Below, in pieces: positions 1 through 64,000 of a stretch of DNA of 64,000 nt (its first letter is position 1; every line of letters begins with the position of its first letter). The translations under genes and the position numbers were made by a program. Source of the DNA: Curvibacter lanceolatus ATCC 14669 (lineage in GTDB: Bacteria > Pseudomonadota > Gammaproteobacteria > Burkholderiales > Burkholderiaceae_C); NCBI RefSeq assembly GCF_000381265.1, contig NZ_KB906274.1, forward strand, positions 1 to 64,000, read 5' to 3'. The notes beneath the pieces were generated by a model that had not been told where the DNA came from, did no database searches, and saw only the letters and a list, made by a program, of their open reading frames with translations.

Positions 1-233
1 AAATCACTGAGTTGCCGTTCGTACTGCTCTTTGATTTCCAGGGGCTTGCTGCGCAGGGCGTTCTCCATGCCGCGCTTGCCTTCATCGACCCACTGTTCAA
101 CCTCAGATGGGTTGAGGTCATAGGCACGGCTGGCCTCTGAGACCGTGGTCTTGCCTTGAATGATGTCCAGGACCAAAGCCGTCTTTCTCTTGGCCGTCCA
201 ACGCTTGATGTCGTCTTCCATCAGGGTGCTCAT
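1..233 (-). CDS. IS3-type transposase OrfA, N-terminal part (runs off the window)
   Basis: The minus-strand frame starts at ATG 233 and encodes about 77 residues before the window ends. It begins MSTLMEDDIKRWTAKRK and continues with a helix-turn-helix region including SEASRAYDL. This resembles the DNA-binding OrfA protein of IS3-family elements, which is normally joined to the catalytic OrfB by programmed frameshifting. OrfB would lie outside the window. The family call rests on the motif and on the terminal-repeat-like sequence near 281. The exact IS group cannot be named. Confidence 0.7.
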   Translation of the reverse strand, partial: MSTLMEDDIKRWTAKRKTALVLDIIQGKTTVSEASRAYDLNPSEVEQWVDEGKRGMENALRSKPLEIKEQYERQLSD

Positions 234-281
234 CTGTGTTGCCTTTCAACGATAACACCTGAGCAGGAAATCACTGGGTCA
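1..281 (-). mobile_element. End of an IS3-type insertion sequence (partial)
   Basis: On the minus strand the window starts inside an IS3-family element. The first coding part of its OrfA protein runs from 233 to the window edge. The sequence just outside that start reads TGACCCAGTGA when taken inward from about 281, which fits an IS3-type terminal repeat beginning with TGA. The exact boundary is inferred, because the other end lies outside the window and the two repeats cannot be compared. At about 282 a GTPase reading frame resumes, so the element apparently sits in that gene. Confidence 0.6.
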
Positions 282-840
282 ATACACGTTTGTTATCTGG
301 GGGCGTCCCAATTCGGGCAAGACGACATTCATTTCGCAACTGCGTGGAGAGCATGTTCAGTTAGCCGAGAAAAAGGCAACCACATCGCGCGTCACGTACA
401 AGGACGTCAAGTTACGACTTGCCGCAGAGTTCGTCGTTGAAAGCATCGTGGACATGCCTGGCACGGATGATCGTCTGGACGACTGGCGGGAATTGGTGGC
501 GAAGGGTGATCATGTGTTTTACCTCCTCAATATTTCCCGCACCGATGATGCTGGATATGTGGCGGCCGTCCGTACAGACCTCAAGGCAACCATTGAGGCC
601 TTGAACAAATCATCCAAGGGCCGAAAGCGCATCAACATCATTGCCTCCCATGTTGATCAATCCAAATGGAACACCGTCGATGTCGCACAAGTGAACAACG
701 TGCTGCAAGAGGACCCAGTCATTCGGCGGATGTATGAATCCATGGAGGGTGTCAAGGGGTATGTCTATTCCGCGAATCTCACCGACCCCGCCAGTTTTAA
801 GCGCTTGTTGCAGAGCATTGTTGATGACCTCCAAGCTTGA
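282..840 (+). pseudogene. Small P-loop GTPase, 5' end removed by the IS
   Basis: An open frame runs from the inferred IS edge to the stop at 838-840 and encodes YTFVIWGRPNSGKTTF and onward. GRPNSGKT is a Walker A/G1 motif, DMPG a G3 (DxxG) motif, and SHVD stands where G4 (NKxD) is expected. The protein therefore belongs to the small-GTPase fold. The P-loop begins only six residues after the IS edge, so the native start codon and perhaps a few residues are missing. A GTG at 448 opens a shorter frame, but it would exclude the P-loop. The next gene overlaps the 3' end, which suggests one operon. The gene is probably not expressed as an intact protein, unless the IS supplies a promoter and start. 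Confidence 0.6.
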
Positions 841-1315
841 CCTCAGGTGCGAGGCTTACTTGTACGCGCAGGACCTGAACAACGAGGGAGGCGTGGCCTA
901 CTGCCGTGTTACCGACGGCGGTGCGGTTGGCGAACAATTGGTCATCCCAGATCAACGGCTACCACATGTTCGCCAGTTGTTGGATGAGATCCAAAACGCA
1001 GGTAGGGCGTGGGCTGTCGGTGGCAACGCCTTGACATGCCGAGTGAGCTTGACGGGCGACTGCGTCATCACGGTTCGGCCAGTGACGCTGGATGCTAGTG
1101 GCCGTGTGTCGCCCGTTTTGCTCTTGTTCAATGTGCTAAGCCCTTCCCGAAAGTTGGGAGCTGCTGCATTGACCGCTGTGCCCACTTACTTGAATCGACA
1201 GCTGGATCAACCAACACTAGAGGCCCTGGTGCGGCTGAAGCAGTTACTTGCTTTGCCGCGTTGGATTCTTTTTTTGTATATCGTCTTCCAGAGCAAGAGA
1301 GCCCTTCATGATTGA
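824..1315 (+). CDS. Unknown protein, second gene of the GTPase cassette
   Basis: The protein has 163 residues from ATG 824 (MTSKLDLRCEAYLYAQDL). This start was chosen because it lies just inside the 3' end of the GTPase gene with a 17-base overlap, typical of coupled genes. A longer start at 734 would add residues that are only a shadow of the GTPase. I do not recognise a family. The C-terminal stretch is hydrophobic and leucine-rich (PRWILFLYIVF), so it may hold a membrane segment. Its position behind a GTPase suggests a partner or effector, which is inference only. Confidence 0.6.
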   Translation: MTSKLDLRCEAYLYAQDLNNEGGVAYCRVTDGGAVGEQLVIPDQRLPHVRQLLDEIQNAGRAWAVGGNALTCRVSLTGDCVITVRPVTLDASGRVSPVLLLFNVLSPSRKLGAAALTAVPTYLNRQLDQPTLEALVRLKQLLALPRWILFLYIVFQSKRALHD

Positions 1316-2099
1316 GCCCTACACCCAAAAGATCATTTTTGTTGACGCGCCTTTCATGGAGGAACTCAAGCACGCGTCGATCACGTCATTCCAATCATTC
1401 GAGGCACCCGACCTGGACACCAAGGTGATCACTTTGCCGCTGACGGTCTCTGATGCCACGGAGTTGATACGCCATGTAAACGCCTCTGATGTGCGCCCTG
1501 GCAGCGTGCTCGTGAAGCCTGGCTACACGGATCAGTTTGTGACTTTGGATGAGTTCACTGACGACCATGCCAAGAACAAATTCGATGTGTGGCTGCAGTT
1601 GTGCGTGGCCTTGGGTGCCAAGAAGGTCGATGTCACAAATATCGAGGAAGTCAGCTTGGAAGCTGAGGAGCGCTCATCGGTGAGCGCAGATATCAATGGC
1701 AAGAGCGGTGTCGGTTCCTTGAACGTCGGCGCCAAGAACCATGAGTCCAGCCAAAGTGAGCATGTTCGTCAATCGATCATGAAGTTGAAGGTGGCTGCCA
1801 CAGGTGGAGAACCAGACTTTCAGGCTGCAGATCGCATCTTGGGTCAATACGGTGTGCACAAGGAGCCGATGTTCAAGAGCATCTACAACATGCGCAGTGT
1901 CGGCAGTAATACGCTGCTCAAACACGAGTTCTCGCTCGACATGTCGACCGACGTCAAGAAGGTATTGAACGCTTCGTTGAAGGCCAAGCTTGAGGTAATG
2001 AGCAAGATCTGCGAGGGACGTGCGGAGTTTGATCGTGCTCGCACGTCGATGGAGAAAGGACGTACAGCGTTGAAGTTGACCGTGACCGTGGAGTTCTGA
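1308..2099 (+). CDS. Unknown protein, third gene of the GTPase cassette
   Basis: The protein has 263 residues and begins MIEPYTQKIIFVDAPF at ATG 1308. That start overlaps the stop of the previous gene by eight bases and suits coupled translation. A longer frame from 1248 adds only a shadow of the upstream gene. No signal peptide or clear membrane segment is seen. The middle is rich in Glu and Ser (around residues 110-160) and the C-terminus is charged, ending in a Thr/Val-rich tail. I do not recognise a family. The overlaps suggest that three genes, GTPase-unknown-unknown, form one unit. Confidence 0.65.
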   Translation: MIEPYTQKIIFVDAPFMEELKHASITSFQSFEAPDLDTKVITLPLTVSDATELIRHVNASDVRPGSVLVKPGYTDQFVTLDEFTDDHAKNKFDVWLQLCVALGAKKVDVTNIEEVSLEAEERSSVSADINGKSGVGSLNVGAKNHESSQSEHVRQSIMKLKVAATGGEPDFQAADRILGQYGVHKEPMFKSIYNMRSVGSNTLLKHEFSLDMSTDVKKVLNASLKAKLEVMSKICEGRAEFDRARTSMEKGRTALKLTVTVEF

Positions 2100-2520
2100 T
2101 GGCGGCATTTTCACTGTCGAGCAACCATGACCAGCGGTCATCCCAAGTGCGAGCGATGCACACGTGCTTAGTGACGTCTGCAGCATATTGGCATCGGTCA
2201 CTGGCGCGGCGCCGTCGTTGAAGGTCGAATGTTGGCTTCCTGATGTACACCGTGACGTCAGTATTCCGCGGCGACCGACTGCAACCGCTGCAGAACCGAC
2301 GTCCGCAGGCGAAAGGCGACATCAGGCTGATGGCGGTCGCTCGACGTGCGAAGGCCGTGCGGCAGCTTGCCGCCACAACCAGCAGTTCAAGGTTGCCGCC
2401 ATTCCGGTCATTCGAAAAAACGTTCTTGCAGTCGGCATGCAAAATGACCCTAGGTCCATTGAATAAATGTTAGGCCCAATTAAGCAGACTATTCAATTGG
2501 CAACAAAATTCACAGCACTT
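2100..2520. other. No convincing gene (about 420 bp)
   Basis: The short frames here on either strand lack recognisable motifs and natural starts. A GTTAGGC heptamer at 2469-2475 marks the point where base composition drops sharply. It matches the integron simple-site pattern GTTRRRY, but no matching attC stem was found upstream. An ATG at 2467 could extend the next gene by 18 codons. Confidence 0.5.
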
Positions 2521-3216
2521 ATGACGATAAGCGAAAAATCAATCAAGCTACTTTGGTCCAATGCTGCTGGCAGATGTTCTTTTCCAGGTTGCGACAAGCG
2601 TCTTTCGGTAGAGCAAGCGGCAGACACTGCACCATACACTCTCGGCGAGATGGCCCACATTAAGGGAAAGAATCCTGGCTCGAACAGATATGACATTAAC
2701 CAGAATGATGGCGAGCGGGATCTCTATCAGAATCTAATTCTGCTCTGCCCCAACCACCACACAGAAATCGACAAACCGGAGAACGAAGGCAAGTATTCGG
2801 TTGGATGGTTGATCGATGCAAAATCGAACCATGAAAAGTGGGTCATCTCGATGCTTACGGCGAAAAAAATTATGACCATCGAACAACTCAAAAATCATAT
2901 AGCAGGGCTGCTTTCTGACAATCATCAAGCATGGATAAAGTACGGACCAAACTCCATCCTTGCACAGAGAAATCCAAATAGCGACTCACTACACCAGTTG
3001 TGGACATCCGAGCGATTATCAACAATAGTTCCTAACAATAGAGCCATAACCAAGCTTTTAGGAGATCATAGAATTCTTTTTACGCATAACCAGCAACCTA
3101 TTGTCAGCAAATTCATTTCTCATGCGAAGAGCTATGAGTTATGGGTTAGCGATGATATTCCATACCAAGCAGTCGAGCGTTTTCCATTAGAGTTTGACGC
3201 ACTTATTCGAGAATGA
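2521..3216 (+). CDS. HNH endonuclease-like protein
   Basis: The protein has 231 residues from ATG 2521 (MTISEKSIKLLWSNAAGRC). The N-terminal half carries an HNH nuclease signature: a CxxxxC pair at residues 19-24, AHIKG with His46, and LCPNHHTEID at about 75-84. This should bind zinc and a catalytic metal and cut DNA. The C-terminal half (about 115-231) has no recognised domain and may be a recognition or partner region. The gene is clearly richer in A+T than its surroundings and is followed three bases later by another gene of the same composition. An ATG at 2467 is an alternative start. Context (IS, GmrSD-like enzyme) suggests a defence role, which is inference. Confidence 0.8.
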   Translation: MTISEKSIKLLWSNAAGRCSFPGCDKRLSVEQAADTAPYTLGEMAHIKGKNPGSNRYDINQNDGERDLYQNLILLCPNHHTEIDKPENEGKYSVGWLIDAKSNHEKWVISMLTAKKIMTIEQLKNHIAGLLSDNHQAWIKYGPNSILAQRNPNSDSLHQLWTSERLSTIVPNNRAITKLLGDHRILFTHNQQPIVSKFISHAKSYELWVSDDIPYQAVERFPLEFDALIRE

Positions 3217-3219
3217 AAT

Positions 3220-3630
3220 ATGCCCGCGCATAACAGCACCTTCCCCTGGTTAAGCTACTATGGAAACTACAGGTTTTTCGAAGATCGAATGCATGAACAC
3301 AGCAAGGTAGGAGGCGTTAAAAATATCAAAACAGGCCTTTATGATGTGCATCTGTTAGATGGCCGGGTATTAAGGGTGTTCATCTGTGAGTGTTACGCCT
3401 TCGATGACGCCTCATACCATGAGACAGTCGAAAATTACGGCCCTGTGAATGCAGTAATCATTAACTCCAATTGGTGCGGTTACGATTTTGAGACGAAGCT
3501 TGCTAGGATGCACGAGAGGGTTGGCATATTCGATATAAAAGGATTCATGACAGCGATTAATACATCAAACTATTGGGGGTACATGAACGCAGATGAAAGG
3601 GAAAGGCTGAAAAGGTCGCAGGCATCATGA
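3220..3630 (+). CDS. Unknown protein between HNH and nucleotidyltransferase genes
   Basis: The protein has 136 residues and starts MPAHNSTFPWLSYYGNYRF. It begins three bases after the HNH gene and overlaps the next gene by the four-base ATGA. It is rich in aromatic residues (YYGNYRFF, NSNWCGYD, NYWGYM) and has no signal peptide or membrane segment. I do not recognise a family. The core resembles neither a HEPN domain (no Rx4-6H motif) nor a known immunity protein that I can name. Its place inside the trio suggests a dedicated partner of the HNH protein or the nucleotidyltransferase. Confidence 0.65.
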   Translation: MPAHNSTFPWLSYYGNYRFFEDRMHEHSKVGGVKNIKTGLYDVHLLDGRVLRVFICECYAFDDASYHETVENYGPVNAVIINSNWCGYDFETKLARMHERVGIFDIKGFMTAINTSNYWGYMNADERERLKRSQAS

Positions 3631-3953
3631 GCTACGTTGAAGTGTACGGATTTGGATCGTACTTTAATGGAAGCACAGATTACGGCGACATAGACTTGTT
3701 GTTGGTCCATAATGATCGCTCAAAGGAGTCTTGTTCTCTCGCGATAAGTTGCAAGCGAGAACTTCAAGCAATACTTCAAAATCTTCACATCACGATGCTC
3801 TCAAAGCAGGCTGAGCGGTCATTTTCATTCAAATTGACAGCGCAAGTTAAATATCTCGGGCGTATTGATACGCTCATTGAAAGTCGAGACATAAAGAAAA
3901 TATTGGCATTAATTCGAGCGTACTCACCAACTCGTACAGGCATCGAGAATTAA
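3627..3953 (+). CDS. Minimal nucleotidyltransferase
   Basis: The protein has 108 residues and begins MSYVEVYGFGSYFNGSTDYGD. It contains the Pol-beta-type nucleotidyltransferase signature: Gly10-Ser11, then Asp21-x-Asp23 (DIDLLLV), the metal-binding acidic pair. Its size matches minimal nucleotidyltransferases of the MNT/MenA type, which transfer nucleotides to proteins or RNA in toxin-antitoxin and defence settings. No HEPN partner is adjacent, which is unusual for MNT proteins. ATGA overlap with the preceding gene implies translational coupling. A+T-rich composition is shared with the two upstream genes. Confidence 0.75.
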   Translation: MSYVEVYGFGSYFNGSTDYGDIDLLLVHNDRSKESCSLAISCKRELQAILQNLHITMLSKQAERSFSFKLTAQVKYLGRIDTLIESRDIKKILALIRAYSPTRTGIEN

Positions 3954-4565
3954 TAAAATTAATCCACCAAAAAAACTCAGTTTGAGGCCTAACCAATCAT
4001 TCCACCGAACGTTGCGCATAATGCTGCGCAAAGCCAGTGAATTCGCGTTCCTGAACGACCGCTTTCCCAATCCGGCTATGTCCGCAACGGGTGGCGGATT
4101 CAGACGTACGTGGCGAGTGAGCCAGATATCGCCTTTCGCTGCAAAGCCAACTCCCGCTGCCGTGGACCGCTTCAGGCTGGTTGCTGATGCGCAACGGTAA
4201 ACGTTCAAGCGACTACCGCACCCTAAGAGGGCACCTTCGCGCATTCACATCTCACGAAAGCCAACGCTCGCACTTCCGAAGTGCTTCCATCCTAACGAAG
4301 CGGATGCGGCTTTGTGGGCAAGCCGTGCGGCTTATTCCATCCAGCGAGCCCACATAAAGGTCGACTCCTGCAACTCGAGCGAGGTGCTTAACTCCCCGCG
4401 TACTCGGCTCAAGCTGTTCGGAACAAAATCGAGTGCCGTGCGACGAAGAATTGGGATGTAGCGCCCCTGCATTAGAAGTATGCGCAGTTCCTTCCGAAGA
4501 GCCTTGTCCCGCCATTGGGGGGATCCGATAAGCTACGCGCTTTTCACGTTAAAACAGGGGGGGCG
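3954..4565. other. Gene-free stretch with an attC-like start (about 610 bp)
   Basis: After the nucleotidyltransferase stop the composition returns to higher GC. GCCTAAC at 3987-3993, followed by CAATCATTCCACCGAACG, looks like the 5' half of an integron attC site (RYYYAAC plus the adjoining box). A matching GTTRRRY right half was not found within about 250 bases, so a complete attC is not supported. The short frames here have no recognisable product. The stretch ends with the strong ribosome binding site (a run of G) of the next gene at 4566. Confidence 0.35.
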
Positions 4566-6428
4566 ATGGACGCGAATGCGATTGCGCTGCTGGACATCTT
4601 TGAGAAGAAGATGCGGCTCGAAGTGCCGATGTTCCAGCGGCAGTACGTCTGGAAGCAGGAGCACCAGTGGGCGCCACTGTGGGAGGACATCTCGCGCAAA
4701 TTTGTGGAGTTCATTGAGGGCCGAACCGACGCGCCAGCTCACTTTCTCGGTGCGATGGTGCTCGACCAGCGGCAAACGCAGACCGGCCGCGTCGAAAGGC
4801 GCAGTGTGATCGACGGTCAACAGCGTCTCACAACTCTTCAGATTTTCCTGGCCTCGTTTCGCGACTTTTGCCGATGTGAAGGTCTGGGCGATTTCGCCGA
4901 CGAGTGTGAGAAATACACGGTGAACACTGGTCGGATGGCAGAGCCGGAAGTGGAGAAGTACAAGGTTTGGCCAACGCTGAGCGACCGACAGCAGTTCATT
5001 GACGTCGTGGATGCGGGGTCACGAGCTGCTCTTGAGCAGCTTCATCCGTTGACGCGACGCAAGTATTCGCGGAAGTTCGAGCCGCGCCCACGAATGGTGG
5101 AGGCCTATTTCTTCTTTTACGACAGTCTTGCTGAGTTCTTCAAGGGAAGCACGACCGAGCCGCCGCTGGCGGCCAACAAGCCGTTGGCTGATCGCGTTGA
5201 AGAGTGCTTTGAAGCCCTAAAGACGGCGCTGAAGGTGGTGGCAATCGACCTTGACCGCGACGACGACGCTCAGGTCATCTTTGAGACGCTCAACGCCCGT
5301 GGCGAGCCGCTTCTGCCGGCCGATCTTCTCCGGAACTTCATCTTCCTTCGGGCTGCTCGGCAGAACGAGGAACAAGAGGCACTGTACAAGAAGTATTGGG
5401 CAGCCTTCGATGAGCCTTTCTGGCGCAAGGAGGTCGTGCAGGGGCGCCTGTTGCGTCCACGCAGTGACCTATTCATTCAGCACTTTCTTGCGAGCAAGCA
5501 AGCCAGAGATATCCCAATCAAGCACTTGTTCGTCGAGTACAAATATTGGGTCGAACGCAGTGCTCCCTACAAGACGGTCGAGGCAGAGCTCGCGGCGCTA
5601 GCGAAGCAAGGCAACGACTTCAGACGCCTCGTCGGTCGTAGTGAGGCCGATGCGCTCGGGCCACTCGCCCACTTCCTCGAGACGTTCGATATAAGTACCG
5701 TCTTCCCGCCTCTTCTGGCCATGCTTGATCTCGGGGCGAGCGACGATGAGATGCGCGAGACTGCAAGTGTCCTCGAGAGCTACCTCCTTCGTCGTACGGT
5801 CTGCCTGTCGGATACCAAGGCGTACAACCGTGTCTTTATGGGCCTTACGCGGGCGATTCGCCGAGACGGGGCGACCGCCGCAGTTGTTCGTTCGCACCTG
5901 GTCGGCCTCCAGAGCGCCACCGATGCGTGGCCGAGCGACGAACGATTCACCGAGGCATGGATGACGGGGCACGCTTACTCGGCGCTCAACAACGGGAGGA
6001 TCGTCTACATCCTGAGCAAGCTGAGTGAAACCTACCGAAATTCCAAAACCGAACAGCTGAAAGTAACTGGGCAGCTTACGGTCGAACATCTGATGCCCCA
6101 GGCCTGGTTCGCTCACTGGCTGCTGTCGGATGGAAGCAGAGGCGTCGACAATCCATGGTCTGTTCCGGCAGATGATCCCCAGGCACTTGCGACACGCGCT
6201 CGAAGCGCCATCGTCCAAACGTTCGGCAACCTCACCTTGATCACAGGCAGTCTGAACAGCTCAATCTCGAATGGCGCCTGGGCAACCAAGCGAGCCGCAA
6301 TTGAGGCGAATAGCTTGCTGCCAATCAACCTCCAACTGAGGAGCGCTGAAACGTGGGACGAAGAAGCGATTGAGCGGCGCGGCCGCGACCTGCTTTCTCG
6401 GGCGCTTAAGCTGTGGCCGCGGGGCTAG
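4566..6428 (+). CDS. GmrSD-like DUF262/DUF1524 protein (type IV restriction candidate)
   Basis: The protein has 620 residues from ATG 4566, preceded by a G-rich ribosome binding site. The N-terminal domain holds PMFQRQYVWK (about 21-30) and VIDGQQRLTT (81-90), the DGQQR signature of DUF262, a ParB/sulfiredoxin-like nucleotide-using fold. The C-terminal domain has VEHLMPQ with His508 and a later FGNLTLI...LN segment, typical of the DUF1524 His-Me nuclease. In the GmrSD family this two-domain order forms modification-dependent restriction enzymes that attack modified phage DNA. Here both parts are in one chain. No partner gene is adjacent. The length suits a single-chain GmrSD. Substrate preference cannot be read. 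Confidence 0.85.
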   Translation: MDANAIALLDIFEKKMRLEVPMFQRQYVWKQEHQWAPLWEDISRKFVEFIEGRTDAPAHFLGAMVLDQRQTQTGRVERRSVIDGQQRLTTLQIFLASFRDFCRCEGLGDFADECEKYTVNTGRMAEPEVEKYKVWPTLSDRQQFIDVVDAGSRAALEQLHPLTRRKYSRKFEPRPRMVEAYFFFYDSLAEFFKGSTTEPPLAANKPLADRVEECFEALKTALKVVAIDLDRDDDAQVIFETLNARGEPLLPADLLRNFIFLRAARQNEEQEALYKKYWAAFDEPFWRKEVVQGRLLRPRSDLFIQHFLASKQARDIPIKHLFVEYKYWVERSAPYKTVEAELAALAKQGNDFRRLVGRSEADALGPLAHFLETFDISTVFPPLLAMLDLGASDDEMRETASVLESYLLRRTVCLSDTKAYNRVFMGLTRAIRRDGATAAVVRSHLVGLQSATDAWPSDERFTEAWMTGHAYSALNNGRIVYILSKLSETYRNSKTEQLKVTGQLTVEHLMPQAWFAHWLLSDGSRGVDNPWSVPADDPQALATRARSAIVQTFGNLTLITGSLNSSISNGAWATKRAAIEANSLLPINLQLRSAETWDEEAIERRGRDLLSRALKLWPRG

Positions 6429-6746
6429 GCTTTGCCTGATCACGAACCAACCATTGGCAGCTGTCCGCTTCTGGCCCAATAGCTGCCAACTGACGCTCGT
6501 CTGTGATCGACGGCAACCGCTGCATACCAGACATCCCCAACTGATACCCCACCCATCAATTCCAGCCCCGAACGCCCGCCAGCGGCGCCACACCCAACCA
6601 GTCGAATCCCCTCCATCCACTGAATCTCATTCACCAACCCGCCCGACAGCACGTCGCCCAGCATAAAGATGCCAACACCCCCCAGACAACCACATCAAGC
6701 ACCTGAAGGGCCACCCTGAACTCATCAAAAGCCAATCAAGCGCCCG
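6429..6746. other. No gene seen (about 320 bp)
   Basis: This cytosine-rich stretch separates the GmrSD-like gene from a convergent acetyltransferase gene. I see no gene, RNA or convincing terminator in it. Confidence 0.5.
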
Positions 6747-7220
6747 CTATTCCCCCACCTCCCCCCGCCTGCACATCAACGCATTCGCCAGCGTCACCCC
6801 CCGGCGCACCGGCATTCGCCGCTCCACCACCGTGAAGCCATGGCGGGCAAAGAAGGGCTCGGCCGTCACGCTCACATCGGCCGTCAAATCGCCCAGGTCC
6901 AGTGATTTGGCCTCGGCCAGCAGGTGGGCCATCAGGTGGGTGCCCAGGCCTTGGCGCGGGTGGGTGCCTGCGACGTAGAAGTGGTCGATGTAGCCCTTGT
7001 GCTGCAGGTCGGCATAGGCGACAACCTGGCCGCCCAGTTCAAGCACGAAGGGCTTGAGGGCTTGAATGCGCTGGGCCCACAGGGCCTGGTCGAGGTCGGC
7101 CGGGGCCCAGGCCTTGATTTGCTCGGGCGAGTAGTCGCGGCTGGCCACGCCGTGGACAGCCGAGAAAAACACCTGAAACAGCGCGGCCTCGTCGCCGGGC
7201 CTGAACCTTCGAATCTGCAT
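6747..7220 (-). CDS. GNAT-family N-acetyltransferase
   Basis: The protein has 157 residues from ATG 7220 (MQIRRFRPGDEAALFQVF). An upstream in-frame start at 7277 would add 19 residues that do not fit the family. The GNAT core is visible: the beta4 region IDHFYVAGTHPRQGLGTHLM contains the acetyl-CoA-binding Q/RxxGxG/A pattern as RQGLGT, and EPFFARHGFTVVERR matches the C-terminal part. It transfers an acetyl group from acetyl-CoA to an amine. The substrate is unknown. The sequence pattern is like the YafP-type GNATs. It lies in the same orientation as the LysR gene, about 70 bases behind it. Confidence 0.85.
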   Translation of the reverse strand: MQIRRFRPGDEAALFQVFFSAVHGVASRDYSPEQIKAWAPADLDQALWAQRIQALKPFVLELGGQVVAYADLQHKGYIDHFYVAGTHPRQGLGTHLMAHLLAEAKSLDLGDLTADVSVTAEPFFARHGFTVVERRMPVRRGVTLANALMCRRGEVGE

Positions 7221-7293
7221 GCGCCCCCCTGTACCAGCCCAAGATAGCAGGATCGGTGCAACGCATGGGCGGGCCACCCTGGCGCTGCGCCTT

Positions 7294-8262
7294 TCAAACC
7301 CTCAAACCACCATCAACGCCCGTGCCGCCAGCCAGCGCTGGCTCTCGAAAAACCACGTCCGGGTAGTTTTCAAACATCGACTTGATCAACTCGCGCAGCC
7401 AGACGATGGCGGGATCTTTGTGAAAGCGGGGGTGCCAGTGCTGGTGCAGCGCAAACGGCGGCAATGAGAAGGGCACCTCGATCGTGCGCAAGAAGCCGTA
7501 CTCGTCAAAGGCACGCGCCAGCTCCAAGGGCACGGTGGCCACCAGCTCGGGGTTGTGTTTGATCAAGAAGGGCACGGTCAGAAAATGCGGCGTGGTGACG
7601 GCGATCTTGCGCTGCAGGCCTTGTTGTTCGACCACGTTGTCGTAGGCCTCGGCCGTGTGCCCCGTGAGCGAGACCGCAATCTGCGGCATGGCTTCGAACT
7701 CTTGCGGGCTGAGCCGGGGGCCGGGCACCGGGTTGTCGCGGTGCAGCACGGTCACGAAGGAATGCAGAAACAGGCGCTGCTGAAACAGGCCTTCGGGCAC
7801 AGCCCGGATCGAGCCGATGGCCAGATCGGCCTCGCCCGACCCCAGCAGGGATTCGATCTGTTCCACAGGCACTTGCAAGGTTCGCACTGAGCACCCCGGC
7901 GCCAGGGTTCTGAGCTGTTTCAGCAACGGGGGCAGAAAGACCAGCTCGCCCATGTCGGTCATGCACAGGGTGAACACCCTGCGTGCGGCCGCCGGGTCGA
8001 ATCGGGCGGCGGCCAGGATGTCCTGCCGCACCGTGGCCATCACATCCAGCACCGAGGCCCTCAATGACTCGGCCTTGCGGGTGGGTGTCATGCCCTCTTT
8101 GGTCTTGACGAAAAGGGGGTCGTCAAAAAAGGCCCGCAACCGGTTCACCGCGTGGCTGGTGGCGCTCTGGGTCATGCCCAGCGCGTGGGCCGCCTGGGTG
8201 ACGCTGCGCTCGCGAAACAGCGCGTCGAACACGGCCAGCAGGTTCAGGTCCAGCTCATCCAT
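7294..8262 (-). CDS. LysR-family regulator, divergent from the oxygenase operon
   Basis: The protein has 322 residues from ATG 8262 (MDELDLNLLAVFDALF). A second ATG at 8277 would add five residues. The N-terminal winged helix contains RSVTQAAHALGMTQSATSHAVNRLR, the LysR DNA-binding helix. The rest is the periplasmic-binding-protein-like effector domain. The 'DLNLL' start resembles the NodD/PnbR-type branch. It is transcribed away from the Rieske oxygenase gene, the standard arrangement for a LysR activator controlling its neighbour, and a perfect palindrome lies between them at 8328-8341. The inducer is probably the aromatic or carboxylic substrate of that operon (inference). Confidence 0.88.
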   Translation of the reverse strand: MDELDLNLLAVFDALFRERSVTQAAHALGMTQSATSHAVNRLRAFFDDPLFVKTKEGMTPTRKAESLRASVLDVMATVRQDILAAARFDPAAARRVFTLCMTDMGELVFLPPLLKQLRTLAPGCSVRTLQVPVEQIESLLGSGEADLAIGSIRAVPEGLFQQRLFLHSFVTVLHRDNPVPGPRLSPQEFEAMPQIAVSLTGHTAEAYDNVVEQQGLQRKIAVTTPHFLTVPFLIKHNPELVATVPLELARAFDEYGFLRTIEVPFSLPPFALHQHWHPRFHKDPAIVWLRELIKSMFENYPDVVFREPALAGGTGVDGGLRV

Positions 8263-8327
8263 ATGAACACTGTGCATTCTTTCAATGATTGGAATGATGT
8301 TTACGCATTTTCATGCCAAACCTAGGA

Positions 8328-8341
8328 TTGATGAACATCAA
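8328..8341. promoter_or_regulatory. Perfect palindrome TTGATGAACATCAA upstream of the oxygenase operon
   Basis: The site is an inverted repeat with six-base arms (TTGATG / CATCAA) and a two-base spacer, in the 114 bp between the LysR start and the oxygenase ATG. It also matches the FNR/Anr consensus TTGAT-N4-ATCAA at all ten positions. It ends only 35 bases before the ATG, which is close for an FNR activation site. A LysR operator, or a repressing site over the promoter, is equally likely. What is seen is the palindrome; the bound protein is inferred. Confidence 0.5.
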
Positions 8342-8376
8342 GTCGAGAAGCACTTGGTCAACAACGGAGACAAGCG

Positions 8377-9438
8377 ATGTTCATCAAAAACCTTTGGTAT
8401 GTAGCCGCCTGGGACCATGAAGTCACCCAGGAAGGCCTGTTCAGCCGCACCATCATCGGTCTGCCTGTGCTGATGTACCGCACGCAAGAGGGCCAGGTGG
8501 TGGCCATGGAAGACCGCTGCTGCCACCGCGGGGCACCCTTGTCGGTGGGCCGGCGTGAGGGCGACTGTGTGCGGTGCATGTACCACGGCCTCAAATTTGA
8601 TGCGACCGGGCAATGCACCGAGGCCCCGGCCCAGGCCAGGATCCCGCCGCAGGCCAAGGTGCGCACCCTGCCGGTGGTTCAGCGCCACCGCTGGGTGTGG
8701 GTCTGGATGGGCGACCCGGAGCGGGCCGACCCTGACTTGATCCCGGATACCCAGTGGCTGGATCACCCGGATTGGCGAAGCGAGGATGGCTACATCCACT
8801 ACGACGTCAACTACCTGCTGATCTGCGACAACCTGCTGGATTTTTCGCATCTGCCCTTTGTGCACCCTTCCACGCTGGGTGGCAGCCCCGATTACGCATC
8901 GGCCCCTGCCAAGGTGGAGCGCCTGGACAACGGTGTCCGCATCACCCGTTGGGCCATCGGGACCGAAGCGCCGCCCTTTGCCACCGCCGTCAAGACATGG
9001 AGCGGCAAGGTGGACCGCTGGAACATCTACAACTTCACCTTGCCAGCCACCTTGCTGATGGATTCGGGCATGGCCCCCACCGGCACGGGCGCGCCTGAAG
9101 GCCAGCGCGTGGAGGCCCTTGAGTTCAGAGGGTGCCAGGCGATCACACCCGAAACCGAAAACTCCACCCATTACTTTTTCGCGCACCCGCACAACTTCTC
9201 GATCGACCAGCCCGAGGTGACCCGGTCGATTCACCAGGCCGTGGTGACGGCCTTTGACGAAGACCGCGCCATCATCACGGCCCAGCAGCGCAGCCTGGCC
9301 CTGGCGCCCGACTTCAAGATGGTGCCCTTTGGCATCGATGCCGCGCTCAACCAGTTCCGATGGGTGGTGGCGCGCCGCCTGGAAGAAGAAGCCCAAGAGC
9401 TGGCCGGCGGCCAGCCCGTGCCCAGGGCCAAGGCTTGA
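8377..9438 (+). CDS. Rieske non-heme iron oxygenase, VanA-like
   Basis: The protein has 353 residues. The Rieske [2Fe-2S] centre is formed by Cys48-x-His50 and Cys67-x2-His70 (CCHRG and CMYHG). The catalytic mononuclear iron site shows as DNLLDFSHLPFVHP with His158 and His163. Length and layout match single-component-oxygenase subunits of the vanillate O-demethylase type, which hydroxylate or demethylate aromatic acids using electrons from a separate reductase. That reductase is encoded seven bases downstream. The true substrate is unknown; vanillate is only one of several possibilities (phthalate or other carboxylated aromatics). The adjacent Bug gene suggests that the substrate is an acid. 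Confidence 0.88.
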   Translation: MFIKNLWYVAAWDHEVTQEGLFSRTIIGLPVLMYRTQEGQVVAMEDRCCHRGAPLSVGRREGDCVRCMYHGLKFDATGQCTEAPAQARIPPQAKVRTLPVVQRHRWVWVWMGDPERADPDLIPDTQWLDHPDWRSEDGYIHYDVNYLLICDNLLDFSHLPFVHPSTLGGSPDYASAPAKVERLDNGVRITRWAIGTEAPPFATAVKTWSGKVDRWNIYNFTLPATLLMDSGMAPTGTGAPEGQRVEALEFRGCQAITPETENSTHYFFAHPHNFSIDQPEVTRSIHQAVVTAFDEDRAIITAQQRSLALAPDFKMVPFGIDAALNQFRWVVARRLEEEAQELAGGQPVPRAKA

Positions 9439-9445
9439 GGCCGCC

Positions 9446-10402
9446 ATGGAACTGATCGTCAGCCAGATCACCCACGAGGCCCAGGACGTGCTGGGGCTGG
9501 AGCTCAGAGCGCCTTCGGGCGAGGCCCTGGCCCCCTTCACGGCCGGCGCCCATGTCGACGTGCACCTGCCCCATGGGCTGTGCCGGCAGTACTCCATCGC
9601 CAACGCCCCTGAGGAGCGGCACCGCTATGTGCTGGGCGTGGGCCTGGCCCCCGACAGCCGCGGCGGATCCGCCTTCATCCACCACCAGTTGCAGGTAGGG
9701 CAGCGGCTGAAGGTGGGGGCACCCCGGTGCTTGTTCGGCCTGTCAGACGCCGCCCATCAGCACCTGTTTGTGGCGGGGGGCATCGGCATCACCCCGATCC
9801 TCAGCATGATGGCGGCCTGCCAGGCCCGGGGGCAGCCCTGGCGCTTGCTGTATTGCGTGCGCTCACGGGCCAAAGCTGCGTATGCCTGGCCGCTGGCCCA
9901 GCTTGGAGGCAGGCACATCCTCTTGCACGTCGACGAAGAAGCCGGCGGGCAGCCCCCCGACCTGTCGGAGTTTCTGGGCCCCGCCGCGCCAGGGGTGCAT
10001 GTCTATTGCTGCGGCCCCTCAGGTTTGATGAGTGCCGTGGAGGCCGCCGCGCACCAGGCCGGCTTCGCGCAGGCGCAAGTCCATTTTGAGCGCTTCACGG
10101 CACAGGGCCCGGCAGCGGGGTCGACCCAAGGCCGGCAGGCCTTCACGGCCGTGCTGCACCGCTCGGGCCTGCGCGTGCCGGTGCCACCTGACGTGAGCCT
10201 GCTCGATGCGCTGGAGCAGCACGGGGTGCTGATCCCCTCTGCCTGCCGTGAAGGGCTCTGCCGCAGTTGCGAAGTGGGCATTGTCAGCGGCCAGGCCGAG
10301 CACCGCGATCACGTGTTGAGCGAGCACGAACGCCTGGCCCAGCGCTGCCTGCTGCCTTGTGTATCCCGATCGCTGAGCCCTGAGTTGGTACTGGACCTCT
10401 GA
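9446..10402 (+). CDS. VanB-like oxygenase reductase (FMN, NAD(P)H, [2Fe-2S])
   Basis: The protein has 318 residues from ATG 9446, seven bases after the oxygenase stop. A longer open frame upstream is a shadow of the oxygenase. Domain order is a flavin-binding barrel (RQYSIAN, about 50-56), an NAD(P)H-binding region (VAGGIGITPILSM) and a C-terminal plant-type ferredoxin with SACREGLCRSCEVG and a final CLLPC, giving the Cx4Cx2C...C ligands. This is the phthalate dioxygenase reductase/VanB layout. It should pass electrons from NAD(P)H to the adjacent Rieske protein. Confidence 0.9.
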   Translation: MELIVSQITHEAQDVLGLELRAPSGEALAPFTAGAHVDVHLPHGLCRQYSIANAPEERHRYVLGVGLAPDSRGGSAFIHHQLQVGQRLKVGAPRCLFGLSDAAHQHLFVAGGIGITPILSMMAACQARGQPWRLLYCVRSRAKAAYAWPLAQLGGRHILLHVDEEAGGQPPDLSEFLGPAAPGVHVYCCGPSGLMSAVEAAAHQAGFAQAQVHFERFTAQGPAAGSTQGRQAFTAVLHRSGLRVPVPPDVSLLDALEQHGVLIPSACREGLCRSCEVGIVSGQAEHRDHVLSEHERLAQRCLLPCVSRSLSPELVLDL

Positions 10403-10444
10403 GCCCAGACCTGTTGAAAAAGAAAATGAATTGGAGACAAAACC

Positions 10445-11497
10445 ATGAACACCCACACCACCTACATCACCCCCTCCACCCCCTCCACCCCCTCCACCCC
10501 CTCCACCCAGACTTCGCCCAAGGCCATGCGCCTCATCGGCGCCATCGCCGCACTGTTTTCAGCCCTGGCCGCGCCGGCACAGGCCCAGGACAGCTATCCG
10601 TCACGCCCGATCCGCATCGTGGTGCCCTATGCGGCAGGGGGCGCCACCGATTTTGTGGCGCGCAAGGTGGGTGAAGGACTCGCCAAATCCATGGGCCAGG
10701 CCATCGTCGTCGACAACAAAAGCGGCGCAGCCGGCGCCATCGGGGCTGCCGAGGTGGCGCGGGCCAAGGCCGATGGCTACACCTTGCTCATGACCATCAC
10801 CGACTCACAGGTCAACAACACCGCCTTGTTCAAAAGCCTCAGCTACGACCCCCTCAAAGACTTCATCCCCATCACCCAACTGGTGCGCAGCCCCACGCTG
10901 CTCTCCACCCACCCCGGCTCGGGCATCAAAAACATGGCAGATCTGAAGGCCAAAGCGGCCAGCGGCAGCCTGTCGTTCAGCTATGCCTCGTGGGGCATTG
11001 GCGGCCTGGGCCATCTGCAAGGCGAAACCCTGAGCCGCAGCCTGAACGCCGGCATGGTGCATGTGGCCCAACGGGGCGAAGCCCCCGTGATTTCAGATCT
11101 GCTGGCCGGCACGGTGGTGCTGGGCTATTCCTCCGTGGGCAGTGCCATGCAGCATGTGCCCAACGGCAAGCTGATTCCCTTGGCGGTCATGGGACGGCAG
11201 CGCTCCACCTCACTGCCGCAGGTGCCCACGATGCGCGAACTGGGCATGGCCGACCCGATCTACGACACCAGCGTCTGGATCGGCCTGCTGGCCCCCGCCA
11301 AGACCCCCGCCCCGGTCATCGACCGGCTGGCACGCGAGGTGCGGGCCATTGTGGGCGCACCCGATATGAGCCAACTGCTCAATGGCCGGGGCTTCGAGGT
11401 GATGAACTCGACACCGGAGCAGTTTGCAGAAGATTTCAAGCCCGAGTTCGAGGTGGTGACCCGCAAAATCAGGGAGTTGGGGGTTCAGCCCCAGTGA
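10445..11497 (+). CDS. Bug-family (TctC-like) solute-binding protein with a repeat-extended N-terminus
   Basis: The protein has 350 residues from ATG 10445, preceded by GGAGA. The mature part begins QDSYPSRPIRIVVPYAAGGATD, the hallmark of tripartite tricarboxylate transporter binding proteins, which capture carboxylic acids in the periplasm. Ahead of the signal peptide (MRLIGAIAALFSALAAPAQAQ) sit 27 extra residues made largely of a TPS repeat. An internal ATG at 10526 would give a normal signal peptide and may be the functional start. The gene follows the oxygenase and reductase by 42 bases and probably completes their operon. No TctA/TctB membrane genes are present, which is usual for Bug proteins. 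Confidence 0.88.
   Translation: MNTHTTYITPSTPSTPSTPSTQTSPKAMRLIGAIAALFSALAAPAQAQDSYPSRPIRIVVPYAAGGATDFVARKVGEGLAKSMGQAIVVDNKSGAAGAIGAAEVARAKADGYTLLMTITDSQVNNTALFKSLSYDPLKDFIPITQLVRSPTLLSTHPGSGIKNMADLKAKAASGSLSFSYASWGIGGLGHLQGETLSRSLNAGMVHVAQRGEAPVISDLLAGTVVLGYSSVGSAMQHVPNGKLIPLAVMGRQRSTSLPQVPTMRELGMADPIYDTSVWIGLLAPAKTPAPVIDRLAREVRAIVGAPDMSQLLNGRGFEVMNSTPEQFAEDFKPEFEVVTRKIRELGVQPQ
10471..10506 (+). repeat. Four perfect 9-bp tandem repeats (CCCCTCCAC)
   Basis: Four identical copies of CCCCTCCAC lie head to tail just after the start of the Bug gene and encode repeated Pro-Ser-Thr. The unit is three codons long, so copy-number change would lengthen or shorten the protein without a frameshift. 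Confidence 0.85.
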
Positions 11498-11502
11498 CGC
11501 GC

Positions 11503-11526
11503 TGGCCAGGGGGCGAAGTCTGGCCA
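11503..11526. terminator. Possible bidirectional hairpin between convergent genes
   Basis: TGGCCAG and CTGGCCA form seven-base arms around a ten-base loop, between the Bug gene stop (11497) and the convergent esterase stop (11533). There is no U-run, so a terminator role is tentative. Confidence 0.35.
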
Positions 11527-11532
11527 AGTGGA

Positions 11533-12555
11533 TCACCCCCCGAACTGCTGCGCCGCAAACGTCCAGGCCAGGCTTGACGCATCGGGCCCGCGCACATCGG
11601 CAAAGGCCTGCTTGGCAGCGCCCCCGCTCCAGGCGTGGCCCAGGCCGGCCACAAGCATCAGCCTGGCCACCAGGCGGCCTCGGTTCTTGAAGTCGGTCAC
11701 GGCCATGGGGTAGCGCTTGCCGCGCTGCAATCGCCGAACCTGGCCGGAGCGCGCGGAGGCCGCCTGCGCCCAGCTCTGGGCAGCGGCCTCGGCATTGGCC
11801 GGCGAGACTGTGGTGTCCGCATCGCCATGAATGACCAGCAGCGCGGGCCAATCTGCCGCCATGGTGTTCGGGGTGGCGCTCAATGGCAGGGTCGGGCGGC
11901 GTCCGCGCATGGCGCTGAACGCGGTCATGGTGGTGTTTGCGGTTCCGGGCGCCACCCCCGAATGCATGACCAATGCCTTGAACCGGCTCGAGTGGCGGGT
12001 GACCAGCAGGGCCGCCATGCTGGCCCCGGCCGACAAGCCTGCCATGGCGACCTGCCTGGGGTCCACCGGGTTCAGTGTGCACACCTGATCGATCGCCTTC
12101 AGGATGAGTTCTGCCTCTGCGTAGGCACGGCCGTGGAGGGTGGCAAACCAGTTCCAGCATCGCTGCGGGTTGGACAGGGGGTCTTGCTCCGGGTACAGCA
12201 CCAGGAATCGCTTCCTGGCCGCAACCCGGTTCATGCCGGTGCACATCGCAAAGCCCTCGGCATCCTGGCCGCAGCCATGCAGCATCACCATGAGCGCCAG
12301 TTGTTCGCCGGGCTGAAGGTCGGGCGGGGCATAGAGGCGATAGCGCAGGGCGCCATCCACGCCCATGGCCAGGCCCCGTGTCCAGGTGCCGGCGCTGGCG
12401 CGTACACCGGGCCGTGGTGCTGCGGCTTTGCGGCGTGCCTGCTTCATTGCGCGGCCGGCAGAGGCGCTGGCCATGCGGGTGGTCATGCGTGCCAGGGTCA
12501 TGGCGCCCCGCGCAAACGCCTTGGCCCAACGCGCTGTGCGCAAGCGCTTTTTCAT
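11533..12555 (-). CDS. PHB-depolymerase-type esterase (alpha/beta hydrolase)
   Basis: The protein has 340 residues. HGCGQD at 93-98 forms the oxyanion region, GLSAG (173-177) is the nucleophile elbow with Ser175, HGDADTTVSP supplies the Asp, and GLGHAWSGG the His. This pattern belongs to the esterase/PHB depolymerase (LpqC/PhaZ-like) family acting on polyhydroxyalkanoate oligomers or feruloyl-type esters. The first 60 residues are very basic with no clear hydrophobic core, so a classical signal peptide is doubtful. It stands alone and converges on the Bug gene. The actual substrate is not shown by the sequence. Confidence 0.85.
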   Translation of the reverse strand: MKKRLRTARWAKAFARGAMTLARMTTRMASASAGRAMKQARRKAAAPRPGVRASAGTWTRGLAMGVDGALRYRLYAPPDLQPGEQLALMVMLHGCGQDAEGFAMCTGMNRVAARKRFLVLYPEQDPLSNPQRCWNWFATLHGRAYAEAELILKAIDQVCTLNPVDPRQVAMAGLSAGASMAALLVTRHSSRFKALVMHSGVAPGTANTTMTAFSAMRGRRPTLPLSATPNTMAADWPALLVIHGDADTTVSPANAEAAAQSWAQAASARSGQVRRLQRGKRYPMAVTDFKNRGRLVARLMLVAGLGHAWSGGAAKQAFADVRGPDASSLAWTFAAQQFGG

Positions 12556-12790
12556 TTCAGTGGCTCCATGATCAGGCTCGGATTTCGGTGCCAGGCCGGT
12601 GCATCAAGAGCACCCAGCGCTGCTGGCATCACGCCCAGTGGCCTGGGGAGCGATCCGTCCGAACAGAACGCCATGGGGGGCCTAGCCGCCCTTGCATGCC
12701 AAAGCCCCCGCCAAGTGCGCGAAGCCTTCCGGGCGCTTGCAGCGTGGATGGCGTCAGTCCTCGGCGCAGGCCTCGGTGAACGCCATGCAT

Positions 12791-13207
12791 TCACACCTCG
12801 CTGTAGGGCGTGCCGTAGAACTTGTGGATGCTTCCGGCCCAGGCCTTGTCGGCAATCGCAGGCCAGTGGCCCTTGTCGAAGCCGGGTGCGTTCTTGAGCA
12901 CATCCTTGGGCGTGTTCAGCGTGAAGCGCTTGTTGTGGGTGTCCAGCGACAGGGCCGCCCAAGGCACGGCGAACAGCTTGTCGCCCAGGCCCAGCAGGCC
13001 GCCAAAAGACAGCACCGCATAGTCGATCTGCCCGGTGGCCATGACGACCATGAACTCCTTGATGTCACCAAGCTTCTCGCCTTCACGGTTGTAGACATCA
13101 TTGCCCAGCAAGGTGTCGGCACCCATGATGGCAGGGCCAGGGCCGTCGGCGTTCTTGGCATACATGCCGAAGTTGTCGCGAGTCACGTAATTGCTTGTCA
13201 TGTTCAT
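12791..13207 (-). CDS. PRC-barrel domain protein
   Basis: The protein has 138 residues from ATG 13207 (MNMTSNYVTRDNFG). Longer frames upstream carry no family features. The core MGADTLLGNDVYNREGEKLGDIKEFMV...DYAVLSFGG is a PRC-barrel, a small beta-barrel found in photosynthetic reaction centres, RimM and many stress proteins. The segment that follows (KLFAVPWAALSLDTHNKRFTLN) is typical of the soluble stress-associated proteins of this family in betaproteobacteria. It has no signal peptide or membrane segment. The function is unknown. Confidence 0.8.
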   Translation of the reverse strand: MNMTSNYVTRDNFGMYAKNADGPGPAIMGADTLLGNDVYNREGEKLGDIKEFMVVMATGQIDYAVLSFGGLLGLGDKLFAVPWAALSLDTHNKRFTLNTPKDVLKNAPGFDKGHWPAIADKAWAGSIHKFYGTPYSEV

Positions 13208-13588
13208 TCCTGGTGTTGGCATAAGCGCCATCGGGATCCACCTGACTGCCCACATTGACAGCGCAGATGAACGCCTGATGCACGGTATCGCGCAGATCAC
13301 ACAGGGTCTGTGCTCAAGCCAACGGAGCCGGGCCCCCACTGTGGCCGGCGTGGGGCGTGGCCCCAAGAGCACTCTTTTAGAACCAAATGAAATAAATCAA
13401 TTGTTCAATATAAATTGCTGTTATATTCGGCGGGTGACATCGCGATGGTAGCCAGCTTGGCAAGCCCCCGGTGTCACACACAAAGAGAGTGCCACCTCAT
13501 TCGAGGCGGGCCCTCCAGTTGGTTTGTAGAGCTGCAGCCAACAGAGTCCACCATGCTCACGCAGCTTGATGCAAGCCTGCGTTTCTGA
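13208..13588. other. AT-rich promoter-like region and leader
   Basis: About 380 bases separate the PRC-barrel gene from the next plus-strand gene. 13376-13435 is strikingly AT-rich and probably holds promoters for one or both sides. Nearer the next gene, GTTGG and CCAAC can pair within the leader (about 13518-13541). A mini-ORF of 11 codons (ATG 13553, stop 13586-13588) ends immediately before the ATG at 13589. Confidence 0.45.
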
Positions 13589-13828
13589 ATGAATCAGATT
13601 TCAAAGACCTCCATTTCCATGGGCCAGTACGTCGTTTCGCCCACGACACACCCGACCGATTGCGGCCGCTTCCGCGCCTCTTTTTCGGTCCACCGCTCTC
13701 TCGGCAACGGCAGCTACTGCCGCGTTTTCCGCTTTGACAAGGCCTTCGCCTCGCGCGAGGCGGCCCGGCTCTTTGCCGTGACGCAGGGCTGGTTGCAAAC
13801 GTGCATGGCATCGCCTCCCGTTTGCTGA
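13589..13828 (+). CDS. Small unknown protein upstream of the RRM gene
   Basis: The frame encodes 79 residues; MGQYVVSPTTHPTDCGRFRA from the internal ATG 13619 may be the true start. It contains one compact, positively charged region (RFRASFSVHR, CRVFRFDKAF) and no signal peptide. I do not recognise a family name. The gene has a plausible ATG and the same direction as the RNA-binding protein that starts 120 bases downstream. A small hairpin (GCGCC/GGCGC at 13874-13888) lies between the two. It may be co-transcribed with the RRM gene. Whether it is translated is uncertain. Confidence 0.5.
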   Translation: MNQISKTSISMGQYVVSPTTHPTDCGRFRASFSVHRSLGNGSYCRVFRFDKAFASREAARLFAVTQGWLQTCMASPPVC

Positions 13829-13947
13829 CGACTCGCTTCAGCCAGATCCGATCCAATCCCCCCGAGCTGCAAAGCGCCTTCGTGGCGCCCGCCAGCATCA
13901 TGAATGGGTGCCACAAGCTGCGCACCGCAATCCAGAAAGGCTCCAAC

Positions 13948-14298
13948 ATGAGCACCAAAATCTACGTGGGCAACCTGCCCTACTCTGTCGACGACGCCAG
14001 CCTGAAAAGCAATTTTTCTGAGTTCGGCAGCGTTTCATCCGCCAAGGTGATGATGGACCGCGAAACGGGCCGCTCCAAGGGCTTCGGCTTTGTGGAAATG
14101 GCCTCCCTTGAGGTGGCCCAGGCCGCCATCACCGGCCTGCACGGCATGTCGGTCGATGGCCGCTCGATTGTGGTCAACCTGGCCCGTCCGCGCGAAGACA
14201 GCAACAAGTCCGGCGGCTACAGCGCAGCCGGTTACACCGCCACCCAACGCAAAGACGTGGGCTATGGCACGGGCGGGTACGGCGGCGGACGCTACTGA
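13948..14298 (+). CDS. Glycine-rich RRM RNA-binding protein
   Basis: The protein has 116 residues from ATG 13948 with AAAGG upstream. The RNA recognition motif fills residues 1-80: RNP2 is IYVGNL and RNP1 is KGFGFVEM. The tail is rich in Gly and Tyr (GGYSAAGYT, GYGTGGYGGGRY). This is the layout of the small Rbp proteins of cyanobacteria and proteobacteria, often cold-induced RNA chaperones. A strong hairpin with a U-run follows the stop. An upstream frame beginning at 13801 is an artefact. Confidence 0.93.
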   Translation: MSTKIYVGNLPYSVDDASLKSNFSEFGSVSSAKVMMDRETGRSKGFGFVEMASLEVAQAAITGLHGMSVDGRSIVVNLARPREDSNKSGGYSAAGYTATQRKDVGYGTGGYGGGRY

Positions 14299-14316
14299 TC
14301 TCCGCCCAGTCCAGTC

Positions 14317-14349
14317 AAAGGCCTGCTCATTTGAGCCGGCCTTTTTTTT
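14317..14349 (+). terminator. Rho-independent terminator after the RRM gene
   Basis: AAAGGC and GGCCTTT-type arms flank a loop and are followed by eight T, about 20 bases after the RRM stop codon. Confidence 0.8.
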
Positions 14350-14420
14350 CATCCGGGCAGCCTCAAGGGCAGGAGCCTGCACCCCATACCTCAGCGGCCT
14401 GCCACGCTCCCCAGGACACC

Positions 14421-15167
14421 TTGACCAAACCCCATCCCACCACCCCGCCCGACCCACGCCTCAACCAGATCCTCGCGGCGCTGCCCGCCGCTGACTACGC
14501 CCGCTTGCGGCCAGACCTCGAACTGGTGGACATGCCGCGCGGCTGGACGATGTCAGAGTCGGGTGACCATGTGACGCACCTGCACTTTCCCACCTCGGGC
14601 ATCGTGTCTTTGGTCTACGCACTGGAGGATGGGGCATCGAGCGAGATCGCGTTGGTCGGCAACGAGGGCTTGATCGGCATCTCCATCTACATGGGAGGTG
14701 AGAGCCTGCCCAGCAGCACCGAGGTGCAATGCGCCGGCCAGGCCTATCGGCTGAGCCGCAAGGTGATGAAGCATGAGTTTGCCCTGGGTGGCCAGTTGCA
14801 GCGGCTGGCCCTGCTCTACACCCAGGCCCTGATTGTGCAGACCTCGCAAATGGCAGTGTGCAACCAGCACCACACCGTCGAGCAGCGATTGGCCCGTTGG
14901 ATTCTGATGAGCATGGACCGGCTGCAGAGCAACAAGATGGCCATCACCCAGGAGCGGATCTCGCTCATGCTGGGGGTGCGCCGTGAAAGCATCACGATGG
15001 CAGCAGCGGCGCTGCAAAAGGACGGCATGATCGAAAGATCGCGCGGCGTCATCAGCCTGGTGGATCGCCCGCTCCTGGAAGAGCGCGTTTGTGAGTGCTA
15101 CCTGGCCGTCAAACAGGAATGCGAGCACTTGATGCCGCAACCGAGCACGCCAAAGGCCGGTACCTGA
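14421..15167 (+). CDS. Crp/Fnr-family transcription regulator
   Basis: From TTG 14421 (AGGA just upstream) the protein has 248 residues. A longer open frame from 14331 starts inside the preceding terminator and is unlikely. The cyclic-nucleotide-binding-like barrel occupies about 20-145 and the Crp winged helix 165-235, with ITQERISLMLGVRRESITMAAAAL as recognition helix. The N-terminal Cys cluster of FNR is missing, so it should not be an oxygen-sensing Fe-S protein. This subgroup is common in Burkholderiales. The ligand is unknown. It precedes moaA by 180 bases, so a link to nitrate respiration is possible but unproven. Confidence 0.85.
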   Translation: MTKPHPTTPPDPRLNQILAALPAADYARLRPDLELVDMPRGWTMSESGDHVTHLHFPTSGIVSLVYALEDGASSEIALVGNEGLIGISIYMGGESLPSSTEVQCAGQAYRLSRKVMKHEFALGGQLQRLALLYTQALIVQTSQMAVCNQHHTVEQRLARWILMSMDRLQSNKMAITQERISLMLGVRRESITMAAAALQKDGMIERSRGVISLVDRPLLEERVCECYLAVKQECEHLMPQPSTPKAGT

Positions 15168-15345
15168 AGGTCGACCCTGGGTGCGCAGGGGTCATCTGGC
15201 AACTGGGCAAGTGATCGCGGGTGTTCACAGCAGCTCGACCCGTGACAACACGCCTGAATGGATGCCTTGAGCGACACAGGCCCCGAGGCCCCATCCTCCT
15301 TCAGAACGATGGCGCCATGAACCGGGTCTGCCTACAGTGCTGCCC

Positions 15346-16344
15346 ATGTCTGCCACCAATGCCTTGCCAACGCTGATCGACCCCTTCGGGCGACGCATCG
15401 ATTACCTGCGCGTGTCGATCACCGACCGCTGCGACCTGCGCTGCACCTACTGCCTGCCCAAAGGCTTCAAGGGCTATGAAGAGCCGGCCCACTGGCTGCG
15501 CCCGCCCGAGTTGCTGCGCCTGCTGGGCCTGTTTGTGCGCAGCGGCGTGGCCAAGGTGCGCCTCACCGGGGGCGAGCCCCTGCTGCGGGGCGGCCTGACC
15601 GGGCTGGTGCGCGGCATCGCGGCGCTGCCGGGGCTGCGTGACCTGTCCCTGTCGAGCAACGGCACCCAACTGGCCCGCCTGGCCGCCGAATTGCGCGACG
15701 CCGGCCTGCAGCGGCTCAACATCAGCCTGGACACCCTGGACCGGCGCTGCTTCGCCCGCATCACCGGCCGCGACGCACTGGACAGCGTGCTGAGCGGCCT
15801 GCAGGCCGCCCAGGCCGTGGGCTTCAACCCTATCAAACTCAACATGGTGGTGCAGCCGGGCGTGAACCTGGACGAGGTCGAGAGCGTGCTGGCCTTTGCC
15901 ATGACCCACGGGCATGTGCTGCGGCTGATCGAACCCATGCCCATGGGCAGCACCGGCCAAGCCGTGGCGGCTCCCGACCTCAGCGCCCTGGGGCAGCGCC
16001 TGGCCCAGCAGCATGGCCTGCTGCCCTGCGTGATGGGCCAGGGCAGCGGCCCGGCGCGCTACTGGGCCGGGCCCGATGGCCGCGCCAGCCTGGGCGTGAT
16101 CACCCCGATGTCGCAGCACTTCTGCGCCGCCTGCAACCGCGTGCGCCTGGGGGTGGATGGCACGCTCTACCTGTGCCTGGGCCAGAACGACCGGGTGCCG
16201 CTGGGCCCGATGCTGCGCGCCGGCGCCAGCGATGCCGAACTGTTGCAGGCCCTGCACGCCGGCATCGCGGCCAAGCCCGAACGCCATGTCTTCCAAGAGC
16301 AACCTCAGCATGTAATGCGATTCATGGCGCAAACTGGTGGATGA
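15346..16344 (+). CDS. moaA: GTP 3',8-cyclase, molybdenum cofactor synthesis
   Basis: The protein has 332 residues from ATG 15346. The radical SAM cluster is Cys29-x3-Cys33-x2-Cys36 (CDLRCTYC), followed by the SAM-binding LTGGEPLLR. The second, substrate-binding cluster is Cys260, Cys263 and Cys277 (CAACNR...C). MoaA usually ends in Gly-Gly, and this protein does (QTGG). It converts GTP to 3',8-cyclo-7,8-dihydro-GTP, the first step to molybdopterin. Its place next to narXL and narGHJI fits supply of the cofactor for nitrate reductase. Confidence 0.95.
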   Translation: MSATNALPTLIDPFGRRIDYLRVSITDRCDLRCTYCLPKGFKGYEEPAHWLRPPELLRLLGLFVRSGVAKVRLTGGEPLLRGGLTGLVRGIAALPGLRDLSLSSNGTQLARLAAELRDAGLQRLNISLDTLDRRCFARITGRDALDSVLSGLQAAQAVGFNPIKLNMVVQPGVNLDEVESVLAFAMTHGHVLRLIEPMPMGSTGQAVAAPDLSALGQRLAQQHGLLPCVMGQGSGPARYWAGPDGRASLGVITPMSQHFCAACNRVRLGVDGTLYLCLGQNDRVPLGPMLRAGASDAELLQALHAGIAAKPERHVFQEQPQHVMRFMAQTGG

Positions 16345-16402
16345 AGGGCATCGACAACACCCAAAAGCGCACAATCCACGCTTCAAACAATGGGGAATTG
16401 GA

Positions 16403-18457
16403 TTGAGTCTGCCGCCCAAGCCCTTGCCGGCTGAACCGATGCTGCCGTCTGCCGGACCGGCGCACGCCCGGCTGCGCGCCCGCCTGTCAGGCCTGGGCCT
16501 GGCCTCCAAGCTGATGGGCATCGGCGGCCTGTTTCTGGTGCTGGCCCTGGCCTCGGTCGGGCTCACGCTGTGGGTGACCTGGCAGCTGGAGGGCGGCGCC
16601 GCCGCCGTCAACGAGGCCGGGCGCATGCGCATGCAGAGCTACCGCCTGGCCCTGCGCCTGCAAACCCCGGCCCAGCCGGTGGGCCAGGCCGCGCTGAACC
16701 AGCAGGTCGAGCGGCAACTGCAGGACTTTGACGCCAGCCTGAGCCTGCTGCGCGACGGCGACCCCGCCCGGCCCCTGGCCGTGCCCTGGGACCAGGCCAC
16801 CCGGGCGCATTTCGACCTGGTGCAGCGGCGCTGGCAACCCCTGCGCGAGCTGGCCCGGCAACAGGCCCTGCAACAAAGCGGGCGCCCGGGGCCCGGGCCC
16901 GCGCTGGGCCTGCAGGTGGACGACTTCGTGCACGAGGTGGACAACTTCGTCTCGGCCATCGAACTGCACCTGGCGCAATGGACCACCCTGCTGCGCACCC
17001 TGCAGCTGGTGATGATGTCGCTGGCCCTGCTCAGCGCCCTGGTGCTGCTGTACGTGGGCCATGTGCTGGTGCTGGACCCGGTGCGCCGCCTGCAGCGCAG
17101 CCTGGGCCGCATCGAGCAGGGCGACTTCGGCACCCGGGTGCAGGTGGTCAGCCACGATGAACTGGGCGCCCTGGCCGAGGGCTTCAACCGCATGGCCGAA
17201 CGCCTGCAAGACCTGTACAGCGGACTGGAGGGCAAGGTGCGCGAGAAGACGGCGCGCCTGCAACTGGAGCAGCAACGCCTGCGCACCCTGTACGAAACCG
17301 CCACCTTTGTGGCCCAGGCCGACACCTTGCAAACCCTGGCCCAGGGGTTTTCACGCCAGTTGCGCAGCATTGCCGGGGCCGACGCCGTGGCCATACGCTG
17401 GTCGGACGAGGCCAACCAGCGCTACGTGCTGCTGGCCAGTGATTGCCTGCCCAAGGTGATGGTGGAGGAGGAGCACTGCGTGCTCACCGGCGACTGCCTG
17501 TGTGGCGCCTCATCCGAGCGCGCCCTGGCCCAGCCCTTGAAGGTGATCCCGATCCTGGATGCCGCACGGCAGGCCCCTCCAGACGGCACCAGCCAGCGCG
17601 TGCAGCAGCATTGCGAACGCGCCGGCTTCCGCACCCTGGTGACGGTGAGCCTGACCTGGCACCAGCGCGTGCTGGGCGAGATCGAGCTGTTCTACCGCCA
17701 CGACACCGCGCTGAGCGCCGAGGAGCGCAGCCTGTTCGAGGCCCTGGCCAGCCACCTGGCCGGCGCCATGGAGAACCTGCGCAGCGCGGCGCTGGCCCGC
17801 GAATCGGCCGTGGCCGACGAGCGCCAGATGCTGGCCCGCGAACTGCACGACTCCATCGCCCAGTCGCTGGCCTTTCTGAAGATCCAGATGCAGCTGCTGC
17901 GCAGCGCCATGAGCGACGCGCGCCCGGCCGCCGTCGAGGCCACACTCGACGAGCTGGACGCGGGCATCCGCGAGAGCTACAGCGATGTGCGCGAGCTGCT
18001 GCTGCACTTTCGCACCAACACCCACGCCGAAGACATGGAGCCCGCCCTGCGCGAGACCCTGTCCAAGTTCGAGCTGCAGGCCGGCATCCGGCCCAGCCTG
18101 GCCATCCACGGCGAAGGCCTGCCGATCGCGCCCGATGTGCAGGTGCAGGTGCTGCACATCGTGCAGGAGGCCCTGTCCAACATCCGCAAGCACGCCCACG
18201 CCCGCCAGGTCGAGCTGCGCGTGGACACCCACCCGCAGTGGCAGGTCACCATCCGCGACGACGGCCTGGGCTTTGACGCCCGGGGCGGCCCACCCGACGG
18301 CACCCACGTGGGGCTGCGCATCATGCGCGAACGCGCCGAACGCATCGGCGCCCAACTGAGCCTTGATTCAGGCCCGCAGGGCACCTGCGTGACCCTGCGC
18401 CTGCCCCAGCATCCGCCGCCGACGGCGGCCCAGACAACAGAAGCCACTGCGCCATGA
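16403..18457 (+). CDS. narX: Nitrate/nitrite sensor histidine kinase
   Basis: I take TTG 16403, with GGGGA six bases upstream, giving 684 residues. ATG 16439 is the alternative but lacks a ribosome binding site. The first membrane segment (about 38-60) is followed by NEAGRMRMQSYRLAL at 70-84, the P-box-like nitrate-sensing segment of NarX/NarQ. After a periplasmic region there is a second membrane segment (about 205-227), a HAMP domain, a GAF-like region, and a HisKA_3 kinase core with His482 in ARELHDSIAQSL. The ATPase domain shows DDGLGFD. It phosphorylates NarL, whose gene overlaps by four bases. Confidence 0.93.
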   Translation: MSLPPKPLPAEPMLPSAGPAHARLRARLSGLGLASKLMGIGGLFLVLALASVGLTLWVTWQLEGGAAAVNEAGRMRMQSYRLALRLQTPAQPVGQAALNQQVERQLQDFDASLSLLRDGDPARPLAVPWDQATRAHFDLVQRRWQPLRELARQQALQQSGRPGPGPALGLQVDDFVHEVDNFVSAIELHLAQWTTLLRTLQLVMMSLALLSALVLLYVGHVLVLDPVRRLQRSLGRIEQGDFGTRVQVVSHDELGALAEGFNRMAERLQDLYSGLEGKVREKTARLQLEQQRLRTLYETATFVAQADTLQTLAQGFSRQLRSIAGADAVAIRWSDEANQRYVLLASDCLPKVMVEEEHCVLTGDCLCGASSERALAQPLKVIPILDAARQAPPDGTSQRVQQHCERAGFRTLVTVSLTWHQRVLGEIELFYRHDTALSAEERSLFEALASHLAGAMENLRSAALARESAVADERQMLARELHDSIAQSLAFLKIQMQLLRSAMSDARPAAVEATLDELDAGIRESYSDVRELLLHFRTNTHAEDMEPALRETLSKFELQAGIRPSLAIHGEGLPIAPDVQVQVLHIVQEALSNIRKHAHARQVELRVDTHPQWQVTIRDDGLGFDARGGPPDGTHVGLRIMRERAERIGAQLSLDSGPQGTCVTLRLPQHPPPTAAQTTEATAP

Positions 18458-19188
18458 CCCTGCCCGCTCCAATCCGACTCCTGGTGGTGGACGACCACAA
18501 GCTGTTCCGCCGCGGGCTGGTGGCCCTGCTCAGCCAGCAGGCCTGCCTGCAGGTGGTGGCCGAAGCCACCGATGCAGGCGAGGCCCTGAAGCTGGCGGCC
18601 CAGCACGCGCCCGAGGTGGTGCTGCTGGACAACCACCTGCCCGGCGTGCACGGGGTGGATGCGCTGCCCCAGTTGATGGCGCTGGTGCCCGCGCCCCAGG
18701 TCATCATGCTCACGGTGAGCGAGGATGCCGAAGACCTGTCACAGGCCCTGGCCCGCGGCGCCAGCGGCTACCTGCTCAAGACGGTGGATGGCGACGAGCT
18801 GGTGGCCTCGATACGGCGCGTGCGCGAGGGCCAGTCGGTGGTCTCGCCCGAGATGACGGGCAAGCTGTTTGCGGCTTACCGCCAGGCCGTGGCCTCAGCC
18901 CCCATGCCCGAGCCCGTGCAGGCGGCCGAAGCGGCGCCCGAGGCCTTGCCCACCGAGGCGCCAGCGCGCCCACCTGAGCCTGGCCTGGCAGCCTCCAAGC
19001 TGTCGCCCCGCGAGCGCGAGATCCTGCGCGAGATTGCGCGTGGCGCCAGCAACAAGGAGATCGCGCGCACCCTCAAGATCGCCGAGACCACGGTCAAGAT
19101 CCACGTGCAGCACATCTTCCGCAAGCTCAACCTGAGCTCGCGGGTGCAGGCCGCGGTGTACGCCGTGACTGATCCAGATCAAGCTTGA
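18454..19188 (+). CDS. narL: Nitrate response regulator
   Basis: The protein has 244 residues and overlaps narX by the ATGA. The receiver domain has Asp13/Asp14 and the phosphorylation site Asp59 (LLDNHLPG), with YLLKT as the conserved Lys. A proline/alanine-rich linker (about 148-178) leads to a LuxR-type helix-turn-helix (SPREREILREIARGASNKEIARTL). The linker is longer than in E. coli NarL. It should bind TACYYMT heptamers; one such site lies just after the gene in front of narK1. The FNR-like box overlaps its last codons. Confidence 0.94.
   Translation: MTLPAPIRLLVVDDHKLFRRGLVALLSQQACLQVVAEATDAGEALKLAAQHAPEVVLLDNHLPGVHGVDALPQLMALVPAPQVIMLTVSEDAEDLSQALARGASGYLLKTVDGDELVASIRRVREGQSVVSPEMTGKLFAAYRQAVASAPMPEPVQAAEAAPEALPTEAPARPPEPGLAASKLSPREREILREIARGASNKEIARTLKIAETTVKIHVQHIFRKLNLSSRVQAAVYAVTDPDQA
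19169..19182. promoter_or_regulatory. FNR/Anr-type box upstream of narK1
   Basis: CTGAT-CCAG-ATCAA matches the FNR consensus TTGAT-N4-ATCAA at nine of ten positions. It overlaps the end of narL and lies about 110 bases before narK1. With the usual centre at -41.5, transcription would begin near 19217, leaving a leader of about 75 bases. Anaerobic activation of the narK1K2GHJI operon is inferred. Confidence 0.7.
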
Positions 19189-19197
19189 GGCGCGGAC

Positions 19198-19213
19198 TAC
19201 TCCTTTAGGAGGA
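19198..19213. promoter_or_regulatory. NarL 7-2-7-type inverted heptamer site
   Basis: TACTCCT is an exact TACYYMT heptamer. After two bases comes AGGAGGA, which matches the inverted heptamer AKRRGTA at six of seven positions. The 7-2-7 spacing is that preferred by NarL and NarP dimers. It lies 30 bases downstream of the FNR-like box centre and 79 bases before narK1. Confidence 0.6.
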
Positions 19214-19291
19214 TGGTGCCTGCCCGGATGCAGGATGTTCAGGGCGCACTGATTTTTTGACACTGGGGACCACTTAAAAGGAGGTTCTCCC

Positions 19292-20530
19292 ATGTCTTCG
19301 CGCGGCAAAGCCTTGTCGGTATTGACCGTCAGCACGCTCGCCTTCACGGTGTGCTTCATGGTCTGGATGATGTTCGGCGTGATCGGCATCCCGATCCGCA
19401 AGACCCTGGGCCTCAACGCCACCGAGTTCGGCTTGTTGACGGCCATGCCGGTGCTCACCGGCTCACTGGTGCGCGTGCCCCTGGGCGTGTGGACCGACCG
19501 CTACGGCGGCCGCATCGTGATGATGGGCACCCTGCTGGCCTGCGTGCTGCCGATCTGGCTCATGCGCTACGCCACCCAGTACTGGCAGTTTCTGGTGCTG
19601 GGCCTGTTCGTGGGCCTGGCCGGCGGCGTGTTCTCGGTGGGCACGCCGTATGTGGCGCGCTGGTTCCCCAAGCACCAGCAAGGCTTTGCCATGGGCGTGT
19701 TCGGCGCCGGCAACTCGGGCGCTGCAGTCAACAAATTTGTAGCCCCGGCCCTGATCGTGGCCTTTGGCTGGGCGGTGGTGCCCCAGGTGTACGCCGCCAT
19801 CATGCTGGGCGTGGCCGTGCTGTTCTGGTTTGGCAGCGCCAGCGACCCGAGCCATCGGGTGGCCAGCAAGAGCAGCTGGGGCGACCAGCTCAAGACGCTG
19901 AAGGACCCGCGCGTGCTCAAGTACTGCCAGTACTACAGCATCGTGTTCGGGGGCTATGTGGGCCTGAGCCTGTGGATGGTGCAGTACTACGTGGGCGAAT
20001 ACGGTCTGGACATCCGCTGGGCCGCCCTGCTGGCCGCCTGCTTCTCGCTGCCCGGGGGCGTGCTGCGCGCCATTGGCGGCTACCTGTCCGACAAGCACGG
20101 CGCGCACCAGGTCACCTGGTGGGTGCTGTGGGTGAGCTGGATCTGCCTGTTTCTGCTGAGCTACCCGCAAACCGATTTCAGCATCACCACCGTCAACGGG
20201 GCGCGCAGCTTCCACATCGGGCTCAATGTGTATGGCTTCACGACCCTGATGTTCACCCTGGGCATTGCCTTTGCCTTCGGCAAGGCCAGCGTGTTCAAGT
20301 ACATCAGCGACGACTACCCCGGCAACATCGGCGCCATCTCGGGCGTGGTGGGCCTGGCCGGTGGCCTGGGCGGCTTCGTGCTGCCCATCCTGTTCGGCGT
20401 GCTGCTCGACCTCACGGGCGTGCGGTCCAGCGCTTTCATGCTGCTGTATGGCGTGGTCTGGGTCTCGCTGTTCTGGATGTACTTCACCGAAGTGCGCACC
20501 CGCGACGTGCTGCGCGGCAATACCGTCTGA
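19292..20530 (+). CDS. narK: NarK1-type nitrate transporter (MFS)
   Basis: The protein has 412 residues and a strong ribosome binding site (AAGGAGG). It is a 12-segment major facilitator protein with the nitrate signature GVFGAGNSGAAVNKF and a conserved Arg in the first half (RVPLGVWTDRYGGR). NarK1-type members import nitrate with protons to start respiration. It is the first of two narK-like genes in tandem, 38 bases apart, before narGHJI. The promoter region carries FNR-like and NarL-like sites. Type I versus II assignment follows gene order and length and is inference. Confidence 0.92.
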   Translation: MSSRGKALSVLTVSTLAFTVCFMVWMMFGVIGIPIRKTLGLNATEFGLLTAMPVLTGSLVRVPLGVWTDRYGGRIVMMGTLLACVLPIWLMRYATQYWQFLVLGLFVGLAGGVFSVGTPYVARWFPKHQQGFAMGVFGAGNSGAAVNKFVAPALIVAFGWAVVPQVYAAIMLGVAVLFWFGSASDPSHRVASKSSWGDQLKTLKDPRVLKYCQYYSIVFGGYVGLSLWMVQYYVGEYGLDIRWAALLAACFSLPGGVLRAIGGYLSDKHGAHQVTWWVLWVSWICLFLLSYPQTDFSITTVNGARSFHIGLNVYGFTTLMFTLGIAFAFGKASVFKYISDDYPGNIGAISGVVGLAGGLGGFVLPILFGVLLDLTGVRSSAFMLLYGVVWVSLFWMYFTEVRTRDVLRGNTV

Positions 20531-20568
20531 GCGGCCCCTCCGACACAACCCTTTCAAAAGGAATCCCC

Positions 20569-22017
20569 ATGTCAAGCAAGATCGTGGCGCCCGAGCGCGC
20601 CCGCCCCGGCAAGACCCTGGCGGTCTGGACGCCGGAAGACAAGGCCTTCTGGGCCTCGCAGGGCCAGGCCATCGCCAAGCTCAACCTGTGGCTGTCGGTG
20701 CCGGCCCTCTTCCTGGCCTTTGCCATCTGGCAGCTGTGGAGCGTGGTGGCCGTCAACCTGCCCTTGATGGGCTTCAAGTACTCCACCAACCAGCTGTTCT
20801 GGCTGGCCTCGGCACCGGCCCTGTCGGGCGCCACGCTGCGCATCTTCTACTCGTTCATGGTGCCCCTGGTGGGCGGGCGGCGCTGGACCGCCATCTCCAC
20901 CGCCTCGCTGCTGCTGCCCGCCATCGGCATCGGCTTTGCGGTACAAGACGCCAACACGCCCTACCCCACCATGCTGATGCTGGCCCTGCTGTGCGGCCTG
21001 GGCGGTGGCAATTTCTCCTCGTCGATGGCCAATATCAGCTTCTTCTTTCCGAAGGAGCGCAAGGGCTCGGCCCTGGGCGTGAACGCCGGCCTGGGCAACC
21101 TGGGCGTGTCGGTGGTGCAGTTTCTGAGCCCCATCATCATCTCGGTGGGCGTGTTCGGTGTGCTGGGCGGCGAGCCCCAGCACATCAGCAAGGCCGGTCA
21201 GGTGAGCGAGGTATGGGCCCAGAATGCCGCCTTCGTGTGGGTGCCCTGGATTGCCCTGACCGCCGTGGCCGCCTGGCTCTTCATGAACGACATCGCCGAC
21301 GCCAAGGCCTCGTTCGCTGCCCAGGCCGCCATCTTCCGCAACAAGCACAACTGGGTGATGTGCCTGCTGTACCTGGGCACCTTCGGCTCCTTCATCGGGT
21401 ATGCGGCGGGCTTTCCGCTGCTGATCAAGTCGCAGTTCAAGGATGTGAACCCGCTGGCCTATGCCTGGCTGGGCCCGCTGGTGGGCGCGCTGATCCGCCC
21501 CGTGGGTGGCTGGCTGGCCGACAAGCTGGGCGGCGCCCGCGTCACGCTGTGGAACTTCGTGGTGATGGCCCTGGCCGTGGTCGGTGTGCTGTTCTTCCTG
21601 CCCAAGGGGGCGGGCAGCGCCTTCGCCCTGCCCTGGGGCCCGGCCGAGGGGAGCTTCACGGGCTTCTTTTTGATGTTCCTGGTGCTGTTCTTCACCACCG
21701 GCGTCGGCAATGGCTCGACCTTTCGCATGATCCCGGTGATCTTCATCGACCTGAAGACCCGCCCCGCCCCGCGCAACGACGAGCTGGCCCAGGCCCAGGC
21801 GGTCAAGGAGGGCAACACCGAGTCGGCCGCCGTGCTGGGCTTCAGCGCCGCAGTGGCGGCCTACGGCGGCTTCTTCATCCCCAAAAGCTATGGCTCATCG
21901 ATCGCCAGCACCGGCGGCCCCGAGTTGGCCCTGCTGACCTTCATCGCCTTCTACCTGCTGTGCATCGTGGCCACCTGGTGGTTCTACGCCCGCCGCGACG
22001 CCGACGTGCCGTGCTGA
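20569..22017 (+). CDS. narK2: NarK2-type nitrate/nitrite transporter (MFS)
   Basis: The protein has 482 residues from ATG 20569 with AAAAGGAA upstream. The open frame reaches much further upstream, but that part is a shadow of narK1. It has 12 membrane segments and the nitrate signature GVNAGLGNLGVSVVQF. A longer loop (GGEPQHISKAGQVSEVW, about 203-219) and a large loop near residues 400-420 separate it from NarK1. The NarK2 type is generally a nitrate/nitrite antiporter that exports the nitrite made by NarGHI. It precedes narG by 46 bases and is probably co-transcribed. Confidence 0.92.
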   Translation: MSSKIVAPERARPGKTLAVWTPEDKAFWASQGQAIAKLNLWLSVPALFLAFAIWQLWSVVAVNLPLMGFKYSTNQLFWLASAPALSGATLRIFYSFMVPLVGGRRWTAISTASLLLPAIGIGFAVQDANTPYPTMLMLALLCGLGGGNFSSSMANISFFFPKERKGSALGVNAGLGNLGVSVVQFLSPIIISVGVFGVLGGEPQHISKAGQVSEVWAQNAAFVWVPWIALTAVAAWLFMNDIADAKASFAAQAAIFRNKHNWVMCLLYLGTFGSFIGYAAGFPLLIKSQFKDVNPLAYAWLGPLVGALIRPVGGWLADKLGGARVTLWNFVVMALAVVGVLFFLPKGAGSAFALPWGPAEGSFTGFFLMFLVLFFTTGVGNGSTFRMIPVIFIDLKTRPAPRNDELAQAQAVKEGNTESAAVLGFSAAVAAYGGFFIPKSYGSSIASTGGPELALLTFIAFYLLCIVATWWFYARRDADVPC

Positions 22018-22063
22018 ACCCGCCCGCGCAGCCTTACCGAACCGAATTCAACGGAGCCACCCC

Positions 22064-25000
22064 ATGAGTCATTTTCTGGACCGACTGAGCTTTTTTGCCC
22101 AGGCCCGCGAACCCTTTGCCAACGGCCACGGCGTCACCACCGGTGAAGACCGCACCTGGGAGGACGCCTACCGCAACCGCTGGCAGCACGACAAGATCGT
22201 GCGCTCCACCCATGGCGTGAACTGCACGGGCTCGTGCTCGTGGAAGATCTACGTCAAGGGCGGCATCGTGACCTGGGAAACCCAGCAGACCGACTACCCG
22301 CGCACCCGCCCTGACCTGCCCAACCACGAGCCGCGCGGCTGCGCCCGCGGCGCCAGCTACTCGTGGTACCTGTACAGCGCCAACCGCGTCAAGCACCCCA
22401 TGGTGCGCGGCGAATTGCTCAAGCACTGGCGCGCCGCCCGCACCGTGGCCAAGAGCCCGGTCGATGCCTGGGCCACCCTGATGGCCAATGACGAGATCCG
22501 CCGCAGCTGGCAGACCCAGCGCGGCCTGGGCGGCTTTGTGCGCAGCAGCTGGGACGAGGTCAACGAGATCATCGCCTCGGCCAATGTGCACACCATCAAG
22601 GCCCACGGGCCCGACCGCATCATCGGCTTCTCGCCGATCCCGGCCATGTCGATGGTGTCGTATGCCGCCGGCAGCCGCTACCTGAGCCTGATCGGGGGCG
22701 TGTGCATGAGCTTCTACGACTGGTACTGCGACCTGCCGCCCGCCAGCCCCCAGGTCTGGGGCGAGCAGACCGATGTGCCCGAGTCGGCCGACTGGTACAA
22801 CTCGACCTTCATCATCGCCTGGGGCTCCAATGTGCCGCAGACGCGCACACCCGACGCCCACTTCTTCACCGAGGTGCGCTACAAGGGCGCCAAAACGGTG
22901 GCAGTGACCCCCGACTACGCCGAGATCTCCAAGCTGGCCGATCTGTGGATGCACCCCAAGCAAGGCACCGATGCGGCCGTGGCCATGGCCATGGGCCATG
23001 TGATCCTGAAAGAGTTCTACTTCGACAAACGCAGCGTCTACTTTGACGACTATGCCCGCCGCTACACCGACCTGCCCATGCTGGTGATGCTGCAGGAGCA
23101 GGACACCCCGGCCGGCCGCGCGCTGGTGCCCGGCCGCTACCTGCGCGCCAGCGACCTGGTCGCCGAGGCCACCACCGCCAATGCCGACTGGAAGACCCTG
23201 GCCTGGGACGAGCAAGGCCAGGTGGTACAGCCCCAGGGTTCGATCGGCTTTCGCTGGGGCGCCGAGGGCCGGCCCGACCAGGGCCGCTGGAACCTGGAGA
23301 GCAAGGAGGCCGTGGACGGCCGCCCGGTGCAGCTCAAGCTCTCGGTGCTGGAGGGCGCCGGTGGCGGCACCCCGGCCATGACCAGTGTGAACAAGGTGGC
23401 CTTCCCCTACTTCGGCGGCATCGAGTCGCCCCAGTTCACGGCCAACAAGCAAGGCGATGTGCTGCTGCGCAACGTGCCCATGCAACGACTGCTGGTGCAG
23501 CAGGACGGCGCGCCACGCGAAGTCTGGGTGGCCACGGTGTTCGACCTGCAGGTGGCCAGCTACGGCGTGCACCGCGGCCTGCGCAATGCTGCGGGCGATC
23601 TGGTGGACGACGGCGCGCTCTCCTATGACGACAACCTGCCCTACACCCCGGCCTGGCAGGAGCAGATCACCGGCGTGCCGCGCAGCCAGGTGCTGACGGT
23701 GGCGCGCCAGTTCGCCGACAACGCCGACAAGACCCGGGGCAAGTCCATGGTCATCATCGGCGCGGCCATGAACCACTGGTACCACAGCGACATGAACTAC
23801 CGCGGCATCATCAACATGCTGATGATGTGCGGCTGCATCGGCCAATCCGGGGGCGGCTGGGCCCACTATGTGGGTCAGGAGAAGCTGCGCCCGCAGACCG
23901 GCTGGACCGCCCTGGCCTTTGCCCTGGACTGGTCACGCCCGCCGCGCCAGCAGAACTCGACCAGCTTCTTCTATGCCCACACCGACCAGTGGCGCTACGA
24001 GAAACTGGGGGTGGAAGAGGTGCTCTCGCCCCTGGCCGACAAGGCCCAGTTTGGCGGCAGCATGATCGACTACAACGTGCGCGCCGAACGCATGGGCTGG
24101 CTGCCCAGCGCCCCGCAGCTCAAGACCAACCCGCTGCAGGTGTGCCGCGACGCCAGCGCCCAGGGCCTGGACGCCAAGGACCATGTGGTCGATGCGCTGA
24201 AGAACGGCTCGCTGCAGATGTCTTGTGAAGACCCGGATGACCCGGCCAACTGGCCGCGCAACATGTTTGTCTGGCGCTCCAACATCCTGGGCTCCAGCGG
24301 CAAGGGGCATGAGTACTTTCTCAAGCACCTGCTGGGCACCACCCACGGCGTGCAGGGCAAGGCCCTGGGTGAACAGGCCCCCCCCGAGGCGCCTGGCGCC
24401 TCCCCCCAGGGGGCAGCCGGCTTGGGGCGGCCCGGCGCCGGCTTCTCAGCCAAGCCGCAAGAGGTGCGCTGGCACGCCGAAGCCCCCCAGGGCAAGCTGG
24501 ATCTGCTGGTGACGCTGGACTTCCGCATGAGCACCACCTGCCTGTACTCGGACATCGTGCTGCCCACCGCCACCTGGTATGAGAAGAACGACCTCAACAC
24601 CAGCGACATGCACCCCTTCATCCACCCGCTGTCCACCGCCGTGGACCCGGCCTGGGAGGCGCGCTCGGACTGGGACATCTACAAAGGCTTCGCCAAGAAG
24701 TTCTCCGAGGTGTGCGTGGGCCACCTGGGGGTCGAGAAAGAAGTGGTGCTGACGCCGATCATGCACGACACCCCGGGCGAGATGGCCCAACCCTTCGACG
24801 TGAAGGACTGGAAGCGCGGCGAGGTGGATCTGATCCCGGGCCGCACGGCACCGCAGATCACGGTGGTTGAGCGCGATTACCCCAACACCTACCGCCGCTT
24901 CACCGCCCTGGGCCCGCTGATGGACAAGCTGGGCAATGGCGGCAAGGGCATCGGCTGGAACACCCAGGACGAGGTGCGCCAGTTGGGTGAGCTCAATGGC

Positions 25001-25954
25001 ACGGTGCGCGAGGCCGGTGTGAGCCAGGGCCGCCCCTGCATCGACACCGATATCGACGCCGCCGAGGTGGTGATGATGCTGGCCCCCGAGACCAACGGCC
25101 AGGTGGCCGTGAAGGCATGGCAGGCCCTGTCCAAGCAGACCGGGCGCGAACACGCCCACCTGGCCCTGCACCGCGAAGACGAGAAGATCCGCTTCCGCGA
25201 CATCCAGGCCCAGCCGCGCAAGATCATCTCCTCGCCCACCTGGTCGGGGCTGGAGAGTGAAAAGGTCAGCTACAACGCGGGCTACACCAATGTGCATGAG
25301 CTGATCCCATGGCGCACCCTGACCGGGCGCCAACAGTTCTACCAGGACCACCCGTGGATGCGCGCCTTTGGCGAGGGCTTTGTGAGCTACCGCCCACCGG
25401 TGGACCTGAAGACCCTGGCCGAGGTGCAGGGCCTGAAGCCCAACGGGCACCGCGAGATCGCGCTGAACTTCATCACCCCGCACCAGAAGTGGGGCATCCA
25501 TTCGACCTACACCGACAACCTGCTGATGCTGACGCTGAACCGCGGCGGCCCGGTGGTCTGGCTCAGCGAGGACGACGCCCAAAGCGCCGGCATCGTGGAC
25601 AACGACTGGGTGGAGCTGTTCAACGCCAATGGCGCCATCGCGGCCCGCGCGGTGGTGAGCCAGCGGGTGAAGAACGGCATGGTGATGATGTACCACGCCC
25701 AGGAAAAGATCATCAACACACCGGGCTCGGAGATCACGGGCACACGCGGCGGCATCCACAACTCGGTGACCCGCATCGTGCTCAAACCCACCCACATGAT
25801 CGGTGGCTACGCCCAGCTCAGCTACGGCTTCAACTACTACGGAACGATAGGCACCAATCGCGACGAGTTCGTGGTGGTGCGCAAGATGGCCCGGGTCGAC
25901 TGGCTCGACGGCGAAGCCACCCCAGGCGCCCACACCCAAGGAGCACACGCATGA
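22064..25954 (+). CDS. narG: Respiratory nitrate reductase alpha subunit
   Basis: The protein has 1296 residues. The N-terminal FS0 [4Fe-4S] cluster is bound by His50, Cys54, Cys58 and Cys93. YDWYCDLP carries the Asp that ligates molybdenum. The enzyme reduces nitrate to nitrite at the inner face of the membrane using the molybdo-bis(guanine dinucleotide) cofactor, together with NarH and NarI. At about residues 772-796 there is an extra Pro/Gly/Ala-rich segment between LGEQ and KPQEVRW, encoded by a palindromic repeat (24378-24442). The E. coli protein, as I recall it, has only a few residues there. The frame stays open and the sequence on both sides is normal. The ATGA overlap with narH indicates coupling. 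Confidence 0.96.
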   Translation: MSHFLDRLSFFAQAREPFANGHGVTTGEDRTWEDAYRNRWQHDKIVRSTHGVNCTGSCSWKIYVKGGIVTWETQQTDYPRTRPDLPNHEPRGCARGASYSWYLYSANRVKHPMVRGELLKHWRAARTVAKSPVDAWATLMANDEIRRSWQTQRGLGGFVRSSWDEVNEIIASANVHTIKAHGPDRIIGFSPIPAMSMVSYAAGSRYLSLIGGVCMSFYDWYCDLPPASPQVWGEQTDVPESADWYNSTFIIAWGSNVPQTRTPDAHFFTEVRYKGAKTVAVTPDYAEISKLADLWMHPKQGTDAAVAMAMGHVILKEFYFDKRSVYFDDYARRYTDLPMLVMLQEQDTPAGRALVPGRYLRASDLVAEATTANADWKTLAWDEQGQVVQPQGSIGFRWGAEGRPDQGRWNLESKEAVDGRPVQLKLSVLEGAGGGTPAMTSVNKVAFPYFGGIESPQFTANKQGDVLLRNVPMQRLLVQQDGAPREVWVATVFDLQVASYGVHRGLRNAAGDLVDDGALSYDDNLPYTPAWQEQITGVPRSQVLTVARQFADNADKTRGKSMVIIGAAMNHWYHSDMNYRGIINMLMMCGCIGQSGGGWAHYVGQEKLRPQTGWTALAFALDWSRPPRQQNSTSFFYAHTDQWRYEKLGVEEVLSPLADKAQFGGSMIDYNVRAERMGWLPSAPQLKTNPLQVCRDASAQGLDAKDHVVDALKNGSLQMSCEDPDDPANWPRNMFVWRSNILGSSGKGHEYFLKHLLGTTHGVQGKALGEQAPPEAPGASPQGAAGLGRPGAGFSAKPQEVRWHAEAPQGKLDLLVTLDFRMSTTCLYSDIVLPTATWYEKNDLNTSDMHPFIHPLSTAVDPAWEARSDWDIYKGFAKKFSEVCVGHLGVEKEVVLTPIMHDTPGEMAQPFDVKDWKRGEVDLIPGRTAPQITVVERDYPNTYRRFTALGPLMDKLGNGGKGIGWNTQDEVRQLGELNGTVREAGVSQGRPCIDTDIDAAEVVMMLAPETNGQVAVKAWQALSKQTGREHAHLALHREDEKIRFRDIQAQPRKIISSPTWSGLESEKVSYNAGYTNVHELIPWRTLTGRQQFYQDHPWMRAFGEGFVSYRPPVDLKTLAEVQGLKPNGHREIALNFITPHQKWGIHSTYTDNLLMLTLNRGGPVVWLSEDDAQSAGIVDNDWVELFNANGAIAARAVVSQRVKNGMVMMYHAQEKIINTPGSEITGTRGGIHNSVTRIVLKPTHMIGGYAQLSYGFNYYGTIGTNRDEFVVVRKMARVDWLDGEATPGAHTQGAHA
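24378..24442. repeat. Palindromic GC-rich repeat inserted in frame inside narG
   Basis: A run of eight C is followed by GAGGCGCC-T-GGCGCCTC (24386-24402, perfect eight-base arms), then a CCCCCC-A-GGGGG pairing (24402-24413) and two copies of GCCGGC (24416-24421, 24437-24442). This has the look of a REP-like interspersed element as seen in Burkholderiales intergenic DNA. It is translated here as about 25 low-complexity residues. Confidence 0.65.
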
Positions 25955-27474
25955 AGATCCGAGCCCAAATCGGCATGGTCCTGAATCTGGACAAATGCAT
26001 CGGCTGCCACACCTGTTCGGTGACCTGCAAGAACGTCTGGACCAACCGCCCCGGCGTGGAATACGCCTGGTTCAACAACGTCGAGACCAAGCCCGGCATC
26101 GGCTACCCCAAGGAATGGGAGAACCAGGACAAGTGGAACGGTGGCTGGGTGCGCAAGAGCGACGGCCGCATCGAGCCGCGCCAGGGCGGCAAGCTCAAGC
26201 TGCTGATGCGCCTGTTTGCCAACCCCAACCTGCCCGAGATCGACGACTACTACGAGCCCTTCACCTTCGACTACGAGCACCTGCAGAGCGCGCCCAAGTC
26301 GAAGGCGCCGCCCACGGCGCGCCCGCGCAGCCTGATCACCGGCCAGCGCATGGAGAAAATCGAATGGGGCCCGAACTGGGAGGAGATCCTGGGCGGCGAG
26401 TTCAGCAAGCGCAGCAAGGACAAGAACTTCGAAGACATCCAGAAGGACATCTACGGCCAGTTCGAGAACACCTTCATGATGTACCTGCCGCGCCTGTGCG
26501 AGCACTGCCTGAACCCGACCTGCGTGGCCAGCTGCCCCTCAGGCTCGATCTACAAGCGCGAGGAAGACGGCATCGTGCTGATCGACCAGGACAAGTGCCG
26601 CGGCTGGCGCATGTGCGTGTCCGGCTGCCCCTACAAGAAAATCTACTACAACTGGCAAAGCGGCAAGGCCGAGAAGTGCATCTTCTGCTACCCCCGCATC
26701 GAGGCCGGCCAGCCCACCGTGTGCTCCGAAACCTGCGTGGGCCGCATCCGCTACCTGGGCGTGCTGCTGTATGACGCCGACCGCATCGAGCAGGCCGCCC
26801 AGACCGAGCACGACCGCGACCTGTACCAGGCCCAGCTCGATGTGTTCCTGGATCCGCACGACCCGTCCGTGATCGAACAGGCCCGGCGCGACGGCGTGCC
26901 CGAAGCCTGGCTGACCGCCGCGCGCAACAGCCCGGTCTACAAGATGGCGGTGGACTGGAAGGTTGCCCTGCCCCTACACCCCGAGTACCGCACGCTGCCC
27001 ATGGTCTGGTATGTGCCACCGCTGTCGCCCATCCAGGCCGCCGCCAACTCGGGCGACCTGGGCGTGAATGGCGAGATCCCCGACGTGAACCAGCTGCGCA
27101 TCCCCGTGCAGTACCTGGCCAACCTGCTGACCGCTGGCGACACCGGCCCCGTGATGCGGGCGCTGGAGCGCATGCTGGCCATGCGCGCCTACATGCGTTC
27201 GCGCCACGTGGACCAGGTCGAGAACACCGCGGTGCTGAACCAGGTGGGCCTGGACGCGGCCACGGTGCAGGACATGTACGACATCATGGCCATTGCCAAC
27301 TACGAAGACCGCTTCGTCATCCCCAGCACCCACCGCGAATACGCTGAGAACACCTTCGACGTGCGCGGCGGCTGCGGCTTCTCGTTCGGCAACGGCTGCT
27401 CGGACGGTGCCAGCGAGCCCAGCCTGTTCGGGGCCAAGAAGAAGCGCACCATCCCGATCAAGGCGGAGGAATGA
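25951..27474 (+). CDS. narH: Respiratory nitrate reductase beta subunit
   Basis: The protein has 507 residues from ATG 25951, overlapping the narG stop by four bases. Upstream in-frame sequence is a narG shadow. Four iron-sulfur clusters are set by ferredoxin-like Cys groups: Cys16, 19, 22 and 26 (CIGCHTCSVTCKN), CEHCLNPTCVASCP, CRGWRMCVSGCPY and KCIFCYPR...CSETC. The Trp in CRGWRMC is the usual replacement that gives a [3Fe-4S] cluster. It carries electrons from NarI hemes to NarG. It ends in another ATGA overlap with narJ. Confidence 0.96.
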   Translation: MKIRAQIGMVLNLDKCIGCHTCSVTCKNVWTNRPGVEYAWFNNVETKPGIGYPKEWENQDKWNGGWVRKSDGRIEPRQGGKLKLLMRLFANPNLPEIDDYYEPFTFDYEHLQSAPKSKAPPTARPRSLITGQRMEKIEWGPNWEEILGGEFSKRSKDKNFEDIQKDIYGQFENTFMMYLPRLCEHCLNPTCVASCPSGSIYKREEDGIVLIDQDKCRGWRMCVSGCPYKKIYYNWQSGKAEKCIFCYPRIEAGQPTVCSETCVGRIRYLGVLLYDADRIEQAAQTEHDRDLYQAQLDVFLDPHDPSVIEQARRDGVPEAWLTAARNSPVYKMAVDWKVALPLHPEYRTLPMVWYVPPLSPIQAAANSGDLGVNGEIPDVNQLRIPVQYLANLLTAGDTGPVMRALERMLAMRAYMRSRHVDQVENTAVLNQVGLDAATVQDMYDIMAIANYEDRFVIPSTHREYAENTFDVRGGCGFSFGNGCSDGASEPSLFGAKKKRTIPIKAEE

Positions 27475-28184
27475 CCATGAGCACGGCACACAACACCCCC
27501 GCGCGCAGCCTGCGCGCCCTGGCCCACCTGCTGACCTACCCGGATGCCGCGCTGCGCCAGGTGCTGCCCGAGATCGAGGCGGCACTGCAGCAGGAGGCCG
27601 CGCTGTCGGCCGAACACCGCGCCGGCCTGCTGGCGCTGACGCAGGCCCTGCAGAGCAGGGACCCGCTCGAGGTCGAGGGTGACTACGTCGACCTGTTCGA
27701 CCGCGGGCGGGCCACCTCGCTGCACCTGTTCGAGCACGTGCACGGCGATTCGCGTGACCGCGGCCCGGCCATGATCGACTTGCTGCAGACCTACGAGCAA
27801 GGCGGCCTGTACCTGGACCCGGCCCGCACCGATGGCGAACTGCCCGACCACCTGCCAGTGGTGCTGGAGTTCGCCTCCACGCTGGCGCCCCAGGCCTGCC
27901 GCGATTTCATCGGCGAGTTCGCCCACATCCTGAACAGCGTTCACGACGCGCTGAACCACCGGCAAAGCCCCTATGCCGTCGCCCTGGCCGCTGTGCTGGC
28001 ACTGGGCGGCCAGGCCCTGGTGGTGCGCCCCCTGGTGGCCGAGCCCGCCATGGATGAAAGCTGGGCCGAGCCCGAAGCCTTTGCCGGTTGCAGCAGCCCA
28101 GGCCAGCAAAACCCCGGCCAGAGCCAGCCCATCCACTTCATGCCCCTTGCCGGGGCAGCCCAGCCACGAGGAGCCCTGTCATGA
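27471..28184 (+). CDS. narJ: Nitrate reductase assembly chaperone
   Basis: The protein has 237 residues from ATG 27471. A second ATG at 27477 is an alternative. The family core is clear: LLTYPDAALRQ, the motif YVDLFDRGRATSLHLFEHVHGDSRDRGPAM and the helical remainder. NarJ binds apo-NarG and allows molybdenum cofactor insertion before membrane attachment. The last 40 residues (after PAMDESW) are Pro/Gln/Gly-rich and likely disordered. It overlaps narH and narI by four bases each. Confidence 0.95.
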   Translation: MTMSTAHNTPARSLRALAHLLTYPDAALRQVLPEIEAALQQEAALSAEHRAGLLALTQALQSRDPLEVEGDYVDLFDRGRATSLHLFEHVHGDSRDRGPAMIDLLQTYEQGGLYLDPARTDGELPDHLPVVLEFASTLAPQACRDFIGEFAHILNSVHDALNHRQSPYAVALAAVLALGGQALVVRPLVAEPAMDESWAEPEAFAGCSSPGQQNPGQSQPIHFMPLAGAAQPRGALS

Positions 28185-28876
28185 GCCTCAGCCATCAATT
28201 CATCTTCGGCATCTACCCCTACCTCTGCGGTGTGATCTTTCTGCTGGGCAGCCTGATCCGCTTCGACCGAGAGCAGTACAGCTGGCGCAGCGAGTCGAGC
28301 CAGATGCTGGCCTCGGGCAGCCTGCGCTGGGGCTCCAACCTGTTCCATGTGGGTGTGATCGGCCTGTTCTTCGGCCACCTGTTCGGCATGCTGACGCCGC
28401 CCGAGATCGTGCACGCCCTGGGCGTGAGCCCGGCGCAGAAGCAACTGCTGGCCGTGGTGGCCGGCGGCACCCTGGGCGGCCTGGGCCTGATCGGCCTGCT
28501 GCTGCTGATCCGCCGCCGCCTGGGCAACGCCCGGGTGCGCGCCACCTCGCACAAGCGGGACTTCGTGGTGCTGTTCTGGCTGCTGGCCACCCTGCTGCTG
28601 GGCCTGTCCACCGTGCCGTTGTCGCTGCAGCACAGCGATGGCACCACCATGCTGCTGCTGATGGCCTGGGCGCGCCACATCGTCACTTTCCAGGGGGACG
28701 CGGCCAGCCTGATCGCGGGCGTGTCGCCGGTGTTCAAGCTGCACATGTTCATGGGCATGAGCCTGTTTGCCATCTTCCCCTTCACCCGCCTGGTGCATGT
28801 GTGGAGCGGCTTTGCCGCAGCGGGCTATGTGGCCCGACCCTGGCAGATCGTGCGCAGTCGCAAGATCGGCCTCTGA
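28181..28876 (+). CDS. narI: Respiratory nitrate reductase gamma subunit, cytochrome b
   Basis: The protein has 231 residues from ATG 28181. It has five membrane segments. His residues in WGSNLFHVGVIGLFFGHLFG and in KLHMFMGMSLFAIFPFTRLVHVWSG supply the two b-heme ligand pairs. It oxidises quinol at the outer face of the membrane and passes electrons to NarH. The length is normal for the family. It closes the overlapping narGHJI unit. Confidence 0.95.
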   Translation: MSLSHQFIFGIYPYLCGVIFLLGSLIRFDREQYSWRSESSQMLASGSLRWGSNLFHVGVIGLFFGHLFGMLTPPEIVHALGVSPAQKQLLAVVAGGTLGGLGLIGLLLLIRRRLGNARVRATSHKRDFVVLFWLLATLLLGLSTVPLSLQHSDGTTMLLLMAWARHIVTFQGDAASLIAGVSPVFKLHMFMGMSLFAIFPFTRLVHVWSGFAAAGYVARPWQIVRSRKIGL

Positions 28877-28906
28877 GCCGGCACGCTTCTGAAAGAGAAA
28901 CACCCC

Positions 28907-29704
28907 ATGACACCCAACCCCATCCGGCCCACCCCCACACAGGCCACTCTGAGCGTGGCCGGCCAACGCCTGGACGAAGACCGCAGCGACCTCAGCGAGG
29001 GCGAGCGCCACCAGCGCGCCCGCCTGGCCCTGCTGCGTCTGGCCGCCATCCACGATGGCCTGCTGCCCGACAGCGACCCGGCGCCGCACGACGGCGTGCT
29101 CAGCGAGGCTGCGGCCGATGCCATCGACCTGTGGCTGGCGCAGCACCTGCAGGTGCCCGAGCCGGATGAGACCGCCTGCCGCCGCTACCACGCGGCGCAC
29201 CGCGCCCGCTACGCCGTGGGCGAGCGCGTGCAGGCGCGCCACATCCTGTTTGCCGTGACCCCGGGCACCGACGTGAAGGCGCTGCGCGGCCGCGCCGAAC
29301 AGGCCTTGCTGAGCCTGCGCGCCGAACCCCAGCGCTTTGCCGAGCAGGCCGCCGCCCTGTCCAACTGCCCCAGCGGCGCCCAAGGCGGTGAACTGGGCTG
29401 GCTGGGCGAGGCCGACTGCGCGCCCGAACTGGCCCGCGAACTGCTGGGCCAGGACGCAGACCGCGCCCATGTGGGGGTGCTGCCGCGCCTGGTGCACTCG
29501 CGCTTCGGCCTGCATGTGGTGGAGGTGCTGGCCCGCGAGCCCGGTCAGCACCCCGAGTTCGAACAGGTGCGCAACGCCGTGGCCCAGGCCATGCGCCAAA
29601 GCGCCTGGATCACCGCCCTGCGCCAGCAACTGCTGGTGCTGGCCGCCCGCTGGCCCGTGCAAGGCGTGGCGCTGGAGCAGGCCGAGTCGCCGCTGATGCA
29701 GTGA
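28907..29704 (+). CDS. Parvulin-type peptidyl-prolyl isomerase of the nar operon
   Basis: The protein has 265 residues and starts 30 bases after narI, so it is probably the last gene of the operon. A poorly conserved N-terminal half (1-105) precedes a PpiC/parvulin rotamase domain: VQARHILFAV, the SNCPSGAQGGELGWLG core, and HSRFGLHVVEVL. NifM-like proteins share this layout. It has no signal peptide, so it acts in the cytoplasm. A role in maturation of NarG or another nar subunit is inferred from its position. Confidence 0.88.
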   Translation: MTPNPIRPTPTQATLSVAGQRLDEDRSDLSEGERHQRARLALLRLAAIHDGLLPDSDPAPHDGVLSEAAADAIDLWLAQHLQVPEPDETACRRYHAAHRARYAVGERVQARHILFAVTPGTDVKALRGRAEQALLSLRAEPQRFAEQAAALSNCPSGAQGGELGWLGEADCAPELARELLGQDADRAHVGVLPRLVHSRFGLHVVEVLAREPGQHPEFEQVRNAVAQAMRQSAWITALRQQLLVLAARWPVQGVALEQAESPLMQ

Positions 29705-29784
29705 GGATGTGCGGAGGGCGGTGCGGCGGCACGGAGCCAGGGGTGGCGTGGCAATCTGGCACTCCCCTGCTGGGGAATGTGCAA

Positions 29785-29805
29785 TTGAGATACGATGTAA
29801 CTCAA
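29785..29805. promoter_or_regulatory. Operator-like inverted repeat before the toxin-antitoxin genes
   Basis: Arms TTGAGATAC and GTAACTCAA surround the three-base centre GAT and match at eight of nine positions. The site ends 21 bases before the antitoxin ATG, where DinJ/RelB-type antitoxins usually bind their own promoter. A separate short hairpin (TCCCC/GGGGA near 29763-29775) lies just upstream. Confidence 0.6.
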
Positions 29806-29826
29806 ACAGCCTGAGCTCCAAGCCAT

Positions 29827-30108
29827 ATGCCCGCCAACACCACCATGGTTCACGTTCGTTTGGATGAACAACTCAAGACCCAGGCCGCCGAAACGCTGGC
29901 CACCATGGGGCTGACCGTTTCGGATGCCATTCGGGTTTTTCTGACACGCGTGGTGGCCGATCAGGCCTTGCCTTTTGCACTCAAGGCACCCAACCCCAGC
30001 AGCCAAGCCGCGATCGCTGAAGCCGAGGAAATCATCGCCAGCCATCGGGCACGGTTCTCCGACCCCGAGGCGCTGCTGAATGAACTCCAAGAAGCCAGCC
30101 GCGAGTAA
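29827..30108 (+). CDS. RelB/DinJ-family antitoxin
   Basis: The protein has 93 residues. It begins MPANTTMVHVRLDEQLK with a ribbon-helix-helix segment (VHVRLDEQLKTQAAETLATMGLTVSDAIRVFLTRVV), the typical DinJ/RelB DNA-binding dimer. The C-terminal part should wrap the toxin. The toxin gene overlaps by 29 bases. The operator-like repeat upstream supports autoregulation. Confidence 0.9.
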   Translation: MPANTTMVHVRLDEQLKTQAAETLATMGLTVSDAIRVFLTRVVADQALPFALKAPNPSSQAAIAEAEEIIASHRARFSDPEALLNELQEASRE

Positions 30109-30409
30109 GCGAACCTCTCTTCCGCGCCAATCGGATTACACGCGGCAATTCCTCAAGGATTGGCAGCGCCTGACCCACTCGGGTCGTTATGACATGAAGC
30201 GGCTGAAAGAGGCCATGCTGCTGCTGTTGGCCCATGATGGGCCCATGCCGCCTGAATGGTTGGATCATGAGCTGCAGGGGCCCTGGGCAGGCCACCGAGA
30301 ATGCCATGTGGGAGGCGACTTTCTGCTGATTTATGCGCTGGCTGCTTCTGGCCCTGGCGAGGTCATCGTGTTTGTACGCTGCGGCAGCCACGCGGATCTG
30401 TTTTCTTGA
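30080..30409 (+). CDS. YafQ-family mRNA interferase toxin
   Basis: The protein has 109 residues, with about 18 extra basic residues before the usual start (SDYTRQFLKDWQRL). Catalytic residues of the YafQ type are in place: His63 (DHEL), His72 and His76 (GHRECHV), Asp80 and Phe81, and His104 (RCGSHADLF). YafQ cleaves mRNA on the ribosome. The overlap with the antitoxin gene ensures linked expression. All key residues are present, so the toxin looks functional. Confidence 0.9.
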   Translation: MNSKKPAASKRTSLPRQSDYTRQFLKDWQRLTHSGRYDMKRLKEAMLLLLAHDGPMPPEWLDHELQGPWAGHRECHVGGDFLLIYALAASGPGEVIVFVRCGSHADLFS

Positions 30410-30488
30410 CCGCGCGGTCGCTTCTGTAGACATTCAAGACACGGACAGGATTTTGGTCGACTACCTTGATGACCACTGATAGATCGAG

Positions 30489-31055
30489 ATGAGCAAAATG
30501 CACAACCCTCCCCACCCCGGCGAAGTGCTGCGCGACTACCTGGGCGACATCACGGTGACTGACGCAGCGCAGCAGCTCGGCGTGCATCGCGTCACGTTGA
30601 CACGCATCATCAGCGGGCGTGCCGGGGTCTCTCCCGACATGGCCTATCGCCTGGCCAGCGCATTGGGCACCAGCCCTGAACTGTGGGCCGGTATGCAGAT
30701 GCAGTACGACCTGCACCAAGCCAGCAAAACGAAGCGCCCCCACATAGCGGATGACAGCGCAAGGGCTGGCCAGGGCCAGCCCCTGTCTTTCTGCCCTGTC
30801 TTTCTGATTCCGCGCCCTCAGCCCCCTGACTTCTTCTGCACAAACGCCCGCGCCTCCTTGTCGGAGCGGCGGATGTGCAGCGACAGCCAGTCGCGCAGCA
30901 CGCTGGACAGCTGCGAGGCCACCGTGATGCTGCCGGCCTCGTACTGGCGCTTGAGCTCTTCGAGCTGGCCGATGAAATGGGCGTGGCCGATCTGGTGCTG
31001 CTCCAGGCGCGGAAAGCCCACCTCGCGCATCAGCGCCTCTTCGCGGCTCAGGTGA
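30489..31055 (+). CDS. HigA-type antitoxin with a lost C-terminus
   Basis: Residues 1-85 are a clear HigA/VapI helix-turn-helix protein (MHNPPHPGEVL, AQQLGVHRVTLTRIISGRAG, YDLHQA). The frame then continues for about 100 residues that are only the antisense of the hemerythrin gene, ending at 31055. Real HigA proteins are about 95-105 residues, so the native end was probably lost near 30750 by deletion or frameshift. Just upstream, at about 30420-30479, a frame ending VDYLDDH may be the tail of a lost HigB toxin gene. The locus therefore looks like a decayed HigBA pair beside the intact DinJ/YafQ pair. Confidence 0.55.
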   Translation: MSKMHNPPHPGEVLRDYLGDITVTDAAQQLGVHRVTLTRIISGRAGVSPDMAYRLASALGTSPELWAGMQMQYDLHQASKTKRPHIADDSARAGQGQPLSFCPVFLIPRPQPPDFFCTNARASLSERRMCSDSQSRSTLDSCEATVMLPASYWRLSSSSWPMKWAWPIWCCSRRGKPTSRISASSRLR

Positions 31056-31225
31056 TCGCGGGCGTAGGCCAGCAACTCACCCAGCACGCGGCTCACCACC
31101 TCGCGCCCCCGCCCCTGGCTGGTGGCGGTGTGCAGTTGGTTGACCAGATCGACCAGGTGCCGGTGGTCCTGATCGATGGGGCCGTGGTCGATCACCAGAT
31201 CGTCGGCCCATTCAAAGTAAGCCAT
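30818..31225 (-). CDS. Bacteriohemerythrin
   Basis: The protein has 135 residues. All seven iron ligands are present: His21, His58, Glu62, His77, His81, His117 and Asp122. Such proteins bind oxygen reversibly at a di-iron site and may deliver or sense it. The gene lies 43 bases behind a chemoreceptor gene on the same strand, so both may be transcribed from the promoter region near 32950. A role in oxygen taxis or buffering is inference. Confidence 0.93.
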   Translation of the reverse strand: MAYFEWADDLVIDHGPIDQDHRHLVDLVNQLHTATSQGRGREVVSRVLGELLAYARDHLSREEALMREVGFPRLEQHQIGHAHFIGQLEELKRQYEAGSITVASQLSSVLRDWLSLHIRRSDKEARAFVQKKSGG

Positions 31226-31268
31226 GCAAGGACTCCGTGTTGGATCGCAAGGGGCCAGCGCCTGGCCT

Positions 31269-32816
31269 TCAGGCGAGTTTGAAGAAGCGCACAGTGCCGT
31301 CCAGCGACTGGGCCTGTTGCTCCAGTGCCTGGGTGGCGGCAGCAGCCTCTTCGACCAGTGCCGCGTTCTGCTGGGTGACCTGGTCCATCTGGCCCACAGC
31401 CTGACTGACCTGGTCGATACCGGTACTCTGCTCCCGGCTGGCCATGGCGATCTCGCGCATCAGGTCAGCCACCCGGCGCACGCTGACCACGGTTTCATCG
31501 AGCGTGCTGCCGGCGCGCTCGACCTGAGCGCAGCCAGCGCCCACATGCACCACCGAAGCATCGATCAGTTGCCGGATCTCGCGGGCAGCCTCGGCAGCGC
31601 GACCGGCCAGTTGCCGCACTTCGCTGGCCACCACGGCAAAGCCGCGCCCCTGCTCGCCTGCCCGAGCAGCCTCGACAGCCGCATTGAGCGCCAGCAGATT
31701 GGTCTGGAAGGCGATGCCGTCAACCACGCCGATGATGTCGGCGATGCGTTTGGAAGAGCGGTCGATGGCTTCCATGGTCTGAATCACCTCAGCCACCACC
31801 TGACCGCCCTGAACCGCCACCTCGGCAGCCGATTCGGCCAGGCGGTGTGCTCGCAGGCCACTGTCGTCGTTTTGGCGCACCGTGGCGGCCAATTGCTCCA
31901 TCGACGCAGCGGTCTGCTCAAGGGCACTTGCCTGCTCTTCGGTCCGCGACGACAGGTCCAGGTTACCCGCAGCAATCTGACGCGTGGCAGTGGCCATCGC
32001 CTCCGTGCCCCCGCGTACCTGGCTGACCACCTGATGCAGGCTCAGACTCATGTCGTGCAGCGCCACCTGCAACTGGCCGATCTCATCGCGGCGGTTCGTG
32101 TCGATCCGGCTGCTCAGATCACCCTTGGCCACACACCGGGCCCATTGCAGGGCCTGCCCCATGGGCAGCGTGATGTCGCGCGTCAACCAGGCCGACAGGC
32201 CCATCCCGCAAAGCAGGCCCAGCCCTCCCAGCACCCCCATCAACAGCCGTGACTCATTGCTGGCATCCAGCACCTCCCGGGCACTGTGGTCGGCCAAGGA
32301 CTTCTGGAGCCGATTGAGCTGGTTGATCGGGGCTTGCAAGGCATCGAGGGCAGGCAGGGTTTCGCGGTGCAGCAAAGCGGTCGCCTGCTCGTGCTGGCCG
32401 TCATCGACCAGTTTCATCACCCGTGTGAACGAGGCCACATAGTGCTCACGGGCCTGCTGCAATTCCTGCATCAGGGCACGGCCCTCAGGCCGGTAAATCA
32501 GACGGTCCAGCGCTCCCAGCGCCTCGGTGATGCTGCGCTTGTTGTGTTCGATCCGTTCGCGGATGGCGTCGCGCTGCGGCCCCTCAGCACCCAGAACCAA
32601 CTCCATGGTGCGCCGCGCATTGGCCCGGGTGCCCACATCCACCGCGTGGATGGCCTCCACCTTGGCCCAGTCCTTGTCCACCAGGCGCTGATTGATGTCG
32701 CGAACCTGGGCAAAGCGCCAGCCGCCGATCAGGGCCATGCCCAACATCATCGCGATGAGCAGGCCAAAGCCCAGACTCAGGCGAACCCCAATCCTCATAT
32801 CACTGAACCTGCGCAT
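31269..32816 (-). CDS. Methyl-accepting chemotaxis protein
   Basis: The protein has 515 residues. There is a first membrane segment (about 10-32), a four-helix-bundle-type ligand domain, a second membrane segment (about 190-212), a HAMP domain and the signalling domain with the hairpin tip [29 protein letters not shown]. It should control CheA. Unlike the receptor at 61540 it has no C-terminal tether pentapeptide. A bacteriohemerythrin gene follows, and an FNR-like box lies about 120 bases upstream. Confidence 0.94.
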
Positions 32817-32936
32817 GCCGTTCCCCTGTCAGAGTCGGCGCGGGACACCCCGCAACCATGGGGCAGATGGTAGGCAAGGCCGGGTCGTTTGACCCTCCTC
32901 CATTGGAACTAGGGGGATGCGCTGCCTGATCAAAAT

Positions 32937-32950
32937 TTGAGGCAAATCAA
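32937..32950. promoter_or_regulatory. FNR/Anr-like box upstream of the chemoreceptor gene
   Basis: TTGAG-GCAA-ATCAA matches TTGAT-N4-ATCAA at nine of ten positions. It lies about 120 bases before the chemoreceptor ATG on the minus strand, in a 289-base gap. Anaerobic control of chemoreceptor and hemerythrin is inferred. Confidence 0.5.
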
Positions 32951-33105
32951 ATCCAAGGCGCCCCCGGCCTGGCCGGCCAGGCGAGACCCGATGGACATGG
33001 CGCTTGAAATGCACTGCTGCCCCATCGGTTCAGCCCAGGGCAGCTGCGGCCCATGACAAGGTGAGCGGGGCGTGACGGCCTGGGCATACAGGCCCACACC
33101 TCACC

Positions 33106-33963
33106 TCACCTCGACTTGCGACGCGAGAGTGAAAAAGCCCCGGAGCCCGCACTGGGCAATTTCACGCAGATCAGCTGCACCTGCTGCTGGATGACCTTGG
33201 CCACCAGCGCGCGGCGGGCCGGCCCCAGCCGGCTTGAAATGGCGGCCACGCTGATGGCGGCGATCGGGTTGTCGGGTGGGAAGGCAACGCCCACAGCCGC
33301 CGTGCCAGGCGTTGCCGCGCTGTCCAGAAAGGCATAGCCCTGGGCCTGGGTGTCGGCCACGGCCCGCTGCACGAAGCCGGGCTCGAAGGTACCGAACCGG
33401 GCATAGCGCGCGTCATTGGCCTCGACGATCTGCGCCACCTCGGCTTCGGGCAGCGCACTCAGGATCGCCAGCCCCCCCGCACCCACGCCCATGGGGCGGC
33501 GGATGCCCACGTCCAGGGTCAGGGCCTTGATCGGGTAGTCGCCCAGCACCCGGCTGGTGCAGATGGCCTCCACGCCGCGGCGCTCGCTGAGGTAGACCGT
33601 GTCTTGCGTCTCGTCGGCGATGGCCTGCATGGCCTGCTCGCACAGGTCGGCCAGGCGAAAGGGTGGCTGCGCCAGCAGACCCAGCTCGTACAGCAGCGGG
33701 CCCAGGTGGTACTTGCGCGTCATGGCGTCACGCACCACCAGGCCCTCCAGCTCCAGCCGCTGCAGCATGCGAAAACAGGTGGACATGGGCAGGCCGCTGA
33801 CGCTGACCACATCGGCGATGCGCATGCCGCGCCGCCCGCGCGAGGCCACCACGCGCAGCATGCCGACAACACGTTCAATGCTCTGGGTGCCGGTGCGCGA
33901 GGCGCCTTCGGCCAGGGCCGTGTCCGCCGGGGCGGTGCTTCGGGGCTTTCGTTTAGTTTCCAC
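33106..33963 (-). CDS. IclR-family regulator, divergent from the hydro-lyase operon
   Basis: From GTG 33963 the protein has 285 residues. ATG 34029 and a further upstream start are possible, but they would run into the divergent promoter. The winged helix is SIERVVGMLRVVASRGRRGMRIADVVSVSGLPMSTCFRMLQRLE, and the effector domain follows (residues 110-265). IclR proteins in such positions respond to the substrate or an intermediate of the neighbouring pathway. It is transcribed away from the aconitase-like operon 100 bases off, which strongly suggests that it controls that operon. Confidence 0.87.
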   Translation of the reverse strand: METKRKPRSTAPADTALAEGASRTGTQSIERVVGMLRVVASRGRRGMRIADVVSVSGLPMSTCFRMLQRLELEGLVVRDAMTRKYHLGPLLYELGLLAQPPFRLADLCEQAMQAIADETQDTVYLSERRGVEAICTSRVLGDYPIKALTLDVGIRRPMGVGAGGLAILSALPEAEVAQIVEANDARYARFGTFEPGFVQRAVADTQAQGYAFLDSAATPGTAAVGVAFPPDNPIAAISVAAISSRLGPARRALVAKVIQQQVQLICVKLPSAGSGAFSLSRRKSR

Positions 33964-34063
33964 AGTGTGGCAGTAATTGGGGTTGCACCTGAACAGGCCT
34001 TGATCTGCCCCCACTGTAATCGGCTGCATGACGACAAATCGACAACCACATCGTGGAAGTTGA

Positions 34064-35374
34064 ATGGAGAACCAGATGCAGACACCCCAGACCATGACTG
34101 AAAAAATCCTGGCCCGCGCCTCGGGCCAGGCTTGCGTGTCGCCCGGCCAGGAGATCACGGCCCGGCCAGACTTCGTGATCAGCTACGACTTCCCCGGCTA
34201 CACCGATGTGTTCTTCAAGGAGACCCGCGAGGACTTCGGCGTGGAGAAGGTGTCCAGCCCCGAGCGCTTCGTGCTCTTCATCGACCACATGGTGCCGGCC
34301 ACCTCGCCCAAGGAGGAGGAGCTGCACAAGATCACCCGCGCCTGGGGCAAGGAACAGGGGGTGCCGGTGCACGAGCGCGAGGGCATCGGCCACCAGGTGT
34401 CCGCCGAGCTGGGCTACGCCACGCCGGGGGCCTTTGCCGTGCATTTCGATGGCCATGTGAGCCAGCTGGGTGCGTTCGGCACCTTTGCCTTCGGCGCTCG
34501 CAAGGGCGTGGTGGAGGCCTTTGCCACCGAGAACATCACCATGACGGTGCCGGCCACCATCAAGGTGGAATTGACGGGCACGATGCAAGCCGGCGTGATG
34601 GCGCGCGACGTGTTCCACCACATGGTGCGCGTGATGGGCCCCGCCTCGTGCCGCTTCAAGGTGGTGGAGTTGTGCGGCCCGGTGATCGACGCCATGAGCA
34701 TCGAAGGCCGACAGGTGCTGTGTGGTCAGGCCATGTTCCTGGGCGCCACCACCATGCTGATCGCGCCCGATGCCAAGACCCTGGACTACACGACAGGCCG
34801 CTCCAGGATCGCGCTGGCACCGGTCTACCCCGATGCCGACGCCGTCTACGAGCGCGTCGTGCGCATCGACATCTCCGAGCTTGAACCCATTGTGGTGGTG
34901 CCCCCCAGCCCCGCCAACACGCGCAACCTCACCGACTACACCGGCCTGGAGGTGCACACCGGCTACCTGGGCTCTTGCGCCAGTGGCCGGCTGGAAGACC
35001 TGCGCATCGCGGCCCAGATCCTGCGCGGGCGGCACATTCAGCCGGGCTTTCAGCTGCATGTGGTGCCCACCTCGAAGGCCATCATGGCCGCCGCAGCGCG
35101 CGAGGGCCTGATCGAGACGCTGGTGGAGGCCGGCGCCTTCATCAGCTCGCCCAGTTGCGATTACTGCTTTGGTCGCATCGCCACCATGAGCGACGGGCAG
35201 CGCGCCGTCTCCACCGGCACGCTGAACACGCCGGGCCGCATGGGCAGTGTGGATTCAGAGATCTACATTTGCAACGCCGCGGTGTTGGCGGCCTCGGCGC
35301 TCGAAGGGCGCATTGCCGACCCCCGGCCCTACCTGGCCGAGGCCTTGGCCCAGCCCACGGGGGCCGCAGCATGA
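34064..35374 (+). CDS. Aconitase/LeuC-family hydro-lyase, large subunit
   Basis: The protein has 436 residues (ATG 34064, or 34076). The [4Fe-4S] ligands of the family are Cys305 (GSCASGR), Cys365 and Cys368 (SCDYCFG). It is shorter than LeuC by about 30 residues and resembles the homoaconitase/dimethylmalate dehydratase group rather than true isopropylmalate isomerase. No other leucine genes are nearby. It pairs with the small subunit gene that overlaps by four bases. A hydration/dehydration of a branched dicarboxylic acid is expected. The exact substrate is not shown. Confidence 0.85.
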   Translation: MENQMQTPQTMTEKILARASGQACVSPGQEITARPDFVISYDFPGYTDVFFKETREDFGVEKVSSPERFVLFIDHMVPATSPKEEELHKITRAWGKEQGVPVHEREGIGHQVSAELGYATPGAFAVHFDGHVSQLGAFGTFAFGARKGVVEAFATENITMTVPATIKVELTGTMQAGVMARDVFHHMVRVMGPASCRFKVVELCGPVIDAMSIEGRQVLCGQAMFLGATTMLIAPDAKTLDYTTGRSRIALAPVYPDADAVYERVVRIDISELEPIVVVPPSPANTRNLTDYTGLEVHTGYLGSCASGRLEDLRIAAQILRGRHIQPGFQLHVVPTSKAIMAAAAREGLIETLVEAGAFISSPSCDYCFGRIATMSDGQRAVSTGTLNTPGRMGSVDSEIYICNAAVLAASALEGRIADPRPYLAEALAQPTGAAA

Positions 35375-35928
35375 GCCTGAACAAGCTGCAAGGCCGCGTG
35401 GCCTGGGTCTTCGAGGAAGACGACTACGACATCGACCTGATCGTCGGGGTGCGCAACATCAAGATCACCGATGTGCAAGAGCTGGCGGCGCTGGCCATGG
35501 CTGACTACACGCCGGGCTTTGCCGCCACCGTGCGCCCAGGCGACCTGCTGGTGGGTGGCGAGAACTTCGGCTACGGCCACCCGCACTACCCGGCCATGCG
35601 CGCCATGCGGCACCTGGGCATTTCGGCCGTGATTGCCGAGTCCTTCTCGCCCGGCTTTTTTCGCGGTGAGATGAGCATGGGCTTTCCGTTGGTGAGCTGC
35701 CCGGGCATCCGTGCCGCGGCGGCACGCGGCGACGAGCTGACGGTGAACTGGGCTACCAGCGAAGTGACGAACCTGCGTACCGGCCAGACGCTGGCGCTGC
35801 AGGCGTTCTCTGCCTCCGAGCGCGGCATGCTCGAGGCGGGCGGCCTGATCCCCTACCTCAAGCGCCGCATGGCGCTGGCCCAGGCCCAGACACCGAACCC
35901 ACCCACCACCGCGCCCCAAACCACCTGA
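35371..35928 (+). CDS. Aconitase/LeuD-family hydro-lyase, small subunit
   Basis: The protein has 185 residues from ATG 35371. The swivel domain is visible: GDLLVGGENFGYGHPHYPAMRAMRHLGISAVIAESFSPGFFRGEMSMGFPLV. In LeuD the active-site motif is usually NFGCGSSREHA; here it reads NFGYGHPHYPA, so the familiar Ser-Arg pair is replaced. This points to a different substrate from isopropylmalate or citrate. The last 20 residues are Pro/Thr-rich. It overlaps the large subunit gene by the ATGA and forms one enzyme with it. Confidence 0.85.
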   Translation: MSLNKLQGRVAWVFEEDDYDIDLIVGVRNIKITDVQELAALAMADYTPGFAATVRPGDLLVGGENFGYGHPHYPAMRAMRHLGISAVIAESFSPGFFRGEMSMGFPLVSCPGIRAAAARGDELTVNWATSEVTNLRTGQTLALQAFSASERGMLEAGGLIPYLKRRMALAQAQTPNPPTTAPQTT

Positions 35929-35992
35929 ACCCATTCATTTCTGACCACCGACGGCGCAGCACCCGGCTGCGCCACTTGAGACGGAGCCCCCC

Positions 35993-36886
35993 ATGACCAC
36001 TACCCGCCAGGCGCTGCGCCAGCGCATCCAGGATGGATCCACCCTCTGGTTCGGCGGCGCACAAGATGCGCTGTCGGCCCTGCTGGTGGACCAGTCCGAT
36101 TTCGACGGCATCTTCAGCACCGGCTTTGGCATTTCGGCCGCGCTGCTGGGGCAGCCCGACATGGAGCTTTACACCCTCAGCGAGAACGTGGCCACCGTGA
36201 ACCGCATGGCCAACGTGGTGAAGAAGCCTATTTTTGTGGACGCCGACACCGGCTATGGCAACGTGCTCAACATGGGCCGCGCCGTGCGGGAGTTCGAGAA
36301 GGCCGGCGCAGCCGCGTTGCAGATCGAAGACCAGATCAGCCCCAAGCGCTGCCCGGCCGCCGCCACCAGCTCGACCCTGGTCTCGGTGAAGGATGCGACG
36401 GCCCGCATCAAGGCCGCGCTCGATGCACGGCAAGACCCCGACCTGCTGATCGTGGCCCGCACCGACGCCATGGACCCGAGCGAGGCGCTGGACCGTGCCG
36501 CACACTATGCCGAAGCCGGCGCCGACCTGATCCAGCCCATCTCGCGCACCTTCAACCGCTATGAGCAACTGGTGCAGCTGCGCGAGGTCTGCGGCCGCCG
36601 CCTGGCGCTGCAGCTGATGGCAGGCACCTGGATGACCTCCCTCACGCGGGTGCAGATCGAAAGCGTGGCGGCCTTTGCGGCCTACCCCATCGCCAGCCTG
36701 CTGACCAGCGTGCATGCGGTGCAGGCCAACCTGGCCGAACTGGCGCGGCGCCGCTCGGGCGATTTCGCGAACCTGCCTTTCGAGCAGACGACGATGGCTG
36801 CCTTCAAAGAGCTGATCGGCTGGCATGCGCTGGAAGAGCGCCAGGCGCATTACGAAGCCGACGTGGCGGCCGAGCCAAGCTGCTGA
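35993..36886 (+). CDS. Isocitrate lyase/PEP mutase superfamily C-C lyase
   Basis: The protein has 297 residues. The TIM-barrel signature residues are present: VDADTGYGN with Asp83 and Asp85 for magnesium, and LQIEDQ with Glu112 and Asp113. The catalytic loop reads SPKRCPAAATSS: Lys118, Arg119 and Cys120 are kept, but the usual Gly-His after the Cys (KRCGH) is missing. Members include 2-methylisocitrate lyase, dimethylmalate lyase and oxaloacetate decarboxylase. Following a hydro-lyase pair, the gene order matches 2,3-dimethylmalate dehydratase plus lyase of nicotinate fermentation. The substrate is inferred to be an alkylated malate or similar. Confidence 0.85.
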   Translation: MTTTRQALRQRIQDGSTLWFGGAQDALSALLVDQSDFDGIFSTGFGISAALLGQPDMELYTLSENVATVNRMANVVKKPIFVDADTGYGNVLNMGRAVREFEKAGAAALQIEDQISPKRCPAAATSSTLVSVKDATARIKAALDARQDPDLLIVARTDAMDPSEALDRAAHYAEAGADLIQPISRTFNRYEQLVQLREVCGRRLALQLMAGTWMTSLTRVQIESVAAFAAYPIASLLTSVHAVQANLAELARRRSGDFANLPFEQTTMAAFKELIGWHALEERQAHYEADVAAEPSC

Positions 36887-36925
36887 GCCCCCCTCATTCC
36901 CTCAAGAAAACAGGAGACCCCTACC

Positions 36926-37918
36926 GTGAAGTCGATCAACCTCATCAGCCGCCTCTTCGTGGCAGGCGCCGTGTCGCTGGGCCTGGCCTCGGCCGCCCTG
37001 GCCCAGAACGCCTACCCCAGCAAGCCGATCCGCCTGGTCGTGCCTTACCCGGCCGGGGGCGCCACCGATGTGGCGGCGCGCACCCTGCAGCCGCGCCTGC
37101 AAGAAGAGCTGGGCCAGACCATCATCGTGGAGAACCGCCCCGGCGCCGGCGGCAACATCGCCATGAGCAACGTGGCGCAGAGCGCCCCCGATGGCTACTC
37201 GCTGGCCATGACGCTGACCGGCATGCTGTCGATCAACCCGGTGATTTACAAGACGCCGGGCTTTGACGCCTCGGACTTTGTGCCCGTGGCGCGCGTCTCG
37301 CTGGCGCCGCTGATTCTGGTGGTGCCCGAAAAGTCACCCTACAAAAACGTGAAGGAACTGCTGGAAGCCGGCAAGAAGGCCGGCAAAGGGGGCCTGGCCT
37401 ATGGCTCGGCCGGCGCAGGCGGCCTGTCGCACCTGGCCTCGGAGCTGGTCAACAGCCATGCCGCCAGCAACTTCACGCACGTGCCCTACAAGGGCGGCGC
37501 GCCGCTGGTGCAGGCCTTGATGGCCAATGAAGTGGCCTGGGGCCTGCTGGGCACGGGCGATGTGCGCAGCTTCATCCAGGCCGGCAAGCTCAAGGCCCTG
37601 GGCCAGTTGCGCCAAGGCCGCTCAGAGCTGTGGCCCGACATCCCGACACTGACCGAACAAGGCGTGCTGGGCGGCGTGGATTTTGACGTGTGGTTCGGCG
37701 TGGTGGCGCCGGCCCGGACCCCGCCCGCCATGGTCAAACTGCTGGGCGAAAAGATCGCCAAGATCACGGCCGAGCCGGCCTTCCGCCAGCGCCTGCTGGA
37801 CCTGGGTGGCGTGGCGCCTGCGACGGGCAACAGCCCGGAGGCCTTTGCCAACGTCTTGCAACGCGAGCTGGCCGTGCTGCCCAAAGCCGCCAAAGAGGCT
37901 GGCTTGCAGCTTGACTGA
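36926..37918 (+). CDS. Bug-family (TctC-like) solute-binding protein
   Basis: The protein has 330 residues from GTG 36926, preceded by CAGGAGA. The signal peptide (MKSINLISRLFVAGAVSLGLASAALA) is followed by QNAYPSKPIRLVVPYPAGGATD, the Bug family hallmark. It binds a carboxylic acid in the periplasm. It is the fourth gene of the hydro-lyase/lyase operon (39 bases after the lyase), and so presumably captures that pathway's substrate. No membrane transport genes are adjacent. Confidence 0.92.
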   Translation: MKSINLISRLFVAGAVSLGLASAALAQNAYPSKPIRLVVPYPAGGATDVAARTLQPRLQEELGQTIIVENRPGAGGNIAMSNVAQSAPDGYSLAMTLTGMLSINPVIYKTPGFDASDFVPVARVSLAPLILVVPEKSPYKNVKELLEAGKKAGKGGLAYGSAGAGGLSHLASELVNSHAASNFTHVPYKGGAPLVQALMANEVAWGLLGTGDVRSFIQAGKLKALGQLRQGRSELWPDIPTLTEQGVLGGVDFDVWFGVVAPARTPPAMVKLLGEKIAKITAEPAFRQRLLDLGGVAPATGNSPEAFANVLQRELAVLPKAAKEAGLQLD

Positions 37919-37988
37919 AACGCCCGGCGTGCCTTGGACGATCGTCGCCCCTCAGGCACCCAACGCTGGGTCAGTGGCCGCGGCGGCC

Positions 37989-39326
37989 TCAGGCTGCCGC
38001 AAGCTGCGCCTGGGCCAGCTCCTGCGTGATGCGCAAGAACGCATCCACCTCGGCCGGGCTGTTGCAGTGCAGGGGCGATACACGCACCGCGCCTTGCAGG
38101 CCCAGGGATTCGAGCATGCGGCGCGAGTAGAGGCTGGCCACGCTGCGTTCGTACACGGTCACGCCGCGCAGGCCGTACTCGTGCACGGCCTGGGTGCAGT
38201 CCAGCCCGTCCACCCCCAGCGCGATGATGAGGTCGCGGCTGGCCAGGTCGTCGTGGTCCAGGTAGACCTGCACGCCCGGCAGGGCACGCAGGCCGGGCTG
38301 GGCCGCGCTGCCGTTCAGCAGCCGCGCCAGCAGGGCCCGTTCATGCAGGGCAATGCGCTCCATGCCGGCCTCGAACAGCGCACGGCGTGACGCCGCGGCC
38401 TCTGCAGAGGGCCACAGGCCGGGCAACTCAAGCCCGGCCTGCTGGCCCAGCCAGCACACGTAGTCGGCCACCTCTTGCAGCACGGCAAACTGCCAGGGTG
38501 ACGAGCTGCCGAGGTCCCAGAAGTTGGCGCTCTTGCCTGCCAGCTTGTGGTGGGGCAGCAAAGCGGCGCGCTCCGACAGCCAGGCCAGGCCCGAGCCGCG
38601 GCAGCCAAAGAACTTGTAGGGCGCGAGGTTGATGCCGTCCACCGGGGTCTTGCGCAGGTCGATGAGCCCGTGGGGCGCATGCTGCACGGCATCGACCACG
38701 ATGTAGAGATCGGGCTTGATGGCCCGCGCCCGGGCCACGATCTGCTCCAGATCGAGCTTGGCGCCCGAGATGTTGGAGGCATAGATCACGTTGAGCAGCA
38801 CCGTGTCGGCATCCACCAGGCGCACGATGGCCTCCACATCCACCCCACCGGTCTGCGGGTTGCTGGGGGCCACCCGCAGTTCGCGCCCGGTTTCGCGGGC
38901 ATAGCGCTCCATGGCGTCGTACGACGAGGGGTGCTCCAGTGCGGTGGTGACCAGGTTGCGGCCGGGCACGTTCTGCGCGATGGCCCGCACCATGTCGAAC
39001 ATGGCGGCCGAGGCGGTCAGGGCGGCGAAGACGCTGCCGCCCTCGGCATGGAGCATCATGCGGAAGTCGGCCGTGCCGGCGGCCTGGATGGCCTGCAGCT
39101 CACGCGCCACCGGGTGGATGCGCTCGGTGTTGTCGGGCACGGCGTCGATCAGCGCAAAGCGCTCGACCGCCGCCTTGAGCCGGAACGAGCCCCCGGCGTT
39201 GTCAAAGTACAGGCGCGGGCGGCCCTGGTGGTCGTGCTCGATCTGCAAAAAGCGCTCGCGCACCGCCTGCATCAGAGCGGGCGGAAACAGCAGGCCCTGC
39301 GGGTAGGTTGAGGCAATGCTTGCCAT
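37989..39326 (-). CDS. Class V PLP-dependent enzyme (cysteine desulfurase-like)
   Basis: The protein has 445 residues from ATG 39326, with AAGGGGG upstream; the longer in-frame extension is a shadow of the next gene. Asp212 (VVDAVQHAPHG) contacts the PLP ring nitrogen, His216 lies nearby, and Lys238 in APYKFFGCRGSG binds PLP. The short cysteine loop of NifS/IscS is not seen, so desulfurase activity is uncertain. The enzyme may instead act on an amino acid as an aminotransferase or lyase. Its gene follows, two bases on, a periplasmic amino-acid-binding protein, suggesting one amino-acid pathway. Confidence 0.82.
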   Translation of the reverse strand: MASIASTYPQGLLFPPALMQAVRERFLQIEHDHQGRPRLYFDNAGGSFRLKAAVERFALIDAVPDNTERIHPVARELQAIQAAGTADFRMMLHAEGGSVFAALTASAAMFDMVRAIAQNVPGRNLVTTALEHPSSYDAMERYARETGRELRVAPSNPQTGGVDVEAIVRLVDADTVLLNVIYASNISGAKLDLEQIVARARAIKPDLYIVVDAVQHAPHGLIDLRKTPVDGINLAPYKFFGCRGSGLAWLSERAALLPHHKLAGKSANFWDLGSSSPWQFAVLQEVADYVCWLGQQAGLELPGLWPSAEAAASRRALFEAGMERIALHERALLARLLNGSAAQPGLRALPGVQVYLDHDDLASRDLIIALGVDGLDCTQAVHEYGLRGVTVYERSVASLYSRRMLESLGLQGAVRVSPLHCNSPAEVDAFLRITQELAQAQLAAA

Positions 39327-39328
39327 GC

Positions 39329-40231
39329 TCAGACCCCCTTCTTGCTGGGGTTGCGGTAGGCCTCGCGAATGCCTTCGGTCATCGGGAAGTTCAGGTTGAT
39401 GTTGCTCGGCGGGATGGGCTGGGTGAACCAGCGGGCATACAGGCGCTCGATCTCGCCCGACTTCATCAACTGGGTGACGGTGTCGTCCACCACGGCCTGG
39501 AAGGCCGGGTCGTTCTTGCGGTACATGATGCCGTAGGGCTCCTGGCGCAGCACCACGTCGTGCAGCATGCGGAAGTCGCCCGGGCGCGGTGAGGTGGCAA
39601 TCAGGCCGGCCAGTTGCACATCGTCCAGCACATAGGCCACGGCGCGCCCGCTGGCCAGCAGCAAGAAGGCGTCGGCCGTGTCCTTGCCGGTGATCTCCTG
39701 CACCTCCACGTTCTCGGCGCGCTTGTAGGCGCGCAGCAGCTGGATCGAGGTGCTGCCGGCCACGGTGGCCACCGTCTTGCCCGTCAGGGCGGCCAGGCTG
39801 TTGATGCCCGAGTCCTTTTTGACGGCCACCGTGATGCCCGCCACAAAATGGCTGGGGGCAAAGGCCACCAGTTGTTGGCGCGCCACCGAGTTGGTGGTGG
39901 TGGCGCAATCCAGATCGACCGTGCCGTTCTGCATCAGGGGCATGCGGTTGAGCGAGGTCAGGGTGGTGTACTCCACGCGCAGCGCGGGCAGGCCCAGCTT
40001 GGCCTTCACGGCGTCGACGATCTTGAGGCAGATGTCATTCGAGAACCCGATCGGGTCGCTGCCGCCCTTGGCCACATACGAGAACGGGATGGAGCTGTCG
40101 CGGCTGCCGATGCGGATGACCCCGCTGTCCTTGATCTTGCGCAGCGTGTCGATGTCTTGCGCCGAAGCGATCTGGGACACAAGGGCTGCACCGAGCAGCA
40201 GGGCAAGCGGCAATTTGGCAAGGCGTTTCAT
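39329..40231 (-). CDS. GltI-type amino-acid-binding periplasmic protein
   Basis: The protein has 300 residues. A signal peptide (LAKLPLALLLGAALVSQIASAQ) precedes a family 3 solute-binding protein: SGVIRIGSRDSSIPFSY, then GFSNDICLKIVDAVKAKL and LTSLNRMPLMQNGTVDLDCATTTNS, typical of glutamate/aspartate-binding proteins. No ABC permease or ATPase gene is adjacent, so it must share a transporter elsewhere. It is the first gene of a two-gene unit with the PLP enzyme and lies opposite a LysR regulator. Confidence 0.9.
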   Translation of the reverse strand: MKRLAKLPLALLLGAALVSQIASAQDIDTLRKIKDSGVIRIGSRDSSIPFSYVAKGGSDPIGFSNDICLKIVDAVKAKLGLPALRVEYTTLTSLNRMPLMQNGTVDLDCATTTNSVARQQLVAFAPSHFVAGITVAVKKDSGINSLAALTGKTVATVAGSTSIQLLRAYKRAENVEVQEITGKDTADAFLLLASGRAVAYVLDDVQLAGLIATSPRPGDFRMLHDVVLRQEPYGIMYRKNDPAFQAVVDDTVTQLMKSGEIERLYARWFTQPIPPSNINLNFPMTEGIREAYRNPSKKGV

Positions 40232-40354
40232 GGTGCTGAGACTCCATTTGAGGGGACTGGCGGGGTGATCGGTTCGGCCCCCGGCAACGGTGCTGATGGG
40301 GGATGGCTGAATTCTGGAGCGCCCCTCAATTCAAAAAAAGCGATTTTTTGTTGT

Positions 40355-40374
40355 GCTTTAACATTCCATAAAGC
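40355..40374. promoter_or_regulatory. LysR-operator-like inverted repeat
   Basis: GCTTTA and TAAAGC form perfect six-base arms with eight bases between them, 16 bases before the LysR ATG. The nine-base word AAAGCGATT also occurs twice, at 40337-40345 and 40370-40378, 33 bases apart. The spot between a LysR gene and its divergent partner fits an autoregulatory site. Confidence 0.5.
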
Positions 40375-40390
40375 GATTGGAAGATGCACC

Positions 40391-41296
40391 ATGATGACCT
40401 TCAAGCAACTCGAGGCCCTGTACTGGATTGTCCAGCTGGGGGGCTTTGCCCCGGCCGCGCAGAAGCTGCACACCTCGCAGTCGGCGGTGTCCAAGCGGGT
40501 GCATGAGCTGGAGCAGGTGTTCGACACCCCGCTGTTTGACCGCAGCCAGCGCACGGCCCGCCTGACCGAAAAGGGCGAAGAGATGTTCTTGCTGGCGCGC
40601 AAGCTGCTGCGCGAGCGGGACCTGGCGGTGGAGCAGTTTGCCAAGCCCGAGGTGATCGAGCGGCGCCTGCGCATCGGCGTGACCGAGCTCACCGCCATGA
40701 CTTGGCTGCCCCGCCTGGTGGCCCTGGTACAAGAACACTACCCCAAGGTGAAGCTGGAGCCCGATGTCGACGGCAGCCTGCCACTGCGCGAGAAGCTGTT
40801 GGCCGATGAGCTTGACCTGATCCTGGTACCCGACGCATTTGCCGACACCCGGCTGCGATCCAAGGTGGTGGGCCAGGTCGACAGCGCCTGGATGGCCAAG
40901 CCCGGCCTGGTGCCCGCGGGCACCACGCGCCTGCACGAGCTGGCCCGGGTGCCCTTGCTGGTGCAGGGCGACAGCTCGGGCACCGGCCGCCTGTACGACG
41001 CCTGGCTGCGCGAGCAGGGCATCGAGACCACCGATGCGATCGTGGTCAGCAACCTGATCGCCCTCACCAGCCTGACCCTGTCGGGCTTTGGCGCCAGCTA
41101 CCTGCCACGCCAGTGCATGGCCCCGCTGGTGTCGCTGGGCATGCTGGCGGTCATCGATGTGGAGCCCGCCCTGCCCCCCGTGCCGTATGTGGCCCTGTAC
41201 AAGGGCGAGGTGCGCAGCACGCTGACCTCGGCGCTGATCATGCTGGCCCAGTCGTGCTGCGATTTCTCGCGGGCGTTTCAGACGGCGCCGGCCTGA
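40391..41296 (+). CDS. LysR-family regulator
   Basis: The protein has 301 residues from ATG 40391 (MMTFKQLEALYWIVQLGGF); the open frame further upstream is antisense to the binding protein gene. The winged helix is FAPAAQKLHTSQSAVSKRVHELEQVF, and the remainder is the inducer-binding domain. It is transcribed away from the GltI-type/PLP enzyme pair and probably controls it. The effector may be the amino acid bound by that protein (inference). Confidence 0.9.
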   Translation: MMTFKQLEALYWIVQLGGFAPAAQKLHTSQSAVSKRVHELEQVFDTPLFDRSQRTARLTEKGEEMFLLARKLLRERDLAVEQFAKPEVIERRLRIGVTELTAMTWLPRLVALVQEHYPKVKLEPDVDGSLPLREKLLADELDLILVPDAFADTRLRSKVVGQVDSAWMAKPGLVPAGTTRLHELARVPLLVQGDSSGTGRLYDAWLREQGIETTDAIVVSNLIALTSLTLSGFGASYLPRQCMAPLVSLGMLAVIDVEPALPPVPYVALYKGEVRSTLTSALIMLAQSCCDFSRAFQTAPA

Positions 41297-41320
41297 GCGC
41301 CCGGCCATCGCTCGTTGACA

Positions 41321-42517
41321 TCAGGTCGAGGGCTTGTGCGCGCCGTCATCCAGGTGCGCCAGGCTGGCCTCGTACAGCGCGGCCACCAGATCGCTTTGCG
41401 TGACCATGCCCACCAGGCGGCGCTCGGCGTTCACCACGGGCACCTGGTGCAGGCCCTGGTCCGACATCAGGGGCACCAGCTCGACCATGGGCTGAGTGTC
41501 CAGCACAGTGCGCACCTGGGGGCTCATGATCTGGCCCACCACTTCGGCCTTGGCGCTGTGGCTGAACGGCGAGGCCTGCAGCAGGCGCTGCAGGCGCCGG
41601 CTCAGGCCCGGGTAGCGCCGGGGTTGGGCATGGGCCAGAAAGTCGGCCCGGGTGACGATACCCTGCACCCGCCGCACCCGATCCAGCACGGGCAGGGCCG
41701 GCAGGGCATGGCGCTCCATCAGGCGCCAGGCCTGGCCCAGCTCGGTGGCAAACACCACCGACACCACATCGCGCGACATGATCTGCCCGCAGGTCACCGA
41801 GCCGAAGCGGCGGCGGAAGGCCTTCATCTCGGTCTGCAGGAACAGATCGGCCAGGTCGTCACGGCTGATGTCGAGCACCTGGTTGTAGTCCAGCATCACG
41901 CGGGCCAGGTCTTCGGGCCGGAAGCCCAGGCGGGCCGAAGGGCGCAGGTCGTCGGTGTGGTGCACGCTGCGGGCATCGGGCAGGGCCGTGTGCGGGTAGC
42001 GGCGGCCCACCGCCTTGTTGTAGAGCACGGCAATCAGCAGCAGCAAGGCGGTGTTCAGCCCCACGGGGGTGAGCACAAAACCATAGCCCGCCTGGTGCAC
42101 CGGCGCGCCGCCCAGCACGGCCGTGAGCGCCACCGCCCCCGAGGGTGGGTGGATGCAGCGCAGCGCAAACATGGCCGCAATGGCCAAGGCAATGGCCAGC
42201 GCCGCGGCCAGCACCGGCGCCTCGATGAAGCGTGCGCAGGTCACCCCGACCAGCGCCCCCAGCAGGTTGCCGCCCACCATGGACCAGGGCTGGGCCAACG
42301 GGCTGGATGGCACCGCAAACAAGAGCACGGCCGAGGCCCCCATGGGCGCCGCCAGCCACAAGGCCCCCGCACCCGGCCCCAAGGCCCAGGCGCTGACCAG
42401 GCCGGTGAGCAAGATCCCGATCAAGGCACCGGCACTGGCGCGCAGGCGTTCTATCGGGTTGACCGGGGATGGCGTGGGCCATTGGCGCTGCAGCCAGCTG
42501 ATGAGGTGGGTGGACAT
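41321..42517 (-). CDS. HPP-family membrane protein with two CBS domains
   Basis: The protein has 398 residues. About five membrane segments occupy residues 25-175 and include CIHPPSGAVALTAVLGG, the HPP signature. Two CBS domains follow: about 244-293 (IMSRDVVSVV...GIVTRADFL) and 327-382 (IMSPQVRTVL...GMVTQSDLV). CBS pairs usually sense adenine nucleotides. Plant HPP proteins carry nitrite into chloroplasts, so nitrite or nitrate transport is a possibility here, but that is only an inference. It is a single gene converging on the LysR gene. Confidence 0.85.
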   Translation of the reverse strand: MSTHLISWLQRQWPTPSPVNPIERLRASAGALIGILLTGLVSAWALGPGAGALWLAAPMGASAVLLFAVPSSPLAQPWSMVGGNLLGALVGVTCARFIEAPVLAAALAIALAIAAMFALRCIHPPSGAVALTAVLGGAPVHQAGYGFVLTPVGLNTALLLLIAVLYNKAVGRRYPHTALPDARSVHHTDDLRPSARLGFRPEDLARVMLDYNQVLDISRDDLADLFLQTEMKAFRRRFGSVTCGQIMSRDVVSVVFATELGQAWRLMERHALPALPVLDRVRRVQGIVTRADFLAHAQPRRYPGLSRRLQRLLQASPFSHSAKAEVVGQIMSPQVRTVLDTQPMVELVPLMSDQGLHQVPVVNAERRLVGMVTQSDLVAALYEASLAHLDDGAHKPST

Positions 42518-42608
42518 GGAGTGAGCAGGGCTGGGGTGAGAGTCAGGGCGCGAATTACATCACGTCACGATATATAATTTCAAGCAGCCCGACGGTCCTT
42601 CGATCTCC

Positions 42609-43049
42609 ATGCCCCACGCCCCCCGCCCCGCCCCGCTTCAAAAGCGCGACTATGAATCGCTGTCTGAATTCCGCTACCAGCTCAGGCGTTTTCTGCGCTT
42701 CAGCGAAGACGCCGCGCAATCCGAAGGCCTCACGCCCCAGCAATACCTGCTGATGCTGCACGTGAAGGGCACCCCTGGCCGCAGCTGGGCCACGGTGGGT
42801 GAACTGGCCGAGCGCCTGCAGACCGTGCACCACGCCGTGGTGGCCCTGGTGTCGCGCTGCGAGTCGGCGGGCCTGGTGCTGCGCCAGCCCAGCGAAACCG
42901 ACCGCCGCCAGGTCGAGGTGCACCTGAGCGAGGCCGGCGAGCAATGCCTGGAGCGCCTGGCCGGGCGCCATCGGGCCGAGTTGCAATCGCTGTCCGGGGT
43001 GTTCCAGGTGGCCAACATCTCCGCCTTCAACGACCACCAGGCCGGCTGA
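42609..43049 (+). CDS. MarR-family regulator
   Basis: The protein has 146 residues. The winged helix comprises TPQQYLLMLHV, ATVGELAERLQTVHHAVVALVSRCESAGLVLRQPSETDRRQVEVHLSEAG, the standard MarR arrangement. It is followed by a strong hairpin terminator. A palindrome (TGCATT/AATGCA) lies between this gene and ccoG, and could be its operator. The ligand is unknown. Confidence 0.88.
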   Translation: MPHAPRPAPLQKRDYESLSEFRYQLRRFLRFSEDAAQSEGLTPQQYLLMLHVKGTPGRSWATVGELAERLQTVHHAVVALVSRCESAGLVLRQPSETDRRQVEVHLSEAGEQCLERLAGRHRAELQSLSGVFQVANISAFNDHQAG

Positions 43050-43067
43050 AGCCGGCCCTTTTTTTGA
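43040..43067 (+). terminator. Rho-independent terminator after the MarR gene
   Basis: The perfect arms GCCGGC and GCCGGC around TGAA overlap the stop codon region and are followed by a run of seven T. Confidence 0.85.
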
Positions 43068-43076
43068 TCTTTAAGT

Positions 43077-43091
43077 TGCATTTTTAATGCA
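43077..43091. promoter_or_regulatory. Palindrome TGCATT-TTT-AATGCA upstream of ccoG
   Basis: Perfect six-base arms surround three T, 30 bases before the ccoG ATG. A further AATGCA copy (43097-43102) follows. It may be an operator for the MarR protein or part of the ccoG promoter; the binder is unknown. Confidence 0.4.
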
Positions 43092-43120
43092 TTTGAAATG
43101 CACAACCAGCAGGTGCCCGC

Positions 43121-44581
43121 ATGAACAGCCCCCGTGTGATCCCGATCCAGCCCGAACCGGCCCAAGACGATGGCCCGGAGATGGTCTCGCTGTACGCCAG
43201 CCAGGCCAAGGTGTACCCGCGTTCTGTCAGCGGGCGCTTTGCGCGCTGGCGCTGGGTGATGGTGTGGCTGACCCAGTTGTTCTTCTATGGCCTGCCCTGG
43301 CTGAACTGGAACGGCCGCCAGGCCGTGCTGTTTGACCTGGGCGAGCGGCGCTTCTACATCCTGGGCCTGGTGATGCAGCCGCAAGACTTCATCTACCTGG
43401 CTGCGCTGCTGGTGATTGCGGCCCTGTCGCTGTTCTTTTTCACGGCGGTGGCCGGGCGCCTGTGGTGTGGCTACGCCTGCCCGCAGACGGTGTACACCGA
43501 GGTCTTTCTGTGGATAGAGCGGCGGGTGGAAGGCGACCGCCAGGCCCGCATGCGCCTGGACGCGGCGCCCTGGTCGGCCCGCAAGCTGGGCCGCAAGGCG
43601 CTCAAGCAGGCCTTGTGGCTGGGCGTGGCGCTGTTCACGGGCTTCAGCTTTGTGGGTTACTTCACCCCGATCCGGGAGTTGAGCCATGAACTGGCGCTGG
43701 GCGCGTTCTCGCCCTGGGAGTGGTTCTGGGTGCTGTTCTATGGCCTGGCCACCTATGGCAATGCGGGCTACATGCGCGAGCAGATCTGCAAGTACATGTG
43801 CCCCTATGCCCGCTTCCAGAGCGCCCTGATCGACATGGACTCCCTGGTGATTGCCTATGACACCCGGCGCGGCGAGCCGCGGGGCTCACGGCCACGCAAG
43901 GCCGACCCGGCCAGCCTGGGCCTGGGCAGTTGCATCGACTGCACCCTGTGCGTGCAGGTCTGCCCCACGGGCATCGACATTCGCCAGGGCCTGCAAAACG
44001 AATGCATTGCCTGCGCGGCCTGCATCGATGTGTGTGACGACGTGATGGGCAAGATGGGCTACCCGCCCGGGCTGATCCGCTACAGCTCGGGCCACGCCAT
44101 GGAGCAGCAACTGCCCCGCGCCGCCTTGCTGCGCCGCGTGCTGCGCCCCCGGGTGCTGATCTACGCGGGCCTGCTGTCGCTGACCTGCCTGGGCTTTGCG
44201 CTGAGCCTGGTGCAGCGCCACGACTTTGCCGTGAACGTGATCAAGGACCGCGGCACCCTGGCACGCCAGGTGGGGCGTGGCGGCATCGAGAACGTGTACC
44301 GACTGCAGGTGATCAACAGCACCGAGCAGGCCCACCGCTTCAAGGTGGAGGTGCTGGGCCCGCCCGGGCTCGCCCTGGCCAGCGAGCCGGGGCTGAGCGT
44401 GCCCGCCACCGGCATCGGCACGCTGGCGCTGAGCCTCACGCTGGCGGCCAGCGAGGCCGAGAGCCAGCGGGGGCAGGTGTTGCCGCTGCAATTGCGCATC
44501 ACCCGGGAGCGCGATCCGGGGGATCAGGGCGCGGTCGAAACCGCCATCACCGAGAAGACCACTTTCGTGGTGCCCCGCTGA
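43121..44581 (+). CDS. ccoG: Cytochrome cbb3 oxidase accessory protein
   Basis: The protein has 486 residues. It has about five membrane segments, with CGYACPQTVYTEVF after the second, and a ferredoxin-like region with CIDCTLCVQVCPTGIDIR and CIACAACIDVCDDVM giving two [4Fe-4S] sites. The C-terminal third is a periplasmic immunoglobulin-like domain. CcoG/RdxA reduces copper for assembly of cbb3 oxidase. The oxidase genes ccoNOQP are not in the window. The ATG was chosen because the open frame begins there and residue 1 fits the family. Confidence 0.93.
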   Translation: MNSPRVIPIQPEPAQDDGPEMVSLYASQAKVYPRSVSGRFARWRWVMVWLTQLFFYGLPWLNWNGRQAVLFDLGERRFYILGLVMQPQDFIYLAALLVIAALSLFFFTAVAGRLWCGYACPQTVYTEVFLWIERRVEGDRQARMRLDAAPWSARKLGRKALKQALWLGVALFTGFSFVGYFTPIRELSHELALGAFSPWEWFWVLFYGLATYGNAGYMREQICKYMCPYARFQSALIDMDSLVIAYDTRRGEPRGSRPRKADPASLGLGSCIDCTLCVQVCPTGIDIRQGLQNECIACAACIDVCDDVMGKMGYPPGLIRYSSGHAMEQQLPRAALLRRVLRPRVLIYAGLLSLTCLGFALSLVQRHDFAVNVIKDRGTLARQVGRGGIENVYRLQVINSTEQAHRFKVEVLGPPGLALASEPGLSVPATGIGTLALSLTLAASEAESQRGQVLPLQLRITRERDPGDQGAVETAITEKTTFVVPR

Positions 44582-44598
44582 GCCCGGCCACGCCGGGC
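44582..44598. terminator. GC-rich hairpin between convergent genes
   Basis: GCCCGGC and GCCGGGC form seven-base arms with a CAC loop, directly after the ccoG stop and before the end of the convergent Spy-like gene. No T-run follows. Confidence 0.5.
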
Positions 44599-44610
44599 CC
44601 TGTCGGGTAC

Positions 44611-45252
44611 TCAGGGCTTGCGGGGCGACTTCATCGGGGCGCCAGGGCCCGGGCCCACGCGAAAGCCCGCGCCGGGTTCATGCGCCCCAGGGCCGCCGGG
44701 GCCGCCCATGCCGTGGGGGCCCGGGCCGGGGGGGCCAGGGTGCACCAGCAGGTCAAAAATGGTTTTTTGCTTGGCGTCCAGCGTGTCGTAAAAAGCCTGG
44801 GTGCGCACCTGGCGGGCCTCGAGTTGCTGCAGGTGCTGATCCAGCAGGTATTTGTGGTCGCGCAGGTGGGCAATGGCCTGGGCCATGCGCTGCGGCGCGC
44901 TCAGCTCGGCCGGTGGCTGGCCTTGCGGTCCTTGCGAGGTGTGGGCGGCCTGCCAGGCCTGATGCTGCTCGATGCCTTGCTTCAGGGCCTGCAGCTCGGC
45001 TGAAGACCAGGTGTCCCAGGCGCCTTTTTGATCGGGCGACAGGCTCAGCTTGCGCTGCAACTCGTTCAGGCGGAACTGGGCGTGCTGCAGGGCATCGCGG
45101 CGCTGGGGCTGCAGGGCTGGCACCGGGCCAAACGTGGGCACCGCATCGGCGCCAGGGGCGTTTTGGGCCTGAGCCGGCGCAAGGTTCATCCACAGGGCCG
45201 TGCCCAGTGCCAGCAGCAGCGGGCTGCTTCTTCGAATCGACAACATCTTCAA
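44611..45252 (-). CDS. Spy/CpxP-like periplasmic protein
   Basis: The protein has 213 residues (ATG 45252, or 45246). The signal peptide (SIRRSSPLLLALGTALWMNLAPAQAQ) is followed by a helical region with two LTxxQ-like repeats, LSPDQKGAWDTW and LDAKQKTIFDLL, as in Spy and CpxP periplasmic chaperones and metal sensors. The C-terminal 40 residues are Gly/Pro/His-rich (GPGPHGMGGPGG), which may bind metal. It stands alone, 118 bases from the tonB gene. Confidence 0.8.
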   Translation of the reverse strand: MKMLSIRRSSPLLLALGTALWMNLAPAQAQNAPGADAVPTFGPVPALQPQRRDALQHAQFRLNELQRKLSLSPDQKGAWDTWSSAELQALKQGIEQHQAWQAAHTSQGPQGQPPAELSAPQRMAQAIAHLRDHKYLLDQHLQQLEARQVRTQAFYDTLDAKQKTIFDLLVHPGPPGPGPHGMGGPGGPGAHEPGAGFRVGPGPGAPMKSPRKP

Positions 45253-45370
45253 ACTCCCTGAAAAAGGTACTGGGTTCCCAGCTTAGTGGCCTCGTGTTAC
45301 CAGGGCGTAAACGCTTGCACACGATCAGGTATCGGGCTCGCAATGGCGCAGAAACAGGGCCTGTGCGCCC

Positions 45371-46099
45371 TCAGCCGCTCAGCGCAAAGCGGATCGGAAA
45401 CTCGACCCAGCTGGCCAGGGTCTGGTTGCCACTTCGGGCCGGCACAAAGCGCCAGTGCCGGACCACCAGCATGGCGGCATCGTCGAGCAGGCGGTAGCCG
45501 CTGCCCCGGGCCAGGCGGATTTCGCCAGGGCGACCGTCGCCATCCACCCAGACCCGCAACCAGACCACGCCACCAATCCCCTGCTCGCGCAGCGCCAGCG
45601 GGTAGTCGGGCGGGGGGTTGTAGGCGTAGTCGGGGCGGGCGCCGACCTGGGGTTCAGCGGCAGGGGTTGCAGGGGCGGCCACTGTGGCGCTGGAGGTGAC
45701 ACGGGTGCTTGCCGCCGGGGCGGCCGGCGCGCCCTGCCCCGCCAGGGCCAGGGGGCTGGAAACCGGCGCCTCAGGCATGGCCTCGACCTGCGGTGATGGC
45801 TGCGAGGACGGCTCACGGTTCGCCACGCGCTGCGGCGCCCACTGAGCAGCGCTGGAAGCGCGGACGGGGCGTGTCGGCGGCCTGAGGGGGTGGGGCACGG
45901 GGTCCGAGGCAGCGTGGCTGACCGGGACCGGGGCCGGCGGGTGTGCCACCCAGACCAGCGCCAGCGGGGGCGCGCCGCGTGGGCGATCGGCCGGCGCGGC
46001 CCGCCCCCCAAGCTGCAGCAGGCCCAGCAGCGCCAGCCCATGCAGCAGCAGGCTCAGGCAGGCCACCCGCCAGCCGCGACTCGATCGGCTGGGCCTCAT
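45371..46099 (-). CDS. tonB: TonB-family energy transducer
   Basis: The protein has 242 residues from ATG 46099; the ATG overlaps the end of hmuV by four bases. One membrane segment (WRVACLSLLLHGLALLGLLQLGG) is followed by a Pro-rich spanning region (about 40-150) and a C-terminal TonB domain (DYPLALREQGIGGVVWLRVWVDGDG...RHWRFVPAR). It transmits proton-motive force to the heme receptor. ExbB and ExbD genes are not in the window, so this TonB must use partners encoded elsewhere. Confidence 0.9.
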   Translation of the reverse strand: MRPSRSSRGWRVACLSLLLHGLALLGLLQLGGRAAPADRPRGAPPLALVWVAHPPAPVPVSHAASDPVPHPLRPPTRPVRASSAAQWAPQRVANREPSSQPSPQVEAMPEAPVSSPLALAGQGAPAAPAASTRVTSSATVAAPATPAAEPQVGARPDYAYNPPPDYPLALREQGIGGVVWLRVWVDGDGRPGEIRLARGSGYRLLDDAAMLVVRHWRFVPARSGNQTLASWVEFPIRFALSG

Positions 46100-46914
46100 G
46101 CCAGCGCCTCTCCAGGCTGGGCGAGCGCTGGCGCCTTGCCCCGGGGCGGGCGCAAGGGGGCCACCACCAGCGCCCCGTGGCAATCAGTGAAGCAGCTCAG
46201 GCTGACGCCGTACAGCGACTCCAGCGCCGGCAGCGACTGCGCCGTGGCGGGCAGATCGGCCACCAGCCGGCCCTGGCGGATCAGCAGCAGCCAGTCAAAG
46301 CCCGCCAGGGCCTGGTTGATGTCGTGAAGAATGGCCACCAGGGCGTGCTGTCGGGTGCTGGCGTAGTGGTCCAGGCTGTCCAGCAGCTCGCACTGCAGGC
46401 CCGGGTCCAGCGCTGCCAGGGGTTCATCCACCAGCACCAGGCCTTGCCGGGTGTCCCACAACTGGGCAAAGATGCGGGCCAGTTGCACCCGCGCCTGCTC
46501 GCCCCCCGACAAGGTATCGAAGCGCCGCCCCAGCAGGTGGCCGGCATGGGCCAGACTGGCGGCGTCCCGCACGATGCTGGCCCAATGCGGGTCGTGCGCC
46601 CGGGCCACCCGGCCCAGGCCGATCACCAGTTCGGTGGGCAGCCCAAAGGCCACGTCGCCGCCCTGGGGCAGCACCGCACGGTGCTGGCTGAGCGCGGCCA
46701 GTGGCCAATCGGCCGTGGCCCGCTGCTGGAACAGCACCTGCCCCTGGGCGGGCCGACGCTCACCCGACATGAGCTTGAGCAAGGTGGATTTGCCCGCCCC
46801 GCTGGGCCCCAGCACGGCGATGCGCTCGCCTGCGGTCACCTGCAACGAAAACGGGCCGAAGCACTGGCCGCCCACCTCGAGGGTGGCGGCCTCCAGGGTC
46901 AACAGGGGGCTCAT
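46096..46914 (-). CDS. hmuV: Heme ABC transporter ATPase
   Basis: The protein has 272 residues. It shows Walker A GPSGAGKST, signature LSGGEQARVQLAR and Walker B LVLVDEP, followed by the HmuV-like HDINQAL segment. It powers heme import through HmuU. The signature LSGGEQARVQLAR with an intact Gly pair suggests activity. It overlaps hmuU by four bases (46911-46914) and tonB by four. Confidence 0.94.
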   Translation of the reverse strand: MSPLLTLEAATLEVGGQCFGPFSLQVTAGERIAVLGPSGAGKSTLLKLMSGERRPAQGQVLFQQRATADWPLAALSQHRAVLPQGGDVAFGLPTELVIGLGRVARAHDPHWASIVRDAASLAHAGHLLGRRFDTLSGGEQARVQLARIFAQLWDTRQGLVLVDEPLAALDPGLQCELLDSLDHYASTRQHALVAILHDINQALAGFDWLLLIRQGRLVADLPATAQSLPALESLYGVSLSCFTDCHGALVVAPLRPPRGKAPALAQPGEALA

Positions 46915-47999
46915 GCGATCCGCCCCCGCGCCCCGCGCAGCAAGAACAGAAAGAACGGGCTGCCCAGCAGGGCCGTGAAGATGCCCACCGGGATCTCCGC
47001 CGGGATGGCCACGGTGCGGGCCAGGGTGTCGGCCACCAGCAGCAGCAGGCCGCCCATCAGCAAGGACAGCGGCAAGACCCGGCGCTGATCACCCCCCACC
47101 CACACGCGCACCAGGTGCGGGGCGATCAGACCGATGAAGCCGATCATGCCGCACCAGGCCACCGAGAAACCTGCCAATACCGCCACCAACACAATGACCC
47201 GGCCGCGCAGGCGCTGCACATCCACCCCCACATGGGCCGCTGCGGCCTCGCCCAGGGCCAGGGCATTCAGGGAGCGCACGATCTGCCGCAAGGGCCAGAC
47301 AGCCACCAGCAGCAAGGCCCCCATCAGCAGCACCAGGCCCCACTGGGCGCCAGCCAGTGAACCCAAAGTCCAGAACGACAGGCTGCGCAACTGCTCGTCG
47401 GTGGCCAGGTAGGTGCACAGGCCGATGACGGCGGCGGCCAGCGCGTTCAGCGCCACCCCGGTGAGCAACAGACCCGAGATGGACCCGGGCGTGATCCAGC
47501 GCGCCACACGGTCGAGCGTGAAGCACACGCCCAGCGCCCCAGCAAAGGCCGCCACCGGCAGGGCCCACACCCGCCAGGCCTGCGGCAGGGCCAGCACAGG
47601 CCCCGACACCAGCACGATGGTGAGCGCCGCGGCACAGGCCGCCCCCGCACTCACGCCCAGCAAACCGGGGTCGGCCAGCGGGTTGCGAAACAGGCCTTGC
47701 GTCAAGGCCCCGGCCAGCCCCATGCTGGCTCCGACCAGCATGGCAAACACCGCCCTGGGCAGGCGGATGTGCCACAGCACATAGGCGCCCCCACTCAGGC
47801 CGGCCGGCGCATCCAGGGACGCATCGGGAGCAGAAGCCGAGGGCCCCAGCAGGGCCCACCAGTCACGCCCGGCCACCGGCACAGCGCCAGCTTGAACGGC
47901 CAGCACCCCGGCCAGTAACAGCGCTGCCGCCAACAGCAGTGCGGGCGAGGCCCGCCTGCCCGCCCCAGCATGGGCGCCCCACACAGCGGGCGCGCTCAT
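46911..47999 (-). CDS. hmuU: Heme ABC transporter permease
   Basis: The protein has 362 residues from ATG 47999; a much longer in-frame extension upstream is a shadow of hmuT. It has eight to ten membrane segments typical of the FecCD/BtuC family (WHIRLPRAVFAMLVGASMGLAGALTQGLFRNPLADPGLLGVSAGA; IGFIGLIAPHLVR). It forms the channel for heme across the inner membrane with HmuV and HmuT. Overlaps of four bases on both sides indicate tight coupling. Confidence 0.94.
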   Translation of the reverse strand: MSAPAVWGAHAGAGRRASPALLLAAALLLAGVLAVQAGAVPVAGRDWWALLGPSASAPDASLDAPAGLSGGAYVLWHIRLPRAVFAMLVGASMGLAGALTQGLFRNPLADPGLLGVSAGAACAAALTIVLVSGPVLALPQAWRVWALPVAAFAGALGVCFTLDRVARWITPGSISGLLLTGVALNALAAAVIGLCTYLATDEQLRSLSFWTLGSLAGAQWGLVLLMGALLLVAVWPLRQIVRSLNALALGEAAAAHVGVDVQRLRGRVIVLVAVLAGFSVAWCGMIGFIGLIAPHLVRVWVGGDQRRVLPLSLLMGGLLLLVADTLARTVAIPAEIPVGIFTALLGSPFFLFLLRGARGRIA

Positions 48000-48904
48000 G
48001 CCTTCATGGCCCGGGCCAGGGCCGCATCCAGGGCCGCCACCGCGGCCGGCAGCCGGGGCCCGAAACCCAACAGAAACATGGCCTCCATGGCCAGCACGCG
48101 GCGCTGCTGCCCCGCCGGGGTGTGGGCCAGGCCCGGCAGCCGGAGAATGCCGTCCACCCCGCCCGCGGCACTCAGACCCTGATCGGTCAACAGCACCAGC
48201 TCGGGTTGCGCCGCGATGACCGCCTCGGGCGTCAGGGGCTTGTAGCCACTGAAGCCGCTGATGACGTTGCGCGCGCCCACGTAGTCGAGCATGGCCTGGG
48301 CACTGGTGTCGGCCCCGGCCACCATGATCTGGTTGGGCGCATGGGCCAGCACAAACAAGACCCGGGGCGGCTTGCCGGCCCGCCCGGCCACCTGTGCCTG
48401 CGCGCGGGCCCACTGCTGCACCAGGCTTTGCTGCAGCGCCCGGGCTTCGGCCACCCGGCCGGTCAGCTCGCCCACGCGCTGGACGCGCTCGCACAGGCCC
48501 TCGAAGCGGTGCCTGGCTGGCAGCACCGACACCTCGACGCCGGCACTCGCCAGCTGGCGGATCACGCCCGGGGGGCCTGCATCTTCGGTGGCGATGACCC
48601 GGGTGGGCGCCAGCGCCAGCACCCCCTCGGCCGACAGCGTGCGGGCATAGCCCACGCTGGGCAGCTTTTGTGCCGCCTCCGGGAACAGCGAGGTGGTGTC
48701 CACCCCCACCAGATCGGCCTGGGCCTGCAGGGCATACACGATCTCGGTCAGCGCCCCGCCCACACTGACGATGCGCTGCCGGGCCGGGGCTGCGTGCGCG
48801 GGCCACGTCAGCCAGGCCGCCGCGAGCAGGCCCGCTTGCAGGCCATGGCGGCGCCGGGCCGCGTCCACACCAGCACCTGCATTCGGCAACATCACACCAG
48901 ACAT
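47996..48904 (-). CDS. hmuT: Periplasmic heme-binding protein
   Basis: The protein has 302 residues. A signal peptide region (HGLQAGLLAAAWLTWPAHAAPA) precedes a cluster A-III binding-protein fold: RIVSVGGALTEIVYALQAQADLVGVDTTS, the long helical linker, and the C-terminal lobe. It delivers heme to HmuUV. It overlaps hmuS by 13 bases and hmuU by four. Confidence 0.92.
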   Translation of the reverse strand: MSGVMLPNAGAGVDAARRRHGLQAGLLAAAWLTWPAHAAPARQRIVSVGGALTEIVYALQAQADLVGVDTTSLFPEAAQKLPSVGYARTLSAEGVLALAPTRVIATEDAGPPGVIRQLASAGVEVSVLPARHRFEGLCERVQRVGELTGRVAEARALQQSLVQQWARAQAQVAGRAGKPPRVLFVLAHAPNQIMVAGADTSAQAMLDYVGARNVISGFSGYKPLTPEAVIAAQPELVLLTDQGLSAAGGVDGILRLPGLAHTPAGQQRRVLAMEAMFLLGFGPRLPAAVAALDAALARAMKA

Positions 48905-49974
48905 GGGCGGCGCTCCTCAGTCAGTGTGTCGAGCAGGGCGCGCCAGTCGCAGGCCTCGGGCTGCCCAGGCTTGCGGGCACCGAACAGCATGGCGAGGGTG
49001 TCGCCCTGGCTGTCGAACAGCTCCAGCGAGCTCACCAGCCCGTCGACAGTGGGCTTTCTGACCACCCAGGCGCTGGCAATGTGGTCTTCGCGCAGGTGCA
49101 GGTTGAAGCCCGGGTCGAGCACATTGAGCCAGGGGCCCATGACCGCCACCTGGCGCACCGGGCCGGTGTGGATCTGAATGGCCCCCGGATTGCCCACAAA
49201 GACCATGATCGCCACGCCTTGTGCCGCCGCGGCTTGCAGCAGGCCCTGGCAGTCTTCGGGCTGCACGGCCTGGGCGAAGCGAGGCTCGGCCAGGCGCAGG
49301 GCCTGGGTGCGGGTGGTGCCGAAGGCCTTGAGCAGGCCCGCAAAATCGTGGGTGTCGCGCAAGGCGCCCCAAGCCTGGCGCAGGCCGGTCACGTCGATGT
49401 CGGCATCGGCCCGCTCGGGCTCGCGTGGCGCCGATGCCTGCATGCCCAGGCGGGCCGTCTGGTCGGGGTCGGCCCAGGCCTGCACCAGCTCGGCGTAGGC
49501 CGCCACATCGCTGGCAGGCCGCAGAAACACCTTGTGCAGGGCCATGCCGGTGGCATCAAAGAATTGCAGGCTGCGCTGCAGGCCCTGGCCCGTGCGCTCC
49601 TGCACGGCAAAGCCGTGGGCCCAGGCCGAGTAGAACAGGCGCAGGTCGATGTCAGGGCCCAACACCAGGCCCACCTGCTCATGCAAGCTCGGCTGCCGGT
49701 AGCAGCCGGTCTTCTCATGCACGCAAGAGGCGTTGCGGGTCAGGGCCATGACCTCGCCCAGGCTCGGCAAGGCCTGCACGATGGCGGGCCACTGGGGGCG
49801 CAGGCGCGTGGCCTGAAGCAGGGTCTGCGGGTCGTCGGGCGGCGTGCCGGTGTGCGCCGCGATCAACGCGCCCTCGGACACCCGCAGTTGCTGGGCGATG
49901 TCGCGGTGTCGGGCCTTGCCGTCGCCGCGCAGCAGGTGAAATGAATCCCGGAGGGACTGGGGGGAAGCGTTCAT
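48892..49974 (-). CDS. hmuS: Heme-handling/degrading protein (HemS/ChuS family)
   Basis: The protein has 360 residues. It contains two tandem HemS/ChuX-like halves (about 40-165 and 210-345): a first with MALTRNASCVHEKTGCYR and LFYSAWAHGFAV, and a second with VAIMVFVGNPGAIQIHTGPV and WVVRKPTVDGLVSSLELFD. Family members bind heme in the cytoplasm and either degrade it or hand it over. It lies directly upstream of hmuT in the operon. Confidence 0.92.
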   Translation of the reverse strand: MNASPQSLRDSFHLLRGDGKARHRDIAQQLRVSEGALIAAHTGTPPDDPQTLLQATRLRPQWPAIVQALPSLGEVMALTRNASCVHEKTGCYRQPSLHEQVGLVLGPDIDLRLFYSAWAHGFAVQERTGQGLQRSLQFFDATGMALHKVFLRPASDVAAYAELVQAWADPDQTARLGMQASAPREPERADADIDVTGLRQAWGALRDTHDFAGLLKAFGTTRTQALRLAEPRFAQAVQPEDCQGLLQAAAAQGVAIMVFVGNPGAIQIHTGPVRQVAVMGPWLNVLDPGFNLHLREDHIASAWVVRKPTVDGLVSSLELFDSQGDTLAMLFGARKPGQPEACDWRALLDTLTEERRPCLV

Positions 49975-50074
49975 GAAAGCTCCTGAAGAGTGGGCCGAGG
50001 TGCTGTGAATGCAGTGCCGAATGGGAGGAATGGGAGGAATGCGGGGGATGCCAGAGATGCAAGGGCTGCGGGCG

Positions 50075-50638
50075 TCACTGCGCCGCTGCGTCCAGGGCCA
50101 CGGCCGTGGCCTGATCGGGGCTGCGGTGGCCTTGCTCGCGCCGGTGCCGGATCTCGCTCAGGCCTTCGCCCCCCAGGGTGTAGGCCTGGGCAAAGCCCGC
50201 GACATACGCGCCACTGAGTGGCCGCAAGCGGTACAGGTGGAAGTCGCTCAGCTTGCGCAGCATCGCCATGAAACCGCCGAACTGCTGCACAAACCGGTCC
50301 AGGATCAGGTCGAACTCGGCGCTGCCCCGTGGGCACTCAGCGGCGGCGCACTGCAGGGTCAGGCGACGCCGAGCGAACAGGTGCTTGGCCTGGGCCTCGC
50401 TCTCGATGAACAGCACCGAACAGCGGCCACGGGCCGCCAGGTTGGCGGTGTGGGCCGAAAGCTCGCTGGTGTAGACGTAGTAACAGCCCTGGTGCTCCAC
50501 ATAGGCCGCGTAGCTGGCTTCGGGCTCGCCGTCGGCGTTGCAGGTGGCCAGGTGCAGGCTCTGGAACAGGCCGGGGAAACGGCGGCATTCGTCCATCACG
50601 GCCAAAAGGTCGGTGGGCTGAGGCATGGTTTGAGACAC
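50075..50638 (-). CDS. HugZ-like heme-utilisation protein
   Basis: From GTG 50638, with AAAGGA upstream, the protein has 187 residues (ATG 50626 is the alternative). It belongs to the split-barrel FMN-like/HugZ group: SLHLATCNADGEPEASYAAYVEHQGCYYVYTSELSAHTANL and a C-terminal RLRPLSGAYVAGFAQAYTL segment. HugZ proteins degrade heme in an oxygenase-like way. The gene sits between the receptor and hmuS, supporting that role. A short G-rich tandem repeat (about 50020-50042) lies in the 100-base gap before hmuS. Confidence 0.88.
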   Translation of the reverse strand: MSQTMPQPTDLLAVMDECRRFPGLFQSLHLATCNADGEPEASYAAYVEHQGCYYVYTSELSAHTANLAARGRCSVLFIESEAQAKHLFARRRLTLQCAAAECPRGSAEFDLILDRFVQQFGGFMAMLRKLSDFHLYRLRPLSGAYVAGFAQAYTLGGEGLSEIRHRREQGHRSPDQATAVALDAAAQ

Positions 50639-50652
50639 GGCGCGTCCTTTCT

Positions 50653-52842
50653 TCAGAAGTCGTAACGAACGGAGACCTGGGCATTGCGCCCGGGTGCGGT
50701 GTAGGCATCGGCCACCGTGCTGCTGGCGGCCAGGCCGCTGGCATCGGACCAGCGCCAGTACTTCGCGTTGAAGACGTTGTTGAGGTTGGCGTTCAGGGTC
50801 ACCTGGGGCCGCAGCTTCCAGTGCCAGCCCAGGTCCAGCACGTTGTAGGCCGGTGGGGAGAACTGCGCTGCACCGGTGGAGATGTCGCTGCTGGCCTTGC
50901 CGGCGCTGTGCACCAGTTGGGCACGCGCCCCCCAGGTGGCCTGCTCGTGGCGCAGCCCCAGGGCCAGTTTGAAGGGCTGCACCGTGTCCAGCGGGGTCTT
51001 CACGCCCTTGGCTTCGCTGTGGCCCTTGGCGTAGGCGAAGCCGGCGGTGGCCGTCCAGCCCCGGTCCAGGGCCCACTCCGAGCGCGCCTCCAGCCCATGG
51101 ATGCGGGCATTGGCCAGGTTGATGTACTGGAACACCGTCGGGTTGGCCGCCGTGCCGGCGCCCCCCACAGCCTGCTGGCTGATGAAGTCGCGGTAGCGGT
51201 TGTCAAAGGCCGCCACCGAGTAGCGCACCCGCTCCAGCCGCCCGCGAAAGCCCAGCTCCAGGCTGTCGGCGTGCTCGGCTTTCAGATTCGCATTGCCGAC
51301 AGTGGTGTAGCCCGACGCCAGGTTGCTGAAACCGTTGTTGACCTGGTCTGGCGTGGGGGCCCGAAAGCCTTTGGCCCACTGGCCATAAGGCGCGAAGGCA
51401 GGCGCCCATTGCCACACCACCCCCAGGCGCGGCGTGACGGCCTGGCCGGACAGGCTGACCGCCGTGCCGCTGTAGCCCGCGGTGGACGGAGAGAGCTTGT
51501 AGTGATCGAAGCGCAGGCCCGGGACGATGCTGAACGCCCCGGCCTGGATCTCGCTTTGCACAAAGGCGCCGGCCAGCACGTGGTCGGTGTCCGGGAAGGG
51601 CTTGGTCGGAAAGCTTTCGCCAAAGGGCGGCACCGTGCCATCGCGCACGCCGCTGATCTTGCTGCGGCTCCAATCCGCACCATAGGTGAGGCGCTGGTTG
51701 AGCCAGCCCGTGAGATTGCTTTCGAGCAGGGTCGAGAAGCCGGCCACCTTGCTGCGGTAGCGGGTGTCACGGGTTCGGTCGGCTGCGGTGTAGCGGTCTT
51801 CGGCGCCGTACTGGCTGACCTTGGCGTCTTGCCAGTAGAGGCGGGTTTCGGCGCGCTGAATGCCCAGGGCGTTGAGGTCGTTGAAGCTGTGCTCCAGCGA
51901 GAGGCGGTTGCGTTCGATGTGGTCGCGCGCGTCCAGATCGATGACGCTGGTCGAGCTCAGCGGCGGCACGGCCCGGGCCGAGTAGACCTCGGTGTCCTGC
52001 TTGCGCTTCTGGGTTTCGAAGGTGAAGCCCAGTTGCTGGGTCGGGTCGATCTTCAGAGACGCCTTGCCCAGCAGGTAGCGGTTGTTGTAGTCCACCGGGT
52101 TGGGGGTGGTGCGGTTGGCGTTCAAGGCACCGTTGCTGCCCTGGTTGCCCACCTCGTGGCCCTGGCGGTAGCTGCCCAGCAGCATGCCCTGCCAACGCTC
52201 ATCGGCGCCGGCCACGCCCAGCGTGTTGGACCAGGACCGGTCCACCGACGCATAGCTGGAGCGCGCAAAGCCCCCCACGGCCTGCCCCGGCTTGAGCAGA
52301 TCGCCCGGGTCGAGGGTGCGAAAGCTGACCGCACCGGCCAGTCCATCGCTGCCGAACTGGGTGGACGCCGGGCCCCGCAGCACTTCGACGGTCTTGATGC
52401 CATCCACATCGAGGTAGTCACCCCGGCCGGAGGCAAACGAGCCGAAGGAGAAGCTGTTGGGCACGCGGATGCCATCGACCAGCATCAGCACCTGGTTGCC
52501 CTCCAGCCCCCGGATGTTGATGCCCTCGTTGCCGGCCCGCCCGGTGGAAGCCCCTGCGGCGGTGAAGCGGGTGGGCGCGGCCCGCACGGACACATCGAGC
52601 TCATCACGGAACACATCCTTGATGTCGCGGGCGCCGCTCTGCTCGATCTGGGCGGCCGGGGTGACGGTCACGGTGGCGGGCACCTTGTCCACCCGGCGCT
52701 CCGAGCGGGTGGCACTGACGGTGACCTCATCGAGGCGGGTGGTCTCGGCCGGTGTCGGCGGAGTGGACTGGGCCAGCAGCAGGGTCGGGGCCGAGCCCCA
52801 GACCAGGCCCAGCGCCAGCGCGATCTTCTTCTTGCGCAGCAT
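50653..52842 (-). CDS. hmuR: TonB-dependent heme/hemoglobin receptor
   Basis: The protein has 729 residues from ATG 52842. The signal peptide (RKKKIALALGLVWGSAPTLLLAQ) is followed by a TonB-box-like segment (LDEVTVSATRSERR), the plug domain (about 55-170) and a 22-strand beta-barrel ending in a C-terminal Phe (VSVRYDF). The heme-receptor motif GFRAPTPDQVNNGF (FRAP box) and a later NANLKAEHADSLELG segment are present. It carries heme across the outer membrane using TonB. A Fur-like box lies about 160 bases upstream. Confidence 0.94.
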   Translation of the reverse strand: MLRKKKIALALGLVWGSAPTLLLAQSTPPTPAETTRLDEVTVSATRSERRVDKVPATVTVTPAAQIEQSGARDIKDVFRDELDVSVRAAPTRFTAAGASTGRAGNEGINIRGLEGNQVLMLVDGIRVPNSFSFGSFASGRGDYLDVDGIKTVEVLRGPASTQFGSDGLAGAVSFRTLDPGDLLKPGQAVGGFARSSYASVDRSWSNTLGVAGADERWQGMLLGSYRQGHEVGNQGSNGALNANRTTPNPVDYNNRYLLGKASLKIDPTQQLGFTFETQKRKQDTEVYSARAVPPLSSTSVIDLDARDHIERNRLSLEHSFNDLNALGIQRAETRLYWQDAKVSQYGAEDRYTAADRTRDTRYRSKVAGFSTLLESNLTGWLNQRLTYGADWSRSKISGVRDGTVPPFGESFPTKPFPDTDHVLAGAFVQSEIQAGAFSIVPGLRFDHYKLSPSTAGYSGTAVSLSGQAVTPRLGVVWQWAPAFAPYGQWAKGFRAPTPDQVNNGFSNLASGYTTVGNANLKAEHADSLELGFRGRLERVRYSVAAFDNRYRDFISQQAVGGAGTAANPTVFQYINLANARIHGLEARSEWALDRGWTATAGFAYAKGHSEAKGVKTPLDTVQPFKLALGLRHEQATWGARAQLVHSAGKASSDISTGAAQFSPPAYNVLDLGWHWKLRPQVTLNANLNNVFNAKYWRWSDASGLAASSTVADAYTAPGRNAQVSVRYDF

Positions 52843-52998
52843 GGTGGTTCCTAAAACTGAATTTAGGCACTGGCTGGCAAGCGCTTGCTGGTGCAGAGGG
52901 TGTGACGATTCAAAGCCCCGGTGGCTCACAACGGCCGGGCGGGCGCAGGTGCGAGGGGCTTGGCGCCGGGCTTTTGCAGCGGCGTTGTTTGCATTCTA

Positions 52999-53017
52999 GA
53001 TGAGATTTATTCTTATT
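52999..53017. promoter_or_regulatory. Fur-like box upstream of the heme receptor gene
   Basis: On the minus strand the sequence matches the 19-base Fur consensus at 12 of 19 positions. It lies about 160 bases before the receptor ATG. This is a modest match; its position in a heme-iron promoter region supports it. Confidence 0.45.
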
Positions 53018-53067
53018 TGCGACACATTCAAAAAGGACACTTCTCTCTCATGGGTCTTTTCATTAGA

Positions 53068-53082
53068 TGATAATAGTTATCA
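53068..53082. promoter_or_regulatory. Strong Fur box between the heme operon and the PepSY gene
   Basis: TGATAATAGTTATCA matches the 7-1-7 Fur pattern TGATAAT-n-ATTATCA at 13 of 14 defined positions, inside a larger palindrome ATGATAA/TTATCAT. It lies about 80 bases before the PepSY gene and in the shared divergent region with the heme receptor. Confidence 0.8.
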
Positions 53083-53160
53083 TTTGATGCTTGAACGGTA
53101 CTCTGCCCCCTTGACAGGAACGCACCGAGCCAGGCCCCACCCCACCCACGCCCTGTTGCC

Positions 53161-53859
53161 ATGACAACCCAAGAAGCCAGCGCCAAGAACCCGCCGACAG
53201 ACGCCGCCCGCGCCAAACGCCGCCACCAGACCTACTCGCGCTTTGTGCATTGGGTGCGCAAGACCCACGGCTGGATAGGGCTGTGGGGCGCCTTGCTGGG
53301 CCTGGTCTTTGGCCTGAGCGGCATCTGGCTGAACCACCGGGCCGTGCTCAAGCTGCCCTTGAACCAGCAGAAAAGCCATGCCCAGATGGCGCTGGCCGAC
53401 CCGCCCCCCAACACCCCCGAGGCCATGGGCCAATGGCTGGCCCCCGCGCTGGGCTTATCGGGCCCGCCCAATAGCGTGCGCATCGACCCCGCCAAAGCCC
53501 TGCCCTGGGCCGAAAAAGGCGCCAACCAGGGTGAGACACCGCGCCAGCCGGAGCGCTGGGTGTTCAACTTCGGCGGCCCGCACGAGACCGTGCAGGTCGA
53601 GTACTGGAAGGGCAACCGCTCGGTCGGCATCAACACCACACAGCACGGCTTCATCGCTGCGCTGACCAATCTGCACAAGGGCACGGGCATGACCGTGCCC
53701 TGGATCCTGCTGGTCGACACGATCGCGGGCAGCATGGTCTTTCTGTCGATCTCGGGCGTGATCCTGTGGGTGCAGATGAACCGCCGGCGGGCTGTGGGGG
53801 TGGGCATCTTCAGCGTCTCGGTGCTGACGGCGCTGGGCATGGTCCTGGCCCGCCTGTAA
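53161..53859 (+). CDS. PepSY-type membrane protein
   Basis: The protein has 232 residues. Membrane segments near 37-57 (WIGLWGALLGLVFGLSGIWL) and at 178-200 flank a soluble loop; a last segment lies at 212-231. The overall pattern (RFVHWVRKTHGWIGLWGALLGL ... WILLVDTIAGSMVFLSISGVILW) is that of PepSY-associated membrane proteins linked to iron uptake, some acting as ferric reductases. The gene is divergent from the heme operon and has a strong Fur-like box 80 bases upstream, so iron-repressed expression is likely. Confidence 0.85.
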   Translation: MTTQEASAKNPPTDAARAKRRHQTYSRFVHWVRKTHGWIGLWGALLGLVFGLSGIWLNHRAVLKLPLNQQKSHAQMALADPPPNTPEAMGQWLAPALGLSGPPNSVRIDPAKALPWAEKGANQGETPRQPERWVFNFGGPHETVQVEYWKGNRSVGINTTQHGFIAALTNLHKGTGMTVPWILLVDTIAGSMVFLSISGVILWVQMNRRRAVGVGIFSVSVLTALGMVLARL

Positions 53860-54011
53860 GCCGGCACGCGCTCGGCCCAGTTTCAGGGGCCTGCCTCGTC
53901 TCATGCCTGACAGCCTCTTCTTTCAGTTTCTCAAAAGCTGACAGACATGACTCCACCCACGCGAGGCGGGCCTGTTTTTATTCACCCACGTGACCGGGAT
54001 GACCGGGTGTC

Positions 54012-54563
54012 TCAAACCCCAGGCCAGCCCCGCCGCTGCATCATGTCGCGGCCCATTTCAGCGCTCAATACCGCGTTGCCCAGGCGGAGAGCGGCCGGGT
54101 AGGCCAGTTCGTCTTCGGCCCGCAGGTGGGCGCGGTACAGGCTGGCAAAGCCCTCAGCCTGCAGCGACTGGCCCTGACCCGCAGCCACCCGTTCAAGCTG
54201 TTGGCGCAGCGCCGCCCAGGCCGGGGCCATGTCGCGGTGCTCCTGCTGCAATCGCCCAGCCAGAGCCACCCAGGCCGGGTTGCCGCTGTGCAACAGCAGC
54301 GGGAACACATGCCGCTCCTCGTCTTCATGGTGCAGCGGCGCGGCCAGGTCAAAGTAGCGCATCACGTCGCGTGCCGCCTGCGCAGCCTGGCTGTCAGGCC
54401 CCTGCTCACGCAGGTGGGCCTGCAGGCGCTCCAGCAGGTCGAGCATGCGCTGCACCTTGTCATGGCAGGCGGCCAGCATCTCGTAAGGGGCGGCAAAGCC
54501 GGCGTCTGGCCCGGGGCGGCCGGGCAGCAAAGAGGGGTTGGCGAGTCGGACAGAGGAGCTCAT
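54012..54563 (-). CDS. Hemerythrin-domain protein
   Basis: The protein has 183 residues from ATG 54563. Residues spaced like di-iron ligands are His34, His78 or His79, Glu83, His109, His146 and Glu150 (HHEDEERHVFP, EHRDMAP, HLRAEDEL). It is the DUF-type hemerythrin HHE family rather than the shorter bacteriohemerythrin at 30818. It may sense or bind oxygen, nitric oxide or iron. It stands alone and is divergent from the diguanylate cyclase gene. Confidence 0.85.
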   Translation of the reverse strand: MSSSVRLANPSLLPGRPGPDAGFAAPYEMLAACHDKVQRMLDLLERLQAHLREQGPDSQAAQAARDVMRYFDLAAPLHHEDEERHVFPLLLHSGNPAWVALAGRLQQEHRDMAPAWAALRQQLERVAAGQGQSLQAEGFASLYRAHLRAEDELAYPAALRLGNAVLSAEMGRDMMQRRGWPGV

Positions 54564-54941
54564 GGCAGGCAGATCATGCAACAAGAGGGCTCATCATGCG
54601 GCAAACACGGGCCGACAGACAGCGCTGATGCAGTGCCCCCCCCTGAGCACGCGGTCGCTCTCGGGGCGATACCGCCCCGGGGCGGACCCAACGCGAGGCC
54701 TGGATTGGCGCGCCATCGGATAATCATCCCCATCTCCCCGACGGCCACTTCCGTGACAAAGCAAAGACGCTCCCGACGCTGTTCCGATTGACGGTCCCCC
54801 TGCAGAACAAGCCGCCGACAGGGTCCGGGCTGCTCACGCGGCTGGACGTGGCGCGCGGCGCCTGAGTCCGGTCCGCGATCCCTTCAAAGGTCTCCTGTAC
54901 ACGCAACCGTTCAGCGCGAACACCCCACACAGCCCTGCACC
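54564..54941. other. Divergent promoter region (about 380 bp)
   Basis: No gene is seen between the hemerythrin-domain gene and the diguanylate cyclase gene. Two short perfect palindromes are present: CCGCCCCGGGGCGG (54672-54685) and TGGCGCGCCA (about 54707-54716). Both are self-complementary and GC-rich, and their role is unknown. Confidence 0.45.
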
Positions 54942-56039
54942 ATGACTGACTTGACCGCTCTGAAATCCGCGCTCGCCCGCTTTGTCTTTGGTCGTGTCCA
55001 GTTCCAGGAAAGTGAGGAGCTGCGCGAGTTCCAGTACAAATTTCTGCTGGCGCTGATGCTGACGGCGGCGGCGTTCACCGCCGCGCTGGTGGCAGCCCAT
55101 GGGCTCAGAATCAACCCGCTGGAAGGCCCCCACGTCTATTCGATGACGGTTTTCACCGTGCTGGCCCTGGCTTGCTGGGGCGCATTGCGCTCACGGCCCG
55201 AGCGTTTTCTCGCCGTGGCCTGGACCTATGAGGCGATCTGCATGCTGGAATACACCTCGGCCTTGGTTTTCGTGCCTGCTGATGAGTTGCGCCTGCTGTG
55301 GTTCATGGTGAACATCCCGGGCGTCTTCATTTTGCTGGGGCCGCGCAGCGGCTGGGCCATGACGGGGCTCTCGCTTGTGATTGTGCTGGGCTTGAACCCC
55401 TGGCTGGCCCGCCCCTATTCCGGCATCGCACAAGCCACCTTGCTGCTGGCGGTGCTGTATATGAGTGTGATGTTCCATGTGTTTGGCGATCGCTCGGTGT
55501 CGTACTTTTCGCGCATGCGCAAGTACAACATCAAGCTGCTCAGGATCGCCTCCCGCGACGCGCTGACGGGCGTGTACAACGCCCGCGCCTACCTGGCCCA
55601 GAGTGAGGCCACGATCCAGGGCGGTGCCGGGGCCGGGCATGGCTACTCCGTGCTTTTCGTGGATCTGGACCATTTCAAGCGCGTCAACGATGAACATGGC
55701 CACGCGGCAGGCGACAAGGTGCTGCAGGCCGCGGCCAAGACATTGCAAATGGGCGTCAGGCACAACGACATCGTGGGCCGCATTGGCGGTGAGGAGTTCG
55801 GCGTGCTGTTGCCGCAGACCGACCTGAGCCAGGCCTTGCGGGTGGCCGAGCACCTGCGACGCAGCATCGAGCAGTTGTCGATCGACGTGGGCGGCCGTTC
55901 GCTGCTGATCACGGCCAGCATCGGCGTGGCCCACAGCCCTGACGGCCATGTCGACCTGCAAACCCTCCAGCAACGCGCCGACAGTGCCATGTACCAGGCC
56001 AAGGCCGCGGGTCGAAACAGGGTCACCAGTCTGCCCTGA
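54942..56039 (+). CDS. Membrane diguanylate cyclase (GGDEF)
   Basis: The protein has 365 residues. About six membrane segments fill residues 35-185, followed by a GGDEF domain. GGEEF is at 282-286, so the active site is intact. The inhibitory I-site Arg273-x-x-Asp276 lies exactly five residues earlier, so product inhibition is expected. It makes cyclic di-GMP from two GTP. The input signal for the membrane part is unknown. The gene is followed by dctA, 319 bases downstream. Confidence 0.92.
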   Translation: MTDLTALKSALARFVFGRVQFQESEELREFQYKFLLALMLTAAAFTAALVAAHGLRINPLEGPHVYSMTVFTVLALACWGALRSRPERFLAVAWTYEAICMLEYTSALVFVPADELRLLWFMVNIPGVFILLGPRSGWAMTGLSLVIVLGLNPWLARPYSGIAQATLLLAVLYMSVMFHVFGDRSVSYFSRMRKYNIKLLRIASRDALTGVYNARAYLAQSEATIQGGAGAGHGYSVLFVDLDHFKRVNDEHGHAAGDKVLQAAAKTLQMGVRHNDIVGRIGGEEFGVLLPQTDLSQALRVAEHLRRSIEQLSIDVGGRSLLITASIGVAHSPDGHVDLQTLQQRADSAMYQAKAAGRNRVTSLP

Positions 56040-56064
56040 GCCTGAACCTGCAGGGCTGGCAGCA

Positions 56065-56110
56065 TTCGGATTTCCGAACGCTCCCGGGGCAGCGGATTCG
56101 GAAATCCGAC
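56065..56110. promoter_or_regulatory. Two palindromic upstream activator-like sites before dctA
   Basis: TTCGGA-TT-TCCGAA (56065-56078, perfect) and TTCGGA-AA-TCCGAC (56097-56110, five-base perfect core) have centres 32 bases apart, about three helical turns. They lie 70-110 bases upstream of the sigma-54 promoter. This is the expected arrangement for paired DctD binding sites; the binding itself is inferred. Confidence 0.65.
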
Positions 56111-56173
56111 CGCCATCGCTGACTGGGTCTGAAATTCCCCTTTCAAATCAAGCCTCTTGGGCCCGGCAAGGAC

Positions 56174-56189
56174 TGGCACGCTCCGTGCA
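56174..56189 (+). promoter_or_regulatory. Sigma-54 promoter of dctA
   Basis: TGGCACG-CTCC-GTGCA matches the sigma-54 consensus TGGCACG-N4-TTGCW in all but one position, with the GG and GC dinucleotides correctly spaced. The predicted start is near 56200, giving a leader of about 160 bases. Confidence 0.85.
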
Positions 56190-56358
56190 AAACAGAAGGC
56201 GGCTGCGCCTGGCGTGGCCCTGAATTTCCTGGAGACAAGAACTGACCCGATTCGCGCAGCGCCCCCTTCAACGGGTGGCCGGGCGTGGGCTGGGTGCGGC
56301 CTGGTCGACAGGGATTTCCGCCCCCTCGGACGACAGATCGCATCCATCGGAAAACAAC

Positions 56359-57666
56359 ATGAAACTCAATCGCTTGACCACCCTGGTCATCCTGGCCATG
56401 GTCCTGGGCGTGCTGGTCGGCTATGCCTGCCATGAATACGCACCCAGCCCCGAAGCCGCGAAAGACATCGCGGGCTACTTCAGCATCCTGACCGACATCT
56501 TCCTGCGCATGATCAAGATGATCATTGCGCCGCTGGTTTTTGCCACGCTGGCCGCCGGGCTGGCCAACATGGGTGACTCGAAGGCCGTGGGCCGCATCGG
56601 CACCCGCGCCGTGGGCTGGTTTCTGAGCGCCTCGCTGGTCTCGCTGCTGCTGGGCCTGGTGATTGCCAACCTGCTGCAGCCCGGCGCCGCCTTGAGCGTG
56701 CCGCTGCCCGATGCGGGCACGAGCACCCAGCTCAAGACCGGATCGCTCAACCTCAAAGAGTTCATCACCCAGGTGTTCCCCAAGAGCATCGTCGAGTCGA
56801 TGGCCAGCAACTCGATCCTGCAGATCCTGGTGTTCTCGCTGTTCTTCGGCCTGGCCCTGGGGCACCTGCACAACCAGGCCGCCCGCTCGCTGGTGGCCAC
56901 CCTCGACGAGGTGGTGCACGTGATGCTCAAGGTCACCGACTACGTGATGCGCTTTGCCCCCGTGGGCGTGTTCGGTGCCGTGGCCGGCGCCATCACCACC
57001 CAGGGCATTGGCATGTTGAGCGTGTTCGGCCGCTTCATGCTGAGCTTCTACCTGGCCCTGGCCGCCCTGTGGCTGGTGTTGATCGCTGCAGGCTACCTGG
57101 TGCTGGGCCGCGATGTGTTCCGCCTGGTCAAGCTGGTGCGCACACCGATGCTGATCGGCTTCTCCACCGCCAGCAGCGAATCGGTCTACCCCAAGCTGAT
57201 GGAACAGCTTGAGAAATTTGGCGTGAGCCCGCGCGTGACCGGCTTCGTGCTGCCGCTGGGCTACTCGTTCAACCTCGACGGCTCGATGATCTACACCACC
57301 TTCGCGGCCATCTTCATCGCCCAGGCCTACGGCATCGACATGCCGCTGAGCGCACAGATCACCATGCTGCTGGTGCTGATGGTGTCGAGCAAGGGCATTG
57401 CCGGTGTGCCACGCGCTTCGCTGGTGGTGGTGGCCGCCGTGCTGCCGATGTTCAAGCTGCCTGAAGCGGGCGTGCTGCTGATCCTGGGCATCGACCACTT
57501 CCTGGACATGGGTCGCACCATGACCAACGTGCTGGGCAACGCGATTGCCACCGCCGTGGTGGCCAAGTGGGAAGGCGCCATTTCGCCCGTGGACCCGGCC
57601 CTGGCCGAAGCCGAAGAAGCGCTGCCGGTGGAAGGTGACGACAGCGCCGTGGCCGCCCGCGCCTGA
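56359..57666 (+). CDS. dctA: C4-dicarboxylate transport protein
   Basis: The protein has 435 residues from ATG 56359 (MKLNRLTTLVILAMVLG); an earlier in-frame start is not supported. It has the DAACS family marks: STASSESVYPKLMEQLEKFGVSPRVTGFVLPLGYSFNLDGSMIYTTFAAIF and the later SKGIAGVPRASLVV, with eight membrane segments and two hairpins. It imports succinate, fumarate and malate with sodium or protons. The sigma-54 promoter and dctBD downstream show its likely control. Confidence 0.94.
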   Translation: MKLNRLTTLVILAMVLGVLVGYACHEYAPSPEAAKDIAGYFSILTDIFLRMIKMIIAPLVFATLAAGLANMGDSKAVGRIGTRAVGWFLSASLVSLLLGLVIANLLQPGAALSVPLPDAGTSTQLKTGSLNLKEFITQVFPKSIVESMASNSILQILVFSLFFGLALGHLHNQAARSLVATLDEVVHVMLKVTDYVMRFAPVGVFGAVAGAITTQGIGMLSVFGRFMLSFYLALAALWLVLIAAGYLVLGRDVFRLVKLVRTPMLIGFSTASSESVYPKLMEQLEKFGVSPRVTGFVLPLGYSFNLDGSMIYTTFAAIFIAQAYGIDMPLSAQITMLLVLMVSSKGIAGVPRASLVVVAAVLPMFKLPEAGVLLILGIDHFLDMGRTMTNVLGNAIATAVVAKWEGAISPVDPALAEAEEALPVEGDDSAVAARA

Positions 57667-57672
57667 GGCCCT

Positions 57673-57690
57673 CCAGCCCCCGGGGGCTGG
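57673..57690. repeat. Perfect 18-bp palindrome between dctA and dctB
   Basis: CCAGCCCCC and GGGGGCTGG are exact nine-base complementary arms with no loop, starting seven bases after the dctA stop. It may form a hairpin that limits read-through into dctBD; there is no T-run. Confidence 0.6.
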
Positions 57691-57720
57691 CGGCACTGCT
57701 ACCATCTCCGCCAGCCGCCC

Positions 57721-60700
57721 ATGCCCCCAAAGTATCTCTTTAGCACCCTTGCACGCCACCTGCAGCGTGCACCGCGCTTTGCCCCCATCCTGTTGCTGCT
57801 GCTGGCCCTGATGGGCCTGAGCAGCCTGGGCGCCTACCAGGTGGCACAGCGCCTGGGCCTGGCCGAAATGCAGGCCACCGGCCTGCACCGGCTGGACCTG
57901 TATGCCGCCAGCCTGGAGCGCGAGATCGGCAAATACGCCTTCCTGCCCGGCACCCTGGAGCTGCAGGCCGAGGTGCTGGACCTGCTGGCCCACCCGGCAG
58001 GCCAGAAGCCACCGAACAAGGTCAATGCCTACCTGGAGCAGCTCAACGACCGGGCCGGCACCCTGGCCATCTATGTGATCAACCCCCAGGGCCTGGTGCT
58101 GGCCACCAGCAACTGGCGCCGCGCCGACAGCTACCTGGGTGAGAACCTGTCGTTTCGCCCGTATTTCCGCGATGCCGTGGCCCAGGGCAGCGGCCGCTTC
58201 TTCGGCATCGGCACCACCCGGGGTGAACCGGGCTACTACCTGGCTTCGACCCTGGTCGATGCCCACGGCACCCAGGGCATCGCCGTGATCAAGGTCAGCC
58301 TGGACCAGCTCGAACAATCCTGGACCACGGTGGAGGCCCCGGTTCTGGTCAGCGACGAGAACGGCGTGGTCATCCTGGGCTCGGTGCCCGACTGGAAGTT
58401 CACCACCCTGCGCACGCTGGACGAGGCCACGGCCAAGGCCTTCGACCAGACCCAGCAGTACAACCGCCGCGCCTTGAAGCCCCTGGGCCTGCGTGAGCTG
58501 CGCGAGCTGGAGCACGGCGCCCGCCTGGTCAGCATCGCGAAAGAGCGCCCCGAGATGGTCTCGGTCTACCCCGTGGCGGGCCGCTTTTTGGCACAGTCGC
58601 GGGCCTTGCCCGGCACCCCCTGGACCCTGACCGTGCTCTCGCACCTGGAACAGGTGGACGAGATTGCCCAAAGCCACGCCCTGATCGCGCTGATTGGCGC
58701 GGCCCTGCTGTTCGTGCTGGGCCTGATGCTCAACGAACGCCGCCGCCACCTGAAAGACCGGCTGGCCGCACGCGAGGCCCTGCAGGCCGCCCACGACGAG
58801 CTGGAGCGCAAGGTGGAGCAGCGCACGGCCGACCTGTGGGCCAGCAACCACCGACTGCAGGCCGAGGTGACGGAGCGCACCCGCACCGAGGCCAACCTGC
58901 GTGCCGCCCAGGACGAGCTGGTACAGGCCGGCAAGCTGGCCGCCATCGGCCAGCTCTCCACCGGCATTGCGCACGAGCTGAACCAGCCCCTGACCGCACT
59001 GCGCACCCTGTCGGGCAACAGCCTGCGTTTTCTGGAGCGGGGCGACCTGGCCACCACCCGCACCAACCTCGAACGCATGGCCCAGCTGGCCGACCGCATG
59101 GGCCGCATCACCGGGCAACTGCGCTCGTTTGCCCACAAGTCGCCCGTGGCCAGCCGCCCCGTGCCGCTGGACCAGGCGGTGGCCAATGCCCTGGCCGTGC
59201 TCGAAGGCCGCCTCGCCGAAAGCCACGCCACCCTCCAGTGCCCCGCCAGCAGCCCCTGTCCGGTGGCCCTGTGCGACGGCAACCGACTGGAACAGGTGCT
59301 GATCAACCTGATCGGCAATGCGCTCGACGCGGTGCACGCCCCCGAGCGGCCGCGCATCGACATCCGCTGCAGCCAGCAGGCCGACCGGGTGCAGGTGCAG
59401 GTGCGCGACCATGGCCCCGGCCTGGCCGAGGCCGTGCAGGCCCACCTGTTCGAACCCTTCTTCACCACCAAGGAGGCCGGCGTGGGCCTGGGCCTGGGCC
59501 TGGCCCTGTCGGCCGGCATCGTGCGCGAGTTCCAGGGCAGCCTGAGCGGGGCCAACCACCCCGAGGGCGGCGCCGTGTTCACCCTGGAACTGCCCAGGGC
59601 CCCCGACGAGCCCTCTGACACAATGAGCCCCCCCCCCATGACTGATGCCCTCAAAGTCCTGATCATCGAAGACGACCCCGACATCGTGCTGGGTTGCGAG
59701 CAGGCACTGCAACTCGAAGGCATTGCCTGCGACAGCGTGGGCAGCGCCGAGGCGGCGCGACGACGCCTGGGGCCCGACTTTGCCGGCATCGTGGTCAGCG
59801 ACATCCGCCTGCCGCGCTGCGACGGCCTGGCCTTCATGCGCGAATTGATGGCCCTGGACCCCGAGCTGCCCGTGGTGCTGATCACCGGCCACGGCGACAT
59901 TGCCATGGCCGTGCAGGCCATGAAAGACGGCGCCCACGATTTCATCCAGAAGCCCTTCGCCCCCGAGTACCTGGTGGGTGCGGTGCGCCGCGCGCTGGAG
60001 AAGCGTCGCCTGGTGCTGGAGGTGCGCGAGTTGCGCCGCCAACTGGCCCAGCGCGACACCATCGAAGGCCAGTTGCTGGGCCAGGCACCCGGCATGCAAC
60101 GCCTGCGCCAGATGCTGGCCGGCCTGGCCAGCAGCGCGGCCGATGTGCTGATCCAGGGCGAGACCGGCACCGGCAAAGAGCTGGTGGCGCGCTGCCTGCA
60201 CGAGGCCAGCCCGCGCCGCCAGGGCAACTTTGTGGCCATCAATTGCGGCGGCCTGCCCGACACCCTGTTCGACAGCGAGATGTTCGGCCACGAGGCCGGG
60301 GCCTACACCGGCGCGGCCAAGAAACGCATCGGCAAGATCGAGCACGCCAACGGCGGCACCCTGTTCCTCGACGAGATCGAGAGCATGCCGCTGGGCATGC
60401 AGATCAAGCTGCTGCGCGTGCTGCAGGAGCGCACGCTGGAGCGCCTGGGCTCCAACACGCTGATCCCCATCGACTGCCGCGTGATCGCCGCCACCAAGAC
60501 CGACCTGCTGACCCTGGCCGACCAGGGCCGCTTCCGGGCTGATCTGTACTACCGGCTGAGCGTGGCCACCGTGGCCCTGCCGCCGCTGCGCGAGCGGCGC
60601 GAAGACATTCCCTTGTTGTTTGAACACTTTGCGCTGCAAGGTGCCGCCCGGCACCAGCGCTCGGCCCCCGAGACCAGCGCCGAGCGCATGCGCCAGCTCA

Positions 60701-60981
60701 TGGCCTACCCCTGGCCCGGCAATGTGCGTGAGCTGCGCAACGTGGCCGAGCGCTGCGTGCTGGGCATCGAAGCAGGCTCGCCGCCGTTTTCAGGCGCCAC
60801 CGGCCCGGCCACGGCCCAGCCATTGGCCGGCACGGTCGAGGCCTTTGAGCGGGCCCTGATTGCAGACGCCCTGCGCCGCCATGGCGGCAGCCTGGCGCGC
60901 AGCGCCGAGGCCCTGGGCGTGGCCAAGACCACCTTGCACGACAAGATCCGCAAGCACGGGCTGGATCAGGGCGGCGTCTGA
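57721..60981 (+). CDS. dctB: DctB-type sensor kinase joined in frame to a DctD-type regulator
   Basis: As sequenced the frame is one protein of 1086 residues. Residues 1-635 form a DctB-type kinase: a membrane segment (about 21-42), a periplasmic double-PAS-like domain, a second membrane segment (about 320-340), a coiled-coil linker and a kinase core with His418 in IAHELNQPLTALR, then NLIGNALDAV and VGLGLGLALS. Residues 640-1086 are the DctD regulator. No stop separates the two; the junction is a run of ten C (59628-59637). With nine C the kinase would end TGA overlapping the regulator ATG, the arrangement common elsewhere in this window. The fusion may be real, phase-variable or a sequencing error. 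Confidence 0.75.
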   Translation: MPPKYLFSTLARHLQRAPRFAPILLLLLALMGLSSLGAYQVAQRLGLAEMQATGLHRLDLYAASLEREIGKYAFLPGTLELQAEVLDLLAHPAGQKPPNKVNAYLEQLNDRAGTLAIYVINPQGLVLATSNWRRADSYLGENLSFRPYFRDAVAQGSGRFFGIGTTRGEPGYYLASTLVDAHGTQGIAVIKVSLDQLEQSWTTVEAPVLVSDENGVVILGSVPDWKFTTLRTLDEATAKAFDQTQQYNRRALKPLGLRELRELEHGARLVSIAKERPEMVSVYPVAGRFLAQSRALPGTPWTLTVLSHLEQVDEIAQSHALIALIGAALLFVLGLMLNERRRHLKDRLAAREALQAAHDELERKVEQRTADLWASNHRLQAEVTERTRTEANLRAAQDELVQAGKLAAIGQLSTGIAHELNQPLTALRTLSGNSLRFLERGDLATTRTNLERMAQLADRMGRITGQLRSFAHKSPVASRPVPLDQAVANALAVLEGRLAESHATLQCPASSPCPVALCDGNRLEQVLINLIGNALDAVHAPERPRIDIRCSQQADRVQVQVRDHGPGLAEAVQAHLFEPFFTTKEAGVGLGLGLALSAGIVREFQGSLSGANHPEGGAVFTLELPRAPDEPSDTMSPPPMTDALKVLIIEDDPDIVLGCEQALQLEGIACDSVGSAEAARRRLGPDFAGIVVSDIRLPRCDGLAFMRELMALDPELPVVLITGHGDIAMAVQAMKDGAHDFIQKPFAPEYLVGAVRRALEKRRLVLEVRELRRQLAQRDTIEGQLLGQAPGMQRLRQMLAGLASSAADVLIQGETGTGKELVARCLHEASPRRQGNFVAINCGGLPDTLFDSEMFGHEAGAYTGAAKKRIGKIEHANGGTLFLDEIESMPLGMQIKLLRVLQERTLERLGSNTLIPIDCRVIAATKTDLLTLADQGRFRADLYYRLSVATVALPPLRERREDIPLLFEHFALQGAARHQRSAPETSAERMRQLMAYPWPGNVRELRNVAERCVLGIEAGSPPFSGATGPATAQPLAGTVEAFERALIADALRRHGGSLARSAEALGVAKTTLHDKIRKHGLDQGGV
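59628..59637 (+). repeat. Run of ten C at the dctB-dctD junction
   Basis: The tract sits between ATGAG and ATGACTGAT. With ten C the two genes are fused. One C fewer gives a TGA that overlaps the dctD ATG as ATGA. One C more gives a stop two codons later (CAT GAC TGA). So only the ten-C state (or ten plus or minus three) joins the proteins. Confidence 0.9.
59638..60981 (+). CDS. dctD: DctD-type sigma-54 activator (internal start)
   Basis: From ATG 59638 the protein has 447 residues and is a complete regulator by itself. Receiver: Asp55 phosphorylation site in VVSDIRLP, conserved KPF. AAA+ domain: Walker A GETGTGKE (174-181), the sigma-54 contact loop GAYTGA (Phe to Tyr relative to the common GAFTGA) and Walker B LFLDEIE. 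The C-terminal Fis-type helix-turn-helix is GSLARSAEALGVAKTTLHDKIRKHGL. It should activate dctA from its sigma-54 promoter through the two palindromes upstream. Confidence 0.85.
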   Translation: MTDALKVLIIEDDPDIVLGCEQALQLEGIACDSVGSAEAARRRLGPDFAGIVVSDIRLPRCDGLAFMRELMALDPELPVVLITGHGDIAMAVQAMKDGAHDFIQKPFAPEYLVGAVRRALEKRRLVLEVRELRRQLAQRDTIEGQLLGQAPGMQRLRQMLAGLASSAADVLIQGETGTGKELVARCLHEASPRRQGNFVAINCGGLPDTLFDSEMFGHEAGAYTGAAKKRIGKIEHANGGTLFLDEIESMPLGMQIKLLRVLQERTLERLGSNTLIPIDCRVIAATKTDLLTLADQGRFRADLYYRLSVATVALPPLRERREDIPLLFEHFALQGAARHQRSAPETSAERMRQLMAYPWPGNVRELRNVAERCVLGIEAGSPPFSGATGPATAQPLAGTVEAFERALIADALRRHGGSLARSAEALGVAKTTLHDKIRKHGLDQGGV

Positions 60982-61007
60982 GCCTTCGCCAGCGATGCGC
61001 GGCGGGC

Positions 61008-61391
61008 TCAGTGCGCCTGCCGCTGCAGCTCTTGTGCCAGCTCCTTGATGAGCTTCACCAGGGTCATCAGGTTGAATGGCTTGATCAGGTACTCGTCCGC
61101 GCCCGCCTCGAAACCTTCGTAGTGATGGTCCAGGCGCTCGCGGGCACTGACGATGATGATCTTGGGTTGCGGGCCGCCCCTGGCGCGGATGGCCCGGCAC
61201 ACATCGAAGCCCGACATACCGCCGGGCATCATCACGTCCAGCAAGATGATGTCCGGCTTTTTTTGCTCCCAGAGGGCCAGGGCCTGTGGGCCGTCACAAG
61301 CCTCATGGACCTCCTCGGCCACGCCTTCTGTGGCCATGCGCAGGAGCTGGCGGATGTCCTCTTGGTCGTCGACGATCAGCAGTTTGATCAT
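61008..61391 (-). CDS. Receiver-only response regulator
   Basis: The protein has 127 residues from ATG 61391; an upstream start at 61562 adds 57 residues without family features. It has acidic residues Asp9 and Asp10, the phosphorylation site Asp52 (ILLDVMMPG), and Lys104 in YLIKPF. There is no output domain, so it resembles CheY-like or PilH-type proteins. Its kinase partner is not adjacent. It converges on dctBD and lies 148 bases downstream of the chemoreceptor gene. Confidence 0.88.
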   Translation of the reverse strand: MIKLLIVDDQEDIRQLLRMATEGVAEEVHEACDGPQALALWEQKKPDIILLDVMMPGGMSGFDVCRAIRARGGPQPKIIIVSARERLDHHYEGFEAGADEYLIKPFNLMTLVKLIKELAQELQRQAH

Positions 61392-61539
61392 TTTCCCGCC
61401 TCGGTGTTGGCGTGGTGGATTCAGGTCACAGAGCCACGCGTTGCACATGCAGGCGCCCCTGCCAGCAGGCAGGCGGGCGCCGGGAAACCCATTATCCACG
61501 CCAGCGCTGGCACCCAACTGGGTGGCGCTGAGCGTTGAC

Positions 61540-63288
61540 TCAGAACGACTCCCAGTCTTCATTGCCCCCGGCGGTCGACCTGGCCGAGCTGGTCAGCGCC
61601 GGGCTGGGCGCCTTCGCCAGACTGGGCTTTCTGGGTGCGGTGGCCTTGGGCAGCGGTGCAATGGCCGGCGCCTTGTTGAACTGGCGCGAAGGCAGCGGTG
61701 CAGCGCTGGCCTGCCCCACCCGGCTGGGCTGGCCGTCGATCTTGAACACCGACACCAGCTCGGCCAGGCGCTGCGACTGGTTCTTCAGGCTGTCGGCGGC
61801 CGCCGCGCTCTCTTCGACCAAGGCCGCGTTCTGCTGCGTCACCTGATCGAGCTGGTTCACCGCGTCGCCAATCTGGCTGATGCCGCTGCTCTGTTCCATC
61901 GAGGCGCTGGAGATCTCATTGATCAGTTGGCTCACGCGCTTGACCTGGTCCACGATGCCTTCCATGCTCTGGCCGGCCTCGTCGACCAGGGTGGTGCCGT
62001 TCTCCACTTTCTCGACACTGGCGCTGATCAGGCTCTTGATCTCCTTGGCAGCCTCTGCTGAACGACCAGCCAGACTGCGCACCTCGCTGGCCACCACGGC
62101 AAAGCCCCGGCCTTGTTCACCGGCTCGGGCCGCTTCCACGGCGGCATTCAACGCCAGGATGTTGGTCTGGAACGCAATGCCATCGATCACGCCGATGATG
62201 TCCGAGATCTTCTTCGACGAGGCCGAGATGTCCTGCATGGTGGCCACCACCCGGCCCACCACGGCGCCGCCCTGCTCTGCCGCCTGCGTGGCCTCGCTGG
62301 CCAGGCGGTTGGCCTGCTGCGCCGTGTCGGCGTTGGTCTTGACGGTGCTGTTGAGCTCTTCCATCGAGGCCGCCGTCTCTTCAAGGTTGCTGGCCTGTTG
62401 CTCGGTGCGTTGGCTCAGGTCGGCGTTACCGGTGGCGATCTCGGCCGAGCCGGTGGCAATGCTGTCGCTGCTCAGACGCACCTGCCCCACGATGTCGACC
62501 AGGCGGTCGTTCATGTGCTGCAGGGCGCGCAGCAGGTTGGCGGGCTCGTCGCGGCCCTGGATGTCGAACTTCGAGGTCAGGTCGCCCTGGGCCACCGCCT
62601 CGGCCACCATCACGCCGGTGCTCAGGGGCTGCGTGATGGAGCGGGTGACCAGCACGGCCAGCACGCCCCCCATCAGCACCGCCAGAGCGATCATGCCACC
62701 CGACACGAGCAAAGCCTGCTGGTAGCTGGCCGCCGCCGCTGCGGTCGACTTGTCCGCGCCTTCGACATTGATGGTGACGATCTTCTCTATCCCCGCGGTG
62801 ACCGCAGAGAAAGCCCGTGCATTGTCACCCACCGCCATCTTCCGAGCGGCGTCCTGATCGCTTGCGCCGCCAGAAGACAGCTGCAGCTGTTTCTTCTCCA
62901 GGCCATGCCATTCCTCGAAATTGCTGCGTACCTTCTCGAAAGCCTGTTTTTCCTCGGCAGAAACGATCATGGGTTCGAACTGAGCGAAGAGCTTGGGCAG
63001 CTTCTGCAGTAGCTCTTCTTCGCTCAGCTTTTGCTGTACCTGCTTGCTCTCGGGGCTGTCTTCCAAAAGGTGGCGCAGCCCAGCGCGACGGGCCCTGTTC
63101 AAAGACGCACGCATGTCACCCAACACCTTCACGCTGGGCAGCCAATTGGTGCCCAGGTCCTTGGCATAAAAGTTGGCCTGGCTGGTCTGGTAGATGCCAA
63201 AACCACCCAGCAAGGCCAGCAGCAACAGCACGGCGGCAAATGCCAGGCCCAGGCGGGCGCCAATCTTCAGTTGTCTCAGGGTATTCAT
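61540..63288 (-). CDS. Methyl-accepting chemotaxis protein with a C-terminal tether motif
   Basis: The protein has 582 residues from ATG 63288 (a GATGGTCTC-free longer start is unlikely). It has a first membrane segment (about 11-33), a four-helix-bundle-type periplasmic domain, a second membrane segment (about 190-213), HAMP, and the signalling hairpin [29 protein letters not shown]. After a Pro/Ala-rich linker the protein ends NEDWESF, an xWxxF pentapeptide like the CheR/CheB-binding NWETF of E. coli Tar and Tsr. A receiver-only regulator follows. Confidence 0.95.
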
Positions 63289-63560
63289 GATGGTCTCTCT
63301 TGGTCGAGGAATGTTCGAAATCACTTTTCATCATAGATATAAAACAATGATTTACAAGCATTGCTATCAATTTAATTGATTTTTAAGATACTTATTTGCC
63401 AAATAACTCACGTCATCGCGGTTTCCTCCATACGAAAATCCGCTTAAATAGCTTTATTGATATTTTTGTTCTTCAGAAGAACCAGACCAGCATCTGCTTT
63501 TTGCATCCAGCTGTATCGGCGACCATCAGGGCTCCCCAAGCCAAAGTCTCCAAACCACCC
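63289..63560. other. AT-rich intergenic region
   Basis: This 272-base gap is unusually AT-rich, especially 63325-63470. It probably holds the promoter of the chemoreceptor gene on the minus strand. No perfect sigma-28 promoter was recognised. Confidence 0.4.
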
Positions 63561-64000
63561 ATGAACGCCCCCACCCACCTCTACCTGGCCGGCTTTGACG
63601 TGTTCCGACCCGACGCCGCCCAACACGGCCTGGCCCTGCAGCAGCTGTGCCGCCAGCACGGCTTTGTGGGCCACTACCCCACCGACCCCAGCCCGCCGCC
63701 CGATCTGCAGGGCACCGCGCTGGCCCACTGGATCCTGCAGAGCAACCTGGCCGCCATCCGGCAGGCCGATGCGGTGCTGGCCAACCTCAACCCCTTTCGG
63801 GGGCTGGAACCCGACTCGGGCACCGCCTTTGAAGTGGGCTTTGCCCACGCCCTGGGCAAGCCCGTGTGGGCCTATGTGGATGACGACCGCACGCTGCTGC
63901 AACGTGTGCCCCACGAGGCTGGGCCCGATGGCCGGCTTTACGACGCCCAGGGCTACCAGGTGGAAGACTTCGGCCTGCCGCTCAACCTGATGCTGGCCTG
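63561..64000 (+). CDS. Nucleoside 2-deoxyribosyltransferase-like protein (runs off the window)
   Basis: The frame opens at ATG 63561 and continues past the window, giving 146 residues so far. It begins MNAPTHLYLAGFDVFRPDAA and continues with LQSNLAAIRQADAVLANLNPFRG-LEPDSGTAFEVGFAHALGKPVW, which matches the nucleoside 2-deoxyribosyltransferase family (substrate-binding Asp and the catalytic Glu in GTAFEVGFA). It exchanges the base of 2'-deoxynucleosides. The C-terminal end is outside the window. Confidence 0.85.
   Translation, partial: MNAPTHLYLAGFDVFRPDAAQHGLALQQLCRQHGFVGHYPTDPSPPPDLQGTALAHWILQSNLAAIRQADAVLANLNPFRGLEPDSGTAFEVGFAHALGKPVWAYVDDDRTLLQRVPHEAGPDGRLYDAQGYQVEDFGLPLNLMLA

Follow-up and report, generated by a model that had tools for sequence, protein, structure and literature searches.

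The dctBD locus of Curvibacter lanceolatus ATCC 14669

The window, i.e. the whole stretch of 64,000 nucleotides analysed here, is part of contig 22 in a draft assembly (G000) of 72 contigs and 6.83 Mb and carries a putative C4-dicarboxylate locus, all features of which are on the plus strand. An SDF-family dicarboxylate symporter gene (56275..57666; Pfam SDF, 386 bits) stands 5′ of dctB. Its nearest NCBIfam models are DctA (361 bits) and GltP (322 bits), each scoring under its own cut-off. After 54 bases it is followed by a single open reading frame (57721..60981, 1086 amino acids, ATG start), which joins a kinase half to a regulator half and has the neighbour expected of a DctB/DctD system, a C4-dicarboxylate-type transporter gene. 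The initial annotation had described this frame as open from a DctB-type kinase through ten C residues into a DctD-type regulator, and re-reading of the sequence gave the same coordinates and length.

The kinase half comprises a dCache-like sensor region (aa 59-235; 57895..58425), which at 39 bits remains under the Pfam gathering score of 45, followed by matches to the HisKA (aa 410-472; 58948..59136) and HATPase_c (aa 519-627; 59275..59601) domains. The junction reads GAG, ten C (59628..59637) and ATGACTGATGCC. The regulator part (59638..60981) begins with an ATG at 59638-59640 and contains a response-regulator receiver (REC) domain (aa 646-755; 59656..59985), a sigma-54 interaction AAA+ domain (aa 786-951; 60076..60573) and a Fis-type HTH (aa 1038-1079; 60832..60957). 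The HATPase and REC matches are separated by 18 residues, and the domains are intact. Among the best 25 of 77 and of 99 NCBIfam families, respectively, the top matches were PgtB and AtoS for the kinase and NtrC and AtoC for the regulator, all below cut-off, and no DctB- or DctD-specific model was found among these listed matches. Thus, the names dctB and dctD rest on the architecture, a putative membrane kinase with HisKA and HATPase and a regulator with REC, sigma-54 AAA+ and Fis domains, and on the neighbourhood of the symporter gene. A search for a sigma-54 promoter before the transporter gene with a strict consensus gave no match in the window, and a looser consensus gave a single minus-strand match at 57550, within the transporter gene itself.

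Tract length and the kinase-regulator junction in relatives

The length of the C tract was changed in a script solely to read the positions of the resulting stop codons. Nine C yield a kinase of 639 amino acids whose TGA overlaps the regulator ATG (ATGA), and eleven C yield a kinase of 641 amino acids, two codons longer, both as the initial annotation had predicted. With eight C the kinase has 640 amino acids, its stop being, as with eleven C, the TGA after the one used at nine C, and with ten C there is no stop. The tract length modulo three therefore decides on the kinase stop, and one length in three fuses dctB and dctD. Kinase and regulator domains are whole at 8 to 12 C, and the linkage alone changes.

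Junctions were resolved in 80 relatives, consisting of 79 loci among the matches listed and the nearest genome (G002). All 80 encode the kinase and the regulator as two separate proteins. The two genes overlap in 72 junctions, with 4 nt shared in 33 cases and 8 nt in 30, and a gap is present in the remaining 8. In 3 of the 80 the regulator is in the frame of the kinase, with a stop between them, and the longest C-run at any of these junctions is six. In a 399-genome sample of the family, 92 genomes matched with E at or below 1e-150, and the match was uninterrupted over both halves in G000 only. We also inspected 14 further loci from this search, selected because an open frame of unusual length, or one with a stop in it, surrounds the regulator. 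None is a natural fusion. The kinase is in another frame than the regulator in 13 of them, their long frames are shadow frames, and the locus with kinase and regulator in one frame (L252, a partial kinase match) has a stop between the two. A fusion existing without any C tract, which the initial annotation had named as a finding that would speak against its proposal, was thus looked for in the 80 junctions (matches listed and G002) and the 14 further loci, and none was found.

The kinase of G002 is 98% identical at the amino acid level, and its junction reads GAG-CCCCCCTC-ATGACTGA with an 8-nt overlap. Compared with this junction, G000 differs by a T to C change plus two extra bases. The 8-nt spacer CCCCCCTC sits in the frame of eleven C, so the closest separate state is not the nine-C one. 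As G002 has CCCCCCTC where G000 has ten C, the fusion is a derived state, seen in one genome.

Other C/G runs and the disruption of mutS

The C10 run itself is not surprising in G000 and lies within chance expectation. An order-2 Markov model of the window predicts 0.23 C/G runs of at least ten per 64 kb, and 14 of 60 simulated windows reached one such run, as observed. The whole genome has 15 of them, compared to about 25 extrapolated from the window model. Runs of eight C are not enriched in the window either (5 matches, 9.96 expected). By a simple codon test, which is too strict to split genic from intergenic runs and misses some genic ones, 4 of the 49 C/G runs of at least nine in the genome are flanked by coding sequence on both sides, in each case in the same frame. 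One coding flank was scored for 14 runs and none for 31. The tract in the window is one of two runs of at least ten with both flanks coding by this test. The test scored the nagZ, oxidoreductase and phaM runs described below as coding on one side only, and the L137 run, which is inside a long frame, as coding on neither. Two long C/G runs, of 26 (G000:C26:42781-42806, L121) and 15 bases (G000:C1:120204-120218, L110), have no clear coding sequence on either flank by the same test.

The alignment of G000 with G002 covered 377,514 bases in four blocks, three of which were picked for holding G000 tracts, and the rates given here are biased accordingly. Four of the six pure C/G 8-runs of G002 are unchanged in G000, and the other two are longer by two. 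Among the 14 pure 7-runs of G002, ten have the same length in G000, one has gained two bases, two are shorter by one and one is shorter by two. In the reverse direction, nine pure 7-runs of G000 have an equal length in G002, two are shorter there by one base and one by four. With dctBD included, four 7- or 8-base runs of G002 are two bases longer in G000. Three of the five A/T runs of 8-9 bases in G000 are unchanged in G002, and the remaining two differ by substitution.

Further genes are affected by such runs. A nagZ-type gene (beta-N-acetylhexosaminidase model; L115 518-1570) and a PIG3-type quinone oxidoreductase gene (L143 183-1085) are frame-broken at runs lengthened by two, and a phaM-type gene (L149 559-1438) is frame-broken at a C9 run. 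In the relatives these genes are open in one frame (nagZ in 3/3 resolved, with a fourth contig ending there; oxidoreductase in 4/4; phaM in 4/4). Genes of the LysR, lpxD and indolepyruvate-oxidoreductase types that contain C9 or C10 keep their frame. Some tracts are also purer than their counterparts. The amidase leader (L113 1502-1526) has a pure G25 whose counterpart in G002 is equally long but contains four T (no outgroup resolved), the LysR gene (L120 1501-1510) has a pure G10 where both G002 and G003 have GGGTGGGGTG, with two T at the same length, and the phaM run has C in G000 where G002 has A, corresponding to T to G on the G strand. A genome-wide GGT-to-GGG error or mutT-like effect was considered and rejected, as the counts over 239 kb are symmetric (72 vs 78). 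Any effect of this kind would therefore be limited to long tracts.

A search with the MutS model identified a complete gene in G002. In G000 it gave two fragments, one at the end of contig 26 (L198, 1317-3732) and one at the start of contig 35 (L199, 1-2839). One fragment carries domains I, II and half of III, the other the remainder of III together with IV and V. Both contig ends carry an identical 1,306-bp element coding for an IS3-family transposase, and the flanks meet on the G002 mutS with a 3-bp overlap, as expected from an insertion with target duplication. Since four identical copies of this element occur at contig ends, the two mutS contigs are linked only by deduction, but mutS stays split however they are joined. 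G000 gave no further mutS1 match, and mutL is open in both G000 and G002. Hence, G000 has one of the two gene defects, a disrupted mutS or mutL, that mark a mismatch-repair mutator. The corresponding signature in base changes, a transition excess and a longer branch, was not seen in G000 in five resolved locus sets, the mutL pair lacking an outgroup. There were 116 derived sites in G000 vs 144 in G002, with 439 sites unresolved, and these comprised 77 vs 80 transitions and 39 vs 64 transversions. Loss of mutS would therefore have to be recent. Among the literature matches listed there was no Curvibacter work on mutS or homopolymers, and nothing was found that joins mutS, insertion sequence, mutator, homopolymeric tract and frameshift.

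Origin and significance of the fused frame

Replication slippage and an error in the draft, both of which the initial annotation had offered, could each account for the ten-C state, and the two carry near equal weight. We put the probability at just under one half (about 0.47) that the spacer in a two-gene unit has grown to C10 through slippage left unrepaired because mutS is split, with the fusion as a by-product. On this account dctB and dctD would have formed an ordinary pair of genes, the start of the regulator overlapping the stop of the kinase as in the relatives, and their translation would probably be coupled. In the assembly, compared with the nearest relative, the C-rich spacer of 8 nt that precedes the dctD ATG has become pure C and has gained two bases, and the resulting C10 removes the kinase stop by its length modulo three. 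The likeliest origin would be unrepaired replication slippage, for which the observed split of mutS, through a presumed loss of repair, may be the cause. No Shine-Dalgarno-like sequence was seen by eye directly 5′ of the dctD ATG, so free DctD probably requires that ribosomes end the kinase at the overlap and then restart. Because C10 removes the stop at the overlap, most DctD would be synthesised as a domain bound to the membrane. Cells with C10 would thus contain one membrane-bound kinase-regulator chain and little free DctD, and drift to C9 or C11 would restore two proteins.

In mutation-accumulation lines of P. aeruginosa deficient in mismatch repair, G:C runs accounted for 104 of 108 indels, insertions outnumbered deletions by 3.32 to 1 and the mean indel size was 1.11 (PMC4702332). 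The T to C change at dctBD belongs to the class most raised in those lines (PMC4702332). By analogy, this pattern would fit base and direction in G000, where C/G runs are likewise affected, but not the step of two, and the strong transition excess of the P. aeruginosa lines was not seen here (PMC4702332). The lengthening of runs of at least seven by two bases, as opposed to the mean of 1.11, is accordingly evidence against slippage (PMC4702332), as are the three pure 7-runs of G002 that are shorter in G000, for which the data do not give the direction of change. Furthermore, the apparent T-to-G purification at the LysR, amidase and phaM runs is not readily explained by loss of mutS.

An assembly or sequencing error is nearly as likely as slippage. 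In that case the draft would have miscounted or smoothed long C/G runs, and the true tract would be 8, 9 or 11 C or an interrupted spacer similar to CCCCCCTC. An error is suggested by the lengthenings in steps of two, by the three further genes broken at C/G runs in an assembly of 72 contigs and by the G25 and G10 tracts, which carry T in G002 and, for the latter, in G003. Miscalls in long G runs would explain these purified tracts. Homopolymer length errors rise with length, and homopolymer substitution errors have been reported for Illumina instruments (PMC11140927). However, the draft agrees exactly with G002 in 4/6 pure 8-runs and 10/14 pure 7-runs, GGT to GGG is unbiased, the lpxD and indolepyruvate oxidoreductase genes stay in frame with C9 or C10, and the disruption of mutS supplies a biological cause. 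Whether through slippage or miscount, the fused frame seems to be a side effect of tract length and not an evolved device.

The initial annotation had also proposed that slippage in the tract switches between a fused and a two-protein phosphorelay. We regard a true contingency switch maintained by selection as very improbable. The domains of both proteins survive at 8 to 12 C with the linkage alone differing, and precedents exist for poly-C and poly-G tracts. In the NgoAV hsdS1/hsdS2 system of Neisseria gonorrhoeae, a G/C run likewise lies at a gene junction, where loss of one base fuses the frames and other tract lengths keep them apart (PMC9577141). The NgoAV tract, however, varies among 92 strains with a change in specificity, whereas the dctBD tract was seen in one genome and is absent in relatives (PMC9577141). 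The bvgS gene of Bordetella pertussis similarly has a C-run (C6/C7) in a betaproteobacterial sensor-kinase gene, but C7 truncates and inactivates BvgS, whereas kinase and regulator of dctBD are whole at every length (PMC1891110). Against a switch, no tract or fusion is retained in the 80 relatives (matches listed and G002) or the 14 further loci, the nearest spacer is interrupted by T, the tract length is within chance expectation, and the other altered tracts fall in unrelated genes. The C-tract of Helicobacter arsS, considered as a further precedent, is not described in the accessible part of PMC2715451 and was not used. Among the literature matches listed we found no case of a homopolymer tract that switches a kinase and its regulator between covalently joined and separate forms while preserving both.

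There is a similarly slight chance that the two-protein system of this strain has given way to a single DctB-DctD chain that is stable and functional, although the domains of the fused frame are intact with 18 residues from HATPase to REC. Fused relatives are missing among the 80 junctions (matches listed and G002) and the 14 loci, and the linkage depends on a mutable run. A sigma-54 AAA+ activator must oligomerise at the DNA, for which a membrane tether is an obstacle. The output of the hybrid two-component systems of Bacteroides is AraC-type. These systems likewise combine a membrane sensor kinase and a transcription regulator in one polypeptide, but form a conserved class, whereas dctBD has a sigma-54 activator and its fusion is not shared by the relatives (PMC11253607).

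Equally improbable is a toggle of this dicarboxylate-sensing system between a single-chain sigma-54 activator tethered to the membrane and a free two-protein phosphorelay, in which ribosomal slippage on CCC codons additionally gives both forms from one mRNA. CCC-C stretches have been linked to +1 ribosomal frameshifting by proline tRNA, and a +1 or -1 shift at C10 would also end the kinase beside the ATG.

If by-products of tract length of this kind enter databases, an apparent one-chain sigma-54 phosphorelay may pass for a new architecture, and the relatives caution that it reflects the tract length in one genome. If C10 is confirmed, the strain would be a naturally mutS-disrupted host in which slippage may let DctB and DctD exist side by side in fused and separate form, and it would allow the effect of membrane-tethering a sigma-54 activator to be addressed.

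Stop-start junctions of the ATGA type were also claimed for other genes in the window. The hmu junction was absent from the filtered junction list, which gave GTGA at 40265 and 48895. The four in the nar region (16316-28876; gene names as in the initial annotation) were recovered at 18454, 25951, 27471 and 28181.
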